This document shows positions 1-43,299 of a stretch of DNA of 43,299 bases, piece after piece. Position numbers and translations under genes: made by a program. Position 1 is the first letter of the stretch. Each line of letters opens with the position of its first letter. Source of the DNA: a virus; IMG/VR virus record IMGVR_UViG_3300017960_000771, positions 1-43,299 of that record. One strand, given 5' to 3'. Under the pieces are notes generated by a model that had not been told where the DNA came from, did not search any database, and worked only from the letters and a program-made list of their open reading frames with translations.

Positions 1-1
1 A

Positions 2-343
2 GAAGGGTACAAGGCTGCGCTCTGGTTGATCCAACATGGATTCACTAGCACTGTAGCCATCATGGGCTCGTACTTGTCTGAGATGCAGCGTGCTTTACTA
101 CAGCGACTGTCATCAGACATATTCGTGCTTTTGGACAATACCGACTCAGCTAGAAAAGGAGTGCTGGACGCAGGAAAAAGATTGAGAAGAGGAAACAGAG
201 TATTGGTTTGTGAGTATCCGAGGTACTGCAGCGGCGGAGAACAGCCCGACGACTTGATGGAAGAAGAGCTGGCCGCTGTGTTTGAAGAAGCAGTGATCTT
301 TAACAAATGGAGAAGGAAGTATGAGCGTTCACGATCCGTCTAA
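2..343 (+). CDS. DnaG-type primase, C-terminal part (5' truncated)
   Basis: The reading frame is open from the left edge, so the start lies outside the window. The visible 113 residues begin with EGYKAALWLIQHG and continue with VAIMGS and VLLDNTDSARKG, the order expected of a TOPRIM domain: the catalytic Glu of the EG motif, then the acidic DxxD stretch (here DNTD), then a QPDDL-like segment near the end. In DnaG-family primases this domain binds the metal ions used to make RNA primers for lagging-strand synthesis. The next gene starts inside its last 23 bases (ATG at 321), so the two are probably co-translated. The N-terminal zinc-binding part and any helicase fusion cannot be seen. Other TOPRIM proteins (a topoisomerase fragment, an OLD-like nuclease) are less likely given the SSB, polymerase and recombinase that follow. 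Confidence 0.75.
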   Translation, partial: EGYKAALWLIQHGFTSTVAIMGSYLSEMQRALLQRLSSDIFVLLDNTDSARKGVLDAGKRLRRGNRVLVCEYPRYCSGGEQPDDLMEEELAAVFEEAVIFNKWRRKYERSRSV

Positions 344-1457
344 GCACCATAGGAACTTCGCGAGGGACCTGCGTCGGAAAGCAGTAGCTCGTAGTAACCG
401 ACAAGGTCGAAGCGGTAAGCCTATGACGGTCTTTCGTTGGCTGAATAGGTTCAAACCGCCGGTCAACGACACCACTTGGGTCAGGCTCATCCCGGGCATC
501 TACAAAGGATTCGACGGAGACGATGTACCCTACTTTGACTACGTCGAGCATTACAACGCCACCGTGAGAAGCGGCACCATCTGCTCCAGGGTCTGGAGAG
601 AAGGACCCGACGGTAGTATGGAAGGTAGTGGCAAGTGCATCCCCTGCCATGCCATCGAAGAAGAGGGGGCCGATAACATCAGTTGGAGAAGGCTATCGGC
701 GTTCTTGCTTTTGCATCTCGACTGGTACTACTTGATCCCCGCCACTGACGAAAATGGTAACGTCCTGACTTACCGAAAGGATAGCAAAAAGCACAAAGCC
801 GGTGACGTGATCTACAACCGTATCCACGAAGCCGAAGCCTTCAAGGAGTACGGTAGAGCTACGATCAGACGTGAGAAGTACGAAAAGGTCTGGGGGAACT
901 TGATGCATTGGTCCCTCGGAACCAACCACCTTCTGGTTCTCTCTTCCATGATTGACAGTCTTGAAGATGAGTGCCGATGCGGCGGTGAGATCGAAACCCT
1001 TCTGTGGGAGTGCCCCGGATGCGGTAATGAGGTCTTCGACCTCACCAGCGACGATCTCGATTACACTCGTGGCGAGATCAACCAGCTTGTCTCGAAGAAG
1101 TACGAGTGTCCGCATTGCTCCAAACTGGTGTTCCTCGCACCCGTGACAGAATGCAGCAAGTGCAAAAACCCGGACCCGCTACAGATCTGGGACGTCGATC
1201 TGTGCGTTGGCCGCGAAGGGGAGGGAACTAGCAGCCAACTGATCATCCGCAAGCACAAGCATGTGGAGATCGACAAGCGTTGTAGGGACTTGATCCCTGA
1301 CAGGCCTTTGCTTCAGCGTGTCTTTGCCGGTGACTCCTTGGAGTACCAAGCTAAGAGGATGCGCCTCGACAATCCTTGGGCCGAGGACGCGGCACGAAGA
1401 AATGTAGAGGACTACGACGGTGACGAGGGCGAAGTAGAAGACGATATCCCATTCTAG
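321..1457 (+). CDS. Putative single-stranded DNA-binding protein with zinc ribbons and SSB-like acidic tail
   Basis: This is a 378-residue protein starting at ATG 321 behind a GGAGAAGGAAG ribosome-binding site. The last residues, EVEDDIPF, match the acidic DDIPF tip by which bacterial and T7 SSBs dock polymerase, primase and recombination partners. Cysteine groups at about 88/106/109, 218/220/231/234 and 263/266/278/281 suggest zinc-binding units, two of them consecutive ribbons (CPGC, CPHC, CSKC); T4 gp32 also carries structural zinc. The position between primase and DNA polymerase fits a replisome SSB. It is much longer than bacterial SSB (about 180 residues), and no OB-fold signature can be recognised by eye, so the fold is inferred. 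Known: the role of the acidic tip. Seen: the tip and the cysteines. Alternative: a transcription or late-gene regulator with zinc ribbons. Confidence 0.6.
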   Translation: MSVHDPSKHHRNFARDLRRKAVARSNRQGRSGKPMTVFRWLNRFKPPVNDTTWVRLIPGIYKGFDGDDVPYFDYVEHYNATVRSGTICSRVWREGPDGSMEGSGKCIPCHAIEEEGADNISWRRLSAFLLLHLDWYYLIPATDENGNVLTYRKDSKKHKAGDVIYNRIHEAEAFKEYGRATIRREKYEKVWGNLMHWSLGTNHLLVLSSMIDSLEDECRCGGEIETLLWECPGCGNEVFDLTSDDLDYTRGEINQLVSKKYECPHCSKLVFLAPVTECSKCKNPDPLQIWDVDLCVGREGEGTSSQLIIRKHKHVEIDKRCRDLIPDRPLLQRVFAGDSLEYQAKRMRLDNPWAEDAARRNVEDYDGDEGEVEDDIPF

Positions 1458-1513
1458 GGAACAGGGGAGTGGGGGGATCGAAAACGGTCCTCCACCCCCC
1501 ACCAGGAGGAAAT

Positions 1514-2932
1514 ATGTGGCACAAACTCCCAGTGCCTGAATGGATCGACGACGAAGAGCGCATGCTGAAGTTGTGCAAAGAGATCAAGGACATTGGGTTT
1601 GCCGGGCTAGATACAGAAACCACAGGCAAAGACGACTGGATGAAGGACTACGTACTGTTCTGGTCTCTGTCCACGGGGTCTAACAACAGGTACTGCTTGT
1701 CTCGCAGAATGCTAGAGATCTTTGACAAAGAGCTAGCAGGGGATCCATGCATCACCTGGTACATGACCAACGCGAACTTCGATCGTTGTATGTTGCTGAA
1801 CAGCGGAGTTCGTCATTTAGCTGGTCCTGTACACTGCACACTTGTCATGGACTGGATGCACGATGAAAATCGAGCTGGTCGGCACGGCCTGAAAAAGACA
1901 GCTTTGGACCATCTTGGTCTCAACATGAACGAGTTCAAGAGCGTCTTCAAGAAGAGGAAGGGTGAGACCTACCAAGACACTCTCTTACGCATGATGGCAC
2001 AAGAGCCAGACAAGGCAATCGACTACGCCAGCATGGACGCATGGGCCTCTCGGGAGTTGCACGGATACCTGAAGAAGAAGCTCGAGGAAGAGATAGCTTG
2101 TACCGGTATCCCTCTATGGGATCTATACGAGCGAATCGAAGTTCCGTACAGCACCACTCTTTTGCACAACATGCGAAACGGTATATTGCTAGATCAAGGG
2201 TGGTTACATCATATACGCGTACCCATCACGGAAAAGATGGAGGAGTGCCTCTTCAAGTTCAACAAGATGGCCGGGTACGAGGTAAACCTTAATTCGCCGA
2301 AGCAACTGGTGGAGCTTTTTGTCGACAAACTCGGAAAGAAGCCCCTGAAGTGGACAAGTGGCGGGAAGAGCGGCAACAAGCAGCCCTCCGTGGACGTCAA
2401 TGTCTTGCAGACTTGGGCAGACGAAGGAGATCCCTACGCGAAGTTGCTGATGGAGTTCCGCAAGCTTGAGAAGGTTAGAGGGACTTACGTAGACGGAATG
2501 CTAGCCCGAGTGGGATCTGATCTCCGTATCCACCCAATCATCAACCAACACATCGCTGTCACCGGACGACTGACTAGCTCGAACCCAAACCTTCAAAACA
2601 TCCCAAGACCAGATGAGGACATCTGGGGCTTGCGTGGTGCTTTCATGCCCGGCACTGGCTACACGCTAGTCGCCATCGATTATCGTCAATTGGAAATGCG
2701 ACTTCTGGCTCACATGTCCGGCGACAAGAACATGCGAGAGGTGATCAGGAAAGGATGGGACATCCACGCAGGAACCGCAGCATTGATGTACGAAGTACCT
2801 TACGAAGAGATCCAAGAAGCTAAGTTCCTCAAGGGGTGGCTCAGCGAAGAAAAAGTAGACAGTAGCAGGTGGCCAGATTGGATCTCTGAGTTCATTGGAT
2901 ACCGACAAGACGCCAAGGCCATTGGATTCGGT
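1514..2932 (+). CDS. polA: DNA polymerase I (family A), exon 1: 3'-5' exonuclease and palm/fingers start
   Basis: The first 473 codons of a spliced 679-residue polymerase. ATG 1514 is chosen because AGGAGGA at 1504-1510 stands just before it; a longer frame from 1469 lacks such a site. Residues 31-38 (GLDTETTG) give the ExoI Asp33/Glu35 pair of the proofreading 3'-5' exonuclease. The TGRL and SNPNLQNIPRP segments precede motif A (AIDYRQLEMRL, catalytic Asp389). The exon ends within motif B: Arg464, Lys468 and Phe472 of RQDAKAIGFG are the O-helix residues that bind the incoming dNTP. Phe at the last position is the E. coli-like choice that discriminates against ddNTPs. Unspliced, the frame would read 20 foreign residues into the intron and stop at 2992, giving a polymerase without motif C and therefore inactive. 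Confidence 0.93.
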
Positions 2933-3230
2933 CAACATAGAGGCCGAAGTAAAACTCGCTCAAAACGGGGAAACCTAAGTGCGAATGCATAAGGCAATCC
3001 CGTGCTGCGTTGCCAAACGTAGTGTATCGACTTGTGGTCATGATCACATGACCCTCAATACGCTTCCCATGTCCATTGGGTTGGGTAGTCATTTCCCGCA
3101 AAGCGTGTTGATACGGCGAGCGAAGCCTGTAGTATTCGGAATGTCATTGTGCATGATTGCACAGCGAACCTGCCGAATAGTACAGGCTCGAAGGTATAGT
3201 CAGTGCCCTTGGAAACAAGGGAATAGCACG
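2933..3230 (+). ncRNA. Group I self-splicing intron inside the DNA polymerase gene
   Basis: A 298-nt insertion separates AKAIGFG from INYGEG of polymerase motif B. P1 is exact: exon end TTCGGT (2927-2932) pairs with GCCGAA (2943-2948), with the usual U-G wobble at the splice site. The core resembles T4 td: P4 ACGGG (2965-2969) with CCCGT (2999-3003), P5 CCT/AGG and TGC/GCA around GAAT (2974-2994), and CAATCCCGTGCT like td's J/P6 stretch. A long P8-like stem runs from CCTGTAGTATTCGG (3126-3139) to CCGAATAGTACAGG (3173-3186, one mismatch). It is followed by AAGGTATAGTC (3191-3201), the conserved 3' P7 element, and a P9 hairpin CCCTT/AAGGG. The terminal G is 3230. The 5' strand of P7 could not be placed confidently. 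No homing endonuclease frame fits inside. Confidence 0.9.
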
Positions 3231-3851
3231 ATCAATTACGGAGAAGGAATTCCAGCCTTGGCCGAAAAGCTCGGTATCTCCAAGAGAGAAGCAGCAGCCA
3301 GAAAAGAGAAGTACTTTGAGCCGTACCCGCTGGTACGAGAGTTCATCGAGGAAACACACGAAAGGTGCCGTAGAGAATTAGAGGTCTCTACGATCTTGGG
3401 TCGTAAACGGAGACTCAAAGAAGCTGACGCTGACTGGAAGGAAGGATTCTATAGCAGGCGGTATAAGAGGTGGGTCCCAGAACGTCCAGGGAAGTTAGCT
3501 GCTAGAGCTCTTCGACAAGCAGTGAATGCGATCATTCAGGGTTCAGCAGCAGAGGTAGCACGCCTAGCGCAGATCTTGTGTGAGCCCAAGGTCATGCGCG
3601 AGATTGGTTTGCATGACGAGTTGTCCCAACGTATCGAACAAGTCGGTGCGCGGCAGCTTCTTCAGGTTCACGACGAAGTCTTGTTCGAGGTACCGACAGA
3701 GAACTTGAAAGAGGGCATAGAGGTTTTGTCTCGTTCAATGGAAGCGCCGTTCAGATACGTTCCAGAACTTTTGGGGATCGACTTCGATGAACTATCGATC
3801 CCGCTTGATGTGGACGCTGGTTACGGCGAAGCTTGGTCGGAAGCACATTGA
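3231..3851 (+). CDS. polA: DNA polymerase I (family A), exon 2: fingers end and palm with motif C
   Basis: The last 206 codons of the spliced polymerase. Starting at ATC 3231, the protein continues motif B as INYGEG and then ALAEKLGISKREA, aligning without gap to the Pol I pattern FGxxYG...LA..L.I...EA; this fixes the 3' splice site after G3230. Motif C is QVHDEVLFEVP (His620, Asp621), the second catalytic Asp of the palm. The NAIIQGSAAEVARLA helix before it is typical of family A. The gene ends at TGA 3849-3851. A separate protein from the ATG at 2979 would begin with intron-derived residues without homology, so it is not proposed. With no 5'-nuclease domain, the protein is similar in overall plan to T7 DNA polymerase. 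Confidence 0.93.
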   Translation: MNYGEGIPALAEKLGISKREAAARKEKYFEPYPLVREFIEETHERCRRELEVSTILGRKRRLKEADADWKEGFYSRRYKRWVPERPGKLAARALRQAVNAIIQGSAAEVARLAQILCEPKVMREIGLHDELSQRIEQVGARQLLQVHDEVLFEVPTENLKEGIEVLSRSMEAPFRYVPELLGIDFDELSIPLDVDAGYGEAWSEAH

Positions 3852-3913
3852 TGAACAAACGCGACAAACCGATTGTGCTGCGCATCATTCCATTTCTGTT
3901 GAGGAGGAAGAAA

Positions 3914-4075
3914 ATGGAGAAGTACGGAGTTGAAGTCGACAAAGAGAAAGTCGATGAACAGAAGAAGAAAGCTCCGGGCGAGAAAACTGCGGGAACGGAC
4001 GATCCCAACGTGAACGTTCCCAAGGACCCCGATAAGGGAACAGAGCCTTTCGAGAAAAAACCGAAAGAGGACTGA
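3914..4075 (+). CDS. Small charged protein, unknown function (53 aa)
   Basis: ATG 3914 follows GAGGAGGAAG (3901-3910), a strong ribosome-binding site; the longer in-frame start at 3833 overlaps the polymerase end and has none. The product is 53 residues, rich in Lys, Glu, Asp and Pro, beginning MEKYGVEVDKEKVDEQ and ending TEPFEKKPKED. The layout (EVD-x-EKV start, NVNVPK, then GTEPFE) resembles small phage zinc-ribbon proteins in which cysteines stand near these positions, but no cysteine is present here. That resemblance comes from memory and is weak. The gene ends one base before the GTG start of the recombinase gene, so the two are probably translated together. Confidence 0.6.
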   Translation: MEKYGVEVDKEKVDEQKKKAPGEKTAGTDDPNVNVPKDPDKGTEPFEKKPKED

Positions 4076-4076
4076 C

Positions 4077-5444
4077 GTGCCCGCCAAAAAGAGTAAGAAG
4101 AAAACAGCGAAGAAGACAGGGAAGAAAACAGCGAAGAAGAAAGATAGCGAGAAGTGGGACAAGTTTCCGAAGCCCAACCCGAGAGACGTGCTCAGATCGA
4201 TCAACATGCGTTTTGGAGACACGGGCCCCGTCATCAGAGAAGCTAGCGAAGCATGGGACGCATCAGATCTACGTCGGCCTAGTGGGATCCCGAGCCTAGA
4301 TCTGGCGACAGGTGGAGGGCTCGTAGCGGGAAAGGTACATCAGTTTGATGGTCCAGAGTCGGTAGGTAAAAACTACATACTCTACCGCTACTTCGCTCAA
4401 GCGCAAAAGAACTACGGTGACGATGCTTGCTTGTCGATGGCGTGTTTCGAAGCCTTCGTGGACAAGCATTTTGCGCAAATGTGCGGGTGCAAGATCGCAA
4501 TGAGCGAATACGACATCAGAGTCACGAACAGAGCAAGGGAAATCAGGGGAGAGCCCCCGCTGACACGAGCGGAGAAGAAAGAAGCTCTCTCTGTGCCGGG
4601 CGTCGGAACCTTCCACATCTTCGAAGGTCCCGCAGAAAACGTACTCGACGGAATCATCGAGGCCGTGTCATCCAACGTCTACCAGATCATCGGCATCGAC
4701 TCTTGGGATTCCATGCTCACGGCTGCAGAAGACAGAGCCACAATGGACGAGGTACCACAGGTAGCCTCACCAGCCACCATTCAAACCAGGTGGGCCAAAA
4801 AGGTGTTGGACGCCTTCAACGTGGTCTACCGCTGCCCACAATGCGGCTACAGCCCATTGGAGAAGAAGGTCACCAACTATTCGCAGATGAACTTCAATTG
4901 GATTTGTCCAAACTGCTCATGGAAGGGTCTGGACCCGGCGAACGAGATCAACGAGACCACGGTCTACTGCATCCGTCAAGTCCGCGCAAAGATCCAAATG
5001 AGTGGAGGGAAGATCTACGGGCGACCCTACAAGTCGGAAGGAGCCCACGCGCTACAGCACCTAAACCACATCCGTGTGAGTATGCACCCCGGGTCTTCTA
5101 TCAAAGAAGGCAACGTAAAGATCGGCAAAGAGGTCAACTGGGAAGTGTCCAAGGCCAAGGCCGGAGCACGGGAAGGGTCAACTGGGTCTTTCACGCTGTA
5201 CTTCGATCCGGTTGAAGTGGACGTGGCTAGGGACATGTTCTCCCAATGTGTCAAGCGCGGAGTTATCTGTTCCCTGCCTCAAGGGTGGTACGAGATCCCG
5301 GACATCGAAATGGACGGGGAGGCACTGCGCGTCCACGGCAAGGAAAAGCTCATCAGAACTATCGAAGACAGTGAGGACTTGGTAGATGAGCTACGAGAGA
5401 TTCTCTACATCAAGGCAGGCCTCTCGCACGTGAGGTTCCAATGA
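4077..5444 (+). CDS. RecA/UvsX-like recombinase with lysine-rich N-terminal tail and zinc-ribbon insert
   Basis: A 455-residue protein from GTG 4077. Residues 1-25 are almost only Lys, Ala, Thr and Ser (KKTAKK repeats), like a histone H1 tail. The ATPase core follows: IPSLDLATGGGLVAGKVHQF then Walker A GPESVGKN (92-99), nearly RecA's GPESSGKT but with Asn in place of the Mg-binding Thr. Glu125 in CFEAF corresponds to the RecA region after Walker A. IIGIDSWDS (204-212) is Walker B. A four-cysteine ribbon (253, 256, 277, 280) is inserted before the segment with QVR, LNHIRVSM and VNWEVSKAKAG, which matches RecA's L2 and downstream strands. Role: ATP-dependent strand exchange in recombination-linked replication. 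The neighbouring resolvase and Cas4-like genes support this. It shares an ATGA overlap with the next gene. Confidence 0.85.
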   Translation: MPAKKSKKKTAKKTGKKTAKKKDSEKWDKFPKPNPRDVLRSINMRFGDTGPVIREASEAWDASDLRRPSGIPSLDLATGGGLVAGKVHQFDGPESVGKNYILYRYFAQAQKNYGDDACLSMACFEAFVDKHFAQMCGCKIAMSEYDIRVTNRAREIRGEPPLTRAEKKEALSVPGVGTFHIFEGPAENVLDGIIEAVSSNVYQIIGIDSWDSMLTAAEDRATMDEVPQVASPATIQTRWAKKVLDAFNVVYRCPQCGYSPLEKKVTNYSQMNFNWICPNCSWKGLDPANEINETTVYCIRQVRAKIQMSGGKIYGRPYKSEGAHALQHLNHIRVSMHPGSSIKEGNVKIGKEVNWEVSKAKAGAREGSTGSFTLYFDPVEVDVARDMFSQCVKRGVICSLPQGWYEIPDIEMDGEALRVHGKEKLIRTIEDSEDLVDELREILYIKAGLSHVRFQ

Positions 5445-6019
5445 AGCTGCAAATGAGAGTGGCCCCGCTAGGGTATGGAAAGAGGTGTCATGCCTGTAAA
5501 ACTGTAGGGCAGATATCATCCTTCCAGCTTTGGCGGGGTAACTCTCTCGAAAAGAACATCCAGCTCTGTAACGACTGCCTCAATCAGGAAGTAACGGCTG
5601 ATGTCACGTTGGGCCCAACAGAAAAAGCCCCAGATCCATTCAAGAGCAAACAAGCCCGTAAGCAGGTGAAGCAGTCCAGAAAGATGGAAGCTGCACTAGC
5701 AGAGAAAATGGGAGGGCGTGCTCAACCTGGATCTGGGTGCTCGCGCTTATCTGGGTTCAAGGGAGACATCAGGAAGATCGGCAGCTGGCGAGTGGAGCAC
5801 AAGTACACCGACGCCGCAAACGTCTGGTCATTGCGTCTATCGGACCTCGCCAAGATCACTGGATTAGCCATGGACGCCGACGAGTACCCAGCGCTAGTAA
5901 TCGAGTATCGCAAAGCACGAGAGTCTTTCGCGATCATCCCGCTAACCCTTTTCCTGGAGATGGTCCATGAAGCTGAGGAACATTCAGCACCTCCACGAGG
6001 CAGACGAAAAAGACGTTAA
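5441..6019 (+). CDS. Phage Holliday-junction resolvase-like PD-(D/E)XK nuclease with N-terminal zinc finger
   Basis: This 192-residue protein begins at ATG 5441 inside the recombinase stop (ATGA). Two CxxC pairs (Cys16/19 and Cys43/46) form a probable zinc finger. The nuclease part is the phage resolvase pattern: a Glu helix with GGR and PGSG (Glu83; residues 91-99), then GDI (Asp109), then WRVEHKYT with the E-x-K pair Glu119/Lys121, then an LSDLAKI helix with Lys138, then PALVIEYR. These residues build the metal site of the PD-(D/E)XK fold found in archaeal Hjc-like and phage junction resolvases. Expected role: cutting branched DNA left by replication and strand exchange. Its end overlaps the next gene by 53 bases. 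It could also be a general structure-specific endonuclease. Confidence 0.75.
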   Translation: MKLQMRVAPLGYGKRCHACKTVGQISSFQLWRGNSLEKNIQLCNDCLNQEVTADVTLGPTEKAPDPFKSKQARKQVKQSRKMEAALAEKMGGRAQPGSGCSRLSGFKGDIRKIGSWRVEHKYTDAANVWSLRLSDLAKITGLAMDADEYPALVIEYRKARESFAIIPLTLFLEMVHEAEEHSAPPRGRRKRR

Positions 6020-6809
6020 AGAGGCTCTAGGCCATATCCAGTTCATCCCCAAAATCGAATCATACCTCGAAGACTTGAATCTCGAGCAGCACCCAAAAAG
6101 GCTGGGAGTCTTCAGTGCCTCTGACTTGGGCAACAAGACCGGACGCTCGCTTTGTGGAAAGTACCCTATCGGGTGTGCGAGGTTGCTTTACTACCGTTAC
6201 GTCGGAGTGGAACCACGAGACTCCATCCCTCCACGACTACGCAGAATCTTCGACACTGGGCACAAGATCCACGATCAGCTCCAAGGTTACTTGCACAAGG
6301 TGGCTTCCGAATCTAAGCAAGAGTCCTTCGCGGACGAGGTCAAGTTCGACGAGACTAAGTCTCAGCTGGCTGACGAGTATGACATAGTGTCTACCGCTGA
6401 TGGAGTTTGGGAGATAGAAGCTCCAGACATAGACCTCTGTTACGGTTTAGAGATCAAGTCGATGAACGGAGACTTGTTCAAGAAACTTAACGGCCCGGAG
6501 CGGTACCACGTTGTGCAAAGCCATGTATATATGGCGTGCCTCGATCTCCCATTCATGGTGATCCTTTACTACAACAAGAACGACTCCTCCATGGCTGAGT
6601 TTGTAGTCAGGTTCGAATACGACATCTGGCACGCCATCACGGAGAAGATCAACTACGTGCGAAAGTGCGCTGTGGAAGAAGAGGAACCGGAGCAAGAGAT
6701 CGGATTTCATTGCCGCACTTGCAGGTACTCGTACATCTGCAAACCACCTAAACCCCAAAAGAGGAACATTCGTATGGGGCGAAGGAGGTTCAGCTTGAGG
6801 GGAGAGTGA
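5967..6809 (+). CDS. Cas4/RecB-like PD-(D/E)XK exonuclease with probable Fe-S cluster
   Basis: A 280-residue protein; ATG 5967 has CTGGAGATGG upstream, and the gene overlaps the previous one by 53 bases. The RecB-nuclease order is visible: His99/His102 in FDTGHKIHDQLQ, Asp145 in STADGVWE, the E-x-K pair Glu162/Lys164 in GLEIKSM, and the QxxxY motif Gln184/Tyr188. Cysteines lie before the core (Cys63 and Cys70, in LCGKYPIGCARLLYYR) and after it (Cys249, Cys252, Cys258 in CRTCRYSYIC). The latter three with one N-terminal Cys would make the Cas4/AddB-type iron-sulfur cluster that staples the fold. The likely role is resection of DNA ends for recombination. There is no cas gene or CRISPR nearby, so a role in spacer acquisition is not suggested. 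Confidence 0.8.
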   Translation: MKLRNIQHLHEADEKDVKEALGHIQFIPKIESYLEDLNLEQHPKRLGVFSASDLGNKTGRSLCGKYPIGCARLLYYRYVGVEPRDSIPPRLRRIFDTGHKIHDQLQGYLHKVASESKQESFADEVKFDETKSQLADEYDIVSTADGVWEIEAPDIDLCYGLEIKSMNGDLFKKLNGPERYHVVQSHVYMACLDLPFMVILYYNKNDSSMAEFVVRFEYDIWHAITEKINYVRKCAVEEEEPEQEIGFHCRTCRYSYICKPPKPQKRNIRMGRRRFSLRGE

Positions 6810-6810
6810 G

Positions 6811-7506
6811 ATGCCTAAGGGCGCGACCAAACTCGTTGAGTCTCTCCAAATCGATTCCAGAGAAGGAGAAGAGGCCTACGACGTAGCTAGATCTGCACAC
6901 GATGAGATGATATCCCGCGGTATCCATCTTCCAGAGCGACCCGACTTTCCGTCGAAGCACAAGTTCATTGGAGAAGATGGATCTCCGGAGATACCGTTCG
7001 ACATCCAAGACCTGAACGAGAAAGAGCTAGGTCAGCTTTATCACATCGTCAACTCTTGGTACTCCTACGTGGTGGGCCAATGGGCTCTCGTAGAGAACCA
7101 GTACATTGTGGCTAAAGAACAATTCAAGCTAGTGGCGGCCAAAGTAAGGTTGGGCAAGCAAGGAAAAGTCCAAGACAAGACAGATCGACAAATTGCAGAT
7201 CGACGTTTCGTCCTGGCCAATGCCAGAGCGATGGAGCTCAAGTGCTTGTTCAATCTACTCTCGAAAGTCAAGGACAAGTACGAGTCCGACATCAAGATGA
7301 TTTCTCGTGGAATCACCTTGAGGGAGCAAAAGATCAAGACTGGAGCTAGAGCAGGAGCACTAGCGGCAAGAAAGATCAAGATCAGAAACGCCGAGGATCC
7401 ACCGCACTACACAGAGATTGACGAGGAGCACGAAGATCAGCCGATACCCAGGGTTAGAAAGAAGCGCCCCCCTAGAAGACGCCCCCCGTCGAAAAAGTGG
7501 AAGTGA
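6811..7506 (+). CDS. Unknown helical protein of the recombination operon
   Basis: The protein is 231 residues, starting at ATG 6811 behind GGGGAGAG, one base after the nuclease stop. No catalytic motif is recognised. Residues about 70-175 look like long amphipathic helices with few Gly or Pro (LGQLYHIVNSWYSYVVGQW, then Lys/Arg-rich helices), consistent with a coiled coil. The C-terminus from about 180 is strongly basic and Arg/Pro-rich (PRVRKKRPPRRRPPSKKWK), suggesting nucleic-acid binding. Its place between a Cas4-like nuclease and a RusA-like resolvase makes a recombination accessory role possible, for example a recombinase loader like UvsY. That is only inference from position and shape. 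Confidence 0.75.
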   Translation: MPKGATKLVESLQIDSREGEEAYDVARSAHDEMISRGIHLPERPDFPSKHKFIGEDGSPEIPFDIQDLNEKELGQLYHIVNSWYSYVVGQWALVENQYIVAKEQFKLVAAKVRLGKQGKVQDKTDRQIADRRFVLANARAMELKCLFNLLSKVKDKYESDIKMISRGITLREQKIKTGARAGALAARKIKIRNAEDPPHYTEIDEEHEDQPIPRVRKKRPPRRRPPSKKWK

Positions 7507-7508
7507 CG

Positions 7509-7973
7509 ATGGAGGAGTTCTACAAGCTGCAAGCCACTCTGGAAATGCCGCCCACCAGCAACAATATCTACATCTCCGTCGGCAAGAGGAGGCAGAAATC
7601 GAGCTTGGCCAGGGCTTGGCAGAATAGAGCGGTGAAAGAGATTACAAGACAATCAAACCTGACGATCCAGAGTGAGTTCGACCCCGAGCGCATGTATTGG
7701 TTGGACTTGACTTTCTACTTCGATGTCGTGGTTAACAAAGGGTGGCACGAGTTCTACAAAAGAGGGGCCAAGAAGGGGCAGAGGAAAGCTGACAGTAAAT
7801 GGAAGAAGATCGATCTAGGGAACAGATTGAAGCTTCTCGAAGACACTGTGAAGATAGCTGCAGGTGTGGACGATAGCTCGACTTTTGTTCTGCACCTCAT
7901 CAAGACTTGCGATCCGAAAAATCCTCGTGTAGAAGTATGCCTGTACTCTCTGCCGTCGGAAGATGAGCCATGA
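7509..7973 (+). CDS. rusA: RusA-family crossover junction endonuclease-like protein
   Basis: ATG 7509 is preferred (GGAAG at 7499-7503); a GTG four codons upstream at 7497 is also possible. In the 154-residue product, PPTSNNIY (14-21) matches the conserved RusA start where Asn residues follow the first strand. KIDLGNRLKLLEDTV (100-114) corresponds to the catalytic D-x-D-N-x-x-K region. The DD pair at 121/122 and Lys132 also fit the family, as does VEVCLYSL near the end. RusA dimers cut Holliday junctions symmetrically using Mg ions. Unusual: the second acidic position of the D-x-D motif reads Gly104 here, so activity cannot be assumed. The gene ends in an ATGA overlap with its neighbour. Confidence 0.8.
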   Translation: MEEFYKLQATLEMPPTSNNIYISVGKRRQKSSLARAWQNRAVKEITRQSNLTIQSEFDPERMYWLDLTFYFDVVVNKGWHEFYKRGAKKGQRKADSKWKKIDLGNRLKLLEDTVKIAAGVDDSSTFVLHLIKTCDPKNPRVEVCLYSLPSEDEP

Positions 7974-8458
7974 GCTACAAGCAGGAAATCGTCGAAGTAC
8001 AACCAGACGAGGAGGCTCCGGACCCAGATCACAACGAAGGATTCTATTGCCACCTGGAACTGATCAAGAAGAAAGGTCGCCGTAAAAAGGCAGACCCGTA
8101 CCAGTACAAGAAGACATACATCCCATGGACAGACATCAACAGCACTGAGTTGGTTCATCTCTCAACGTACGGGCTGGCCCCCGGAAGCAGAGAAGAGATG
8201 AGCAGATGGAACGTTGTCTGCCGTGGTTTGCGTAGGCAGGAGCTGATTGGCATCATCCGAGGTGAGGTGGATGCAAAAGAGATGAGAGCCAATCCGGCAC
8301 ATGTGGCCCGGGACCGACTGTCTCACTTGATCTACAACTACTGGAAGTACATACATACGCAGATCAAATGCAACACGCTTTGCTGGGAGTGCCCGGACGC
8401 TAAAGCTTTCGAGTGCATGTTAGAGAACAAAGATATCCTACGTGCGGAGGACGCTTGA
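7970..8458 (+). CDS. Unknown phage protein with C-terminal cysteine cluster
   Basis: A 162-residue protein from ATG 7970, overlapping the RusA-like stop as ATGA. The N-terminus is acidic (VEVQPDEEAPDPDHNEG), the middle basic (KKKGRRKKADPYQYKK). The C-terminal third holds CNTLCWECPDAKAFEC, four cysteines in 16 residues, which could bind zinc or an Fe-S cluster. Residues 75-115 look helical with basic faces (SRWNVVCRGLRRQELIGIIRGE). No family is recognised. It sits among recombination genes and shares a TGATG junction with the next small cysteine protein, so the two may act together. Confidence 0.75.
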   Translation: MSYKQEIVEVQPDEEAPDPDHNEGFYCHLELIKKKGRRKKADPYQYKKTYIPWTDINSTELVHLSTYGLAPGSREEMSRWNVVCRGLRRQELIGIIRGEVDAKEMRANPAHVARDRLSHLIYNYWKYIHTQIKCNTLCWECPDAKAFECMLENKDILRAEDA

Positions 8459-8685
8459 TGCCCCCAGCCAAAAAGATTTGCATGTCTTGCGTGAGGCTAG
8501 GAAACTGTGCAGACGCTACTGTAGAAATGCTAAAGAACGATCGAGGCTGTGGATCTTGGTTCGCAGCTCATCCCAACGAAGTAGTTGCCCGACGTAAAGC
8601 GCTCTCGGTCGCGGGGACGCGAGCGCTCGAAGCCATGATTTCCAAATCCCCGCCCAAGAAAACCGCCACGGACTACAGGAGGTAA
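8458..8685 (+). CDS. Small cysteine-containing protein, possible zinc finger (75 aa)
   Basis: ATG 8458 overlaps the previous TGA (TGATG); a longer frame from 8413 would overlap the neighbour by 46 bases and is less likely. The product starts MPPAKKICMSCVRLGNCADA and has CGSWF further on, so Cys8, Cys11, Cys17 and Cys30 could form one zinc site or a small Fe-S site. The rest is basic, with a Ser/Pro/Lys tail. The pattern C-x2-C-x5-C-x12-C recalls WhiB-like or wedge-type [4Fe-4S] proteins only loosely. Function unknown. Confidence 0.7.
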   Translation: MPPAKKICMSCVRLGNCADATVEMLKNDRGCGSWFAAHPNEVVARRKALSVAGTRALEAMISKSPPKKTATDYRR

Positions 8686-8688
8686 CCA

Positions 8689-9315
8689 ATGGCCAGTGAA
8701 GAAACTTTCACAAGAGAAGAGATGCTCGACATGCCGCGTTTGCAGGTTCGTCGAAGATGTCGAGCACGCGGACTGAGTGCGGAAGACTGTGCCCAGATGA
8801 AGTTCGAAGACATGGTTGACTGGCTCATAGAAGACGAGGGCGGCGGCAGTAACTCGAAAGCGAAGAAGGCGACGAAGAGGTCTTCCAAGAAAGCAACCAA
8901 GAAGACCGCCGCAAAGGAAACGAAGAAAGCTCCGGCAAGGACCACTCGTAAGAAGCGGGCGGCGAGATCTGAGCCGGAGGAAAGAGAGAAGCCGACCGGA
9001 GAAGTCGTCGGCGACGACCTCGTCAACGTCTTGCTCGAGAAGTTCGCTGATATGGACGAGAGGTTCCACGCTCTAGAGGAAAGGGTGGACTCCATCGGCG
9101 AATTCATGGACAAGAACACGTCCAGCATCGTCGAGATCTTGAACGAAGTCCGCGCCGACACCTACGGTATCGCTCGCAGACAGCAACACCTCGGTAACTG
9201 GATGTTCGCTGAGGGAATCCTCCCCGAAGAAAGCGCCCCGGACGAGATGGATTTCGAGGCTCTGGAAGAGGCCATCGAGGAGGAATGCGGGGGAAACGAG
9301 GACGGCGACGAGTAA
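8689..9315 (+). CDS. Histone-H1-like lysine/alanine-rich DNA-binding protein (zero-frame product)
   Basis: A 208-residue protein with a perfect ribosome-binding site AGGAGG three bases after the previous stop. Residues 7-47 (TREEMLDMPRLQVRRRCRARG then EDMVDWLIE) look like a small helix-extended-helix domain of the SAP/HeH kind. Residues 56-90 are a KKATKK/AKKT-type basic linker, as in histone H1 and bacterial H1-like proteins. Residues 105-165 form acidic helices with heptad leucines (LEKFADMDERFHALEERVDSIGEFM), a likely coiled coil. The C-terminus is acidic. It may compact or organise replicating phage DNA. A -1 frameshift signal at 9291-9326 sits in its last codons and would replace the final five residues by a 68-residue extension (see the next entries). 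Confidence 0.8.
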   Translation: MASEETFTREEMLDMPRLQVRRRCRARGLSAEDCAQMKFEDMVDWLIEDEGGGSNSKAKKATKRSSKKATKKTAAKETKKAPARTTRKKRAARSEPEEREKPTGEVVGDDLVNVLLEKFADMDERFHALEERVDSIGEFMDKNTSSIVEILNEVRADTYGIARRQQHLGNWMFAEGILPEESAPDEMDFEALEEAIEEECGGNEDGDE

Positions 9316-9326
9316 CAGCTCGTCGC
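9291..9326 (+). promoter_or_regulatory. -1 programmed ribosomal frameshift signal (slippery heptamer plus stem-loop)
   Basis: GGGAAAC at 9291-9297 is read in the zero frame as G GGA AAC, the canonical X XXY YYZ heptamer. Seven bases later a perfect 8-bp stem, GCGACGAG (9305-9312) and CTCGTCGC (9319-9326), encloses the loop TAACAG that carries the zero-frame stop TAA (9313-9315). A slip of the two tRNAs to GGG AAA moves translation into a frame open until 9503. The heptamer phase, spacer length and stem are all what bacterial -1 frameshifting uses. The parts are seen directly; that it works is inferred. Confidence 0.65.
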
Positions 9327-9503
9327 GGAACCATACCACCTGATGGAGAACAGAAGCTCACCGTGACTGAAGAGGAGTTCTTCGAGATGTCTGTAGAAGA
9401 ACTCCTCGAGCTTGCCGACCGCATAGGGGTCAGCCTGCAGGGAGCCCTATCGATCGAGCAAGCTCGCACCCGCCTATTGAACGACGCAACCTTCCTTCCA
9501 TAA
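9297..9503 (+). CDS. -1 frame extension of the H1-like protein (or separate small SAP/HeH-like protein)
   Basis: After the proposed slip, translation resumes at CGA 9297 and adds 68 residues, giving a fusion of about 271. The extension is first basic (RGRRRVTARRG), then acidic with SVEELLELADRIGVSL and LSIEQARTRLLND, a two-helix pattern like SAP/HeH domains and similar in kind to the N-terminus of the zero-frame protein. If not made by frameshifting, the frame could start at ATG 9285 (GAGGAGGA immediately upstream, spacing too short), GTG 9363 (no close ribosome-binding site) or ATG 9387 (GAGGAG nine bases upstream, but this would drop part of the acidic helix). The transcript terminator follows directly after the stop, as expected if this is the last coding part of the operon. 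Confidence 0.6.
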   Translation, partial: RGRRRVTARRGTIPPDGEQKLTVTEEEFFEMSVEELLELADRIGVSLQGALSIEQARTRLLNDATFLP

Positions 9504-9505
9504 GC

Positions 9506-9523
9506 GCCGCCCTTCGGGGCGGC
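9506..9523 (+). terminator. Hairpin terminator of the replication operon
   Basis: GCCGCCC (9506-9512), loop TTCG, GGGCGGC (9517-9523): a perfect 7-bp GC stem closed by the very stable C(UUCG)G loop, two bases after the last stop codon. The following CTCTCCCAATCTTCTCTCTT is pyrimidine-rich but has no clean T run, so termination may be partial. The UUCG loop exists only in the plus-strand RNA, which supports the strand. Confidence 0.65.
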
Positions 9524-9605
9524 CTCTCCCAATCTTCTCTCTTAGCTGCAAAAAAGATCAAGATCGTGGGATAAGACTTATGGACAGGAAAAGGATAATC
9601 CTTTT

Positions 9606-10120
9606 CTTGTTGCGGCAAGCAGCTGCCTGTGCGGGTAGGAAGCTGCCTAGTACCGATTGATTGACAAGGCGCCGTGCGCACACACGGTAAAAAGCCCTGT
9701 CAATCAATCGGGAGCCGATGCAGGGATTGCCTCCTCCTCAGACGAAGGTCACCTAACGGTGGCAACGGAGGCAGCTCCTCACGCTATAGTGAGGTTGTCC
9801 GAGAGTTCCGGCGCGGACGTAAAAAACAGTCGGATGCATCGTCGCTGATTCCGCCCTCTAGGCGACGACTAGAGTAGAGAGGGTTTGCTGGCCTGGTCGA
9901 CCGGCCAAAAGGTCGAACGTAGTTGACCCACGCTGCGACAAATACCTGGTACAGGGAAACCAGGAGAAGGTGGGCAGATCCCTAACCGGCGCAAGACGGG
10001 GATTGGAAGTGTCGCTCGCTGTCTTTCGGAGACGGAAGAAAAAGAGCTCTTGCAGAAGAGATCCGGATCTCTTCTTAGCTGTCACACGACTTGTGCGAGC
10101 AGTCCTTGTGCCGCAACGAG
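9606..10120 (+). ncRNA. Large structured non-coding RNA candidate (about 515 nt)
   Basis: CTTGTTGCGGCA (9606-9617) pairs over its full length with TGCCGCAACGAG (10109-10120), one pair being U-G; on the minus strand that pair would be A-C, so the plus strand is favoured. Inside are: CCGATTGATTGACA/TGTCAATCAATCGG (9653-9666/9698-9711, 14 bp) capped by CCGTG/CACGG; GCCTCC/GGAGGC (9729/9767) around CACC-TAAC-GGTG; CCTCAC/GTGAGG (9777/9789); GTCCG/CGGAC (9797/9814); TCGTCGC/GCGACGA (9839/9862), whose loop CCCTCT pairs with AGAGGG (9878-9883) as a pseudoknot; CCCAC/GTGGG (9927/9970) around CCTGGT/ACCAGG; ATCCC/GGGAT; GTCT/AGAC; and AGAAGAGATCC/GGATCTCTTCT (10054-10075). GNRA-like loops (GAAA, GCAA) occur in this sense. 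The style recalls GOLLD or ROOL phage RNAs; identity unproven. No convincing promoter was found. Confidence 0.75.
10054..10075 (-). terminator. Possible terminator for the minus-strand late block (alternative role of an RNA helix)
   Basis: The 11-bp inverted repeat AGAAGAGATCC/GGATCTCTTCT is followed, in minus-strand sense, by GCAAGAGCTCTTTTTCTTCC, which contains a T5 run about 10 bases later. It could stop late transcripts before they cross the whole structured RNA region. In the plus sense it fits as one helix of that RNA. The T run is further from the stem than in a typical terminator, so this is tentative. Confidence 0.25.
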
Positions 10121-10222
10121 TGCGTCCATTTCCTGACTCGTGGGGAGAAGATGCCTACTAGGAGGAGGATCGAATAGAGGAGCAGAAACTCTAGACCGCC
10201 GCAAACGCAACAGCAGAGTCGA

Positions 10223-10771
10223 TCACTTGACGGCATACCCTACAGCTACCACAGTCGCAGCCGTTGTGACAATCCCTACAACGAGACCGAATGTCCACGA
10301 GCGGTACCACTTCTTGGCCTTGTCTCGCTCCTTGCGAGCTCGGTCTCTCTGCTGCTCGAGGACTTTCACTCGACTCTTCTCGAGATCGAGCTGTGCTTTC
10401 AGGCGATCGGCCATGTACTTCTTCTCAATCTCTACTCGTTCAGTCGCCTTATGGCGCTCGAGCCAGCGAAGGCGACGGAGGCCTTGGATCTTGAGCCCCA
10501 ACTGCAGCACCTTGTTCTGGTCCAGGAGGACCGCGCTGTAGTCCAACCGGAAGGGCTTCTTCGCCCCCTTCTCGGTCACCAGGCTCCCAGCCTCGATCCC
10601 CAGGGACGGCCGGAACTTGAGGTCTGGAACCAGGATGCTCTCATCCGGCCCTGGACAACGCCAATTAGGGGCCTTCTTCGGGTTCGAGTAGTCCTGCTCC
10701 ATACAAGGCTCTGACTGCGCCCAGGACGGGCCGCAGATTAGGAGGGTGAACAGCGCGACCATAGTCCTCAT
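10223..10771 (-). CDS. Exported protein with coiled coil and C-terminal membrane anchor (spanin-like topology)
   Basis: A 182-residue protein; ATG 10771 has AGGAG upstream and overlaps the previous stop (ATGA). Residues 1-19 are a Sec signal peptide (MRTMVALFTLLICGPSWA, likely cut after SWA). Residues 95-150 are charged and heptad-like (KKYMADRLKAQLDLEKSRV then EQQRDRARKERDKAKKW), a coiled coil. Residues 156-180 form one membrane helix (FGLVVGIVTTAATVVAVGYAV). A signal sequence plus C-terminal membrane helix joined by a coiled coil is the plan of unimolecular spanins, which fuse inner and outer membranes at lysis; those carry a lipobox, whereas LLIC here lacks the small residue before Cys. 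It is the last gene of the late block. Alternative: a tail-needle or membrane-anchored virion protein. Confidence 0.75.
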   Translation of the reverse strand: MRTMVALFTLLICGPSWAQSEPCMEQDYSNPKKAPNWRCPGPDESILVPDLKFRPSLGIEAGSLVTEKGAKKPFRLDYSAVLLDQNKVLQLGLKIQGLRRLRWLERHKATERVEIEKKYMADRLKAQLDLEKSRVKVLEQQRDRARKERDKAKKWYRSWTFGLVVGIVTTAATVVAVGYAVK

Positions 10772-11739
10772 CTCAGCTCCTGCACCCCTTCTCGTACGCC
10801 GTGCACCATGTCAGGCACCCAACCGAAGGTCGCCCCGGTACCCAGGCCAGTCAAGGCACCCCTGAGCATCTTCCCACGGCGAGCTCCGAGCAGGGCGCCG
10901 ATCCCTAGACCTGCTGCACCTCCTAGACCAGGGCCAGCTTTCCGTAGGAATCTCGTGACCTTGCCTGGCTCCTGCTCCTGGGCCTGGGCTATCTTGGACA
11001 GCTTTCTCTTGGATTTCACCAAGTTCCGCAATCGCTCCACAGAGACCCTAGAGATAGGCCCGAGGAACTTGGGGTCGTCGTAGTGCTTGAGGTAAGCCTC
11101 TTTGGCCTCCCTTTTACTCCGCACCCCTAAAATCACCTTGTCCTCGTCGTAGCCCTTGCCGTCATCCTTGCGTTGGTGGACCACGAAGGCATCGGGAGCC
11201 TCTTTGTCGGGGCCGACGAAAACATCAACGGGCTCTCCGTCGGCGCCCCTGGTGCCTACAAGGTATCCGTAGGGCATCCTCATCTTCGTGCGCCACTCAT
11301 GGCCATTTGAGTCCTTGCCCTTCCTCACGCTGCCTTTGCGGTTCTCGATGGCGATCTGCAGGCCCTGGACGTTGTCGTGGCCTTGGAGCTTGTAGGCCAG
11401 CTTCGTAGCCATCTCCTTCGACTTGGACTTGCGGGACAAGATCTTGTCCCATTGCTTTGGTGTCACGCCTTCTGGTGGAGGGGGCTCAGCTTCTTTGGTC
11501 ATCGCGATCTTGTCCCGCACCCAAGGAAGCTTAGGGTACGAAGCTGTACGCCCCTCACGTTGCCCAACCGGGCCTATCTCAGTCCAGCTCGAGCCCTTTA
11601 TCTTGCCGATGTTGTGGACGCGCTTCAAGGTCGGGACGATCGAAGAGTTGGGCGTCGCGTAAAGGTCGTCAATGTCACCACCCAGCTGCCCTATCTTCTC
11701 CAGCTCGTCGAAGAATCTTTCTAGAGACTGTCGATCCAC
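10768..11739 (-). CDS. InPase-domain (inorganic-pyrophosphatase-like) phage protein
   Basis: A 323-residue protein from GTG 11739 (GAGGTGG upstream), overlapping the preceding gene by 19 bases. The domain at about 127-240 has the phage InPase pattern: LQIAIENRKGSVRKGKD, then MPYGYLVGT, then GADGEPVDVFVGPD, then DEDKVILGVRSKREAKEAY. In polyvalent and virion proteins this domain (Pfam InPase, as I remember it) resembles inorganic pyrophosphatase, with acidic residues for metal-bound phosphate; its true substrate is unknown. Residues 1-17 (LERFFDELEKIGQL) share the FFDEL-x-KI motif with another protein at 12053-12319. The C-terminus (about 267-290) is Gly/Ala-rich and hydrophobic (GLGGAAGLGIGALLGARRG) and may touch membranes. 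It lies among membrane proteins after the tailspike gene. Confidence 0.75.
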   Translation of the reverse strand: MDRQSLERFFDELEKIGQLGGDIDDLYATPNSSIVPTLKRVHNIGKIKGSSWTEIGPVGQREGRTASYPKLPWVRDKIAMTKEAEPPPPEGVTPKQWDKILSRKSKSKEMATKLAYKLQGHDNVQGLQIAIENRKGSVRKGKDSNGHEWRTKMRMPYGYLVGTRGADGEPVDVFVGPDKEAPDAFVVHQRKDDGKGYDEDKVILGVRSKREAKEAYLKHYDDPKFLGPISRVSVERLRNLVKSKRKLSKIAQAQEQEPGKVTRFLRKAGPGLGGAAGLGIGALLGARRGKMLRGALTGLGTGATFGWVPDMVHGVREGVQELR

Positions 11740-12044
11740 GATGCCACCTCGTCTATGGGCTTCTTCTTGACTTCCTCAAACTCAGCCCGCTGCTCGTCGG
11801 TCATCGCCGCGAGCTTTTCCCCGTGCTTCTCCTCGAGCTCTTCTAACGCCTTTTCCTTGTTGTCTATGGCGTCGTTGGTGTCCTTGATAGCCTGGTCTGC
11901 GGCATCATTGGTCGTGGAAGAGTTCACATCGTCGGGAGGAGACTTGGTCCACCAGAGATACCATCCCAGTAGAGCGAGACAGATCCCTACAGGGAAGACG
12001 ATCCACTTCCAGTTCTTCTTCAGCCACTCCCAAACCTTGACCAT
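11721..12044 (-). CDS. Small membrane-anchored coiled-coil protein
   Basis: ATG 12044 (AGGAG six bases upstream) gives 107 residues; GTG one codon earlier is possible. A basic Trp-rich start (VWEWLKKNWKW) leads into one membrane helix (about 13-33, IVFPVGICLALLGWYLWW). The rest is an acidic helical stalk (ALEELEEKHGEKLAAMTDEQ). This N-in topology with an outside coiled coil is like an inner-membrane spanin (Rz), but also like many small phage membrane proteins. No partner lipoprotein is evident next to it. It overlaps the InPase-like gene by 19 bases. Confidence 0.7.
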   Translation of the reverse strand: MVKVWEWLKKNWKWIVFPVGICLALLGWYLWWTKSPPDDVNSSTTNDAADQAIKDTNDAIDNKEKALEELEEKHGEKLAAMTDEQRAEFEEVKKKPIDEVASWIDSL

Positions 12045-12052
12045 CACTTCTC

Positions 12053-12319
12053 CTACGCAGCCAGACGAAGAACACGCTTGAGCAAACCTGGCTTCGTTGC
12101 CTTCTTGGCCACTCGACCCTGCATCGCGCGATGTCGAGCAACAGCAGGAGCCATCTGCTTCTTGACAGCTTGCTGCCTCTTCCAGTCGGCATGACCGATG
12201 GAGTAGGCCTCTGGGGTCATCCGCCCCGCGCCACGTTGGATGGCGGCCTCAAACTGCGGTGTAGATCTCGCGATCTTCTGTAGCTCGTCAAAGAACGCAC
12301 TCCTCGTCCAGTCGTTCAT
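12053..12319 (-). CDS. Small basic protein with N-terminal FFDELQKIA motif
   Basis: An 88-residue protein from ATG 12319 with GGAGT upstream. It begins MNDWTRSAFFDELQKIARS, matching in position and sequence the FFDELEKI start of the InPase-like protein two genes away. The remainder is basic (AAIQRGAGRM, KRQQAVKKQ, RVAKKATKPGLLKRVLRLA) with a probable amphipathic C-terminal helix. No known family. The shared start could be a peptide that directs proteins to the virion or to a common partner; this is inference. Confidence 0.7.
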   Translation of the reverse strand: MNDWTRSAFFDELQKIARSTPQFEAAIQRGAGRMTPEAYSIGHADWKRQQAVKKQMAPAVARHRAMQGRVAKKATKPGLLKRVLRLAA

Positions 12320-12320
12320 C

Positions 12321-12674
12321 TTAAGACTCCTTCTCGGGGAACTTGACGCCCGCCTTCTCCAGGGCGCCTTTGACGATCTGGAAGACCTTGTCAGCTAGCC
12401 ACCCAGCCACTAGACCAAACATGATCTTGGTGGCTAGGGATGAGGTGGCCATCTCTGGTAGGGGCACACCGGGGATGAAACACAGACCTACAGAAAGTGG
12501 GTACGGCAGTACGGGCTGTAGAGACTTCCATACACCATGATGTGCAAAACCCCCTACGATCTTCCCATCCTTCTTCTTGGTGCCGATTCTCTTGATCGTG
12601 CTTAGCACGACAAACGTGCAGAACGAGATCAACACGATTTGCCAACCCAAGAACATGTCTACGATCTTATCCAT
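12321..12674 (-). CDS. Integral membrane protein, possible holin
   Basis: A 117-residue protein; ATG 12674 follows GGAGTAC. At least two membrane segments are visible, at about 8-25 (FLGWQIVLISFCTFVVLS) and 85-102 (IMFGLVAGWLADKVFQIV), with a third weakly hydrophobic region (PYPLSVGLCFIPGVPLP, about 57-73). Size and charged C-terminus (ALEKAGVKFPEKES) suit a holin, and it lies beside other membrane proteins, but no endolysin is present in the window to support a lysis cassette. A similar layout is found in phage membrane proteins of unknown role. Confidence 0.7.
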   Translation of the reverse strand: MDKIVDMFLGWQIVLISFCTFVVLSTIKRIGTKKKDGKIVGGFAHHGVWKSLQPVLPYPLSVGLCFIPGVPLPEMATSSLATKIMFGLVAGWLADKVFQIVKGALEKAGVKFPEKES

Positions 12675-12700
12675 GGCGTACTCCCTAATCCTAATGAGTC

Positions 12701-15700
12701 TTAAACATTGTTCTTGTTCAATGGATCGTTGTCAGAGGCAGTCTCGTAAAGATGCCCACCCCCAACAATGAAGGTGGCTGCGCTTGTCATCACGTTCCCA
12801 ATCACAGCTCCACCAGATCCAGACTGTACGGCAAAAGCGTGCCGGCCACAGTAATTCCCCATCACAACACACTCGTCTGCGTTAGTTCCGATAATGGAGT
12901 TGTATCCGCTAGCATCGTCTGCAGTCTCAGAATCTCCGCCGATCCAGTTTCCCATGACAATCGACGCGTCAGCGTTGATCATGTCGATGGCGTAAAATTG
13001 ATCCGGGCCGGCAGTTCCGCTGTCCCCATGGAACTTCAGGAAGTTGTTGCAGCACGAACAGTTGGCGTTTAGCACAATGGCCTTGTAGTGCGCCAGCGTC
13101 GTCTTCCCGTCAACCAGGTCTTGGAAGATGTAGTTGCTGGAGACAACGATGTGCTCGACGGCGCAATTGATGATGGCCTGAACCGCGCTGCCGCCATCGT
13201 TGGACGAGCCGTAAGAGTCGACGAAAGAGTTCCCACTGATGACTCCGCTGCCCCCCATGTAGATGATGTTGGAAGCAGTGTCTGCACTAGGATCGTCCCC
13301 GCACTCGACGAACGAGTTGTTGGAGATGATCAATCCTTCATAGTCTGTAGCGAAGTTCTGCACGTAGAGCGTAGCAGAAGTGGACCCCTGACCCTTGCTG
13401 CCTCGGATCACATTTCCATCTACCGTCACGCCATAGGGCAAAACACTGCCAGACTCAGCGATGTGGATCGCCCTCCCTAGCCAACGTGTCCCGTCACCGA
13501 AGGAGTTCGAGCTCACCGTAACTCCACCGAACCCGGCAATGTAGAGGCACGCGAAACCAGCAGCGCTGACACCGTCAAAGTGATTGCCGGAGAAAACGAA
13601 ATGGTGGTCTGTAGAGACAGATCCCGAGTTGTGAAGGTACACGCCGTGCTCGTCAGCAGAACCGAAGTAGTTCCCGACAACACAAGACCCGTACAGCTTC
13701 TCCATGTAGATCCAGGTGTCCGGTTCTACAGATCTGGAAAACAAGTTGGCCTCGACGCGACACTGTCCAGCCTCTGCGTGGATAGCGTAACCAGAGCCAG
13801 TGTGTCCTGCGATGAAGACATTGTTCTCGATCAAACAGAAGTCGTCTTCGGTGTCGGTTCCCTGGTAGTGGATGCAAGGCGTATCGTTAGGCGTGTAGTC
13901 CCAACTGTCGATGTAGTTGTTCCTGATTACAGCCGAGACGACGCCTCCAGTAGGGAAGAGCGCAAAGTACTCTTCGATGTAGTAGGCAAAGTTGCCTTCC
14001 ACGTATACTCCACGGATGTCATTGTCCGTCAGCAGAAAGCTCGTGCAGTTGTACACGTGGTTCTTGGAAATACGTGTCCACGAATTCTGATGGAGGGAAA
14101 CGCTGAGCTCGAGGGAGAACGGAACCAATACCGCGTTGAACGTGTTCCCTCTGGCGACGAGCTTCATCGTCGTATTGGCACCGGACATCTCGTCGAAGCT
14201 GATGCCCTTACCCGCAGTGAGGAAGTAGTTGTTCTCGAAGTTAAGAACAAACTCCCCAGACCCCGACGCGCGATAGGGAAGTACGCCGTCCGACGCGGTG
14301 TTGAGAATGAATACGTTTCCGTGAAGATGCGAGTTGTGCCCGACCCGCACGGCGTTGGTCACGTTGGCGTCACCGATAAAGTAGCAGTCGTCAATCCAAA
14401 GACTGTCACCAACGTGGGTGATCAATCCGTCTGGGCGTGTCCCTCCCAAACCATTCGCGTCGATCACACACTTCTCAATGTGTGTGAACGTCCACTTGCC
14501 AGTGGTGAGAGAGTCTAGCAAACCGCCAACGTTGTGCCCCGAAAGCGTACCGCAGTTGCGGATGTGGATGTACCCTACGGCAGTGGAGTCCGCCAGAAAC
14601 ACCACCTTGTACGAATCGGTGCCCGCTTGAGCGAAAAAGATGTTCTCGAATCTGCTGCTAGATCCCGGCCGGTAGAAACAACTGACCTGGTTGTCTGCTC
14701 CAGACATGGAAGCAGCCACCATCGTCAGGTTCTTGAACACTACTTGGTTGAGACCACAGTCGATCGCGGAAACAGTCTCGTCGTCGGTGGTGAAAATCTG
14801 GGACGTAGTCTGGTCGTCACCTTCGATGACGCAGCTACCGCGAATCACAAGCTGCGCAGCAGTCGCATCAACAGCCCCAATGATCCTGATCCTAGGAGGA
14901 GCCGTGGTCGGCGTGAGACCAACAGAACGTATGAGCGTGATGAAGTCTAGAGCTTCTTGAAGACGGTTGTTGGCAAAGTCGCAGTCACCGACACCAACAG
15001 TGACCACCATGCCGTTTGTTCTGCCGTCGTGAAGACGACGCACGTCGTACTTTTGCACGAACGAGGCGCCGATCCAGTAGTAGTAATACAACGGGATGTG
15101 CGCCATCGTGAGTGAGGCAGATGCTACTTCCTCGATCAGACCAGTTCCGGTATTGATCGCTAACCAACTTTGCTGACTATCTGTCGCGTTCAACGAATCT
15201 GCAGCGACGACGATACGGTCACCGTTGGGGGAGATGTAATACATCTCAGCCCAAGAGATCTCTCCCGTGGCGTCGGTGAAAGTGATGGAGGCGTTATTCA
15301 ACAACCCCATACCCACGGCGCCGTTCAAAACTGCCGTCTTACTGTTGAGAGACGTCAGGACAGAAGTGTGATCTCCTCCCAGGGCAGAATCCCCATCATT
15401 CAGTGACAAGTACCCGCCGAGGTGAGTGTCCCTGAACTGAACCTCGTTGGAGGAAAGCAAATTGAGGTGTGCAGGAGAAGCCCCAGTAGCCTCGAGGGTG
15501 AGCGCCACCCCGCTAGCACCCCTAACGCGCTCCACTACATCCAAGAGGTTATTGTCGAGATCGAAGTTCCCTGTAGCCTTCCTGCTACCGTCTTTCAAGA
15601 AAGACCCAGCGTGGATCTCTCCAACAGATCGACAGAATCCGCGGAACCACGAGTCGCGAACATTTGTGTCTGTCGTGAGCTCGTCCAACGTAGCGGCCCG

Positions 15701-16258
15701 ACCGAAAGCCAACCAGACAACGGTCCCGTCAGGAATGGTGTAGTTCGCGCCCAGCGCCCCCGTGACGGGATCTACCTTTCTGAAGGTAACGATAGGGTTG
15801 GTAGAGAACCCAGACCCGACCTGGCTGACGCTGAGAGCGTCTTTGATTTCCCGGACTACGATCTTGTCTCCGGTCGTTGGGTCGATCAGATCGTTGTACT
15901 TCTCATCCAGTACACTGATCAAAGAATCACGGACACTTTGATCTTCGGGGGTGTAGAATGTGTCTCCGCACCACACATCGGCAGAAAACGTGTACTCGTC
16001 GCCGTTTCCTCCCGCAGGAGTGAAAGTGACAAAGTCCGGGCGGGCGATCTGTTCCTCCATCCGCTCCTGGATGTACTCGTCGTTCTTACCGAGGGCATAG
16101 AGCCCTCTGTTGACCGCCGAAGAGAGACCGTCCTCTCCAAACTCTACTGCGCGACTTCCGGCTGCCCCGGGGGAGTCTGCGGCAACAACTTGAGGCGAGC
16201 CCGGGTAGAAGAGATCTCCCGCGCTACTGTCACCAAGAGGATGTGGAAGGTTGGACAT
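12701..16258 (-). CDS. Tailspike/receptor-binding protein with right-handed beta-helix
   Basis: A 1185-residue protein from ATG 16258 behind GGAGAGACAG. Residues 1-270 are an N-terminal attachment part (EYTFSADVWCGDTFYTP, VSQVGSGFSTNP, TIPDGTVVWLAFGR). From about 480 to 1140 the sequence is a long series of short coils ending in Asn turns: IRNCGTL, FENNYFL, IRNNYID, IENNVFIAG, FSGNHFDGV, VSSNSFGDG, ISNNSFVE, SGNSFVD and MGNWIGGD. This spacing of about 20-30 residues with N-x-F or N-x-I rungs is the pectate-lyase type parallel beta-helix of phage tailspikes. Such spikes bind and often cut surface polysaccharide. Catalytic residues cannot be assigned. It is the last large structural gene of the block. 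Confidence 0.85.
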   Translation of the reverse strand: MSNLPHPLGDSSAGDLFYPGSPQVVAADSPGAAGSRAVEFGEDGLSSAVNRGLYALGKNDEYIQERMEEQIARPDFVTFTPAGGNGDEYTFSADVWCGDTFYTPEDQSVRDSLISVLDEKYNDLIDPTTGDKIVVREIKDALSVSQVGSGFSTNPIVTFRKVDPVTGALGANYTIPDGTVVWLAFGRAATLDELTTDTNVRDSWFRGFCRSVGEIHAGSFLKDGSRKATGNFDLDNNLLDVVERVRGASGVALTLEATGASPAHLNLLSSNEVQFRDTHLGGYLSLNDGDSALGGDHTSVLTSLNSKTAVLNGAVGMGLLNNASITFTDATGEISWAEMYYISPNGDRIVVAADSLNATDSQQSWLAINTGTGLIEEVASASLTMAHIPLYYYYWIGASFVQKYDVRRLHDGRTNGMVVTVGVGDCDFANNRLQEALDFITLIRSVGLTPTTAPPRIRIIGAVDATAAQLVIRGSCVIEGDDQTTSQIFTTDDETVSAIDCGLNQVVFKNLTMVAASMSGADNQVSCFYRPGSSSRFENIFFAQAGTDSYKVVFLADSTAVGYIHIRNCGTLSGHNVGGLLDSLTTGKWTFTHIEKCVIDANGLGGTRPDGLITHVGDSLWIDDCYFIGDANVTNAVRVGHNSHLHGNVFILNTASDGVLPYRASGSGEFVLNFENNYFLTAGKGISFDEMSGANTTMKLVARGNTFNAVLVPFSLELSVSLHQNSWTRISKNHVYNCTSFLLTDNDIRGVYVEGNFAYYIEEYFALFPTGGVVSAVIRNNYIDSWDYTPNDTPCIHYQGTDTEDDFCLIENNVFIAGHTGSGYAIHAEAGQCRVEANLFSRSVEPDTWIYMEKLYGSCVVGNYFGSADEHGVYLHNSGSVSTDHHFVFSGNHFDGVSAAGFACLYIAGFGGVTVSSNSFGDGTRWLGRAIHIAESGSVLPYGVTVDGNVIRGSKGQGSTSATLYVQNFATDYEGLIISNNSFVECGDDPSADTASNIIYMGGSGVISGNSFVDSYGSSNDGGSAVQAIINCAVEHIVVSSNYIFQDLVDGKTTLAHYKAIVLNANCSCCNNFLKFHGDSGTAGPDQFYAIDMINADASIVMGNWIGGDSETADDASGYNSIIGTNADECVVMGNYCGRHAFAVQSGSGGAVIGNVMTSAATFIVGGGHLYETASDNDPLNKNNV

Positions 16259-16270
16259 CTGTCTCTCCTA

Positions 16271-16993
16271 TCAGAACCTAAGTTCCCACCGGATCTCGAG
16301 TGAGAAAGAAGTTGTTTTCGGGATCGCCTCGAAGGTGTTATAGGCCACCAACTGTTGTCTTCCGGCACCCACATAGCTAGGTGGGTTACCGGCGTCATAG
16401 ACGTTAGCGGCTTCTGGATCTTGGGTAGCTATGAACAGACCGACTTCTGAAAGGGGGACCACTGAGTAGGAGGGAACGTTCGCCTCGTTAACGTCGGTGG
16501 TATCGAACAGGTGGTCAAACCGAACTGTGCGGCTGCTGTTCAGAAACGTGACGGGTGTGATCACTGGAGCGAGCCACGTGTAAGGGTTTGCATCCAAGTT
16601 GATCTTCACGGGACGCTCAAGGTGCGTTACCGTGAGGTCGTCATCTGATTGGGCGTTACCCGTATTACCGGGAACCCCAGATGGGTCTGCTGGAGGGTAG
16701 TCAGTACTGAGCGGTGACGCGTACGCTGAAGGATGCGTTTGGCTATCCCCGCCGATACCCACTCCCATGAATTTGATGAACTCTCTGTTGCCGGCGCTCT
16801 CAGCGTAGTGGTCGTCCAGAGCAGTATTCGGCGCCACTACACGAGCTAGATACTCTCGACCGAGATCTACCCAGATATTGTGAGAGTGTCGGCAATGACG
16901 AGGGACAATCTTCCCGCGTTCTCGCGCAGTGATTGTCACGTTAGCCGGGATCAAAAGCCCCTTTGGTTTTAGCGGGTAGTCTCGAAGTTTCAT
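16271..16993 (-). CDS. Putative tail/baseplate protein, unknown (240 aa)
   Basis: ATG 16993 is preceded by GGAGAAAGC. The protein starts MKLRDYPLKPKGLLIPANVTITA and contains CRHSHNIWVDLGREYLARVV, FIKFMGVGIGGDSQ and SEVGLFIA, ending in beta-rich FSLEIRWELRF. The combination of NIWVDLGREYLA with MGVGIGGDSQ is, from memory, seen in small structural proteins next to phage tail-fibre and spike genes; I cannot name the family. It stands directly upstream of the tailspike gene in the transcript, so a connector or assembly role for the spike is plausible. Confidence 0.75.
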   Translation of the reverse strand: MKLRDYPLKPKGLLIPANVTITARERGKIVPRHCRHSHNIWVDLGREYLARVVAPNTALDDHYAESAGNREFIKFMGVGIGGDSQTHPSAYASPLSTDYPPADPSGVPGNTGNAQSDDDLTVTHLERPVKINLDANPYTWLAPVITPVTFLNSSRTVRFDHLFDTTDVNEANVPSYSVVPLSEVGLFIATQDPEAANVYDAGNPPSYVGAGRQQLVAYNTFEAIPKTTSFSLEIRWELRF

Positions 16994-17042
16994 TGCTTTC
17001 TCCGGAACCAGTCTATGATCTCTTCACCGCAAAGACAAGTGT

Positions 17043-20000
17043 CTACAATACCTTGCCACGCGTGTACCACCCAGCTGAATATGGAGTGTCGAACTGAATG
17101 GTCCCTACCGGCGTTCCGTACGGTCCTCCGCTGGGTGGAGGAGATCCCAAAGGCCCGGACAAAGGAACAACGTCACCCCCGCCACCATCGTCAAACGCCC
17201 AAAGCCAGTCAAAAGGAAAGACCCCTCCAGCCCAGTAGGCGCTCAAAATACCGGTGATCTCCATGTCTGGGCACAGAGCCTTCTTGTCGTAGAGGAACTC
17301 AGGTTTGGCACTACCACCGTGCGGAACCCCGTCAAAAGCCCAGTTGTAGTTACCCGACTCGTCCGTGTCGTCAAACCTGTACGCTCCCCCAGACCCTTGG
17401 TCTGTGATCTGTTTGGCGCAAGCCGGATGGTCATACAGGTAAAGCGTGCCCAGCTTCTCCAGGATATCTGGATCTGTGACACTGATGGTGTCCCCGGGCA
17501 CTCGTTTGAAGACGACCCACATAGGGAACGTGTAGCTAGGCTTGATCTTTTTGACGAAGTCTATGGCCAGAACCAAGTTCGCAATGCTGAACACGTCTAT
17601 GTCAGCACGTACCAAAAAGCGGAAAAACTTGTCCACTTCTAGGAACACACCCTGTCCGTGATACCCCAACCACCAATCCGGGTCGTTTATCCAATCCAGG
17701 AGCTCGACACCTTGAGAGAGTGGTGAGAACTGATCTACGGTGTCTCCGACCTGGTACGGTTCCCCCGTGGAGGGATTGTCCGCGATCATCGAGACGCCGT
17801 CTTCCTCAAAGTTGGCATTTCGAGGGATGAAGTAAGACCGTACAACTGCGTCGTCCGCACTATCTTGGATCAACATGCGGATGTAGTTGGCGTTGTACGT
17901 CTCGTTGATATCGGTGACTACTCCATCCACTTCAGCGAAGGGAAGGCCTAACAGGATTTGGATCCCTACCCTGACGCTCCACAATGACGGACCATTGAAG
18001 AAGGCGTACCACAACCCTCTCACCGCGGATAGGTAGTCCAGATCGTCCGAGCTCTCCTCCATGTGCTCGATCAAGAACCCAATCGGCTTACCGTAGTTGT
18101 CCTCGATCATCGGTTTATTGTCGAGGAACGTTTGCTCCGCCCACAAGATATCCGGTGGCGGGTCGTCGAAGCTGTACAAGTCTTCACGGAAATGTATCCC
18201 GCGCACGCCATCACTGTTAGTGCTGATGGTGTAATCCCGATTCTCCGATAAGAACTCTGGAGGGTCTAGGATGATTTCTTGTAGCCGCGGAATGCGCTCT
18301 ACCAACTCATTCACTGGAATTGAGCTGACACGCTGCACACCGTGCAACGCGACATCGTACGAGGAGATGCTGCCTCCCGTGGCTTCGAACAACGGCCGCG
18401 CGTCGAATCCGATCTTTTTGTTTCTTACCCCGAGGACCTCGCACAGCACTTTGGTCGACGGGTCAGCGGCACTAGCCCTAACTTCCAAGATCAAGATGTC
18501 ACCGACCGTGACTAACCTATCAGTGAAATCGGAGTTCACGGCCTCTACGGTCGAACAAACTTCCCAAGACTTACCGATCCCTTCCGTCAAATCTTGGCTG
18601 GCCGTGAGTTGATCTGTGCCAGCCACCTTCTTTATCTCGTAACCCGCACCGTCAAAGGACAAGACGCTGTTCTTTGAAGCGAACGACGAGAAGTCCACCA
18701 GTGGGTCACTGGCCTTAAACGCGGTAAGCTGCGGATTGCTTGGATCGTGAACAGGATCGCTTTCCCCGTCCGTCCCACTGAGAGAGTTCTGGGTATCGTT
18801 CTCCGTGTCAAACCCCATCGTGCCATTAGCTGTACCGTCCTTGCTCACGACGAGCAGGCCGGAGTAGCTCAGTACCAGGTAGTCCACGCCTCCGCTGTTG
18901 ACCAAAGAAGCAGTCTTCGAGTACGCAGCCTCCTCGCCTAGATCTAGATTGATCTTGTCTACTATCTCTTGCGCGGTCATCGCCCCCGAGAGGGTGACCG
19001 TCACTTCGTCCCCGCCATCCTTAGAGATCAACAAAGTTTCGTCGCTAGCGAACGTCTTCCCGCCGTCGATATCCTTCACGACAGTCCCCCGCACTATCGT
19101 AAGCGTGATGTCGTCTCTATCCTCTTGCGGCTCGGTGTACAACGTACGGTAGTCGAGCCACCGACGTTGAAACTGTCGCTGGATATCCACCAGGCTCTTA
19201 GCGTAGTCCAGCTGCCAAGCTGTCAACAAAATGTTGGAGGCGACTTGTGCGAACCCAGACCACATGGTCGTGATTGGATCTCGGTCATCGAAGAGGTTCC
19301 AGGCGTCGGAGAGGTAATCCCAGATGAAGTTCACATCGGGGACATAACCGAAAGCGACGTTACTGGGAGCGATGTTCGTCAGACCCTGCGCAGGCAGGCT
19401 GTCTAGACTCCCATCGTTCACGACCAGTTGTAGTCCGTACAGCCCCTCCACATCCGGAATGGCTGTGGGGGAAGGGGCGGTTGGGTCGTTGTAGAACGTG
19501 TCGGAGAAGTAGAGGTCCCAGGTTTGATCAGACAAATTGATCGGCAATGCGTCCAGTGTGACACGCAGCTTGTTGTTATCCCAACCTCCTCCTCGCTCGT
19601 ACTTCCCGGTCGTCGCGTTGAGGGTCCAATCGGTGTCATCCACGATATACTGGCTATCGCCGACGACTAAAATGTCTCCTGGCTGTAAGCTGGGAGAGTT
19701 ATCCACACTCCACGGCTCCCCCGTCTCTTCGAACCAAGCCGTGAAATCATCCCCGTCTAGATCGTCAACCGTGAAACCACCCGATCCACTTTGCCGATAG
19801 CTCGAGCCATCGGGAGCAGCGAAAAGCGTCCATCGATAAGTGAGGGGTTCACCTTCCGGGTCGTAGCTCGCCGTACCATCCAACGCAATGATGGAGCCCA
19901 GAACCGCAGTTTGGTCTCTGCCTGTGTCCGCAATCGGTTTTTGGTTAGGCACAACGAGCTCAAGACAGTTGCACCGGAGCTCATCGAACTTGATCAAAGT

Positions 20001-20615
20001 CGTGCTGCCAGCGTTACCCAATATCTCGATCCTGGCGCTGTCTGGAGTGCCCGCCGGGGTAATTGGTGCGGCTGTGGTGTAACGAAGTTGGTGACCTGTG
20101 ACGTCTACCTCGTCAGACTTCGTGACGTATAGATCCATCACGTTGTTTTCGCCGTCCACGACCATGCGCAGGGTGTAGTAGTCGTCACCCTCAAGAATGA
20201 TGTTTTGGCTGCCCGCTATCGGCATAACGGTGTTACCGAAAGAGGAGACAATCGCCAGACCAGCCTGAGAGATCAAGATTCCCCCAGCATTGTCTTGCGC
20301 GTCAAACACAGCGATGAAGAAACGGCTTTGGGTCAAGTCGTCGAGATTGGTGGGCAACGACGTAGGCTTGAACGTAGTCTCGAAAGTGAACTTTTGCCCG
20401 ATCGGCAAAGACATCGTCAGAATCGTAGCGATGGAATCATCGCTCATGAGGACTAGGTCGTTGTTTCCGTCGAGCGTCAACCATGGAGAACCTCTACTAG
20501 CTGTCACATCAGACAGCAGGAGGATATTCCCCATCTGCGCTCCGCCGATATCCATACAGGGCCAATCGGCACTGACCGGCATGGAGACTGTGGTTGTGAA
20601 CGAATAGGTAGCCAT
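17043..20615 (-). CDS. Large multidomain tail/baseplate protein with LamG-like and PKD domains
   Basis: A 1190-residue protein; ATG 20615 overlaps the preceding TGA (TGATG) and is favoured over GTG 20618. Residues about 1-220 are beta-rich and resemble a concanavalin/LamG fold (FTFETTFKPTSLPTN, YYTLRMVVDGENNVMDLYV). Residues about 225-300 are a PKD domain (NQKPIADTGRDQTAVLGS, DGTASYDPEGEPLTYRWTL), known from surface proteins that bind carbohydrate. The middle holds FIWDYLSDAWNLFDDRD and IQRQFQRRWLDYR, tail-like helical text, followed by a Flagellin_IN-like unit (MTAQEIVDKIN then GTANGTMGF). The C-terminus is unknown. It probably extends the baseplate or binds the cell surface. No enzyme motif was seen. 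Confidence 0.8.
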   Translation of the reverse strand: MATYSFTTTVSMPVSADWPCMDIGGAQMGNILLLSDVTASRGSPWLTLDGNNDLVLMSDDSIATILTMSLPIGQKFTFETTFKPTSLPTNLDDLTQSRFFIAVFDAQDNAGGILISQAGLAIVSSFGNTVMPIAGSQNIILEGDDYYTLRMVVDGENNVMDLYVTKSDEVDVTGHQLRYTTAAPITPAGTPDSARIEILGNAGSTTLIKFDELRCNCLELVVPNQKPIADTGRDQTAVLGSIIALDGTASYDPEGEPLTYRWTLFAAPDGSSYRQSGSGGFTVDDLDGDDFTAWFEETGEPWSVDNSPSLQPGDILVVGDSQYIVDDTDWTLNATTGKYERGGGWDNNKLRVTLDALPINLSDQTWDLYFSDTFYNDPTAPSPTAIPDVEGLYGLQLVVNDGSLDSLPAQGLTNIAPSNVAFGYVPDVNFIWDYLSDAWNLFDDRDPITTMWSGFAQVASNILLTAWQLDYAKSLVDIQRQFQRRWLDYRTLYTEPQEDRDDITLTIVRGTVVKDIDGGKTFASDETLLISKDGGDEVTVTLSGAMTAQEIVDKINLDLGEEAAYSKTASLVNSGGVDYLVLSYSGLLVVSKDGTANGTMGFDTENDTQNSLSGTDGESDPVHDPSNPQLTAFKASDPLVDFSSFASKNSVLSFDGAGYEIKKVAGTDQLTASQDLTEGIGKSWEVCSTVEAVNSDFTDRLVTVGDILILEVRASAADPSTKVLCEVLGVRNKKIGFDARPLFEATGGSISSYDVALHGVQRVSSIPVNELVERIPRLQEIILDPPEFLSENRDYTISTNSDGVRGIHFREDLYSFDDPPPDILWAEQTFLDNKPMIEDNYGKPIGFLIEHMEESSDDLDYLSAVRGLWYAFFNGPSLWSVRVGIQILLGLPFAEVDGVVTDINETYNANYIRMLIQDSADDAVVRSYFIPRNANFEEDGVSMIADNPSTGEPYQVGDTVDQFSPLSQGVELLDWINDPDWWLGYHGQGVFLEVDKFFRFLVRADIDVFSIANLVLAIDFVKKIKPSYTFPMWVVFKRVPGDTISVTDPDILEKLGTLYLYDHPACAKQITDQGSGGAYRFDDTDESGNYNWAFDGVPHGGSAKPEFLYDKKALCPDMEITGILSAYWAGGVFPFDWLWAFDDGGGGDVVPLSGPLGSPPPSGGPYGTPVGTIQFDTPYSAGWYTRGKVL

Positions 20616-22567
20616 CACAACCTCGTCGGGTTCCCGTCGGGATCTTGTCCGGTCACCCTAACGAAAACCGTAGTAGCTAAGTCGAAGTCCACCACGGGAT
20701 CTATGACCACTTTGTACCCACCAGCGACAGACGTCTTGGCAGAGGAAGGGCCATCAAACCCCGGCTTGAACTGGGGGCTGCCTCCTTCTTCGAAGGCCAA
20801 TTCGAACCCTGCTCCCCTATCCACCTCAACAGTGAGTCCTGCATCTATGCTCTGCGCGTCAGTGACATTGACCTCTATCACTGCATCGACAGCTACGCCC
20901 GACTCTCCCGCAATCGGGTCCACGGGGGTTACCAGCGGGCCGAGATAGTCCACCACACGCCATGACCATGTCGTGGCGCCAAGATTGCCCTCGTTATCTT
21001 CCGCTGATACTTCTACTGTAACCCACTCGTACTCGTCGTAGTCGGTAGTCTTGTCGATGACGACATCGAATCCGTTACTACCGTTAGCGGAGATCGAACT
21101 ACCCACCCCATCGAATCCAGTCTGGACTACACCGTTAATGATCGCGTCCACGCCTCCGATGGACATATTGATCGTACTCTGGACTACCCCCGTTCCCCCA
21201 ACGTCATTGACGGAAACTGACACGTTGGAGGTCTCTACGTTCCCCGTAGAGCTGGGAGCGGGAAGCTTGTTGGTGAATGTGGGCGCTGTGACGTCTTCTT
21301 CTGTTTCGAAGTAGTAGGACGTGTTCAGCGTATTAGCCGCTGCGCTCAAGTCCTTGGCAACTACGTCGATATCTATCTGTGTGTCGAAAGGAAAGTCTAC
21401 GTCGGGGTTAAGGGTGTACTGATACCCATCCGCTACGACGGACTTAGATCCCGCGAAACCGGCGGCTGGAGCGTCTCCGGTCCACGCCACGGACCCCTCA
21501 ATGGTGATGACGGTCTCCGCGGGATCTACCCCGGACGGGTCCACGATTTCCAGAACCACGTTACTAGAGATCAACACTCCAGTATCCAGGTGGTCCGGCA
21601 CCAAGTTCTGGAGCGTGGGTGCTTCGTAGTCCCTTACCGCAAATCCCCACACCAGTTGTGTGGCTGAATTTCCCTCATTATCGTCGCAGTCGACCCGTAC
21701 AATCACGGAGTCAAGGGAACCGAAGTCAGAAGTTGGATCTATTACGACATCGTAGCCGTCAAAAGCGTTAGGGGTTATCGAGCTACTTCCCCCATCCCAT
21801 CCAGTCTGAAACGCCCCGTTGATGATTGCATCCACCTCTCCGCCGCCGTTGATCTCTATAGTGGCGTTGATCGTGGATGAGTCCACACCAGATCCACCAA
21901 CATCTTTCGTGGAGAAAGATACGTTGGTTCCCTCGGCTACGTCTGTGCCTGTGGGGGACTGGGTGTCGATCGTGGGGTCGACGAGATCCTCAATGAAGAA
22001 GCTCCACGTCTCATTCCCCGAAGGATTGCCAGCCAAGTCGGAGCAGCTGGCTACCACCTCTACCTCATCGTACGAAGAGAAGCTTCCCGTCGGGTCGATG
22101 ACCACATCATAGCCGTCGAAAGCGTTAGCAGAGATAGAACTCCCCGGCCCGTCCCATCCCGCTTGGAACACACCGTTGATGATCGCGTCAGCAGCGCCGC
22201 CACCGTCGATCTCTACAGTGGCATTGATCGTATCCTGGTCCACCCCCTGACCGTCTACGTCCTTCGTAGAGAACGAGATGTTTGTCGAGACAGAGTTCTC
22301 GGAAGAAGAATCGGCAGGAAAGAGAGTGTCGATTATCGGCGGAGTGACATCTAAAAGTATGTCCCGCCAACCGTAGATACTCCCAGGCGTGACTTGCGGA
22401 CCATCCGAAGCAAAGCCTTCAGGATTGGGGGCAGCTGCCCCACTTGCCCACTCCCCGGGGACATAATCTTGATCTGATGCGGTTCCTGTCGGGTTTGGTT
22501 CACTTACCCCGTCAACCCATTCCCCGGGGCTGTAATTCTGCGGACTAGCGAACCCGTCTCTAGACAT
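20615..22567 (-). CDS. Virion protein with tandem Ig-like domains
   Basis: A 650-residue protein from ATG 22567. Residues 1-60 contain a duplicated linker (QNYSPGEWVDG, then QDYVPGEWASG, each followed by a PNP-x-G segment). Then come five or so domains of about 110 residues, each opening with APT/PPIIDTLFP-type text, then SxNVSFSTKDVGG, VDxxTINATVEI, NGxFQTGWDG, NAFDGYDVVIDPT, and closing with DNEGN...W-x-F. These are bacterial Ig-like repeats, common on phage tails and capsids, where they bind weakly to cell-surface sugars. Copies 1, 2 and 4 are most alike, suggesting recent duplication. The gene shares a TGATG junction with the LamG/PKD gene downstream. Confidence 0.82.
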   Translation of the reverse strand: MSRDGFASPQNYSPGEWVDGVSEPNPTGTASDQDYVPGEWASGAAAPNPEGFASDGPQVTPGSIYGWRDILLDVTPPIIDTLFPADSSSENSVSTNISFSTKDVDGQGVDQDTINATVEIDGGGAADAIINGVFQAGWDGPGSSISANAFDGYDVVIDPTGSFSSYDEVEVVASCSDLAGNPSGNETWSFFIEDLVDPTIDTQSPTGTDVAEGTNVSFSTKDVGGSGVDSSTINATIEINGGGEVDAIINGAFQTGWDGGSSSITPNAFDGYDVVIDPTSDFGSLDSVIVRVDCDDNEGNSATQLVWGFAVRDYEAPTLQNLVPDHLDTGVLISSNVVLEIVDPSGVDPAETVITIEGSVAWTGDAPAAGFAGSKSVVADGYQYTLNPDVDFPFDTQIDIDVVAKDLSAAANTLNTSYYFETEEDVTAPTFTNKLPAPSSTGNVETSNVSVSVNDVGGTGVVQSTINMSIGGVDAIINGVVQTGFDGVGSSISANGSNGFDVVIDKTTDYDEYEWVTVEVSAEDNEGNLGATTWSWRVVDYLGPLVTPVDPIAGESGVAVDAVIEVNVTDAQSIDAGLTVEVDRGAGFELAFEEGGSPQFKPGFDGPSSAKTSVAGGYKVVIDPVVDFDLATTVFVRVTGQDPDGNPTRL

Positions 22568-22576
22568 GAATCAAAC

Positions 22577-23773
22577 CTACGGCGTGTACTGCACAGTGAA
22601 CCCAGGCCAGGGGAGCAAGACTCCGTTCTGGAGATGGACCCTGTTCTTTGTGCCACCGTCGTGATCGATGGTCTGCATCTCGTTGAGATTGCCGCGAATG
22701 GACTCGTGACCCTCCAAGCGCCCCAACAACTCGTAGAACTCACTGTTGTTCAAGTAGTCCATGATCAAGTGAGTCCCAGTCATCACGTCGTTGGCGCTCT
22801 TACGCGCGTTCGCCTCTCTACTGGTCCACACGGTGAACCCCTCGTCGTCGTCGCTGTAAGACCACTCGAGACACCGTACGTGGTGTTGGCCTTGGTCACT
22901 GTCCCTCCAAACCTTCCCGTTCCCCCAATCAGTGCTATCTCCTTCTCGGTTGATCTGTTCCGCGGAAACCGTCACTGCTGTGTCAGGTCCCATGATGGCG
23001 CGTAGCTCGGAAGTTGAATGGGCTGGGTCAGTCTCCCAAGGTGTGATCTGAGCCGTAGTGACCAAAGAACTACCGCCGTTGGTGTTGAACTCCCATATGT
23101 TGAGATGAGTGCCCTCTGTATCTCCTTCGAGATACAGGTATCTGGTGTTGGCGTCTGCTGAGTTGTTGTCGTTGTAATAAGCCGGGCCGATGATCTCCCC
23201 AGAAGCCGTCCACACCCCATCCATGGAAACGGAGAACTCAAGCCAGTTATTGGTGCTCAGTTTGCACTCGATCTCCCAGGCGTCCGCATGGGGAGTGACC
23301 AAGCGCCACCAATCACCATTCGTGCTCGGGGTCTGGTAATCCTCCGACAAGATCCACCACGAGAGACCAGTAGCTGCTGTCGGGTACTCCGAAGCCGCGG
23401 TGCGGAAATCGATGCCGATGGTGTTCGCATCGGGGTTAGTGAGGATCCGATAGAATCCGCTATTCTCAGGATTCGAGGCATCTACCACCAGAGCCCACTT
23501 GTCTACCTCCCCACCTGCCGCGGAAAACGCACCCGTCTCGGTTAGGTTCTTGTTAGAACCAGAGAAAACGCCAGAAGTCCCGTTGCTCTCGTACGAAGTA
23601 GCGGGATCGTAAGATCCCGATGTGGCGTTCTCAAACTCGCTCGCTCCGCCGGGGGGCTTTGTGTACCCGAGGACATGGTAGAGGAAGAAACAAACGCACT
23701 TACTCCAGAAGTTCATCCCAGATCTACCAGGGGATTGCATGAAACGTGCTTCCCTGATCCAATGGCTAGCCAT
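22577..23773 (-). CDS. Unknown virion-associated protein, paralogue of the neighbour (398 aa)
   Basis: ATG 23773 has a strong TAGGAGGATC site. The N-terminus contains SGMNFWSKCVCFFLYHVLGYTKPPG, followed by beta-rich, Trp-, Ser- and Asn-rich text. It shares the order 'hydrophobic N-terminal helix / FxSG or GSGDG / GxYRIL...N...LDI or IDFR / SWxL' with the 411-residue product of the next gene: NSGFYRILTNPDANTIGIDF here, KNGIYRILDVLAGNILVLD there. The two are probably distant paralogues. No enzymatic motif is recognised; a baseplate or fibre-associated role is inferred from position. Confidence 0.8.
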   Translation of the reverse strand: MASHWIREARFMQSPGRSGMNFWSKCVCFFLYHVLGYTKPPGGASEFENATSGSYDPATSYESNGTSGVFSGSNKNLTETGAFSAAGGEVDKWALVVDASNPENSGFYRILTNPDANTIGIDFRTAASEYPTAATGLSWWILSEDYQTPSTNGDWWRLVTPHADAWEIECKLSTNNWLEFSVSMDGVWTASGEIIGPAYYNDNNSADANTRYLYLEGDTEGTHLNIWEFNTNGGSSLVTTAQITPWETDPAHSTSELRAIMGPDTAVTVSAEQINREGDSTDWGNGKVWRDSDQGQHHVRCLEWSYSDDDEGFTVWTSREANARKSANDVMTGTHLIMDYLNNSEFYELLGRLEGHESIRGNLNEMQTIDHDGGTKNRVHLQNGVLLPWPGFTVQYTP

Positions 23774-23786
23774 CTGATCCTCCTAG

Positions 23787-25022
23787 CTACTTCTGCACGT
23801 GGATGGAGCTGCCGTTCCAGGTAGCTGCGAACCCACCGAACATATGCAAGTAGAAATCTGGAGCCGGGCCATCGCCGAACGCCATCAAGTTCTGATTGGC
23901 TTTGGAAGTCATCCAGCAATCCTTAAACTCCCCCCGGTGCTCCATGTGCCCGGAGGTTCGACACTCCAGCTCTATCTCCACACGATACAAATACCGGCTC
24001 CAGCTACTCATTCGTTGGGACCCAGTGCCCAAAACATGGTTGTTGACCCCCACCGGAATCGTCGGCACTTGCAAATAGTACGTCACTTCCGTGTCGTCAG
24101 AAGGAAGAGCCGACATACCGCGCCCACTGTCCTCAACCTGGCCACCATTTGCATAACCGAACATGTTCGGCCAAACATCTGGGTTTGCAGATCCAGCCCC
24201 ACCGTAAACGATCACCCCGGGGTTCGTATCCACAGAAGTGTCATCCACAGCGATCTCTCCCAGATAGATGAAGTTAGGTACGTTGTTCGTCTGATTCCAA
24301 TAACAGATCACAGCGTGATCATCTGTACCGAAAGCCCACACATACGTATCAACGACCGTGCTCGCTCCTGTAGTGGTGGGGTTCTTCTGCGATGTGTTGC
24401 GGGAATCATCCCACGCGTGCGAGGAGTTGTTCCAAGTTCCAAAAGGACCGATAGCTATAGAAGGAAACCCGGACCAAGCACCTCCAGTAGCCGTGGTAAG
24501 CAAACGGATGTCGAAGTTGGGCTCAGAGGGAGTGTGGGAATAGGCGGCCCTGACTACGGCGTACTTGCTTGGATCGGGGATGTACGTTGCGGAACCGTCC
24601 CACAAACGCCAACTGAAGGACTTGCCATCGGGCAAACCGTCCTCGTGCACCCCGCGCTTGATGTCGAGAACGAGAATATTCCCAGCCAGCACATCCAGAA
24701 TGCGGTAGATGCCATTCTTCTCTACCTCTGCGGCAGTCCCCGTGATCCCTGTGATGGTGATGTACTTCCCGCGGTCGTCGGTGTCCCAGTCGGTCTTGGA
24801 GCTACCAGACATGTCGATACGATCGGCGTTGGCAGTTGTGGCGCCGTCCCCCGATCCAGAAGCCTCGACATCAGTCCAGCTCGAGTCCGTTGGATCTTCA
24901 TCCCGCAGGGTCCACCCCACGACTTGAGTCAACCACTCGACCAACCAGCGGGAGAACAAATGTCCTCCCCGGCCAGCAATCGAGGTGCTCAACAAGAGCC
25001 CATTCTGAAACTTGTTGGCCAT
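23787..25022 (-). CDS. Unknown virion-associated protein, paralogue of the neighbour (411 aa)
   Basis: ATG 25022 has AGGAGA upstream. It begins MANKFQNGLLLSTSIAGRGG and HLFSRWLVEWLTQVVGWTLRDED, an N-terminal amphipathic helix, then GSGDGATTANADRIDMSGS and GKYITITGITGTAAEVEKNG with YRILDVLAGNILVLDIKRG. The end is Trp- and Gly-rich (MFGGFAATWNGSSIHVQK). Architecture and key segments match the 398-residue neighbour. It is probably a beta-sandwich virion protein; no known family is recognised. An antisense frame of 451 codons covers the same region but is a shadow. Confidence 0.8.
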   Translation of the reverse strand: MANKFQNGLLLSTSIAGRGGHLFSRWLVEWLTQVVGWTLRDEDPTDSSWTDVEASGSGDGATTANADRIDMSGSSKTDWDTDDRGKYITITGITGTAAEVEKNGIYRILDVLAGNILVLDIKRGVHEDGLPDGKSFSWRLWDGSATYIPDPSKYAVVRAAYSHTPSEPNFDIRLLTTATGGAWSGFPSIAIGPFGTWNNSSHAWDDSRNTSQKNPTTTGASTVVDTYVWAFGTDDHAVICYWNQTNNVPNFIYLGEIAVDDTSVDTNPGVIVYGGAGSANPDVWPNMFGYANGGQVEDSGRGMSALPSDDTEVTYYLQVPTIPVGVNNHVLGTGSQRMSSWSRYLYRVEIELECRTSGHMEHRGEFKDCWMTSKANQNLMAFGDGPAPDFYLHMFGGFAATWNGSSIHVQK

Positions 25023-25034
25023 GGCCTATCTCCT

Positions 25035-25292
25035 CTACTCGAAGCTAGATCCATAAACGCGGGCCCTGGCCGCGTTAGGACTCAGAGGACTCCCGTAGCA
25101 CTCCTCATTGGTGAACGTCACTACAGCTTGTTCAGACTCCCTGAACACTGTTAACTCTGCCCCGCCATCTTCCTCATCTCCGGTCAAAGAAAGATCTCCG
25201 AGGCGATAGCGGTGTCCGCCGTCTGCCCAACTGCGGGGGAGCCAATAATTGATAGCGCTCAAGATGCGTCTTCTGCGCTCATGTTCCGTCAT
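25035..25292 (-). CDS. Small tail-region protein, unknown (85 aa)
   Basis: An 85-residue protein from ATG 25292, first gene behind the minus-strand promoter candidate at 25343-25372. It starts MTEHERRRRILSAINYWLP, a basic helix, then GGHRYRLGDLSLTGDEEDG and ELTVFRESEQAVVTFTNEE, three or four probable beta strands. No motif is recognised. It may serve as a small adaptor for the large tail proteins made from the same transcript. Confidence 0.7.
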   Translation of the reverse strand: MTEHERRRRILSAINYWLPRSWADGGHRYRLGDLSLTGDEEDGGAELTVFRESEQAVVTFTNEECYGSPLSPNAARARVYGSSFE

Positions 25293-25342
25293 GCTAAGTC
25301 ACCCATTTTTGGAGGTTTCCAGCAAGTAGATCTTGGTCCACG

Positions 25343-25372
25343 ATTCTACTCTCTGAGAGCAGGGACGGTCAA
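25343..25372 (-). promoter_or_regulatory. Sigma70-like promoter candidate for the downstream tail genes
   Basis: In minus-strand sense: TTGACC (25372-25367), 18-base spacer, TAGAAT (25348-25343). Both hexamers differ from TTGACA and TATAAT by one base. It faces the gene starting at 25292, across the only sizeable gap inside the late block, just where the plus-strand gene interrupts it, so a restart of transcription here makes sense. Confidence 0.45.
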
Positions 25373-25376
25373 ACTC

Positions 25377-25406
25377 TTGAGATAAGGTAATGCTGAGAGG
25401 TAGTAT
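25377..25406 (+). promoter_or_regulatory. Sigma70-like promoter candidate for the lone plus-strand gene
   Basis: TTGAGA (25377-25382), 18-base spacer, TAGTAT (25401-25406). The -10 box matches TATAAT at four positions only. Transcription would begin at about the ATG at 25413, giving little or no leader. It lies back to back with the minus-strand promoter candidate. Confidence 0.3.
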
Positions 25407-25412
25407 CAAGTT

Positions 25413-25727
25413 ATGGACCTCAAATTTCTCGATCCAGAAATTACCAGAAAACTGCTCGAAGGGCACGAGGACGTTGTGACGAAACGAGCAGAAGATCGAG
25501 AAAAGTTCTACTCGGCACAAAGCTGCCCGCGCTGCGGAGGGAACTGTAGAAAGCTGGGCAACTATCACTCAATGTACCGGGGCGAGGACATCCTCCCGAA
25601 GTTCTACCTAGAATGCGTAGCTTGTGGTGAACAGTTCGATCCGCATTCCGGGATCGTGCTAAAGACAGGAAATGTGGGCCGAGCGGTAGAACCGGCTATT
25701 CCGATCGTAGGAGGGTCCGAAGACTAA
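25413..25727 (+). CDS. Zinc-ribbon protein on the opposite strand (104 aa)
   Basis: The only plus-strand gene inside the virion block. The product contains SCPRCGGNCRKLG (CxxC-x2-C) and LECVACGEQFDPHSGIVLKTG, a zinc ribbon of the CPRCG...CxxCG type with the FDPHxG-x-VL phrase I associate with small phage proteins of unknown role. The N-terminal 35 residues are helical and charged (LDPEITRKLLEGHEDVV). GAGAGG lies about 13 bases before ATG 25413, rather far for a ribosome-binding site. Its stop overlaps the end of the baseplate J gene (25724) by four bases, tail to tail. It may be a DNA- or RNA-binding regulator or a moron-like insertion. Confidence 0.75.
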   Translation: MDLKFLDPEITRKLLEGHEDVVTKRAEDREKFYSAQSCPRCGGNCRKLGNYHSMYRGEDILPKFYLECVACGEQFDPHSGIVLKTGNVGRAVEPAIPIVGGSED

Positions 25728-28700
25728 GACGACGTCTGGCGCGTGATCGATAGCGCGTCAGGGATAAAAGTCGCCAGCCTCCCCCTACTGATCGCGTCCT
25801 CAGATCTATCGATCTGTATCGTCCTATCTACGTTGTGAACCACGCCAAGCAACGTGATCGGCATCTCTACTCTCTCAGCTCCTCTTCTGCGCGGGATGTT
25901 GCCGATTGCAGACGCCTCGAGAACCTCGTCCGGAAGTAACCCATCGATTAGGTCTTCTAGATCTGATTCGATGACACTTTCCTGAGACCCGCCCTGGTAG
26001 ACGAGCTCGAACTGCACGAAATGCGGCACCAGATGTCTGACCACAATACTGGCGCACAGCACCCTATCGAGTTCTGAAGAAGCGAAACGCTGAACCTCTT
26101 CCGTTAACTCAGATCTCTCGTAGTTCACCTGGATATTCTGTTGAGAGATCTGCGTCGTGTTTTCGGGAGAGTCGGTACTCCCGGGAGTCAAGACCCTCCT
26201 GCTGATGATCATTGAAGGCTCTTCGTAGATAGAAAAGGTCAGGTCCTCGTCGTCGTTCGACAGCCGGTAACCATCTGACTTGTGGTTCTCCACCTCGAGC
26301 TGCAAGTCAGCCTCGATGTTGAATTCATCTCCAGCTCCGTAAGAAACCACCTCTATGTCAGCGTAGTACAGAGATCCTTCTGTGTTGTCTTGCATTTCCG
26401 TAGAGCTAACTCGCTGGACACCTTTGCGATGAATCTTGAAATGTTGCGAAGGTCCCACATCCCCTGCAGCAAAACCACCCCACACATCCCCCGGGAGAAG
26501 CACAAGATCTTCCGGTTTCTTGATCGACAACCGCATGTGGTTTGATGTGGCTCCAGAGATGTAACCTGAGTCTTCGACGACGTATCTACCACGCGCGTTA
26601 GCGTGATTATTCGTGACGGAGAGCCCGAGGATAGAGAGCGCAGTTCCGCCCTTCACATCGAACTCGATGTCGGCCTCTAGACGCAGGTATTTCTTGCTCG
26701 TTGAAGTATCGTCCTCTACGTAAGCGATGGTCTCGCCTAACTGGTTGTTGATTTCAGCTACCAGTCGATCTGGGCCATCTACCTCCGCCGAGAACGTCAC
26801 TGTCTTGTCGGGACCGTTCTCGAGAGAGAAGAGCAAGGTCTTGGCAATGACGTAGTCCGGGTCTAGGGGTGCGTCATACTCTACGTCGCCTCCGGAAGTT
26901 TTGTCCCGAATGTCGGCCGTCCCTTGCACCGGCTGATAAGTGATCTCTAGAATGTCGCCGGGGAGAACCTCCCGCAAAAGGAAGTCGATCTCTTCTGCAC
27001 GAGAGTACTTACCATCGCCGGACGGCGGGTCTTTCTCGCTTTCTACGAACGTATCCCCGCTCGAGGCGATATAGAGGTTGTCGGGCACAGACTCTTCTCC
27101 TGCAGGCAAGAGCGTGTGCTCGAGCGCAGGGTCTGGGAAGAAACGGAAGTAGGCCGACTGGTCACCGTATAGATCGTAAGAGAACTCCGTTCTTGGCTCC
27201 TCATCTTGTGCGATTTCTCCTAAGACAACATTGGGAGCGTGCTCCCCTGCAGCCGGAGGGTTGCCCGACTTGATCGCTGCCTTCCTGTAGTCTCCCCTCA
27301 CCTCAAAAGACGTTGGCTCAAGGAAGTAACAACGGAGCTTGCCGAAGGACCTAGATCCAATCCGTACTGTGGCTTTCTCATCGGGAAGAGGAAAGATCAC
27401 CTTCCCGTCGTCCCCCACTCGGCACACTAGAAGTCTCTCTGCCTCGACTTCCTGCAAATACCAAAACTCGATGTTGTCCCCCGTAAGGACATAGACTGAG
27501 TCCCGCTCCTCCTCGATATCTAGAGTCGCATCAGTCCAATCCGAAACGGCAGACTCGCTAACGATTTGGCGATTGTCTTCCGCGAAGGAGGTCGACAGCC
27601 CCAAGAGAGTGTTGGCGGTACCAGAGGTGTCTACCACAATCCAGTTGTTGCGGGACCGTAGAGTGAGATAGCTCTCTCCCTGATCCGTGTCGCGTTGCCC
27701 AGCAATGCTGTAACCGACTCCGGCGTCAATCTGGTCCTTCACATCCTGTAGATCTGCCACAGCTGAGAAAGTGATGATGGACACCGCTCCGCCGTTGATG
27801 GAGATCTTGATCGTGGTCCCGTTCAAAGCTCCCAGCGCACCAGAGAGATCTACGGTTCCGATAATGCCCAATCTGGCGTCGTTGATCTCTTTCTTCTTGC
27901 CGACGCCGATATTGGAAAAAGCAGAAGACTGAATGTCGACTGGATCTGCGTAAGGGATAACGTTACCCGTAGGCTGCTGGGAAGAATCCAATATATCCAC
28001 GCTAGAGACCCTGAGCAACGGTGGACTCAGCCCGTCCCCCTTCTTGAACAGTTCCCAAGACTCACTGCTGGAGGTCTTCTTCAACTCAGTTCCCAGAACC
28101 AGCAACTTGTTACCAGTGCCGGTGATCTGGACGACACTGTAATCTCCCGCGTTGAGCGTGTTCCCTGTGATCCGGAGTGTGTCTCCCTCCTCCGTACCCA
28201 GCTGATCGAAGTCTACTTCTGCAACCGTGGACACCTGAGAGCTACCGAGTATGGTGACTAGGTCGCTCCCAGATCCACGAACAGTCTTGGGCTCAAGAAG
28301 ATTTACATCTATCTCGTCTACGATTTTGTACCGCTGACCAGTGACCGTGCTGCCAGGCTCCGGATCTACCTGAAGCCTTAGCGCGTTTCCTCCAGGAGCA
28401 ACCTTTACGATCTGGTACGCTCCTGCATTTCCTGCGTCGGTCTCGATGACTAAAGTCATCCCCACCCGGACTTTTTGACCCAGGAAATCGCTGGTCACAG
28501 CCAACGAAAGGTCCTCAACAATATCAGCTGGAAGTCCGGCCTTCTTGGTATCCAGATTCAGCCCCTCCATGAGGGGACTCTCGTCACTGACTGCCTCGAT
28601 GACCAGCTCTTCCTCTTCCAGACCGGTGCCCCTCACGTAAAAGTCGGTGCAACCTCCGATGTGAACCTCGCCGTCGGAGATCTCGACAACCCCGCTCACA

Positions 28701-29908
28701 CCATCAGGGCTCACTAGCCCACCAGGGATATCAGAGATCGTGATGACACTTTTCCTGACATAGAACTGCTGCGAGCTCAACCCGTCCGGCATGTCGGGAT
28801 GGGGGACGGGATCTACGGGTGGCAGTCCTGGATCCAGGGCTGCCCCGATCTTCAGAAACTCGTCAGAGATCACCTCCAAGACGGGGTAGTCCGCATTTTG
28901 CAGTGTGAGCATGAAACCCTCAACTGGTCCCACAGCTCCCACAGAACTAGTGAAGGTGGCGGAGGGGCTGCCGAAGACATCCGTCACTCCGTCACCATCC
29001 CCGTCATCGGTCGTGTAGCCGTCCGTGCCGTAGACCACGATGGGCCCCAAGCCACCGCCCTTCAGAATGTCCCTCCCCATTTCTGTATCGTTGAACCCGA
29101 CAACTTGCAGATGCTGCAGGTCCCCGAATTGATCGAACAAACGAGCAATGGCTCCACGAGGTACAACCAAAGATCGCTCAGTCAAGCTATCTTCACCACG
29201 CTCGAGAAAGCTGAGTGTAGACTCTTCAGCAACGCCATCTCTGAACCGAGCAAGGTTGGTGATCTTTACCGCTGCTGGAACGTTAGCGATGCTGACGATT
29301 TCCCCTGTACCTACGTTGTACTCATCTCCCTCAGTCTCTGCCTCGAAAGAAACGTCGAAGTAGAAAAGGTTGCCATCCTGGTTGAATAGCATGGCCTCGG
29401 CAGAGATCTCTTGTGTCGATGAGGGGACGAACTTCAACCCATCCGACGTCGAAGCCTCGTTCCCCAAAGAGATGGACACAGCTACTGGAGCGTTGAAGTA
29501 CAACCTGCATTGCCCAACAGATCTGCTTCCTCGAGTACGGCTCACAAAGAAGTTCCCCATCAGGGAATCTGCTTCCTCGGGGGACAAGAGGTCCTGATCG
29601 TTCAAGGACTTATTCTTGCGCAAGAACTCGACTTCACGGATGACTGGATCTAGCAAAGCCTCCATCGGCTTTATCAACAAGTCCGCTAAAGCCTCGCCTT
29701 CCTCAGAACTGAGGTTGGGGTACTCTTGCTGCAGCCGCGCACGGATGAATGTTGGGACATCCATCTCGAACGGGTCTGGGGTGAACCTACGCACTACGGG
29801 ATCGATGATCTCTGTTTGTGCCGGAGAACCATCTTCCAGATCGATGTCTGGGTCGTAGGTGAGAAGTTTCTCTTCTAGGAATTCCTGGAGGTCTTCTGTT
29901 CCGGGCAT
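25724..29908 (-). CDS. Baseplate J-like wedge protein, greatly enlarged
   Basis: A 1394-residue protein from ATG 29908. Residues 40-330 carry the baseplate J family features: helical N-terminus (RARLQQEYPNLSSEEGEALADLL), GNFFVSRTRGSRSVG, an adhesive beta part (FDVSFEAETEGDEYNVGTGEIVSI) and the FRDGVAEESTLSFLERGEDSL and TERSLVVPRGAI stretch. In contractile tails this protein (P2 gpJ, T4 gp6) forms the wedge ring of the baseplate. P2 gpJ is only about 300 residues, so about 1000 residues are added, including two Flagellin_IN-like units (around DLQDVKDQIDAGVGYSIAG and DRLVAEINNQLGETIAYV). The C-terminal region, with SSELDRVLCASIVVRHLVPH, is again J-like. It follows the Gp25-like gene, as usual in contractile phages. 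Confidence 0.82.
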   Translation of the reverse strand: MPGTEDLQEFLEEKLLTYDPDIDLEDGSPAQTEIIDPVVRRFTPDPFEMDVPTFIRARLQQEYPNLSSEEGEALADLLIKPMEALLDPVIREVEFLRKNKSLNDQDLLSPEEADSLMGNFFVSRTRGSRSVGQCRLYFNAPVAVSISLGNEASTSDGLKFVPSSTQEISAEAMLFNQDGNLFYFDVSFEAETEGDEYNVGTGEIVSIANVPAAVKITNLARFRDGVAEESTLSFLERGEDSLTERSLVVPRGAIARLFDQFGDLQHLQVVGFNDTEMGRDILKGGGLGPIVVYGTDGYTTDDGDGDGVTDVFGSPSATFTSSVGAVGPVEGFMLTLQNADYPVLEVISDEFLKIGAALDPGLPPVDPVPHPDMPDGLSSQQFYVRKSVITISDIPGGLVSPDGVSGVVEISDGEVHIGGCTDFYVRGTGLEEEELVIEAVSDESPLMEGLNLDTKKAGLPADIVEDLSLAVTSDFLGQKVRVGMTLVIETDAGNAGAYQIVKVAPGGNALRLQVDPEPGSTVTGQRYKIVDEIDVNLLEPKTVRGSGSDLVTILGSSQVSTVAEVDFDQLGTEEGDTLRITGNTLNAGDYSVVQITGTGNKLLVLGTELKKTSSSESWELFKKGDGLSPPLLRVSSVDILDSSQQPTGNVIPYADPVDIQSSAFSNIGVGKKKEINDARLGIIGTVDLSGALGALNGTTIKISINGGAVSIITFSAVADLQDVKDQIDAGVGYSIAGQRDTDQGESYLTLRSRNNWIVVDTSGTANTLLGLSTSFAEDNRQIVSESAVSDWTDATLDIEEERDSVYVLTGDNIEFWYLQEVEAERLLVCRVGDDGKVIFPLPDEKATVRIGSRSFGKLRCYFLEPTSFEVRGDYRKAAIKSGNPPAAGEHAPNVVLGEIAQDEEPRTEFSYDLYGDQSAYFRFFPDPALEHTLLPAGEESVPDNLYIASSGDTFVESEKDPPSGDGKYSRAEEIDFLLREVLPGDILEITYQPVQGTADIRDKTSGGDVEYDAPLDPDYVIAKTLLFSLENGPDKTVTFSAEVDGPDRLVAEINNQLGETIAYVEDDTSTSKKYLRLEADIEFDVKGGTALSILGLSVTNNHANARGRYVVEDSGYISGATSNHMRLSIKKPEDLVLLPGDVWGGFAAGDVGPSQHFKIHRKGVQRVSSTEMQDNTEGSLYYADIEVVSYGAGDEFNIEADLQLEVENHKSDGYRLSNDDEDLTFSIYEEPSMIISRRVLTPGSTDSPENTTQISQQNIQVNYERSELTEEVQRFASSELDRVLCASIVVRHLVPHFVQFELVYQGGSQESVIESDLEDLIDGLLPDEVLEASAIGNIPRRRGAERVEMPITLLGVVHNVDRTIQIDRSEDAISRGRLATFIPDALSITRQTSS

Positions 29909-29909
29909 G

Positions 29910-30560
29910 TTACAACTCCAAACCTACGATCGCGCGTTGCCCCGATTGGGATGTTAGTTCCATCCGTGCGACGAGGGCTGTTTGCTGTACGTTGAATACG
30001 GCGCTGAGCACCGACACAGATCCCAGTTTCTCGGCAGCGGTGAGGCGCGAGTTAGAGGCCTGCAACGAAATGATCTGGGACCTGGTTCTGCTGACGGCCG
30101 TGGTGAACGCCGCAGTAACTCCCCCAGCGTTAGACCGAGAAAACTCCGCACCGATCAATTTCTGGACCCCGCCTCCAGTCTTTGGGTACCAGGCATCGGT
30201 ACCCGGAGACCGAAGAAGATACATGACGAAGGACTGTATCAGCTTCTTCAGTCCGCTTACCTTCTGTGGGAAATTGGTGAGCTCAAACTTCATTTGGCTG
30301 CTGACGGTTTTCGTGAAATCGCTGCTCAGCACAGCGAGGGTGCGGATGATCGACTTCTCTTGGCTGTCTGGGACCTGCACAAGGATGCGGTTCTTGGAGA
30401 CCACGACGAAAGAAGGTGCCTCCTCTTCGTTGATCTCCACCTTCACCGCATTGAGGAAATTGGGTCCCGTGACTTCCAGAGTGCGCGGCACGACCCCAGG
30501 AAGTTCCCCTACATAGTCCACGTTCAGCACATCACGCAGATAAATGACCTGCAAGTCCAT
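29910..30560 (-). CDS. Gp25-like baseplate wedge protein with N-terminal Ig/IPT-like domain
   Basis: A 216-residue protein; ATG 30560 overlaps the previous stop (TAATG). Residues 1-95 look like an IPT/Ig-type strand domain (VTGPNFLNAVKVEINEEEAPSF, SKNRILVQVPDS). Residues 100-216 fit the Gp25/IraD pattern: LIQSFVMYLLRSPGTDAWYP, GGGVQKLIGAEFS, a helix with RTRSQIISLQ, then EKLGSVSVLSAVFN and closing strands. T4 gp25 caps the sheath at the baseplate. Its place directly before the J-like gene is the conserved contractile-tail order. The identification is by pattern, without search. Confidence 0.65.
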   Translation of the reverse strand: MDLQVIYLRDVLNVDYVGELPGVVPRTLEVTGPNFLNAVKVEINEEEAPSFVVVSKNRILVQVPDSQEKSIIRTLAVLSSDFTKTVSSQMKFELTNFPQKVSGLKKLIQSFVMYLLRSPGTDAWYPKTGGGVQKLIGAEFSRSNAGGVTAAFTTAVSRTRSQIISLQASNSRLTAAEKLGSVSVLSAVFNVQQTALVARMELTSQSGQRAIVGLEL

Positions 30561-30928
30561 TATGACGGAACCTCCTCGTCACCAGCGACCGATGTGTTCA
30601 CATTGCCACTTTCTCGATCTTCCGAACTCAAGCTGAAGGCGCTGGGAGGAAGCTTCTTTACTGTCCGTACCACCTCCGTGATCCCGTTGACGATCCTGTC
30701 TACGACGTCTTTCTTGTTGAGACGGATGTCAGTCTTGCCGTCGCTGCCCTCTATCTGATTGATCTGCTCCTGCATTAGCGTCTCTAGGTTCACCGTCGAG
30801 ACACTATCTGTGAATTTCTCCCCTTGAACGAACGAGTAAGCGTCTCCAAGGATGTCTCGGACCTGAAGGTTCAGCTTCGTCTTCTTGACCTTGGGCGCGT
30901 TAGCTTTCTTTTTCGGGGACCTTGCCAT
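30560..30928 (-). CDS. Small charged baseplate-region protein, unknown (122 aa)
   Basis: ATG 30928 lies in a TGATG overlap with the preceding gene (GTG 30931 possible). The N-terminus is very basic (ARSPKKKANAPKVKKTKLN), then helical text LQVRDILGDAYSFVQGEKF and ETLMQEQINQIEG, DVVDRIVNGITEVVRTVKK, and a Ser/Asp-rich end. No family recognised. Translational coupling on both sides places it within the baseplate assembly set. Confidence 0.75.
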   Translation of the reverse strand: MARSPKKKANAPKVKKTKLNLQVRDILGDAYSFVQGEKFTDSVSTVNLETLMQEQINQIEGSDGKTDIRLNKKDVVDRIVNGITEVVRTVKKLPPSAFSLSSEDRESGNVNTSVAGDEEVPS

Positions 30929-33801
30929 CACAGAGACCTGTTCAAGAGATCTTCTTCCTCTTCCAAGTCTGGGACATCATCGATTTCCGTAACTCCGCTC
31001 TCGTCATCTTGGTCCGAGAAATCGAAGTTCGCGTCCGTATCTTCGAAGGAACTGATCAATCTATCGTCTACGTTTTCCTCGTCCAGTGTCCTCCCTTGAG
31101 GTACATCATTTTGCGCGATAGCCCGCATTTTCTCCAGTAAATTACCGCCATACGAAGAGGCATCCTTGGTCAACCCAAAGAACTCGGATATCTCTCCCAG
31201 GAGCAAGAGCTCATGAGCCCTGTCCATACCGCGCTCTTGCAGCATGTCCAGAATTGCGTCGATCCTCGGTACCGCAGATGTCGTAAAGTCCTCCAAAATG
31301 ACCGATAGTTGATCGTACACATTGTAGAGGTTATTGGCCGCAGTTGTGGCGGTGCCCACTAACGCTGCTGATGGATTCTTGTTGACCAAAAGTGGGTTCA
31401 GCGTGCGCTCTAGCTCCAATATGTCTTCGGCATACTTCGACGTCTCAAGAACGGAAGAAAACCAATTGGACAGGGCGGAAGCAAAAGACGCGTAGGCTAA
31501 AGCCCCCCCGCTGTCGATCTGGTACAGATGGGAAACAAGATCGTTCACCACTTCAGGAGTGACTTCGATCTGGTACCCGTCATCTGTTACCGCGGTAACA
31601 GTATGTTGGGTCGCGTAGGTAGGCCCCTTCAGTGTCAGCACGTCCCCTACCGCCACATCCTCTCTACTAAAGCTCAAATCCTTGCCTGAGCTACGCACTT
31701 TCACCCCGGAAGTGCTGCCTCGAACAGTCCCCGGGGTAAGACCAATCTCCGAGTTCGCAGAAGCGGCGTTCACGGTCAGTGCAGAAGTTAGATCTAAAGT
31801 GTCAGAATTGATGATCAAGCGATCTCGGTGTATCTCCCAATTCTGATTCTGAGACTCGTCCCCCGTGACTGCGGAAAACGGTCTGCCCACCGTGAGCTCA
31901 TCGAACAAGCCGCCCAAGTTCACGGCCGTGATAGGGTACCAGCCGAAGTTGTCCCCATTGGCTACGCGCAACCTGTCGCTCGTAGAGATAGGAGCAGAAA
32001 TAGTCCCAGAAGGCAGACGGAGCTTGTAGTCACTCCCGTCCAGTACAGCCACACCACCAGTCCCCGACTGCACGGTCTGTTCATCCCGCTCGGTAGACAC
32101 ACCACTCAAAGCAGAGATCTCACTATCCAAATCGTCAATGGTGACGTACGTTGATCGATCTTCTTGACCCTCGTAGAAGCCGAGTGCGATCACCGCTCCC
32201 TCTTGGGCGGAAGTGGACGAATCCACCAGCACGTGTGACCCCTCCCCGTAACTGAGAGAGGATACTTTCACGACAGTGATAGATCCAGATACAGTGACAA
32301 CAGTTTCTGCAGAAGCGTCTATTGCCGCAGAGGCCCCAGCAATGTCTGCAGCAACCTGAGCTGCTGTCCGCGTAGATCCCGTCGTGAGAGCTGCTACAAC
32401 TACGGTTGTGTCATCTACAACGAAACGAATGGAGTCGTTGGCGTCCTGACCCGATGCTTCTTGTTCATCTGTGAACCCTAATGCTGGGTTCAGTGTGGGG
32501 TTGGACCCGAGTACGATCGAATGCCTACCCACGGAATCGTACTCGATGTGTAGACTGCCCCCGACATCCGACGCTGTGGCTACGTCGTCAAAAGTTCCTG
32601 CAACCCCGTCAATGCGCGTTGCGGCATTGATCTCAGCAGCGACCTGAGACGCAGTCCTAGACCCAGATGTGAGAGAGGTCTGGTACCCAATACCGTCCAC
32701 GTAAATGCGAAAAGAGTTATCTGGAGAAGCAGGCACCGTGTAAGGCCCTGACCCGGAGCTCGTCATCTCGGCCGTACTGGCCGCGTGTATGTCGTATGAC
32801 TCGTCGATGGAACCGATAACTGAAGCAGGATCGTCTGGAGTCAGGGTGACCACCTGCTCCAATCCCTCGTTTACCTCTATCTTGATCTCGTTCGTAGACG
32901 GCGTAATGAGGTACGGAGCAGAAATAGTCGGAGACAAAGAAGCAGCCGTGGCTTCTGAAGCTGGGTAAGCCGCAGCCGCTCTATCAGACGAACTGGAGGA
33001 GGACGCCATCCTAGACTCACGTGGATCTGATATCGACGTGAGGTTAGTGATAACAGACTTACCGGCCTGGATCCTAAGGAAGGCGTCCCTCGTTATCTCG
33101 ATCGCCCCGTCCCTTGTCTTTCCGTCAAACTCATCCTTGAGATCTCTGAGGTCTTTGCGGACTTTTTGTACCGAAGTCTGAATAGACAGGAGCGGAAGAT
33201 TGGCGGATAGGAATTCGCTCATCGACTCTGTGAGCTTCTCTGCCTCTGAGACCACGGTGACGTGCAAGTCTCGGAGCTCGGCTATGTTCTCCTTGATCGA
33301 CGATTGCGCTTTCTGCGGCGGGCGCACGATCTCGTAAGTCTCGGGAAACGACGACCCCGTCGCGCGACGAACATTTGGTGTCAGGGAGCCCGAGGTGAAA
33401 TTGTCCAGCGACCTGCTGTATCTGCTGAACGGTTGATCTGTGATCGCATTGTTGTTCTCGATGGTCCTCTCGACTTCGAGCAATGCAGCCGCAGCATCAG
33501 ACAAGAGACTGGTCTGCGTCACCTCTTTGGTGTCCCTACCAACCTCGCCAATACCGTCGATGATGTCGTCCAGATACTCTATGGCCTGCTCGACGTCTTG
33601 ATTGACGCGGTTGGCCGCCAGAGAGAGCAAGTAGAAGATGGCACTGGGGTTGAAGACAAGCGTGCTGGCCGCTATCTCTCGTACCTCGCCAAACGTGTAG
33701 TTTGTGTCCAGAGGACCGAGAGGAGTACGCTCGGTCTTCACCTCCTGGCGGACGAACTGGCTTACAGCGTCTTCCAGTTCTTCGTCAGTGAAGTTGGCCA
33801 T
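30928..33801 (-). CDS. Large baseplate/tail structural protein with Flagellin_IN-like units (957 aa)
   Basis: ATG 33801 overlaps the preceding TGA (TGATG); TTG 33804 would add one residue. Residues 1-270 are mostly helical (REIAASTLVFNPSAIFYLLS, VEQAIEYLDDIIDGIGEV, helices with VRKDLRDLKDEFDG), then a Ser/Ala linker. Residues about 365-550 hold two copies of a domain with strand-DG-strand, TASQVAAEIN or TAAQVAADI helix, and a closing xALGF strand, like the flagellin-hook IN motif. The remainder is beta-rich (VRSSGKDLSFSREDVAVGDVLTLKG) and ends in helical, acidic sequence. No enzyme motif. Likely a hub or wedge component next to Gp25 and J. Confidence 0.78.
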   Translation of the reverse strand: MANFTDEELEDAVSQFVRQEVKTERTPLGPLDTNYTFGEVREIAASTLVFNPSAIFYLLSLAANRVNQDVEQAIEYLDDIIDGIGEVGRDTKEVTQTSLLSDAAAALLEVERTIENNNAITDQPFSRYSRSLDNFTSGSLTPNVRRATGSSFPETYEIVRPPQKAQSSIKENIAELRDLHVTVVSEAEKLTESMSEFLSANLPLLSIQTSVQKVRKDLRDLKDEFDGKTRDGAIEITRDAFLRIQAGKSVITNLTSISDPRESRMASSSSSSDRAAAAYPASEATAASLSPTISAPYLITPSTNEIKIEVNEGLEQVVTLTPDDPASVIGSIDESYDIHAASTAEMTSSGSGPYTVPASPDNSFRIYVDGIGYQTSLTSGSRTASQVAAEINAATRIDGVAGTFDDVATASDVGGSLHIEYDSVGRHSIVLGSNPTLNPALGFTDEQEASGQDANDSIRFVVDDTTVVVAALTTGSTRTAAQVAADIAGASAAIDASAETVVTVSGSITVVKVSSLSYGEGSHVLVDSSTSAQEGAVIALGFYEGQEDRSTYVTIDDLDSEISALSGVSTERDEQTVQSGTGGVAVLDGSDYKLRLPSGTISAPISTSDRLRVANGDNFGWYPITAVNLGGLFDELTVGRPFSAVTGDESQNQNWEIHRDRLIINSDTLDLTSALTVNAASANSEIGLTPGTVRGSTSGVKVRSSGKDLSFSREDVAVGDVLTLKGPTYATQHTVTAVTDDGYQIEVTPEVVNDLVSHLYQIDSGGALAYASFASALSNWFSSVLETSKYAEDILELERTLNPLLVNKNPSAALVGTATTAANNLYNVYDQLSVILEDFTTSAVPRIDAILDMLQERGMDRAHELLLLGEISEFFGLTKDASSYGGNLLEKMRAIAQNDVPQGRTLDEENVDDRLISSFEDTDANFDFSDQDDESGVTEIDDVPDLEEEEDLLNRSL

Positions 33802-34151
33802 CAAACTCTCCTAATGAGATCAAACTTGCGCACGTCCCGTGGCAGCAGAGCTAGAGTCTTTGTTCTGATCCTGTTTGGGTCTTGATCTAGAACTTCGCAG
33901 ATGCTCTGGAAAGAAGTGAAGCGATCTAATGGGTGCATCTCCATTATTTCACGCTCGTCGAACATCCACTTGAATGCGTCCACAGCTGTACGCCTGTTGA
34001 CCAACCTTTTGTCGTTTTTGTACAGAGCGATGTCAAAAGCAGCCCTGCGAATGACAGCTGCCAAAAGTACCTTGACTTGATTGTATTGCGGTCGCGACTC
34101 CCTCACGACTCGCACCGTTGGAACGTCGAACATGTCTGGAAATTTGATCAT
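33801..34151 (-). CDS. Small tail-assembly region protein, unknown (116 aa)
   Basis: ATG 34151 overlaps the preceding stop (TAATG), and its own stop overlaps the next start. It begins MIKFPDMFDVPTVRVVRES and is then basic and helical (VKVLLAAVIRRAAFDIALYK, DAFKWMFDEREIMEMHPLD). No motif is recognised. It is conserved in phase and coupling with the large baseplate gene, so probably expressed with it. Confidence 0.75.
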   Translation of the reverse strand: MIKFPDMFDVPTVRVVRESRPQYNQVKVLLAAVIRRAAFDIALYKNDKRLVNRRTAVDAFKWMFDEREIMEMHPLDRFTSFQSICEVLDQDPNRIRTKTLALLPRDVRKFDLIRRV

Positions 34152-35083
34152 TAGCTCACCGTGATAGAGAGAGGAGTGTACGTGATCCCCGCATCTGGGA
34201 TTACCACGATCGACTCGTCCCTTCTGCTCACGTCGAGCTGGGTCGATCCCGCTGCTAGTCCGGTGATAGAAATGGTGTCGGAGCCAACAGACACAGACGC
34301 TACATCAGAATCTGCGGCCTCGTATTCGACGTCTTCTCCGGCTGCCCCGTCGAGAACACGTTGGTCTGACCCAACAACCGTCGGGGTGACCTCGACAGTC
34401 TCACCAACCGAGATAGAGACGGAAGTCGGAACAAACGTTACCTGCTCCACTACGGGGAAGAGAAGCTCCACCAGATTCTCAGAAGACGCATCCGGTACAA
34501 CGACCTCCCTCTGGCAATCTTCCAGCGTCTCTACCTCAACTGAGTATTCTCCCCCCCTATAGAGGTCTATTTCCAGATATCCGTCCTCGTCTGTACGAGC
34601 ATGGATATCCCCCCACATGACACTGTCTCCGTCTACGACAGCAGGCTTGAAACGGGGAGTGAAGATCACGTCCAGGTTCGGATAAGGAGACCCATCAGCC
34701 CGTTTGAAGAAACCGCTGGCGCGGCACAGACGTGGGTCTGTGGCCACAGGACGAGAGAAGGTCTCCCCCTTCACCGTGAAGTCATTCGTTCCGCTCGGAG
34801 AGGAGGCAGCAGGCGTCCACACTTCAATGAGCTGAGGTGACTTCGAGTCGTCCCCGAGACTGCCGTCAAACGCTACACCCACCTTCGACAAACGGATCTG
34901 GTACTCGTTAGGAGGATCGTCCCCATCTAGTGTGAAGTCCGCGATACCGTTGACATCGGTGTAGTCTTGGCTGATGAAGACTACTCCTGCAGCATCGAAC
35001 ACACGCACCAGTACTTGGTCGATGGGGTCCGCTGTAGGAGTCTGTTCGTCCTCTACGAATATCTGAACAGTTTCACTCGCCAT
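34151..35083 (-). CDS. Virion protein with carboxypeptidase-regulatory-like and Big2-like Ig domains
   Basis: A 310-residue protein from ATG 35083. The first about 90 residues (VLVRVFDAAGVVFISQDYTDVNGIADFTL with NEYQIRLSKVGV) and residues 105-205 (CRASGFFKRADGSPYPNLDVIF, DEDGYLEIDLYRGGEYSVEV) resemble prealbumin-like CarboxypepD_reg folds, which often act as spacer modules. The C-terminal 85 residues (PTSVSISVGETVEVTPTVVGS, VASVSVGSDTISITGLAAGST) are a Big2-type Ig domain with its typical GLAAGST turn. Such modules line phage tail surfaces and bind host polysaccharide weakly. Confidence 0.8.
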   Translation of the reverse strand: MASETVQIFVEDEQTPTADPIDQVLVRVFDAAGVVFISQDYTDVNGIADFTLDGDDPPNEYQIRLSKVGVAFDGSLGDDSKSPQLIEVWTPAASSPSGTNDFTVKGETFSRPVATDPRLCRASGFFKRADGSPYPNLDVIFTPRFKPAVVDGDSVMWGDIHARTDEDGYLEIDLYRGGEYSVEVETLEDCQREVVVPDASSENLVELLFPVVEQVTFVPTSVSISVGETVEVTPTVVGSDQRVLDGAAGEDVEYEAADSDVASVSVGSDTISITGLAAGSTQLDVSRRDESIVVIPDAGITYTPLSITVS

Positions 35084-35148
35084 CTTCGTGTCTCCAAGAT
35101 GCGTTGAGCGCGGCGGACTCTACCGATCCTAGAGGAACACTGGGCGAA

Positions 35149-36102
35149 TTACGATCTCCTCGGGGCATAAGGCAAATCCGGCTGCTTGATCTCTAGTTGA
35201 CCACCGACAACCAGACTATCATCCAAAAGATCGAAGGTCGACCCAGTGTCAGGTACTCTGATTCGTCGAACAATTGAGGTACCCACGAATATTACATCCA
35301 CCAGAGATCCCTTCACAAGTGTCGTCTCTGCGTACCCGGCTCCGTCAGTCTCGATCGTGATGGACTCCCCAAAGATCCCGTAGTCATCGGCCTTCACTTC
35401 ATCAAAAACGTTGACGATGGTGATCTTTCTTTCAGCCAGAGCTACGCCGTCTAGTCCAGCAAGTAGCACCGTGCCCACAATGAGGTTGGAGGCGTCGATT
35501 ACAGCCCCGGTATCTCCCTGGACCCAATCCGACCAATCACTGTAGATACCGTTTACTGTGTGCAGATAACGCGTCCGGTAGTAATAGCTCGACAACCCGC
35601 TACCGTCGTCGAACTCGTACTCCTCTACGCCAGCCTGCAGAGCTACATGCTCCGCCTCCCCATTGTCTTTGTCCCCAACCGTGAATCCGAGCTCCGTTAG
35701 AGCTGTTCCACTGACGATTTCTAGGGTGTACTCCGTGCCGTCGTTGTCCGTCTCGAGCTTCAGCTGCCCTGTACCGTCGTCAGACGGCGTAGCGTCCAAA
35801 CCGGCTAGGGTGAGAGCGTCTGCGATCTCGTTCACTACATCTGGAATCGCGACTGGATCTGGGGAAGTGAAGGTTACCGTAACAGAGGTTCCGTTGACCT
35901 TGAAAGTGAAGGTCTTGCCGTTGACGATGAAAGGACCTTCTTCGGTCCCTGTCAGCGCGGCCGGTTGAGCAGTCAACTCTGTCAGGTCCACTTCCGTAGT
36001 CGTAGGAGGAGCCGTGGTAGACCGCTGGACCTCGATTGCGTCGTAGAGCGACATGACATTCGCCAACTCTGCAACGTAGATTTTGATCTTGATGGTGGCC
36101 AC
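35149..36102 (-). CDS. Beta-rich virion protein with one Flagellin_IN-like unit (317 aa)
   Basis: ATG 36102, 315 bases upstream of the middle of the gene, starts MATIKIKIYVAELANVMSLYDAIEV, suggesting a surface beta domain. Residues about 55-150 match the recurring unit (FTFKVNGTSVTVTF, IPDVVNEIADALTLAG, SGTALTELGFTVGD). Residues 165-190 (FDDGSGLSSYYYRTRYLH and VNGIYSDWSDWV) are fibronectin-type strand text with WSxW. The C-terminus has GVALAERKITIVNVFD and DGAGYAETTLVKGSLVDVIF, a CarboxypepD_reg/Ig-like linker domain as in its neighbour. No enzyme motif. A structural role is inferred. Confidence 0.78.
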   Translation of the reverse strand: MATIKIKIYVAELANVMSLYDAIEVQRSTTAPPTTTEVDLTELTAQPAALTGTEEGPFIVNGKTFTFKVNGTSVTVTFTSPDPVAIPDVVNEIADALTLAGLDATPSDDGTGQLKLETDNDGTEYTLEIVSGTALTELGFTVGDKDNGEAEHVALQAGVEEYEFDDGSGLSSYYYRTRYLHTVNGIYSDWSDWVQGDTGAVIDASNLIVGTVLLAGLDGVALAERKITIVNVFDEVKADDYGIFGESITIETDGAGYAETTLVKGSLVDVIFVGTSIVRRIRVPDTGSTFDLLDDSLVVGGQLEIKQPDLPYAPRRS

Positions 36103-36104
36103 GG

Positions 36105-36287
36105 CTACTCCTCGTCAGCCTCAATGATCTTGGGCTTCAATGCACTCGGGTCGCTGGGAGCGATGACGTCTCTCACTTGCGGCTTCAGCTCCACGCGCTT
36201 GACGATTTCTGGCTTGTACGCAGGGATGACATCATCTTCTGGCCTGCGCCAGCAAATGAATCCATGCGTCACCAGGCTGATGCTCAT
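36105..36287 (-). CDS. Small protein, unknown (60 aa)
   Basis: ATG 36287 follows GGAGACGCT; the stop lies two bases before the next start. The product starts MSISLVTHGFICWRRPEDD and ends with a Pro- and Lys-rich acidic stretch (IVKRVELKPQVRDVIAPS). Two cysteine-free halves and no motif are seen beyond a hydrophobic N-terminal strand. It fills a gap in a tightly packed operon, which argues that it is real. Confidence 0.6.
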   Translation of the reverse strand: MSISLVTHGFICWRRPEDDVIPAYKPEIVKRVELKPQVRDVIAPSDPSALKPKIIEADEE

Positions 36288-36299
36288 AGCGTCTCCAAG

Positions 36300-39050
36300 T
36301 TAGGGGTTCAAGGTGACTCTGTACGTATCCGGCTTGCCGACGGCAGTGTACGAAGACTCCATGGTGTACGAGGCGATCAATCCCGTCGTGTAGTTGTCTC
36401 CATCAGTGGCTGCGTCGGCATTAGCCTTCGAATCGTAGATACGGATCCTAGCAGACGTCAGCTGATTATCCGCGTCTAATACCATGTTGTCGATAAAAGC
36501 GTTCTCGTGGTTCAGCCCCAAAACACGGAGCATTTTAGCCACCATATCGGTGGTATCAGCGAGAATATCCTCGATCGTCCCCGTATCTGTAGTGGGATCT
36601 GTTTGCGACCCGTCCAACGCCAAGCGGTAGCGGATCTGTTCCTTCTCCGCCGTTGTCCAGCCTCCCCCAGCAGATCCTCCTTGCCACGTACCAGCACCGT
36701 GAGCTGCAGTCAGAACCACGTCCACAGCGGTCGGCACAGCAGAAATCGCCGCATCCAAATTGTCCAAAAGGGCCGCTCTCACAGCGGTGTACCCCTGTGT
36801 ATCCAAAGCAGACTGCACATCGGCTTGACTCAAATCGTTGAGCGCTCCAACTGCTGAGAGCACAGCTGAGATGGCAGCATCCAAATTGTCGAGGAGCGCA
36901 GCCCTCACTGAGCTGTACCCTTGGTTGTCCAGCGCTGTTTGGACATCGGCGACGCTCAGGTTGTTGAGAGATGAGATAGCTGCGTCCAAATTGTCGATCA
37001 AAGACGCGCGAACAGTTGTGTACCCTTGGTTGTCCAAAGCGGTCTGTACATCTGCAATGCTCAAATTGTTGAGCGACGAAATAGCCACGTCCAGGTTATC
37101 TAGATTCGAAGCGCGGACTGTGGTGTACCCTTGCGCAGTCAAAGCGGCTTGAACGTCCGATTGATCGACATCGTTGAGAGCAGCAATAGCAGCCTGAGTC
37201 GTGTTGTGCTCCGCAATCTGGTTGCTCTCATCGGCTGGGTCTACTGGTAGACGGGAATCCACAGCAGCCGTATCCGCTAAGATATCCTCGATGGTGCCTG
37301 TGTTCGTGGTTGGATCTGTTTGCACCCCATCCATAGCGAGGCGATAACGTATCTGCTCACGCTCAGCGGAGCTCCAATCAGTAGTCCCTCCACTTCCTGT
37401 TTCCCACGAACCGCTACCGTGCGCCGCCGAGAGGACGGAATCCACAGCCGATGGAACAGCGGAAATAGCCCCATCCAGATTATCCAGAAGGGCGGCTCTC
37501 ACAGTCGTGTAGCCTTGCGCGGTCATAGCTGCTTGGACGTCTGCCTGGCTCAAATCATTGAGAGCCCCGATAGCGGACAACACGGAAGAGATAGCCGCAT
37601 CTAGATCGCTCAAGTTATCCAAGAGCGCCGCTCTTCCCGCCGTGTATCCTTGGTTCGTCAGAGCGGTCTGCACGTCCGCGATGCTCAAGTCATTGAGCGA
37701 CGAAATGGCAGCATCCAAATTGTCCAAGTTCACTGCTCTACCAGCGGTGTAACCCTGATTCGTCAAGGCTGTCTGCACATCAGCGATGCTCAAATTGTTG
37801 AGGGCGGCGATAGCAGCCTGAGTAGTATTGTGCTCTGCGATTTGATTCGATTCGTCTGCTGGGTCTGCCGGCAAACGAGCATCGATGGCGGCCGTCTCGA
37901 TTGCGATCTGGTTATCCCTAGATCTGTCAGACGTGGTGTACCCGACCTCTGCAGAATCGGTAACCATACGGCTCATGTCCTTAACGAACGTCACGCCGCT
38001 TTCGTCGTAAGTGAAAGTGAATATCAACTGCTCGATCGCATGAGCGTTTGAGACCGTGTAGGACACTTCGTAACGACCGACTGAAAGCTTCGTCATTGTC
38101 GTAGAAGACAGATTAGCGCTGCGGTCGGTGCCAGACTGATTCGTGACCCCCACAGTGATCGTGTCCGTATCTGGGTCTTCCGGGTTCCCTGACGTGTCCT
38201 CCAGATTGACGTGGATCTTGTAAACGATCGATCCCGCTGAAGGGATTTCAAACGGTGATGGGGCACTGGTACGGAACCTAGTCACCGCCGCGATATCCGC
38301 AATATCAGATCGGACGTTGGAGATTGTATCGTCCAAATTATCCAGATTAGCGGCGCGTCCAGGAGTATACCCCTGAGACGTCATAGCTGCTTGCACATCA
38401 GCCTGAGAGAGGTCGTTCAGTGCCGCGATGGCAGCTTGCGTCGTGTTGTGCTCCGCAATCTGGTTGCTCTCGTCGGCTGGATCTGCCGGCAACCTACCAT
38501 CAATTGCAGCCGTGTCCGTGAGAATCGCCCCCACGTCCGCTCCATTGAACGGGGTGGAGTCTGCAAGTATTGCGTCACGGACCTCATTAGCACCACTCGC
38601 AGCTACTGCATCAGCATCCACGGCGTCTGCAACCAGGTCCATAGCGTCACCGGGCGCCGCCCTAGAGCTGATGTCTGCGTCGATGGAGTCCGCCCACAGA
38701 CCGACTTGCACAGCCCCAGTCTGCGGAACGTTTTTGGCATTGCCGCCGGTCTCCTTGATGAAGTAGTGGTAAGCGTCTCCAGCAGCTACAGCATTAGTGA
38801 TCGACGAAGTGTCGAAGTCGTAGTAATAGACCCCGGGGGCGTTAGTGGCGTCCAGCTCTGACATCTGTTGGTCGATATCGGTGTGGCCTGACGCCTTGAA
38901 GGTATCGTCGTCGAAGTCATAGAAGTACCCGTCCGAGGCTCTCCAGATCAACAATTGCACTGTGGACAGGCCGGTAGTTGGGCTCGATGGATCTCCATCA
39001 TGTAGCGGAGAAGTTTGAATGGTATCGGTGTCACCGGCCTGGAGGATCAC
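36300..39050 (-). CDS. Repeat-rich tail fibre with N-terminal BppU-like domain (916 aa)
   Basis: The N-terminal 105 residues (TDTIQTSPLHDGDPSSPTTGL, VQLLIWRASDGYFYDF, YYYDFDTSSIT, YHYFIKE) look like a baseplate upper protein/fibre attachment domain. A shaft follows with eight copies of LDNLD-x-AIS and eight of (S/A)DVQ-x-A(L/M)-x-x-QGYT-x-x-RA, arranged in about 27-30-residue units; the heptad-like spacing suggests a trimeric coiled coil. An Ig-like domain (about 255-365, IHVNLEDTSGNPEDPD, YTVSNAHAIEQLIFTFTYD) interrupts the shaft. Larger modules are also duplicated: ADPADESNQIAEHNTTQAA and the EQIRYRLAMDG, TDPTTNTGTIEDILADT segment. The C-terminal 70 residues are a beta domain (SARIRIYDSKANADAATDG). 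Probably a side fibre built by repeat expansion. Confidence 0.82.
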   Translation of the reverse strand: MILQAGDTDTIQTSPLHDGDPSSPTTGLSTVQLLIWRASDGYFYDFDDDTFKASGHTDIDQQMSELDATNAPGVYYYDFDTSSITNAVAAGDAYHYFIKETGGNAKNVPQTGAVQVGLWADSIDADISSRAAPGDAMDLVADAVDADAVAASGANEVRDAILADSTPFNGADVGAILTDTAAIDGRLPADPADESNQIAEHNTTQAAIAALNDLSQADVQAAMTSQGYTPGRAANLDNLDDTISNVRSDIADIAAVTRFRTSAPSPFEIPSAGSIVYKIHVNLEDTSGNPEDPDTDTITVGVTNQSGTDRSANLSSTTMTKLSVGRYEVSYTVSNAHAIEQLIFTFTYDESGVTFVKDMSRMVTDSAEVGYTTSDRSRDNQIAIETAAIDARLPADPADESNQIAEHNTTQAAIAALNNLSIADVQTALTNQGYTAGRAVNLDNLDAAISSLNDLSIADVQTALTNQGYTAGRAALLDNLSDLDAAISSVLSAIGALNDLSQADVQAAMTAQGYTTVRAALLDNLDGAISAVPSAVDSVLSAAHGSGSWETGSGGTTDWSSAEREQIRYRLAMDGVQTDPTTNTGTIEDILADTAAVDSRLPVDPADESNQIAEHNTTQAAIAALNDVDQSDVQAALTAQGYTTVRASNLDNLDVAISSLNNLSIADVQTALDNQGYTTVRASLIDNLDAAISSLNNLSVADVQTALDNQGYSSVRAALLDNLDAAISAVLSAVGALNDLSQADVQSALDTQGYTAVRAALLDNLDAAISAVPTAVDVVLTAAHGAGTWQGGSAGGGWTTAEKEQIRYRLALDGSQTDPTTDTGTIEDILADTTDMVAKMLRVLGLNHENAFIDNMVLDADNQLTSARIRIYDSKANADAATDGDNYTTGLIASYTMESSYTAVGKPDTYRVTLNP
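36740..37810 (-). repeat. Tandem coding repeats of the fibre shaft
   Basis: Within the fibre gene, near-identical segments of about 80-90 bases recur, each with the complement of LDNLDAAIS (for example CCAAATTGTCCAA) and of DVQ-AL-QGYT. Spacing is irregular where the two longer modules are inserted. The third base of codons varies, so the repeats are old enough to have drifted but still conserve protein. A further copy lies at about 38330-38450. Confidence 0.8.
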
Positions 39051-39053
39051 AGC

Positions 39054-39563
39054 TTACTCCTCTTCCACCACTGAAGCATCCAACAGCAGCTTCATCTCTC
39101 CCGTATCAGGGTCTGGCACCATCTCGTTCGTCAGAAAGTCGTAGAGAGAACCGAAGATGGCCTCCGCGCAACACACTCCCTGTTCCGGGGTGTGGCCACA
39201 AAGTCGATCCAGACCGTCATATGGTTCTACTGTCCCTTCACAACCATCTTCCTGACAAGATCCGCCAGCTACGTTGTGCCAAGTTTCACACGTGTCGCAA
39301 ATCCCTAGAGCACGCTCGGACGAACCAGGAGTCTGACCGAAAAAGACCTTCTGGGCATGCGGGTTCCTCCCTTCCTCGATACGGAAATGGATAGCCAGAG
39401 CTCCGCTTTCCGGCTCAGCGTATTGCACTGTGTCCGAGCAATACACGACAAAAATGTCCATCCACCTTGTGCCTAGAAATGGATTGTTCTCCATCTTCAA
39501 AGCCACGATCCTAGCCCTGGCAATCGCGACTGACTGCTTTGGTGTTGTTAATGAGGCATACAT
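39054..39563 (-). CDS. Cysteine-rich small virion-region protein (169 aa)
   Basis: ATG 39563 lies inside the 3' end of the glycosyltransferase gene (16-base overlap) behind GGCGGTG. The first 45 residues are basic and mixed (VAIARARIVALKMENNPF), then FGQTPGSSERALGICDTCETWHN, GGSCQEDGCEG, LCGHTPEQGVCCAE: at least eight cysteines in about 60 residues, a likely double zinc-binding region. The end is acidic (PDTGEMKLLLDASVVEEE). No family recognised. The FFG-x-TP and CDTC-x-TWHN arrangement recalls phage small zinc proteins near fibre genes, but this is only an impression. Confidence 0.75.
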   Translation of the reverse strand: MYASLTTPKQSVAIARARIVALKMENNPFLGTRWMDIFVVYCSDTVQYAEPESGALAIHFRIEEGRNPHAQKVFFGQTPGSSERALGICDTCETWHNVAGGSCQEDGCEGTVEPYDGLDRLCGHTPEQGVCCAEAIFGSLYDFLTNEMVPDPDTGEMKLLLDASVVEEE

Positions 39564-40810
39564 GAATTCACCGCCTTATGGTAGACGCCTACGGTCCTTT
39601 CGGCAATTTCTGTCCAACCAAAATCACGAGCTCTCCTCAAACCCCGCGCTCTCAAGTCCGCTCGCGCTTTCTCAGGTCGGAGCTTGACTAACGCTGCATT
39701 GACGGCGTCTGAAGATCTGGCAGGAATGATCTCTGCGAACGTCTCGTCGTTTGATCGAACTATTTCCCCCAACCCGTCCTTGTCGGTGGCGATGAGGGGT
39801 GTGCCCATCGCCATCGCCTCTAACGCCACGATCCCAAATGGCTCATGCGTGCTAGGCATGATCACAGCATCGGCAAGCTCGTACATGTCCTTTAGATCTT
39901 GGTCCCTCTGAAATCCTATCCAGCGCACGCGCTCGGGAAACTGTCTCTCGGCTCGACGCAGCGCCTTCGTCACGTACCAGTCTTCAGCACCTGTGTCTGC
40001 ATTGACTTCCCCCGCGATCACAATCTGCCAGTCAACGTCGCGGTCGTTTATGGCTTTGAGAAGGTACTCAATCCCTTTCATGGTCGCGATCCTACCAACA
40101 AAAAGGGCTACGGGACGAAAAGTTTTGACCTGGTGTTTTTCCCTGGCCAGTTCTTTATTCCCGGCTCCCGGGTACCATTCCTCGAGACTTATCCCGTTGT
40201 AGATCATGTTGGGTTCCTTCCCCACAACGCTCAACGGATAGGTCTCCTTAGCGATACGAACATAAGCCTCTGAACAAAGGATCAATTCAGAGTTCTCGAT
40301 CAAGAGCTTTCCTTCTTGGTTGTAGACCCATAGATCCATCTCGTCCCAAGTCTCCTCACCCTCCTGCTTCCAGCCCATCGGCCTGTCGTACACTCTCAAG
40401 GCTTTCATGCACAGGTGCATGGTGGAGACAATCGGTATCTTCAACGCATCCCTAATGGTCTGCGCCACCTGAACCGAACTCCACTCATGAGCGTGGATAA
40501 CGTCCCAACGATGGCCTTCCGCAATCAATGCCAGCATCGTCCGCATCATCTGTAAGTCGCTCTGGAGAACAGACCTCAAACCAGGCATGGGGGGCTTTTG
40601 CGGTACCAGATGAGCAAACCTGTGTTTGTTGTACCCGTCGTACTCCTTTGTCAACGGCCCGGGACCCATCGTCAATAGGTCTATCTTCACGTCGTCCCTT
40701 TGAGACATATGCCTGTAGAGTTCTCGCACATGTCTCCCCATCCCACCAAGAAGCAGCTCGGGGTCCTCCGTACAAATTGCGAGAACTCTCAGCACATCGG
40801 ACATGTCCAT
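39548..40810 (-). CDS. GT4-family glycosyltransferase
   Basis: A 420-residue protein; ATG 40810 lies within the end of the previous small gene. The GT-B fold marks are clear: N-terminal GGMGRHVRELY glycine-rich loop (about 22-32), DVIHAHEWSS (about 103-112), the linker ALFVGRIATMKGIEYLLKA (about 235-253), and the sugar-nucleotide site with THEPFGIVALEAMAMGTPLIATDKDG (about 323-348, holding the E-x7-E pair Glu325/Glu333). The family moves a sugar from a nucleotide donor with retention of configuration, usually to a saccharide. Its place between tail genes is unusual: it might glycosylate virion fibres or alter the host envelope against superinfection. No methyl or base-modification genes are nearby, so DNA glucosylation is less likely, though possible. 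Confidence 0.9.
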   Translation of the reverse strand: MDMSDVLRVLAICTEDPELLLGGMGRHVRELYRHMSQRDDVKIDLLTMGPGPLTKEYDGYNKHRFAHLVPQKPPMPGLRSVLQSDLQMMRTMLALIAEGHRWDVIHAHEWSSVQVAQTIRDALKIPIVSTMHLCMKALRVYDRPMGWKQEGEETWDEMDLWVYNQEGKLLIENSELILCSEAYVRIAKETYPLSVVGKEPNMIYNGISLEEWYPGAGNKELAREKHQVKTFRPVALFVGRIATMKGIEYLLKAINDRDVDWQIVIAGEVNADTGAEDWYVTKALRRAERQFPERVRWIGFQRDQDLKDMYELADAVIMPSTHEPFGIVALEAMAMGTPLIATDKDGLGEIVRSNDETFAEIIPARSSDAVNAALVKLRPEKARADLRARGLRRARDFGWTEIAERTVGVYHKAVNSCMPH

Positions 40811-40980
40811 TTCCCTCCTTCAAACCTCCACCCACGGCTGCGATAGAAGTCGGCCCACCGTCCCTCGTTGTCGGTCAACTCATTATCGTCTTGGACAATG
40901 TTCCCTTCATCGCGACCGCACACGCTGCAATGAACGTACTTATCGGAAGGTTTCCTGTTCCAATTCTTTGAGACCTTCAT
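40789..40980 (-). CDS. Small zinc-ribbon protein (63 aa)
   Basis: ATG 40980 overlaps the preceding stop (ATGA), and the stop lies 22 bases inside the glycosyltransferase gene. The sequence contains HCSVCGRDEGN and ends WTCPMC, giving CxxC pairs at both ends of a 30-residue acidic loop: one zinc site of the ribbon kind. Function unknown; overlap on both sides links it to the glycosyltransferase and the fibre-tip paralogues. Confidence 0.75.
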   Translation of the reverse strand: MKVSKNWNRKPSDKYVHCSVCGRDEGNIVQDDNELTDNEGRWADFYRSRGWRFEGGKWTCPMC

Positions 40981-41504
40981 CCCAAAATCTGTACCTCTCC
41001 CACGGCGTAAAGCGTGTAGTACGAAGCTCCGTAGTTGGTGAACGACATGCGAAGCACGCGACTAGAAGGACCAGTTTGAGCTAAATAAGCGTCGGTTAGC
41101 GAAATGTAGGCCCCCGAACTGGTAAAGATCCTAGCCGATAGTTCGAGCGATGTACCTGGTTTGGTGTTGAACCCGAAGTACCCTCCACTCTGCCAAAACG
41201 TCGGCCCTCCATGGCTGAAACCAGACGCGTCCAGATACGCTGTACGGGTTGCGATCCAATGGCCCCCGCCTTTCCCACCAAAGTCATTCGTCTGCCAGTT
41301 AGATCTCAAGATCAACATTGCCACTTTGGCGTCGAATGGCACAGACACGTCCCACTCACCAGGACCTCCTGGAAGAGGGGGGATAGACTGCGACGTGTTA
41401 GAAATCGAAATTGAGGAAGGACGAATGTGGTGTTGGTCTATCGATACACCTGTTGCAGATGCATGCTTCAGCACATGAACCAATGGATCTATAGTCTTAG
41501 TCAT
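40977..41504 (-). CDS. Tail tip/virion protein, tandem paralogue A (175 aa)
   Basis: ATG 41504 is used because it forms an ATGA overlap with the upstream stop at 41501; a longer frame to 41525 overlaps more. Pattern: MTKTIDPLVHVLKHASATG, DQHHIRPSSISISN, PPLPGGPGEWDVSVPF, KVAMLILRSNWQ, then YLDASGFSHGG and a C-terminus with LTDAYLAQTGPS and YTLYAVGEVQIL. Proteins B and C share the order HxHH, strand (V/I)SIxN, PPG, repeated strand pairs, and an xDxYLxG-x-L...NxY closing region. Probably a trimeric beta protein at the tail surface; function unknown. Confidence 0.75.
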   Translation of the reverse strand: MTKTIDPLVHVLKHASATGVSIDQHHIRPSSISISNTSQSIPPLPGGPGEWDVSVPFDAKVAMLILRSNWQTNDFGGKGGGHWIATRTAYLDASGFSHGGPTFWQSGGYFGFNTKPGTSLELSARIFTSSGAYISLTDAYLAQTGPSSRVLRMSFTNYGASYYTLYAVGEVQILG

Positions 41505-41977
41505 TTCGCTGTCACGAGGCCCCACGCCCTAAGCGTCCTACTAGAAGGGTACGTATTGCGAAACACCAAAACTGTCTCATCGCCGTCAAGGTAGATATCC
41601 TTGAGGAGACAACCAGTACCGAAGATCGAATCGGATAAGTAAGAGTCCCCGTGCAAGCGCGAGAATGAAGCGACGTAGGTGTAAACCCCGCTACCAGAAG
41701 AAGATCTCGACGTACTCTCACCAGAAGTTTGATGCCCGCAAGCCCAAACACCTTGACTTCCTGCTCCGATGATCGACGACGGTCCCTTTAGCACCACCTC
41801 AGTCACTAAATGGTCGTCACGAGTCCAAGTAATCCGGTGCTCGTGATCTCCGGGGGCGATGGACATGCCATTGATCTGCACGCGATCGTGCTCCACCTCT
41901 GGGTGGTGATCGTGGGGTTGAATCCCTACAAAGAGATCGTGCTCGGTTATCCCGTCTGGTTGCTTACCTACCGTCAT
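41501..41977 (-). CDS. Tail tip/virion protein, tandem paralogue B (158 aa)
   Basis: ATG 41977 forms an ATGA overlap with the stop of paralogue C (41974); the longer frame to 42088 lies inside that gene. MTVGKQPDGITEHDLFVGIQP leads to PHDHHPEVEHDRV, a cluster of five His and several acidic residues; INGMSIAPGDHEHRITWT, then LKGPSSIIGAGSQGVWACG, and an end with IYLDGDETVLVFRNTYPSS and LRAWGLVTA. The HxHH/HDHH group resembles the His-x-His metal sites that hold ions on the axis of trimeric fibres such as T4 gp12 and P2 gpV; this is inference. It shares its layout with A and C. Confidence 0.75.
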   Translation of the reverse strand: MTVGKQPDGITEHDLFVGIQPHDHHPEVEHDRVQINGMSIAPGDHEHRITWTRDDHLVTEVVLKGPSSIIGAGSQGVWACGHQTSGESTSRSSSGSGVYTYVASFSRLHGDSYLSDSIFGTGCLLKDIYLDGDETVLVFRNTYPSSRTLRAWGLVTAK

Positions 41978-42471
41978 TCCAGAATCGCCGCTCCCTTCAT
42001 CCACACAGTGGCACTCCCTCCGTACCGATTCTTCATCACGAAGCGGAGGGTGCTCCCTGTGATATAGCAGTCCTGTACTGCGATCCATCTATTCGACGAA
42101 GAAGTGTTGTTGTCAAACACGTAATCCGTCAAGATCGAATCGCCCGCACCTTTCGCCCAAGTTCCACCGTACTGCCTCCCTCCAGCATCACGAGCGCAGT
42201 TTCCGGCACCGTCACTAGATGATGTGGTGGCCTGGACGTAGCCACCTTCTTTGGCTGGGCCCGAAAAAATAGCTACTTTAGGACCGTGAATCAGAATACG
42301 AGCTATTTGGTAATCAGAACGGGGAAGGGTTACGTCAACGTTGGCTGTCGACCCTGGAGGGATGGATGTGGAAGTATCGTTGATCTCTACGTACGTTGGC
42401 GCCGCATGATGATCGTGCAGACCAGCATCAGGGGGATGGATCAACCCATCGGTGCCACGTGTGATGGTCAC
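41974..42471 (-). CDS. Tail tip/virion protein, tandem paralogue C (165 aa)
   Basis: ATG 42471 joins the preceding gene at its last base (tight coupling). The sequence MTITRGTDGLIHPPDAGLHDHHAAPTYV puts the HDHH group in the same place as in B; then INDTSTSIPPGSTANVDVTLP, ILIHGPKVAIFSGPAK, CARDAGGRQYGG, and IAVQDCYITGSTLRFVMKNRYGGS and WMKGAAILE at the end. Closest to B in the HDHH motif and to A in the (S)IPP segment. Its order is the first of the three in the transcript, and its text is the most complete, so it may resemble the ancestral copy. Confidence 0.75.
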   Translation of the reverse strand: MTITRGTDGLIHPPDAGLHDHHAAPTYVEINDTSTSIPPGSTANVDVTLPRSDYQIARILIHGPKVAIFSGPAKEGGYVQATTSSSDGAGNCARDAGGRQYGGTWAKGAGDSILTDYVFDNNTSSSNRWIAVQDCYITGSTLRFVMKNRYGGSATVWMKGAAILE

Positions 42472-42710
42472 TATCCGACCTCACCGCAGACCTTCTCGAA
42501 TTCGGCAGTATCCAAGCGGAGAAGAGGGCACTTCACACGCAGGCGCTCGATGAGCCGTTGCAGCTCCTCGATGCGGGTACCGTGTTGATGATACCCTTCT
42601 ACTACGAGAGCTGCGTTGGCGGCAGCTTGCCGCAACACAGGCTCCATAGCAGCCACGTCCTTTTTGACTGTCCTGATCTCCTTCAAGAGGAGGTCTAACT
42701 TCTTCTCCAC
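42471..42710 (-). CDS. Small coiled-coil protein (79 aa)
   Basis: ATG 42710 gives MEKKLDLLLKEIRTVKKDVAAME and a long helical run with HGTRIEELQRLIERLRVKC, almost free of Gly and Pro until the end. Two helices of about 30 residues joined by VVEGYHQHG suggest a helical hairpin or an oligomeric stalk. Stop and next start share a base. A connector or chaperone for the three downstream paralogues is possible. Confidence 0.7.
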   Translation of the reverse strand: MEKKLDLLLKEIRTVKKDVAAMEPVLRQAAANAALVVEGYHQHGTRIEELQRLIERLRVKCPLLRLDTAEFEKVCGEVG

Positions 42711-42711
42711 G

Positions 42712-43101
42712 TCACCCCTCCTCCGAACCCAACATGGAAGGAGTGATCGCGGGGAATCTATCCCCCGTCTCCCGTCTGTTCTCTTGGGCTCTGATACTAG
42801 CTGCCGCAGCCTTCTTGCGCACGCGGGTTGCGAAGTTGATGACGTGCGTCGTGTTGCTGTCAGCCAACCTCTGGACCGCAGAAGCCCGCTTACCCTTATC
42901 TTCTGCGTCCAACTCCCGCATCAGAGACAGCACTTCACGAAGCTGCGGTTCTGTGATGAGGTTTAGTCCCACAAGAAGACGACCGTACCTCTCCTCCTCA
43001 GTGGACTGTGTGAGATCTTCCGTGGCCTCTTCCAGTTGCCTGCGGGAGATGAAGCCCATCTGAACAATGAGATCTCCAAGCGTCAGACCAGACTTGGTCA
43101 T
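42712..43101 (-). CDS. Phage protein with MshEN/GspE N-terminal-like domain (129 aa)
   Basis: ATG 43101 overlaps the upstream stop. LTLGDLIVQMGFISRRQLEEATED (6-29) and RYGRLLVGLNLITEPQLREVLSLM (38-61) are two units of the pattern (L/G)xLLVxxGxIxxxQLxxAL found in T2SS GspE/PilB N-terminal and MshEN domains. In bacteria MshEN can bind cyclic di-GMP or act as a protein contact; the phage version may do either. The C-terminal half is basic helical (FATRVRKKAAAASIRAQEN) and ends with acidic residues. Directly linked to a partner at 43098. Function in a virion block unknown. Confidence 0.7.
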   Translation of the reverse strand: MTKSGLTLGDLIVQMGFISRRQLEEATEDLTQSTEEERYGRLLVGLNLITEPQLREVLSLMRELDAEDKGKRASAVQRLADSNTTHVINFATRVRKKAAAASIRAQENRRETGDRFPAITPSMLGSEEG

Positions 43102-43299
43102 CGGTTTCTCCTGTCCGTCAAGATGTTGAGAGTTGCCACTACGTGGTCCAACGTTTTGTCGTTCTCCCGCAGCACACCCGCCACTTCCGTAGAAGCTCTT
43201 GTCTGCTTCTCCGACATCTCGATGACTTTATCGTAGAGCTCGTCCTTGCTCTCTCTGTCCTTGTCACGCAGAGATCTCTCACTTTGAAGAGCTCTCAAA
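43098..43299 (-). CDS. Helical protein, 5' part outside the window
   Basis: The frame is open to the right edge. The visible 66 residues are charged and helical (RSLRDKDRESKDELYDKVIEMS and RASTEVAGVLRENDKTLDHV) with few Gly or Pro: a coiled coil, perhaps the end of a longer tail or assembly protein. A TTG at 43298 could be a start but has no visible ribosome-binding site because the sequence ends. It forms an ATGA-type overlap with the MshEN-like gene. Confidence 0.6.
   Translation of the reverse strand, partial: LRALQSERSLRDKDRESKDELYDKVIEMSEKQTRASTEVAGVLRENDKTLDHVVATLNILTDRRNR

Follow-up and report, generated by a model that had tools for sequence, protein, structure and literature searches.

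A candidate structured noncoding RNA cassette in a variable slot between the early and late gene blocks of a phage

The window analyzed here, a 43,299-nt stretch of viral DNA (IMG/VR record IMGVR_UViG_3300017960_000771), corresponds to part of a larger contig, IMGVR_UViG_3300018080_000110 (149,224 bp), which matches both ends of the window at 100% and differs from positions 1–18455 by a single mismatch. The early genes of the window include those for polymerase A, a RecA/UvsX-like protein, and RusA- and Cas4-type nucleases. The early and late gene blocks are convergent, and between them lies a cargo slot, occupied in this phage by an apparent RNA cassette at about 9582–10080. A conserved small ORF forms the upstream border of the slot, and the final gene of the late block forms the downstream border (Table 1). 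The small ORF has homologues in seven IMG/VR contigs beyond the window's own and in L062, and it contains a 12-bp perfect hairpin (9372–9407) just 5′ of the cassette. A second hairpin follows it and is presumed to terminate the early operon; by eye, a hairpin with a T-run is also found at this site in L013, L015, L016, L017, and L027. On the late side, the minus-strand gene at 10768–11739 encodes a protein with an InPase (PF18823) domain, whose PHROGs matches are portions of very large proteins, some of them annotated as virion structural or DarB-like.

Table 1. Features of the cargo slot and its borders, in window coordinates
Feature	Position	Strand	Remarks
Conserved small ORF, 46 aa	9363..9503	+	upstream border of cargo slot
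Hairpin GCCGCCC/GGGCGGC, presumed early-operon terminator	9506..9523	+	7-bp perfect stem
Promoter-like element GATCAAGATCGTGGGATAAG	9556..9575	+	similar motif before first slot cassette in six relatives
Proposed noncoding transcript, ~500 nt	9582..10080	+	both ends predicted
5′ hairpin, 13 bp	9583..9611	+	z −7.0, 0/200 shuffles equal; clashes with 12-bp closing helix
14-bp perfect helix 9653–9666/9698–9711, closing a long hairpin	9653..9711	+	hairpin z −7.9
Possible H-type pseudoknot, stems 9839–9845/9862–9868 and 9854–9859/9878–9883	9839..9883	+	
3′ domain common to window and L015 (15749–15830)	10009..10083	+	73.5%, 83 columns, E 1.4e-7
GNRA hairpin UCUUUCG-GAGA-CGGAAGA	10022..10039	+	outer stem 10014–10017/10044–10047
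Terminator-like hairpin AGAAGAGATCC/GGATCTCTTCT (10054–10075), then TAGCT	10054..10080	+	
3′ arm of proposed closing helix	10109..10120	+	29–40 nt past presumed transcript end 10080; doubtful
Final late-block gene, downstream slot border	10223..10771	−	7 relatives in alignment A3; L062 homologue

Relatives were collected with an alignment of the RecA-like protein (24 IMG/VR loci and one GTDB contig) and with a search of IMG/VR for the small ORF (8 loci, the window's own included), and the slots sought through either set held no RNA cassettes further to the two described here. The small bordering ORF is present in nine contigs, these eight from IMG/VR and L062. Slot content was counted in the eight contigs with both borders; L019 stops inside the slot. 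Apparently noncoding sequence fills the slot in two of the eight (the window's contig and L015), and protein genes fill it in five (L013, L016, L017, L027, and L062). The remaining slot, that of L026, is empty except for one hairpin and measures some 50–65 bp. A site that is variable or empty from one genome to the next is what marks a phage accessory (moron-type) cassette, and the cargo slot is such a site. The protein cargo of L016 (15578–16774) is a sulfatase-modifying-factor-like (FGE, PF03781) protein beside a short ORF. In L027, the slot ORF is 67 aa long with a weak codon score (0.044), so this cassette, which folds with a z of −6.0, could also be RNA. L014 and L018 have the ORF layouts of L015 and L013, respectively, and both end before the slot. 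A crude gene-gap script was uninformative, its gaps being filled by spurious ORFs.

A promoter-like element precedes the cassette, and similar motifs stand ahead of the first slot cassette in L013, L015, L016, L017, L027, and L062; the first cassette in each of the seven occupied slots is preceded by a motif of the kind GATC...GGNATAAG. TAAG is invariant in an alignment of nine motif starts from seven phages, and the L015 and L027 motifs deviate at the GG preceding the hexamer. Many motif sites have an upstream GATC, but because the sites were chosen partly for that string, its presence is no independent test. The element in the window is not a sigma-70 consensus promoter, and a general sigma-70 scan gave it no score. 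At the other end, the terminator-like hairpin of the window is homologous to the L015 copy and is without a good T-run; a canonical terminator scan accepted the L015 copy and not the window copy. By eye, a hairpin and then ..TTAGCT close the cassettes of L013, L015, L016, L017, and L027; this tail is not seen at the L062 cassette end. With a terminator that has no good T-run and with negative scans, we infer rather than observe the start and end of transcription. From the sequence, the noncoding RNA would probably run from about 9582 to 10080, and the boundaries of the original prediction, 9606 and 10120, must shift.

That no frame in this region looks coding was confirmed: all six frames of 9582–10082 score under the five phage genes compared and contain 3–7 in-frame stops. 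Codon scores and in-frame stops together argue against a protein-coding gene at 9582–10082. A tRNA or tmRNA identity was likewise rejected, as there is no tRNA in the window. The L015 cassette contains two overlapping open frames of 90 and 96 aa, and all six of its frames have negative codon scores.

The strong structure of the RNA is real. On the plus strand, 9606–10120 folds to a minimum free energy (MFE) of −224.9 kcal/mol, compared with a shuffle mean of −184.4 kcal/mol (z −5.98), and none of 100 dinucleotide shuffles folds as well. Across the cuts tested, z ranges from −5.6 to −6.2, with −5.6 for the proposed transcript 9582–10080. In a comparison of strands over 9582–10081, the plus strand reached −213.3 kcal/mol (z −7.9, from 15 shuffles) and the minus strand −204.0 kcal/mol (z −3.5). 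The background, 56 segments of 500 nt from 28 places in the window on both strands, has a mean z of −0.73 (sd 1.5, minimum −5.46). The most structured of these control segments falls in an insertion in the DNA polymerase gene that we read as a group I intron, which indicates that the fold measure probably detects real structured RNA. Much of the signal from the cassette belongs to two long hairpins, since 9712–10053, from which both are excluded, has a z of only −1.99 and is equaled by 3 of 100 shuffles. When the 149-kb contig was scanned in 300-nt tiles on both strands (1972 tiles), with correction for composition, the plus-strand tiles starting at 9601, 9751, and 9901 came at ranks 54, 687, and 323, the last two being ordinary. 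The tiles that begin at 9301 and 9451 fall at ranks 9 to 16, with the minus strand outscoring the plus strand; both include the early-terminator hairpin, and the tile at 9301 also includes a small-ORF hairpin.

The insertion interrupts the DNA polymerase A gene at 2933–3230 with about 298 nt. Its group I features are, as we take them to be, a P1 formed by the exon sequence UUCGGU and an internal guide sequence (IGS) GCCGAA with a U.G pair, a terminal G, and a P7-like AAGGUAUAGUC. Judged by these motifs rather than by a model match, the insertion is likely a group I intron. A 500-nt segment that starts at 3082 and overlaps the insertion folds with a z of −5.5. Alignments of the polymerase genes of L016, L019, L021, L028, L034, and L035 are likewise broken into separate pieces.

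The individual elements proposed within the RNA differ in how well they hold. The 14-bp perfect helix is sound and is the strongest helix within 9500–10223, and, among the GNRA-like loops that had been suggested, the hairpin at 10022–10039 can form. The 12-bp helix said to close the whole region (9606–9617/10109–10120) exists as written, including its U-G pair at 9608/10118, but is doubtful as a fold because the transcript probably covers only about 9582–10080. A helix spanning more than 400 nt that is equal or better occurs in 3 of 100 shuffles; six 5′ bases of the closing helix are taken by the hairpin at 9583–9611, and 5 bp of it remain in the MFE structure of 9582–10125. The letters and coordinates of the H-type pseudoknot are exact, but the pseudoknot is only suggestive, as an equivalent element turns up in 14 of 200 shuffles. 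Its two stems total −17.0 kcal/mol with the pseudoknot penalty excluded, no clear gain over the −15.9 kcal/mol of the nested fold, and the local fold of this region is no better than shuffled sequence (z +0.5).

The second apparently noncoding cassette, in L015 (IMGVR_UViG_3300017987_000006), is about 340 nt long and is homologous to the window RNA at its 3′ end only, as found by a sensitive local blastn among related-phage loci. The two RNAs share the slot, a similar promoter motif, and the homologous 3′ end, but the L015 RNA has no blastn similarity over the 5′ three quarters and folds more weakly (z −2.45 for the entire RNA). A consensus fold of the 3′ domain has 22 pairs, among which one shows a compensatory change (U-A to G-C), one a one-sided change, and one is broken or gapped. 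The GNRA hairpin reads GCUUUCG-GAAA-CGGAAGC in L015; its loop has changed from GAGA to GAAA, so GNRA is kept. This hairpin is missing from the MFE structure in one shorter L015 cut, and the 3′ domain alone is barely better than shuffles (z −1.6 in the window and −1.1 in L015). Covariation in relatives is thus represented by one compensatory pair, but a single partial homologue provides too few sequences for proof; with n = 2, conservation between the window and L015 weakly suggests an RNA on the plus strand. Searches for more members gave little. The window RNA had no blastn match among phages and plasmids, nor the L015 RNA among phages. Against 10 related contigs at E<=10, one contig returned matches to the window RNA, three in number, at chance level and off the slot. 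A sensitive blastn at E<=1 over 49 loci, a set that omitted 13 loci repeating the window or L015 slot and kept L015 itself, found nothing beyond L015. In 18 records, a 3′-domain model built from the two sequences recovered nothing but these founders; over 32 sources it gave six extra rows, all at E 0.055 or worse, the best of them a palindrome on the opposite strand of the window. Scanned for an exact pattern, IMG/VR yielded only the window's contig and the L015 contig.

The original prediction of an apparently noncoding, highly structured plus-strand RNA between the early and late phage blocks is thus supported in its structure, strand, and noncoding character; its borders and closing helix are doubtful, and its pseudoknot is suggestive. 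We consider the locus, once its borders are corrected, to be a credible and probably new cassette for a phage noncoding RNA. A narrow literature search over titles and abstract openings found no description of it, which is no proof that it is unpublished. The promoter-like motif, the lack of a credible frame, the plus-strand folding, the terminator-like hairpin, and the changeable slot lead us to favor, with about even confidence, a stand-alone accessory ("moron"-type) transcription unit whose noncoding RNA of about 500 nt acts in trans. Phages carry accessory cargo cassettes, or morons, and the cassette resembles these in having its own promoter-like motif, an end hairpin, and variable content at one site; it differs in that morons carry protein cargo, whereas the cargo here is apparently a noncoding RNA. 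RNA polymerase would transcribe it as a unit separate from the early and late operons, and the 5′ and internal hairpins could keep the RNA long-lived. The RNA might then work in trans, for example by binding or decoying a host or defense factor, rather than in cis on its neighbors. The conserved part would be the 3′ GNRA/terminator domain, leaving the 5′ part free to vary.

Folding strength has to be weighed against what else follows this promoter type in the phage family. The top three places in the contig scan were 145,200–145,650 and 31,101–31,550 of G001 and 9301–9750 of the window, and both G001 places are cassettes that open with a similar promoter motif. The first contains L044:11474–11917 (G001 145273–145716), a cassette in the same contig as the window RNA, with a similar promoter motif and a 128-aa orphan ORF of good codon usage: it scores 0.241, whereas the remaining frames of that strand score −0.36 and −0.098. 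Almost perfect hairpins follow one another along its mRNA (444 nt, MFE −255.7 kcal/mol, z −14.6). The ORF was found only in its own contig in a close-relative scan of IMG/VR and had no match in phage records or Pfam. The second, L040:10939–11475 (G001 30939–31475), is a hairpin-dense cassette 3′ of one of two divergent promoter-like sites; beyond it lie inverted repeats rich in A/T, among them a 12-bp A/T hairpin. For 24 motif sites, 23 of 48 picked by eye and not blind plus L027, the 350 nt downstream had a median z of −2.4, while that of 64 random segments was −0.5 (Mann-Whitney p 0.0004). The window RNA ranked third among the 24 (z −5.4); z exceeded −2.1 at 11 of these sites, and one of the random segments was as low as −7.9. 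Hairpin-dense sequence therefore follows this promoter type even in coding cassettes, and fold alone proves no RNA function. In the L015 phage, L053:7868–7990 (minus strand) shows by eye a promoter motif and then a leader or small RNA of about 115 nt, which has its own terminator-like end and precedes a small ORF; the 350-nt fold there is unremarkable (z −1.3).

These observations bear on the alternative that the cassette is decaying or neutral, an ex-cargo gene or hairpin-rich filler whose fold reflects accumulated long inverted repeats. Similar hairpins in L044 and in L027, each with an ORF, fit this explanation, as do the fall in z to about −2 when the two hairpins are removed and an L015 homology that spans only 83 columns. 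Against it, no trace of a frame is left, the promoter motif and end hairpin have been kept, and L015 has the same 3′ domain with a compensatory change. We judge decay or neutrality less likely than the accessory unit, although more likely than the other alternatives. A cis-acting role, in which the structured tract would block or insulate transcription from the opposite side or shield 3′ ends, is suggested by the position between convergent blocks and by the hairpins at both borders. However, L026 manages with about 50–65 bp and one hairpin, L013 and L016 fill the space with protein cassettes, and a barrier needs no promoter motif inside the slot. We find a role in cis improbable.

The size, phage location, and folding of the RNA had invited comparison with GOLLD and ROOL, and a divergent member of these families or a new class had been proposed. 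In the window, Rfam gave no match to any family at E<=1, and in 9300–10400 neither GOLLD nor ROOL appeared at E<=10; the ROOL and GOLLD models also had no match at E<=10 in three phage records, and Rfam found no credible match in the L015 slot. These negatives carry limited weight, because Rfam also failed, even at E<=10, on the likely group I intron in the same window, and a control for the ROOL model gave no match anywhere. Like the window RNA, GOLLD (RF02032) is a large structured noncoding phage RNA. Many GOLLD RNAs exceed 800 nt, whereas the window RNA is about 500 nt and has no covariance-model match; GOLLD is often encoded near phage tRNA islands, whereas in the contig about 20 kb separate the cassette from the nearest tRNA found, and about 90 kb from the tRNA cluster. 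ROOL (RF03087) is of similar size class (574 model positions), of phage origin, and complex in fold, with multiple pseudoknots, of which the window RNA shows one suggestive candidate; the window RNA has neither a match to the ROOL covariance model nor a tRNA neighborhood. As reported, the solved ROOL is 659 nt long, and in GOLLD the 3′ region is conserved and the 5′ region less so (PMC12286853). The window and L015 show that same pattern, in two sequences only. An RNA that self-assembles into an RNA-only multimer, as a GOLLD/ROOL-like RNA would, is consistent with this pattern, with the similar size and complexity, and with internal palindromes that could pair between copies. Given the absence of an Rfam match and of adjoining tRNA genes, an unproved pseudoknot, and a partial homologue in one relative only, we regard a GOLLD/ROOL-like RNA as very unlikely; kinship to these families was not borne out, and the proposal of a new class may still apply. 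A divergent ribozyme or intron-type element outside a gene, an idea encouraged by the escape of the likely polymerase intron from Rfam, is hardly credible for a cassette that interrupts no exon, lies between a complete small ORF and the end of a late gene, and shows no group I P7-type motif by eye and no Rfam match.

A bolder form of the accessory-unit explanation is that the cassette represents a novel class of large noncoding RNA in phages, unrelated to GOLLD and ROOL, that spreads as swappable cargo and brings its own promoter. The conserved GNRA domain at the 3′ end would anchor a fast-evolving 5′ body, and the RNA could possibly serve as a self-associating scaffold or as a decoy against host RNA-based defense. 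We offer this as speculation with a small chance of being right. If the cassette is transcribed, phage accessory slots hold large structured RNAs in addition to proteins, and this slot would provide a defined locus, with relatives that carry other cargo or none, for probing the role of big phage RNAs. More broadly, this phage family has the peculiarity, open to testing, that hairpins crowd the sequence after one type of promoter in coding and noncoding cassettes alike.
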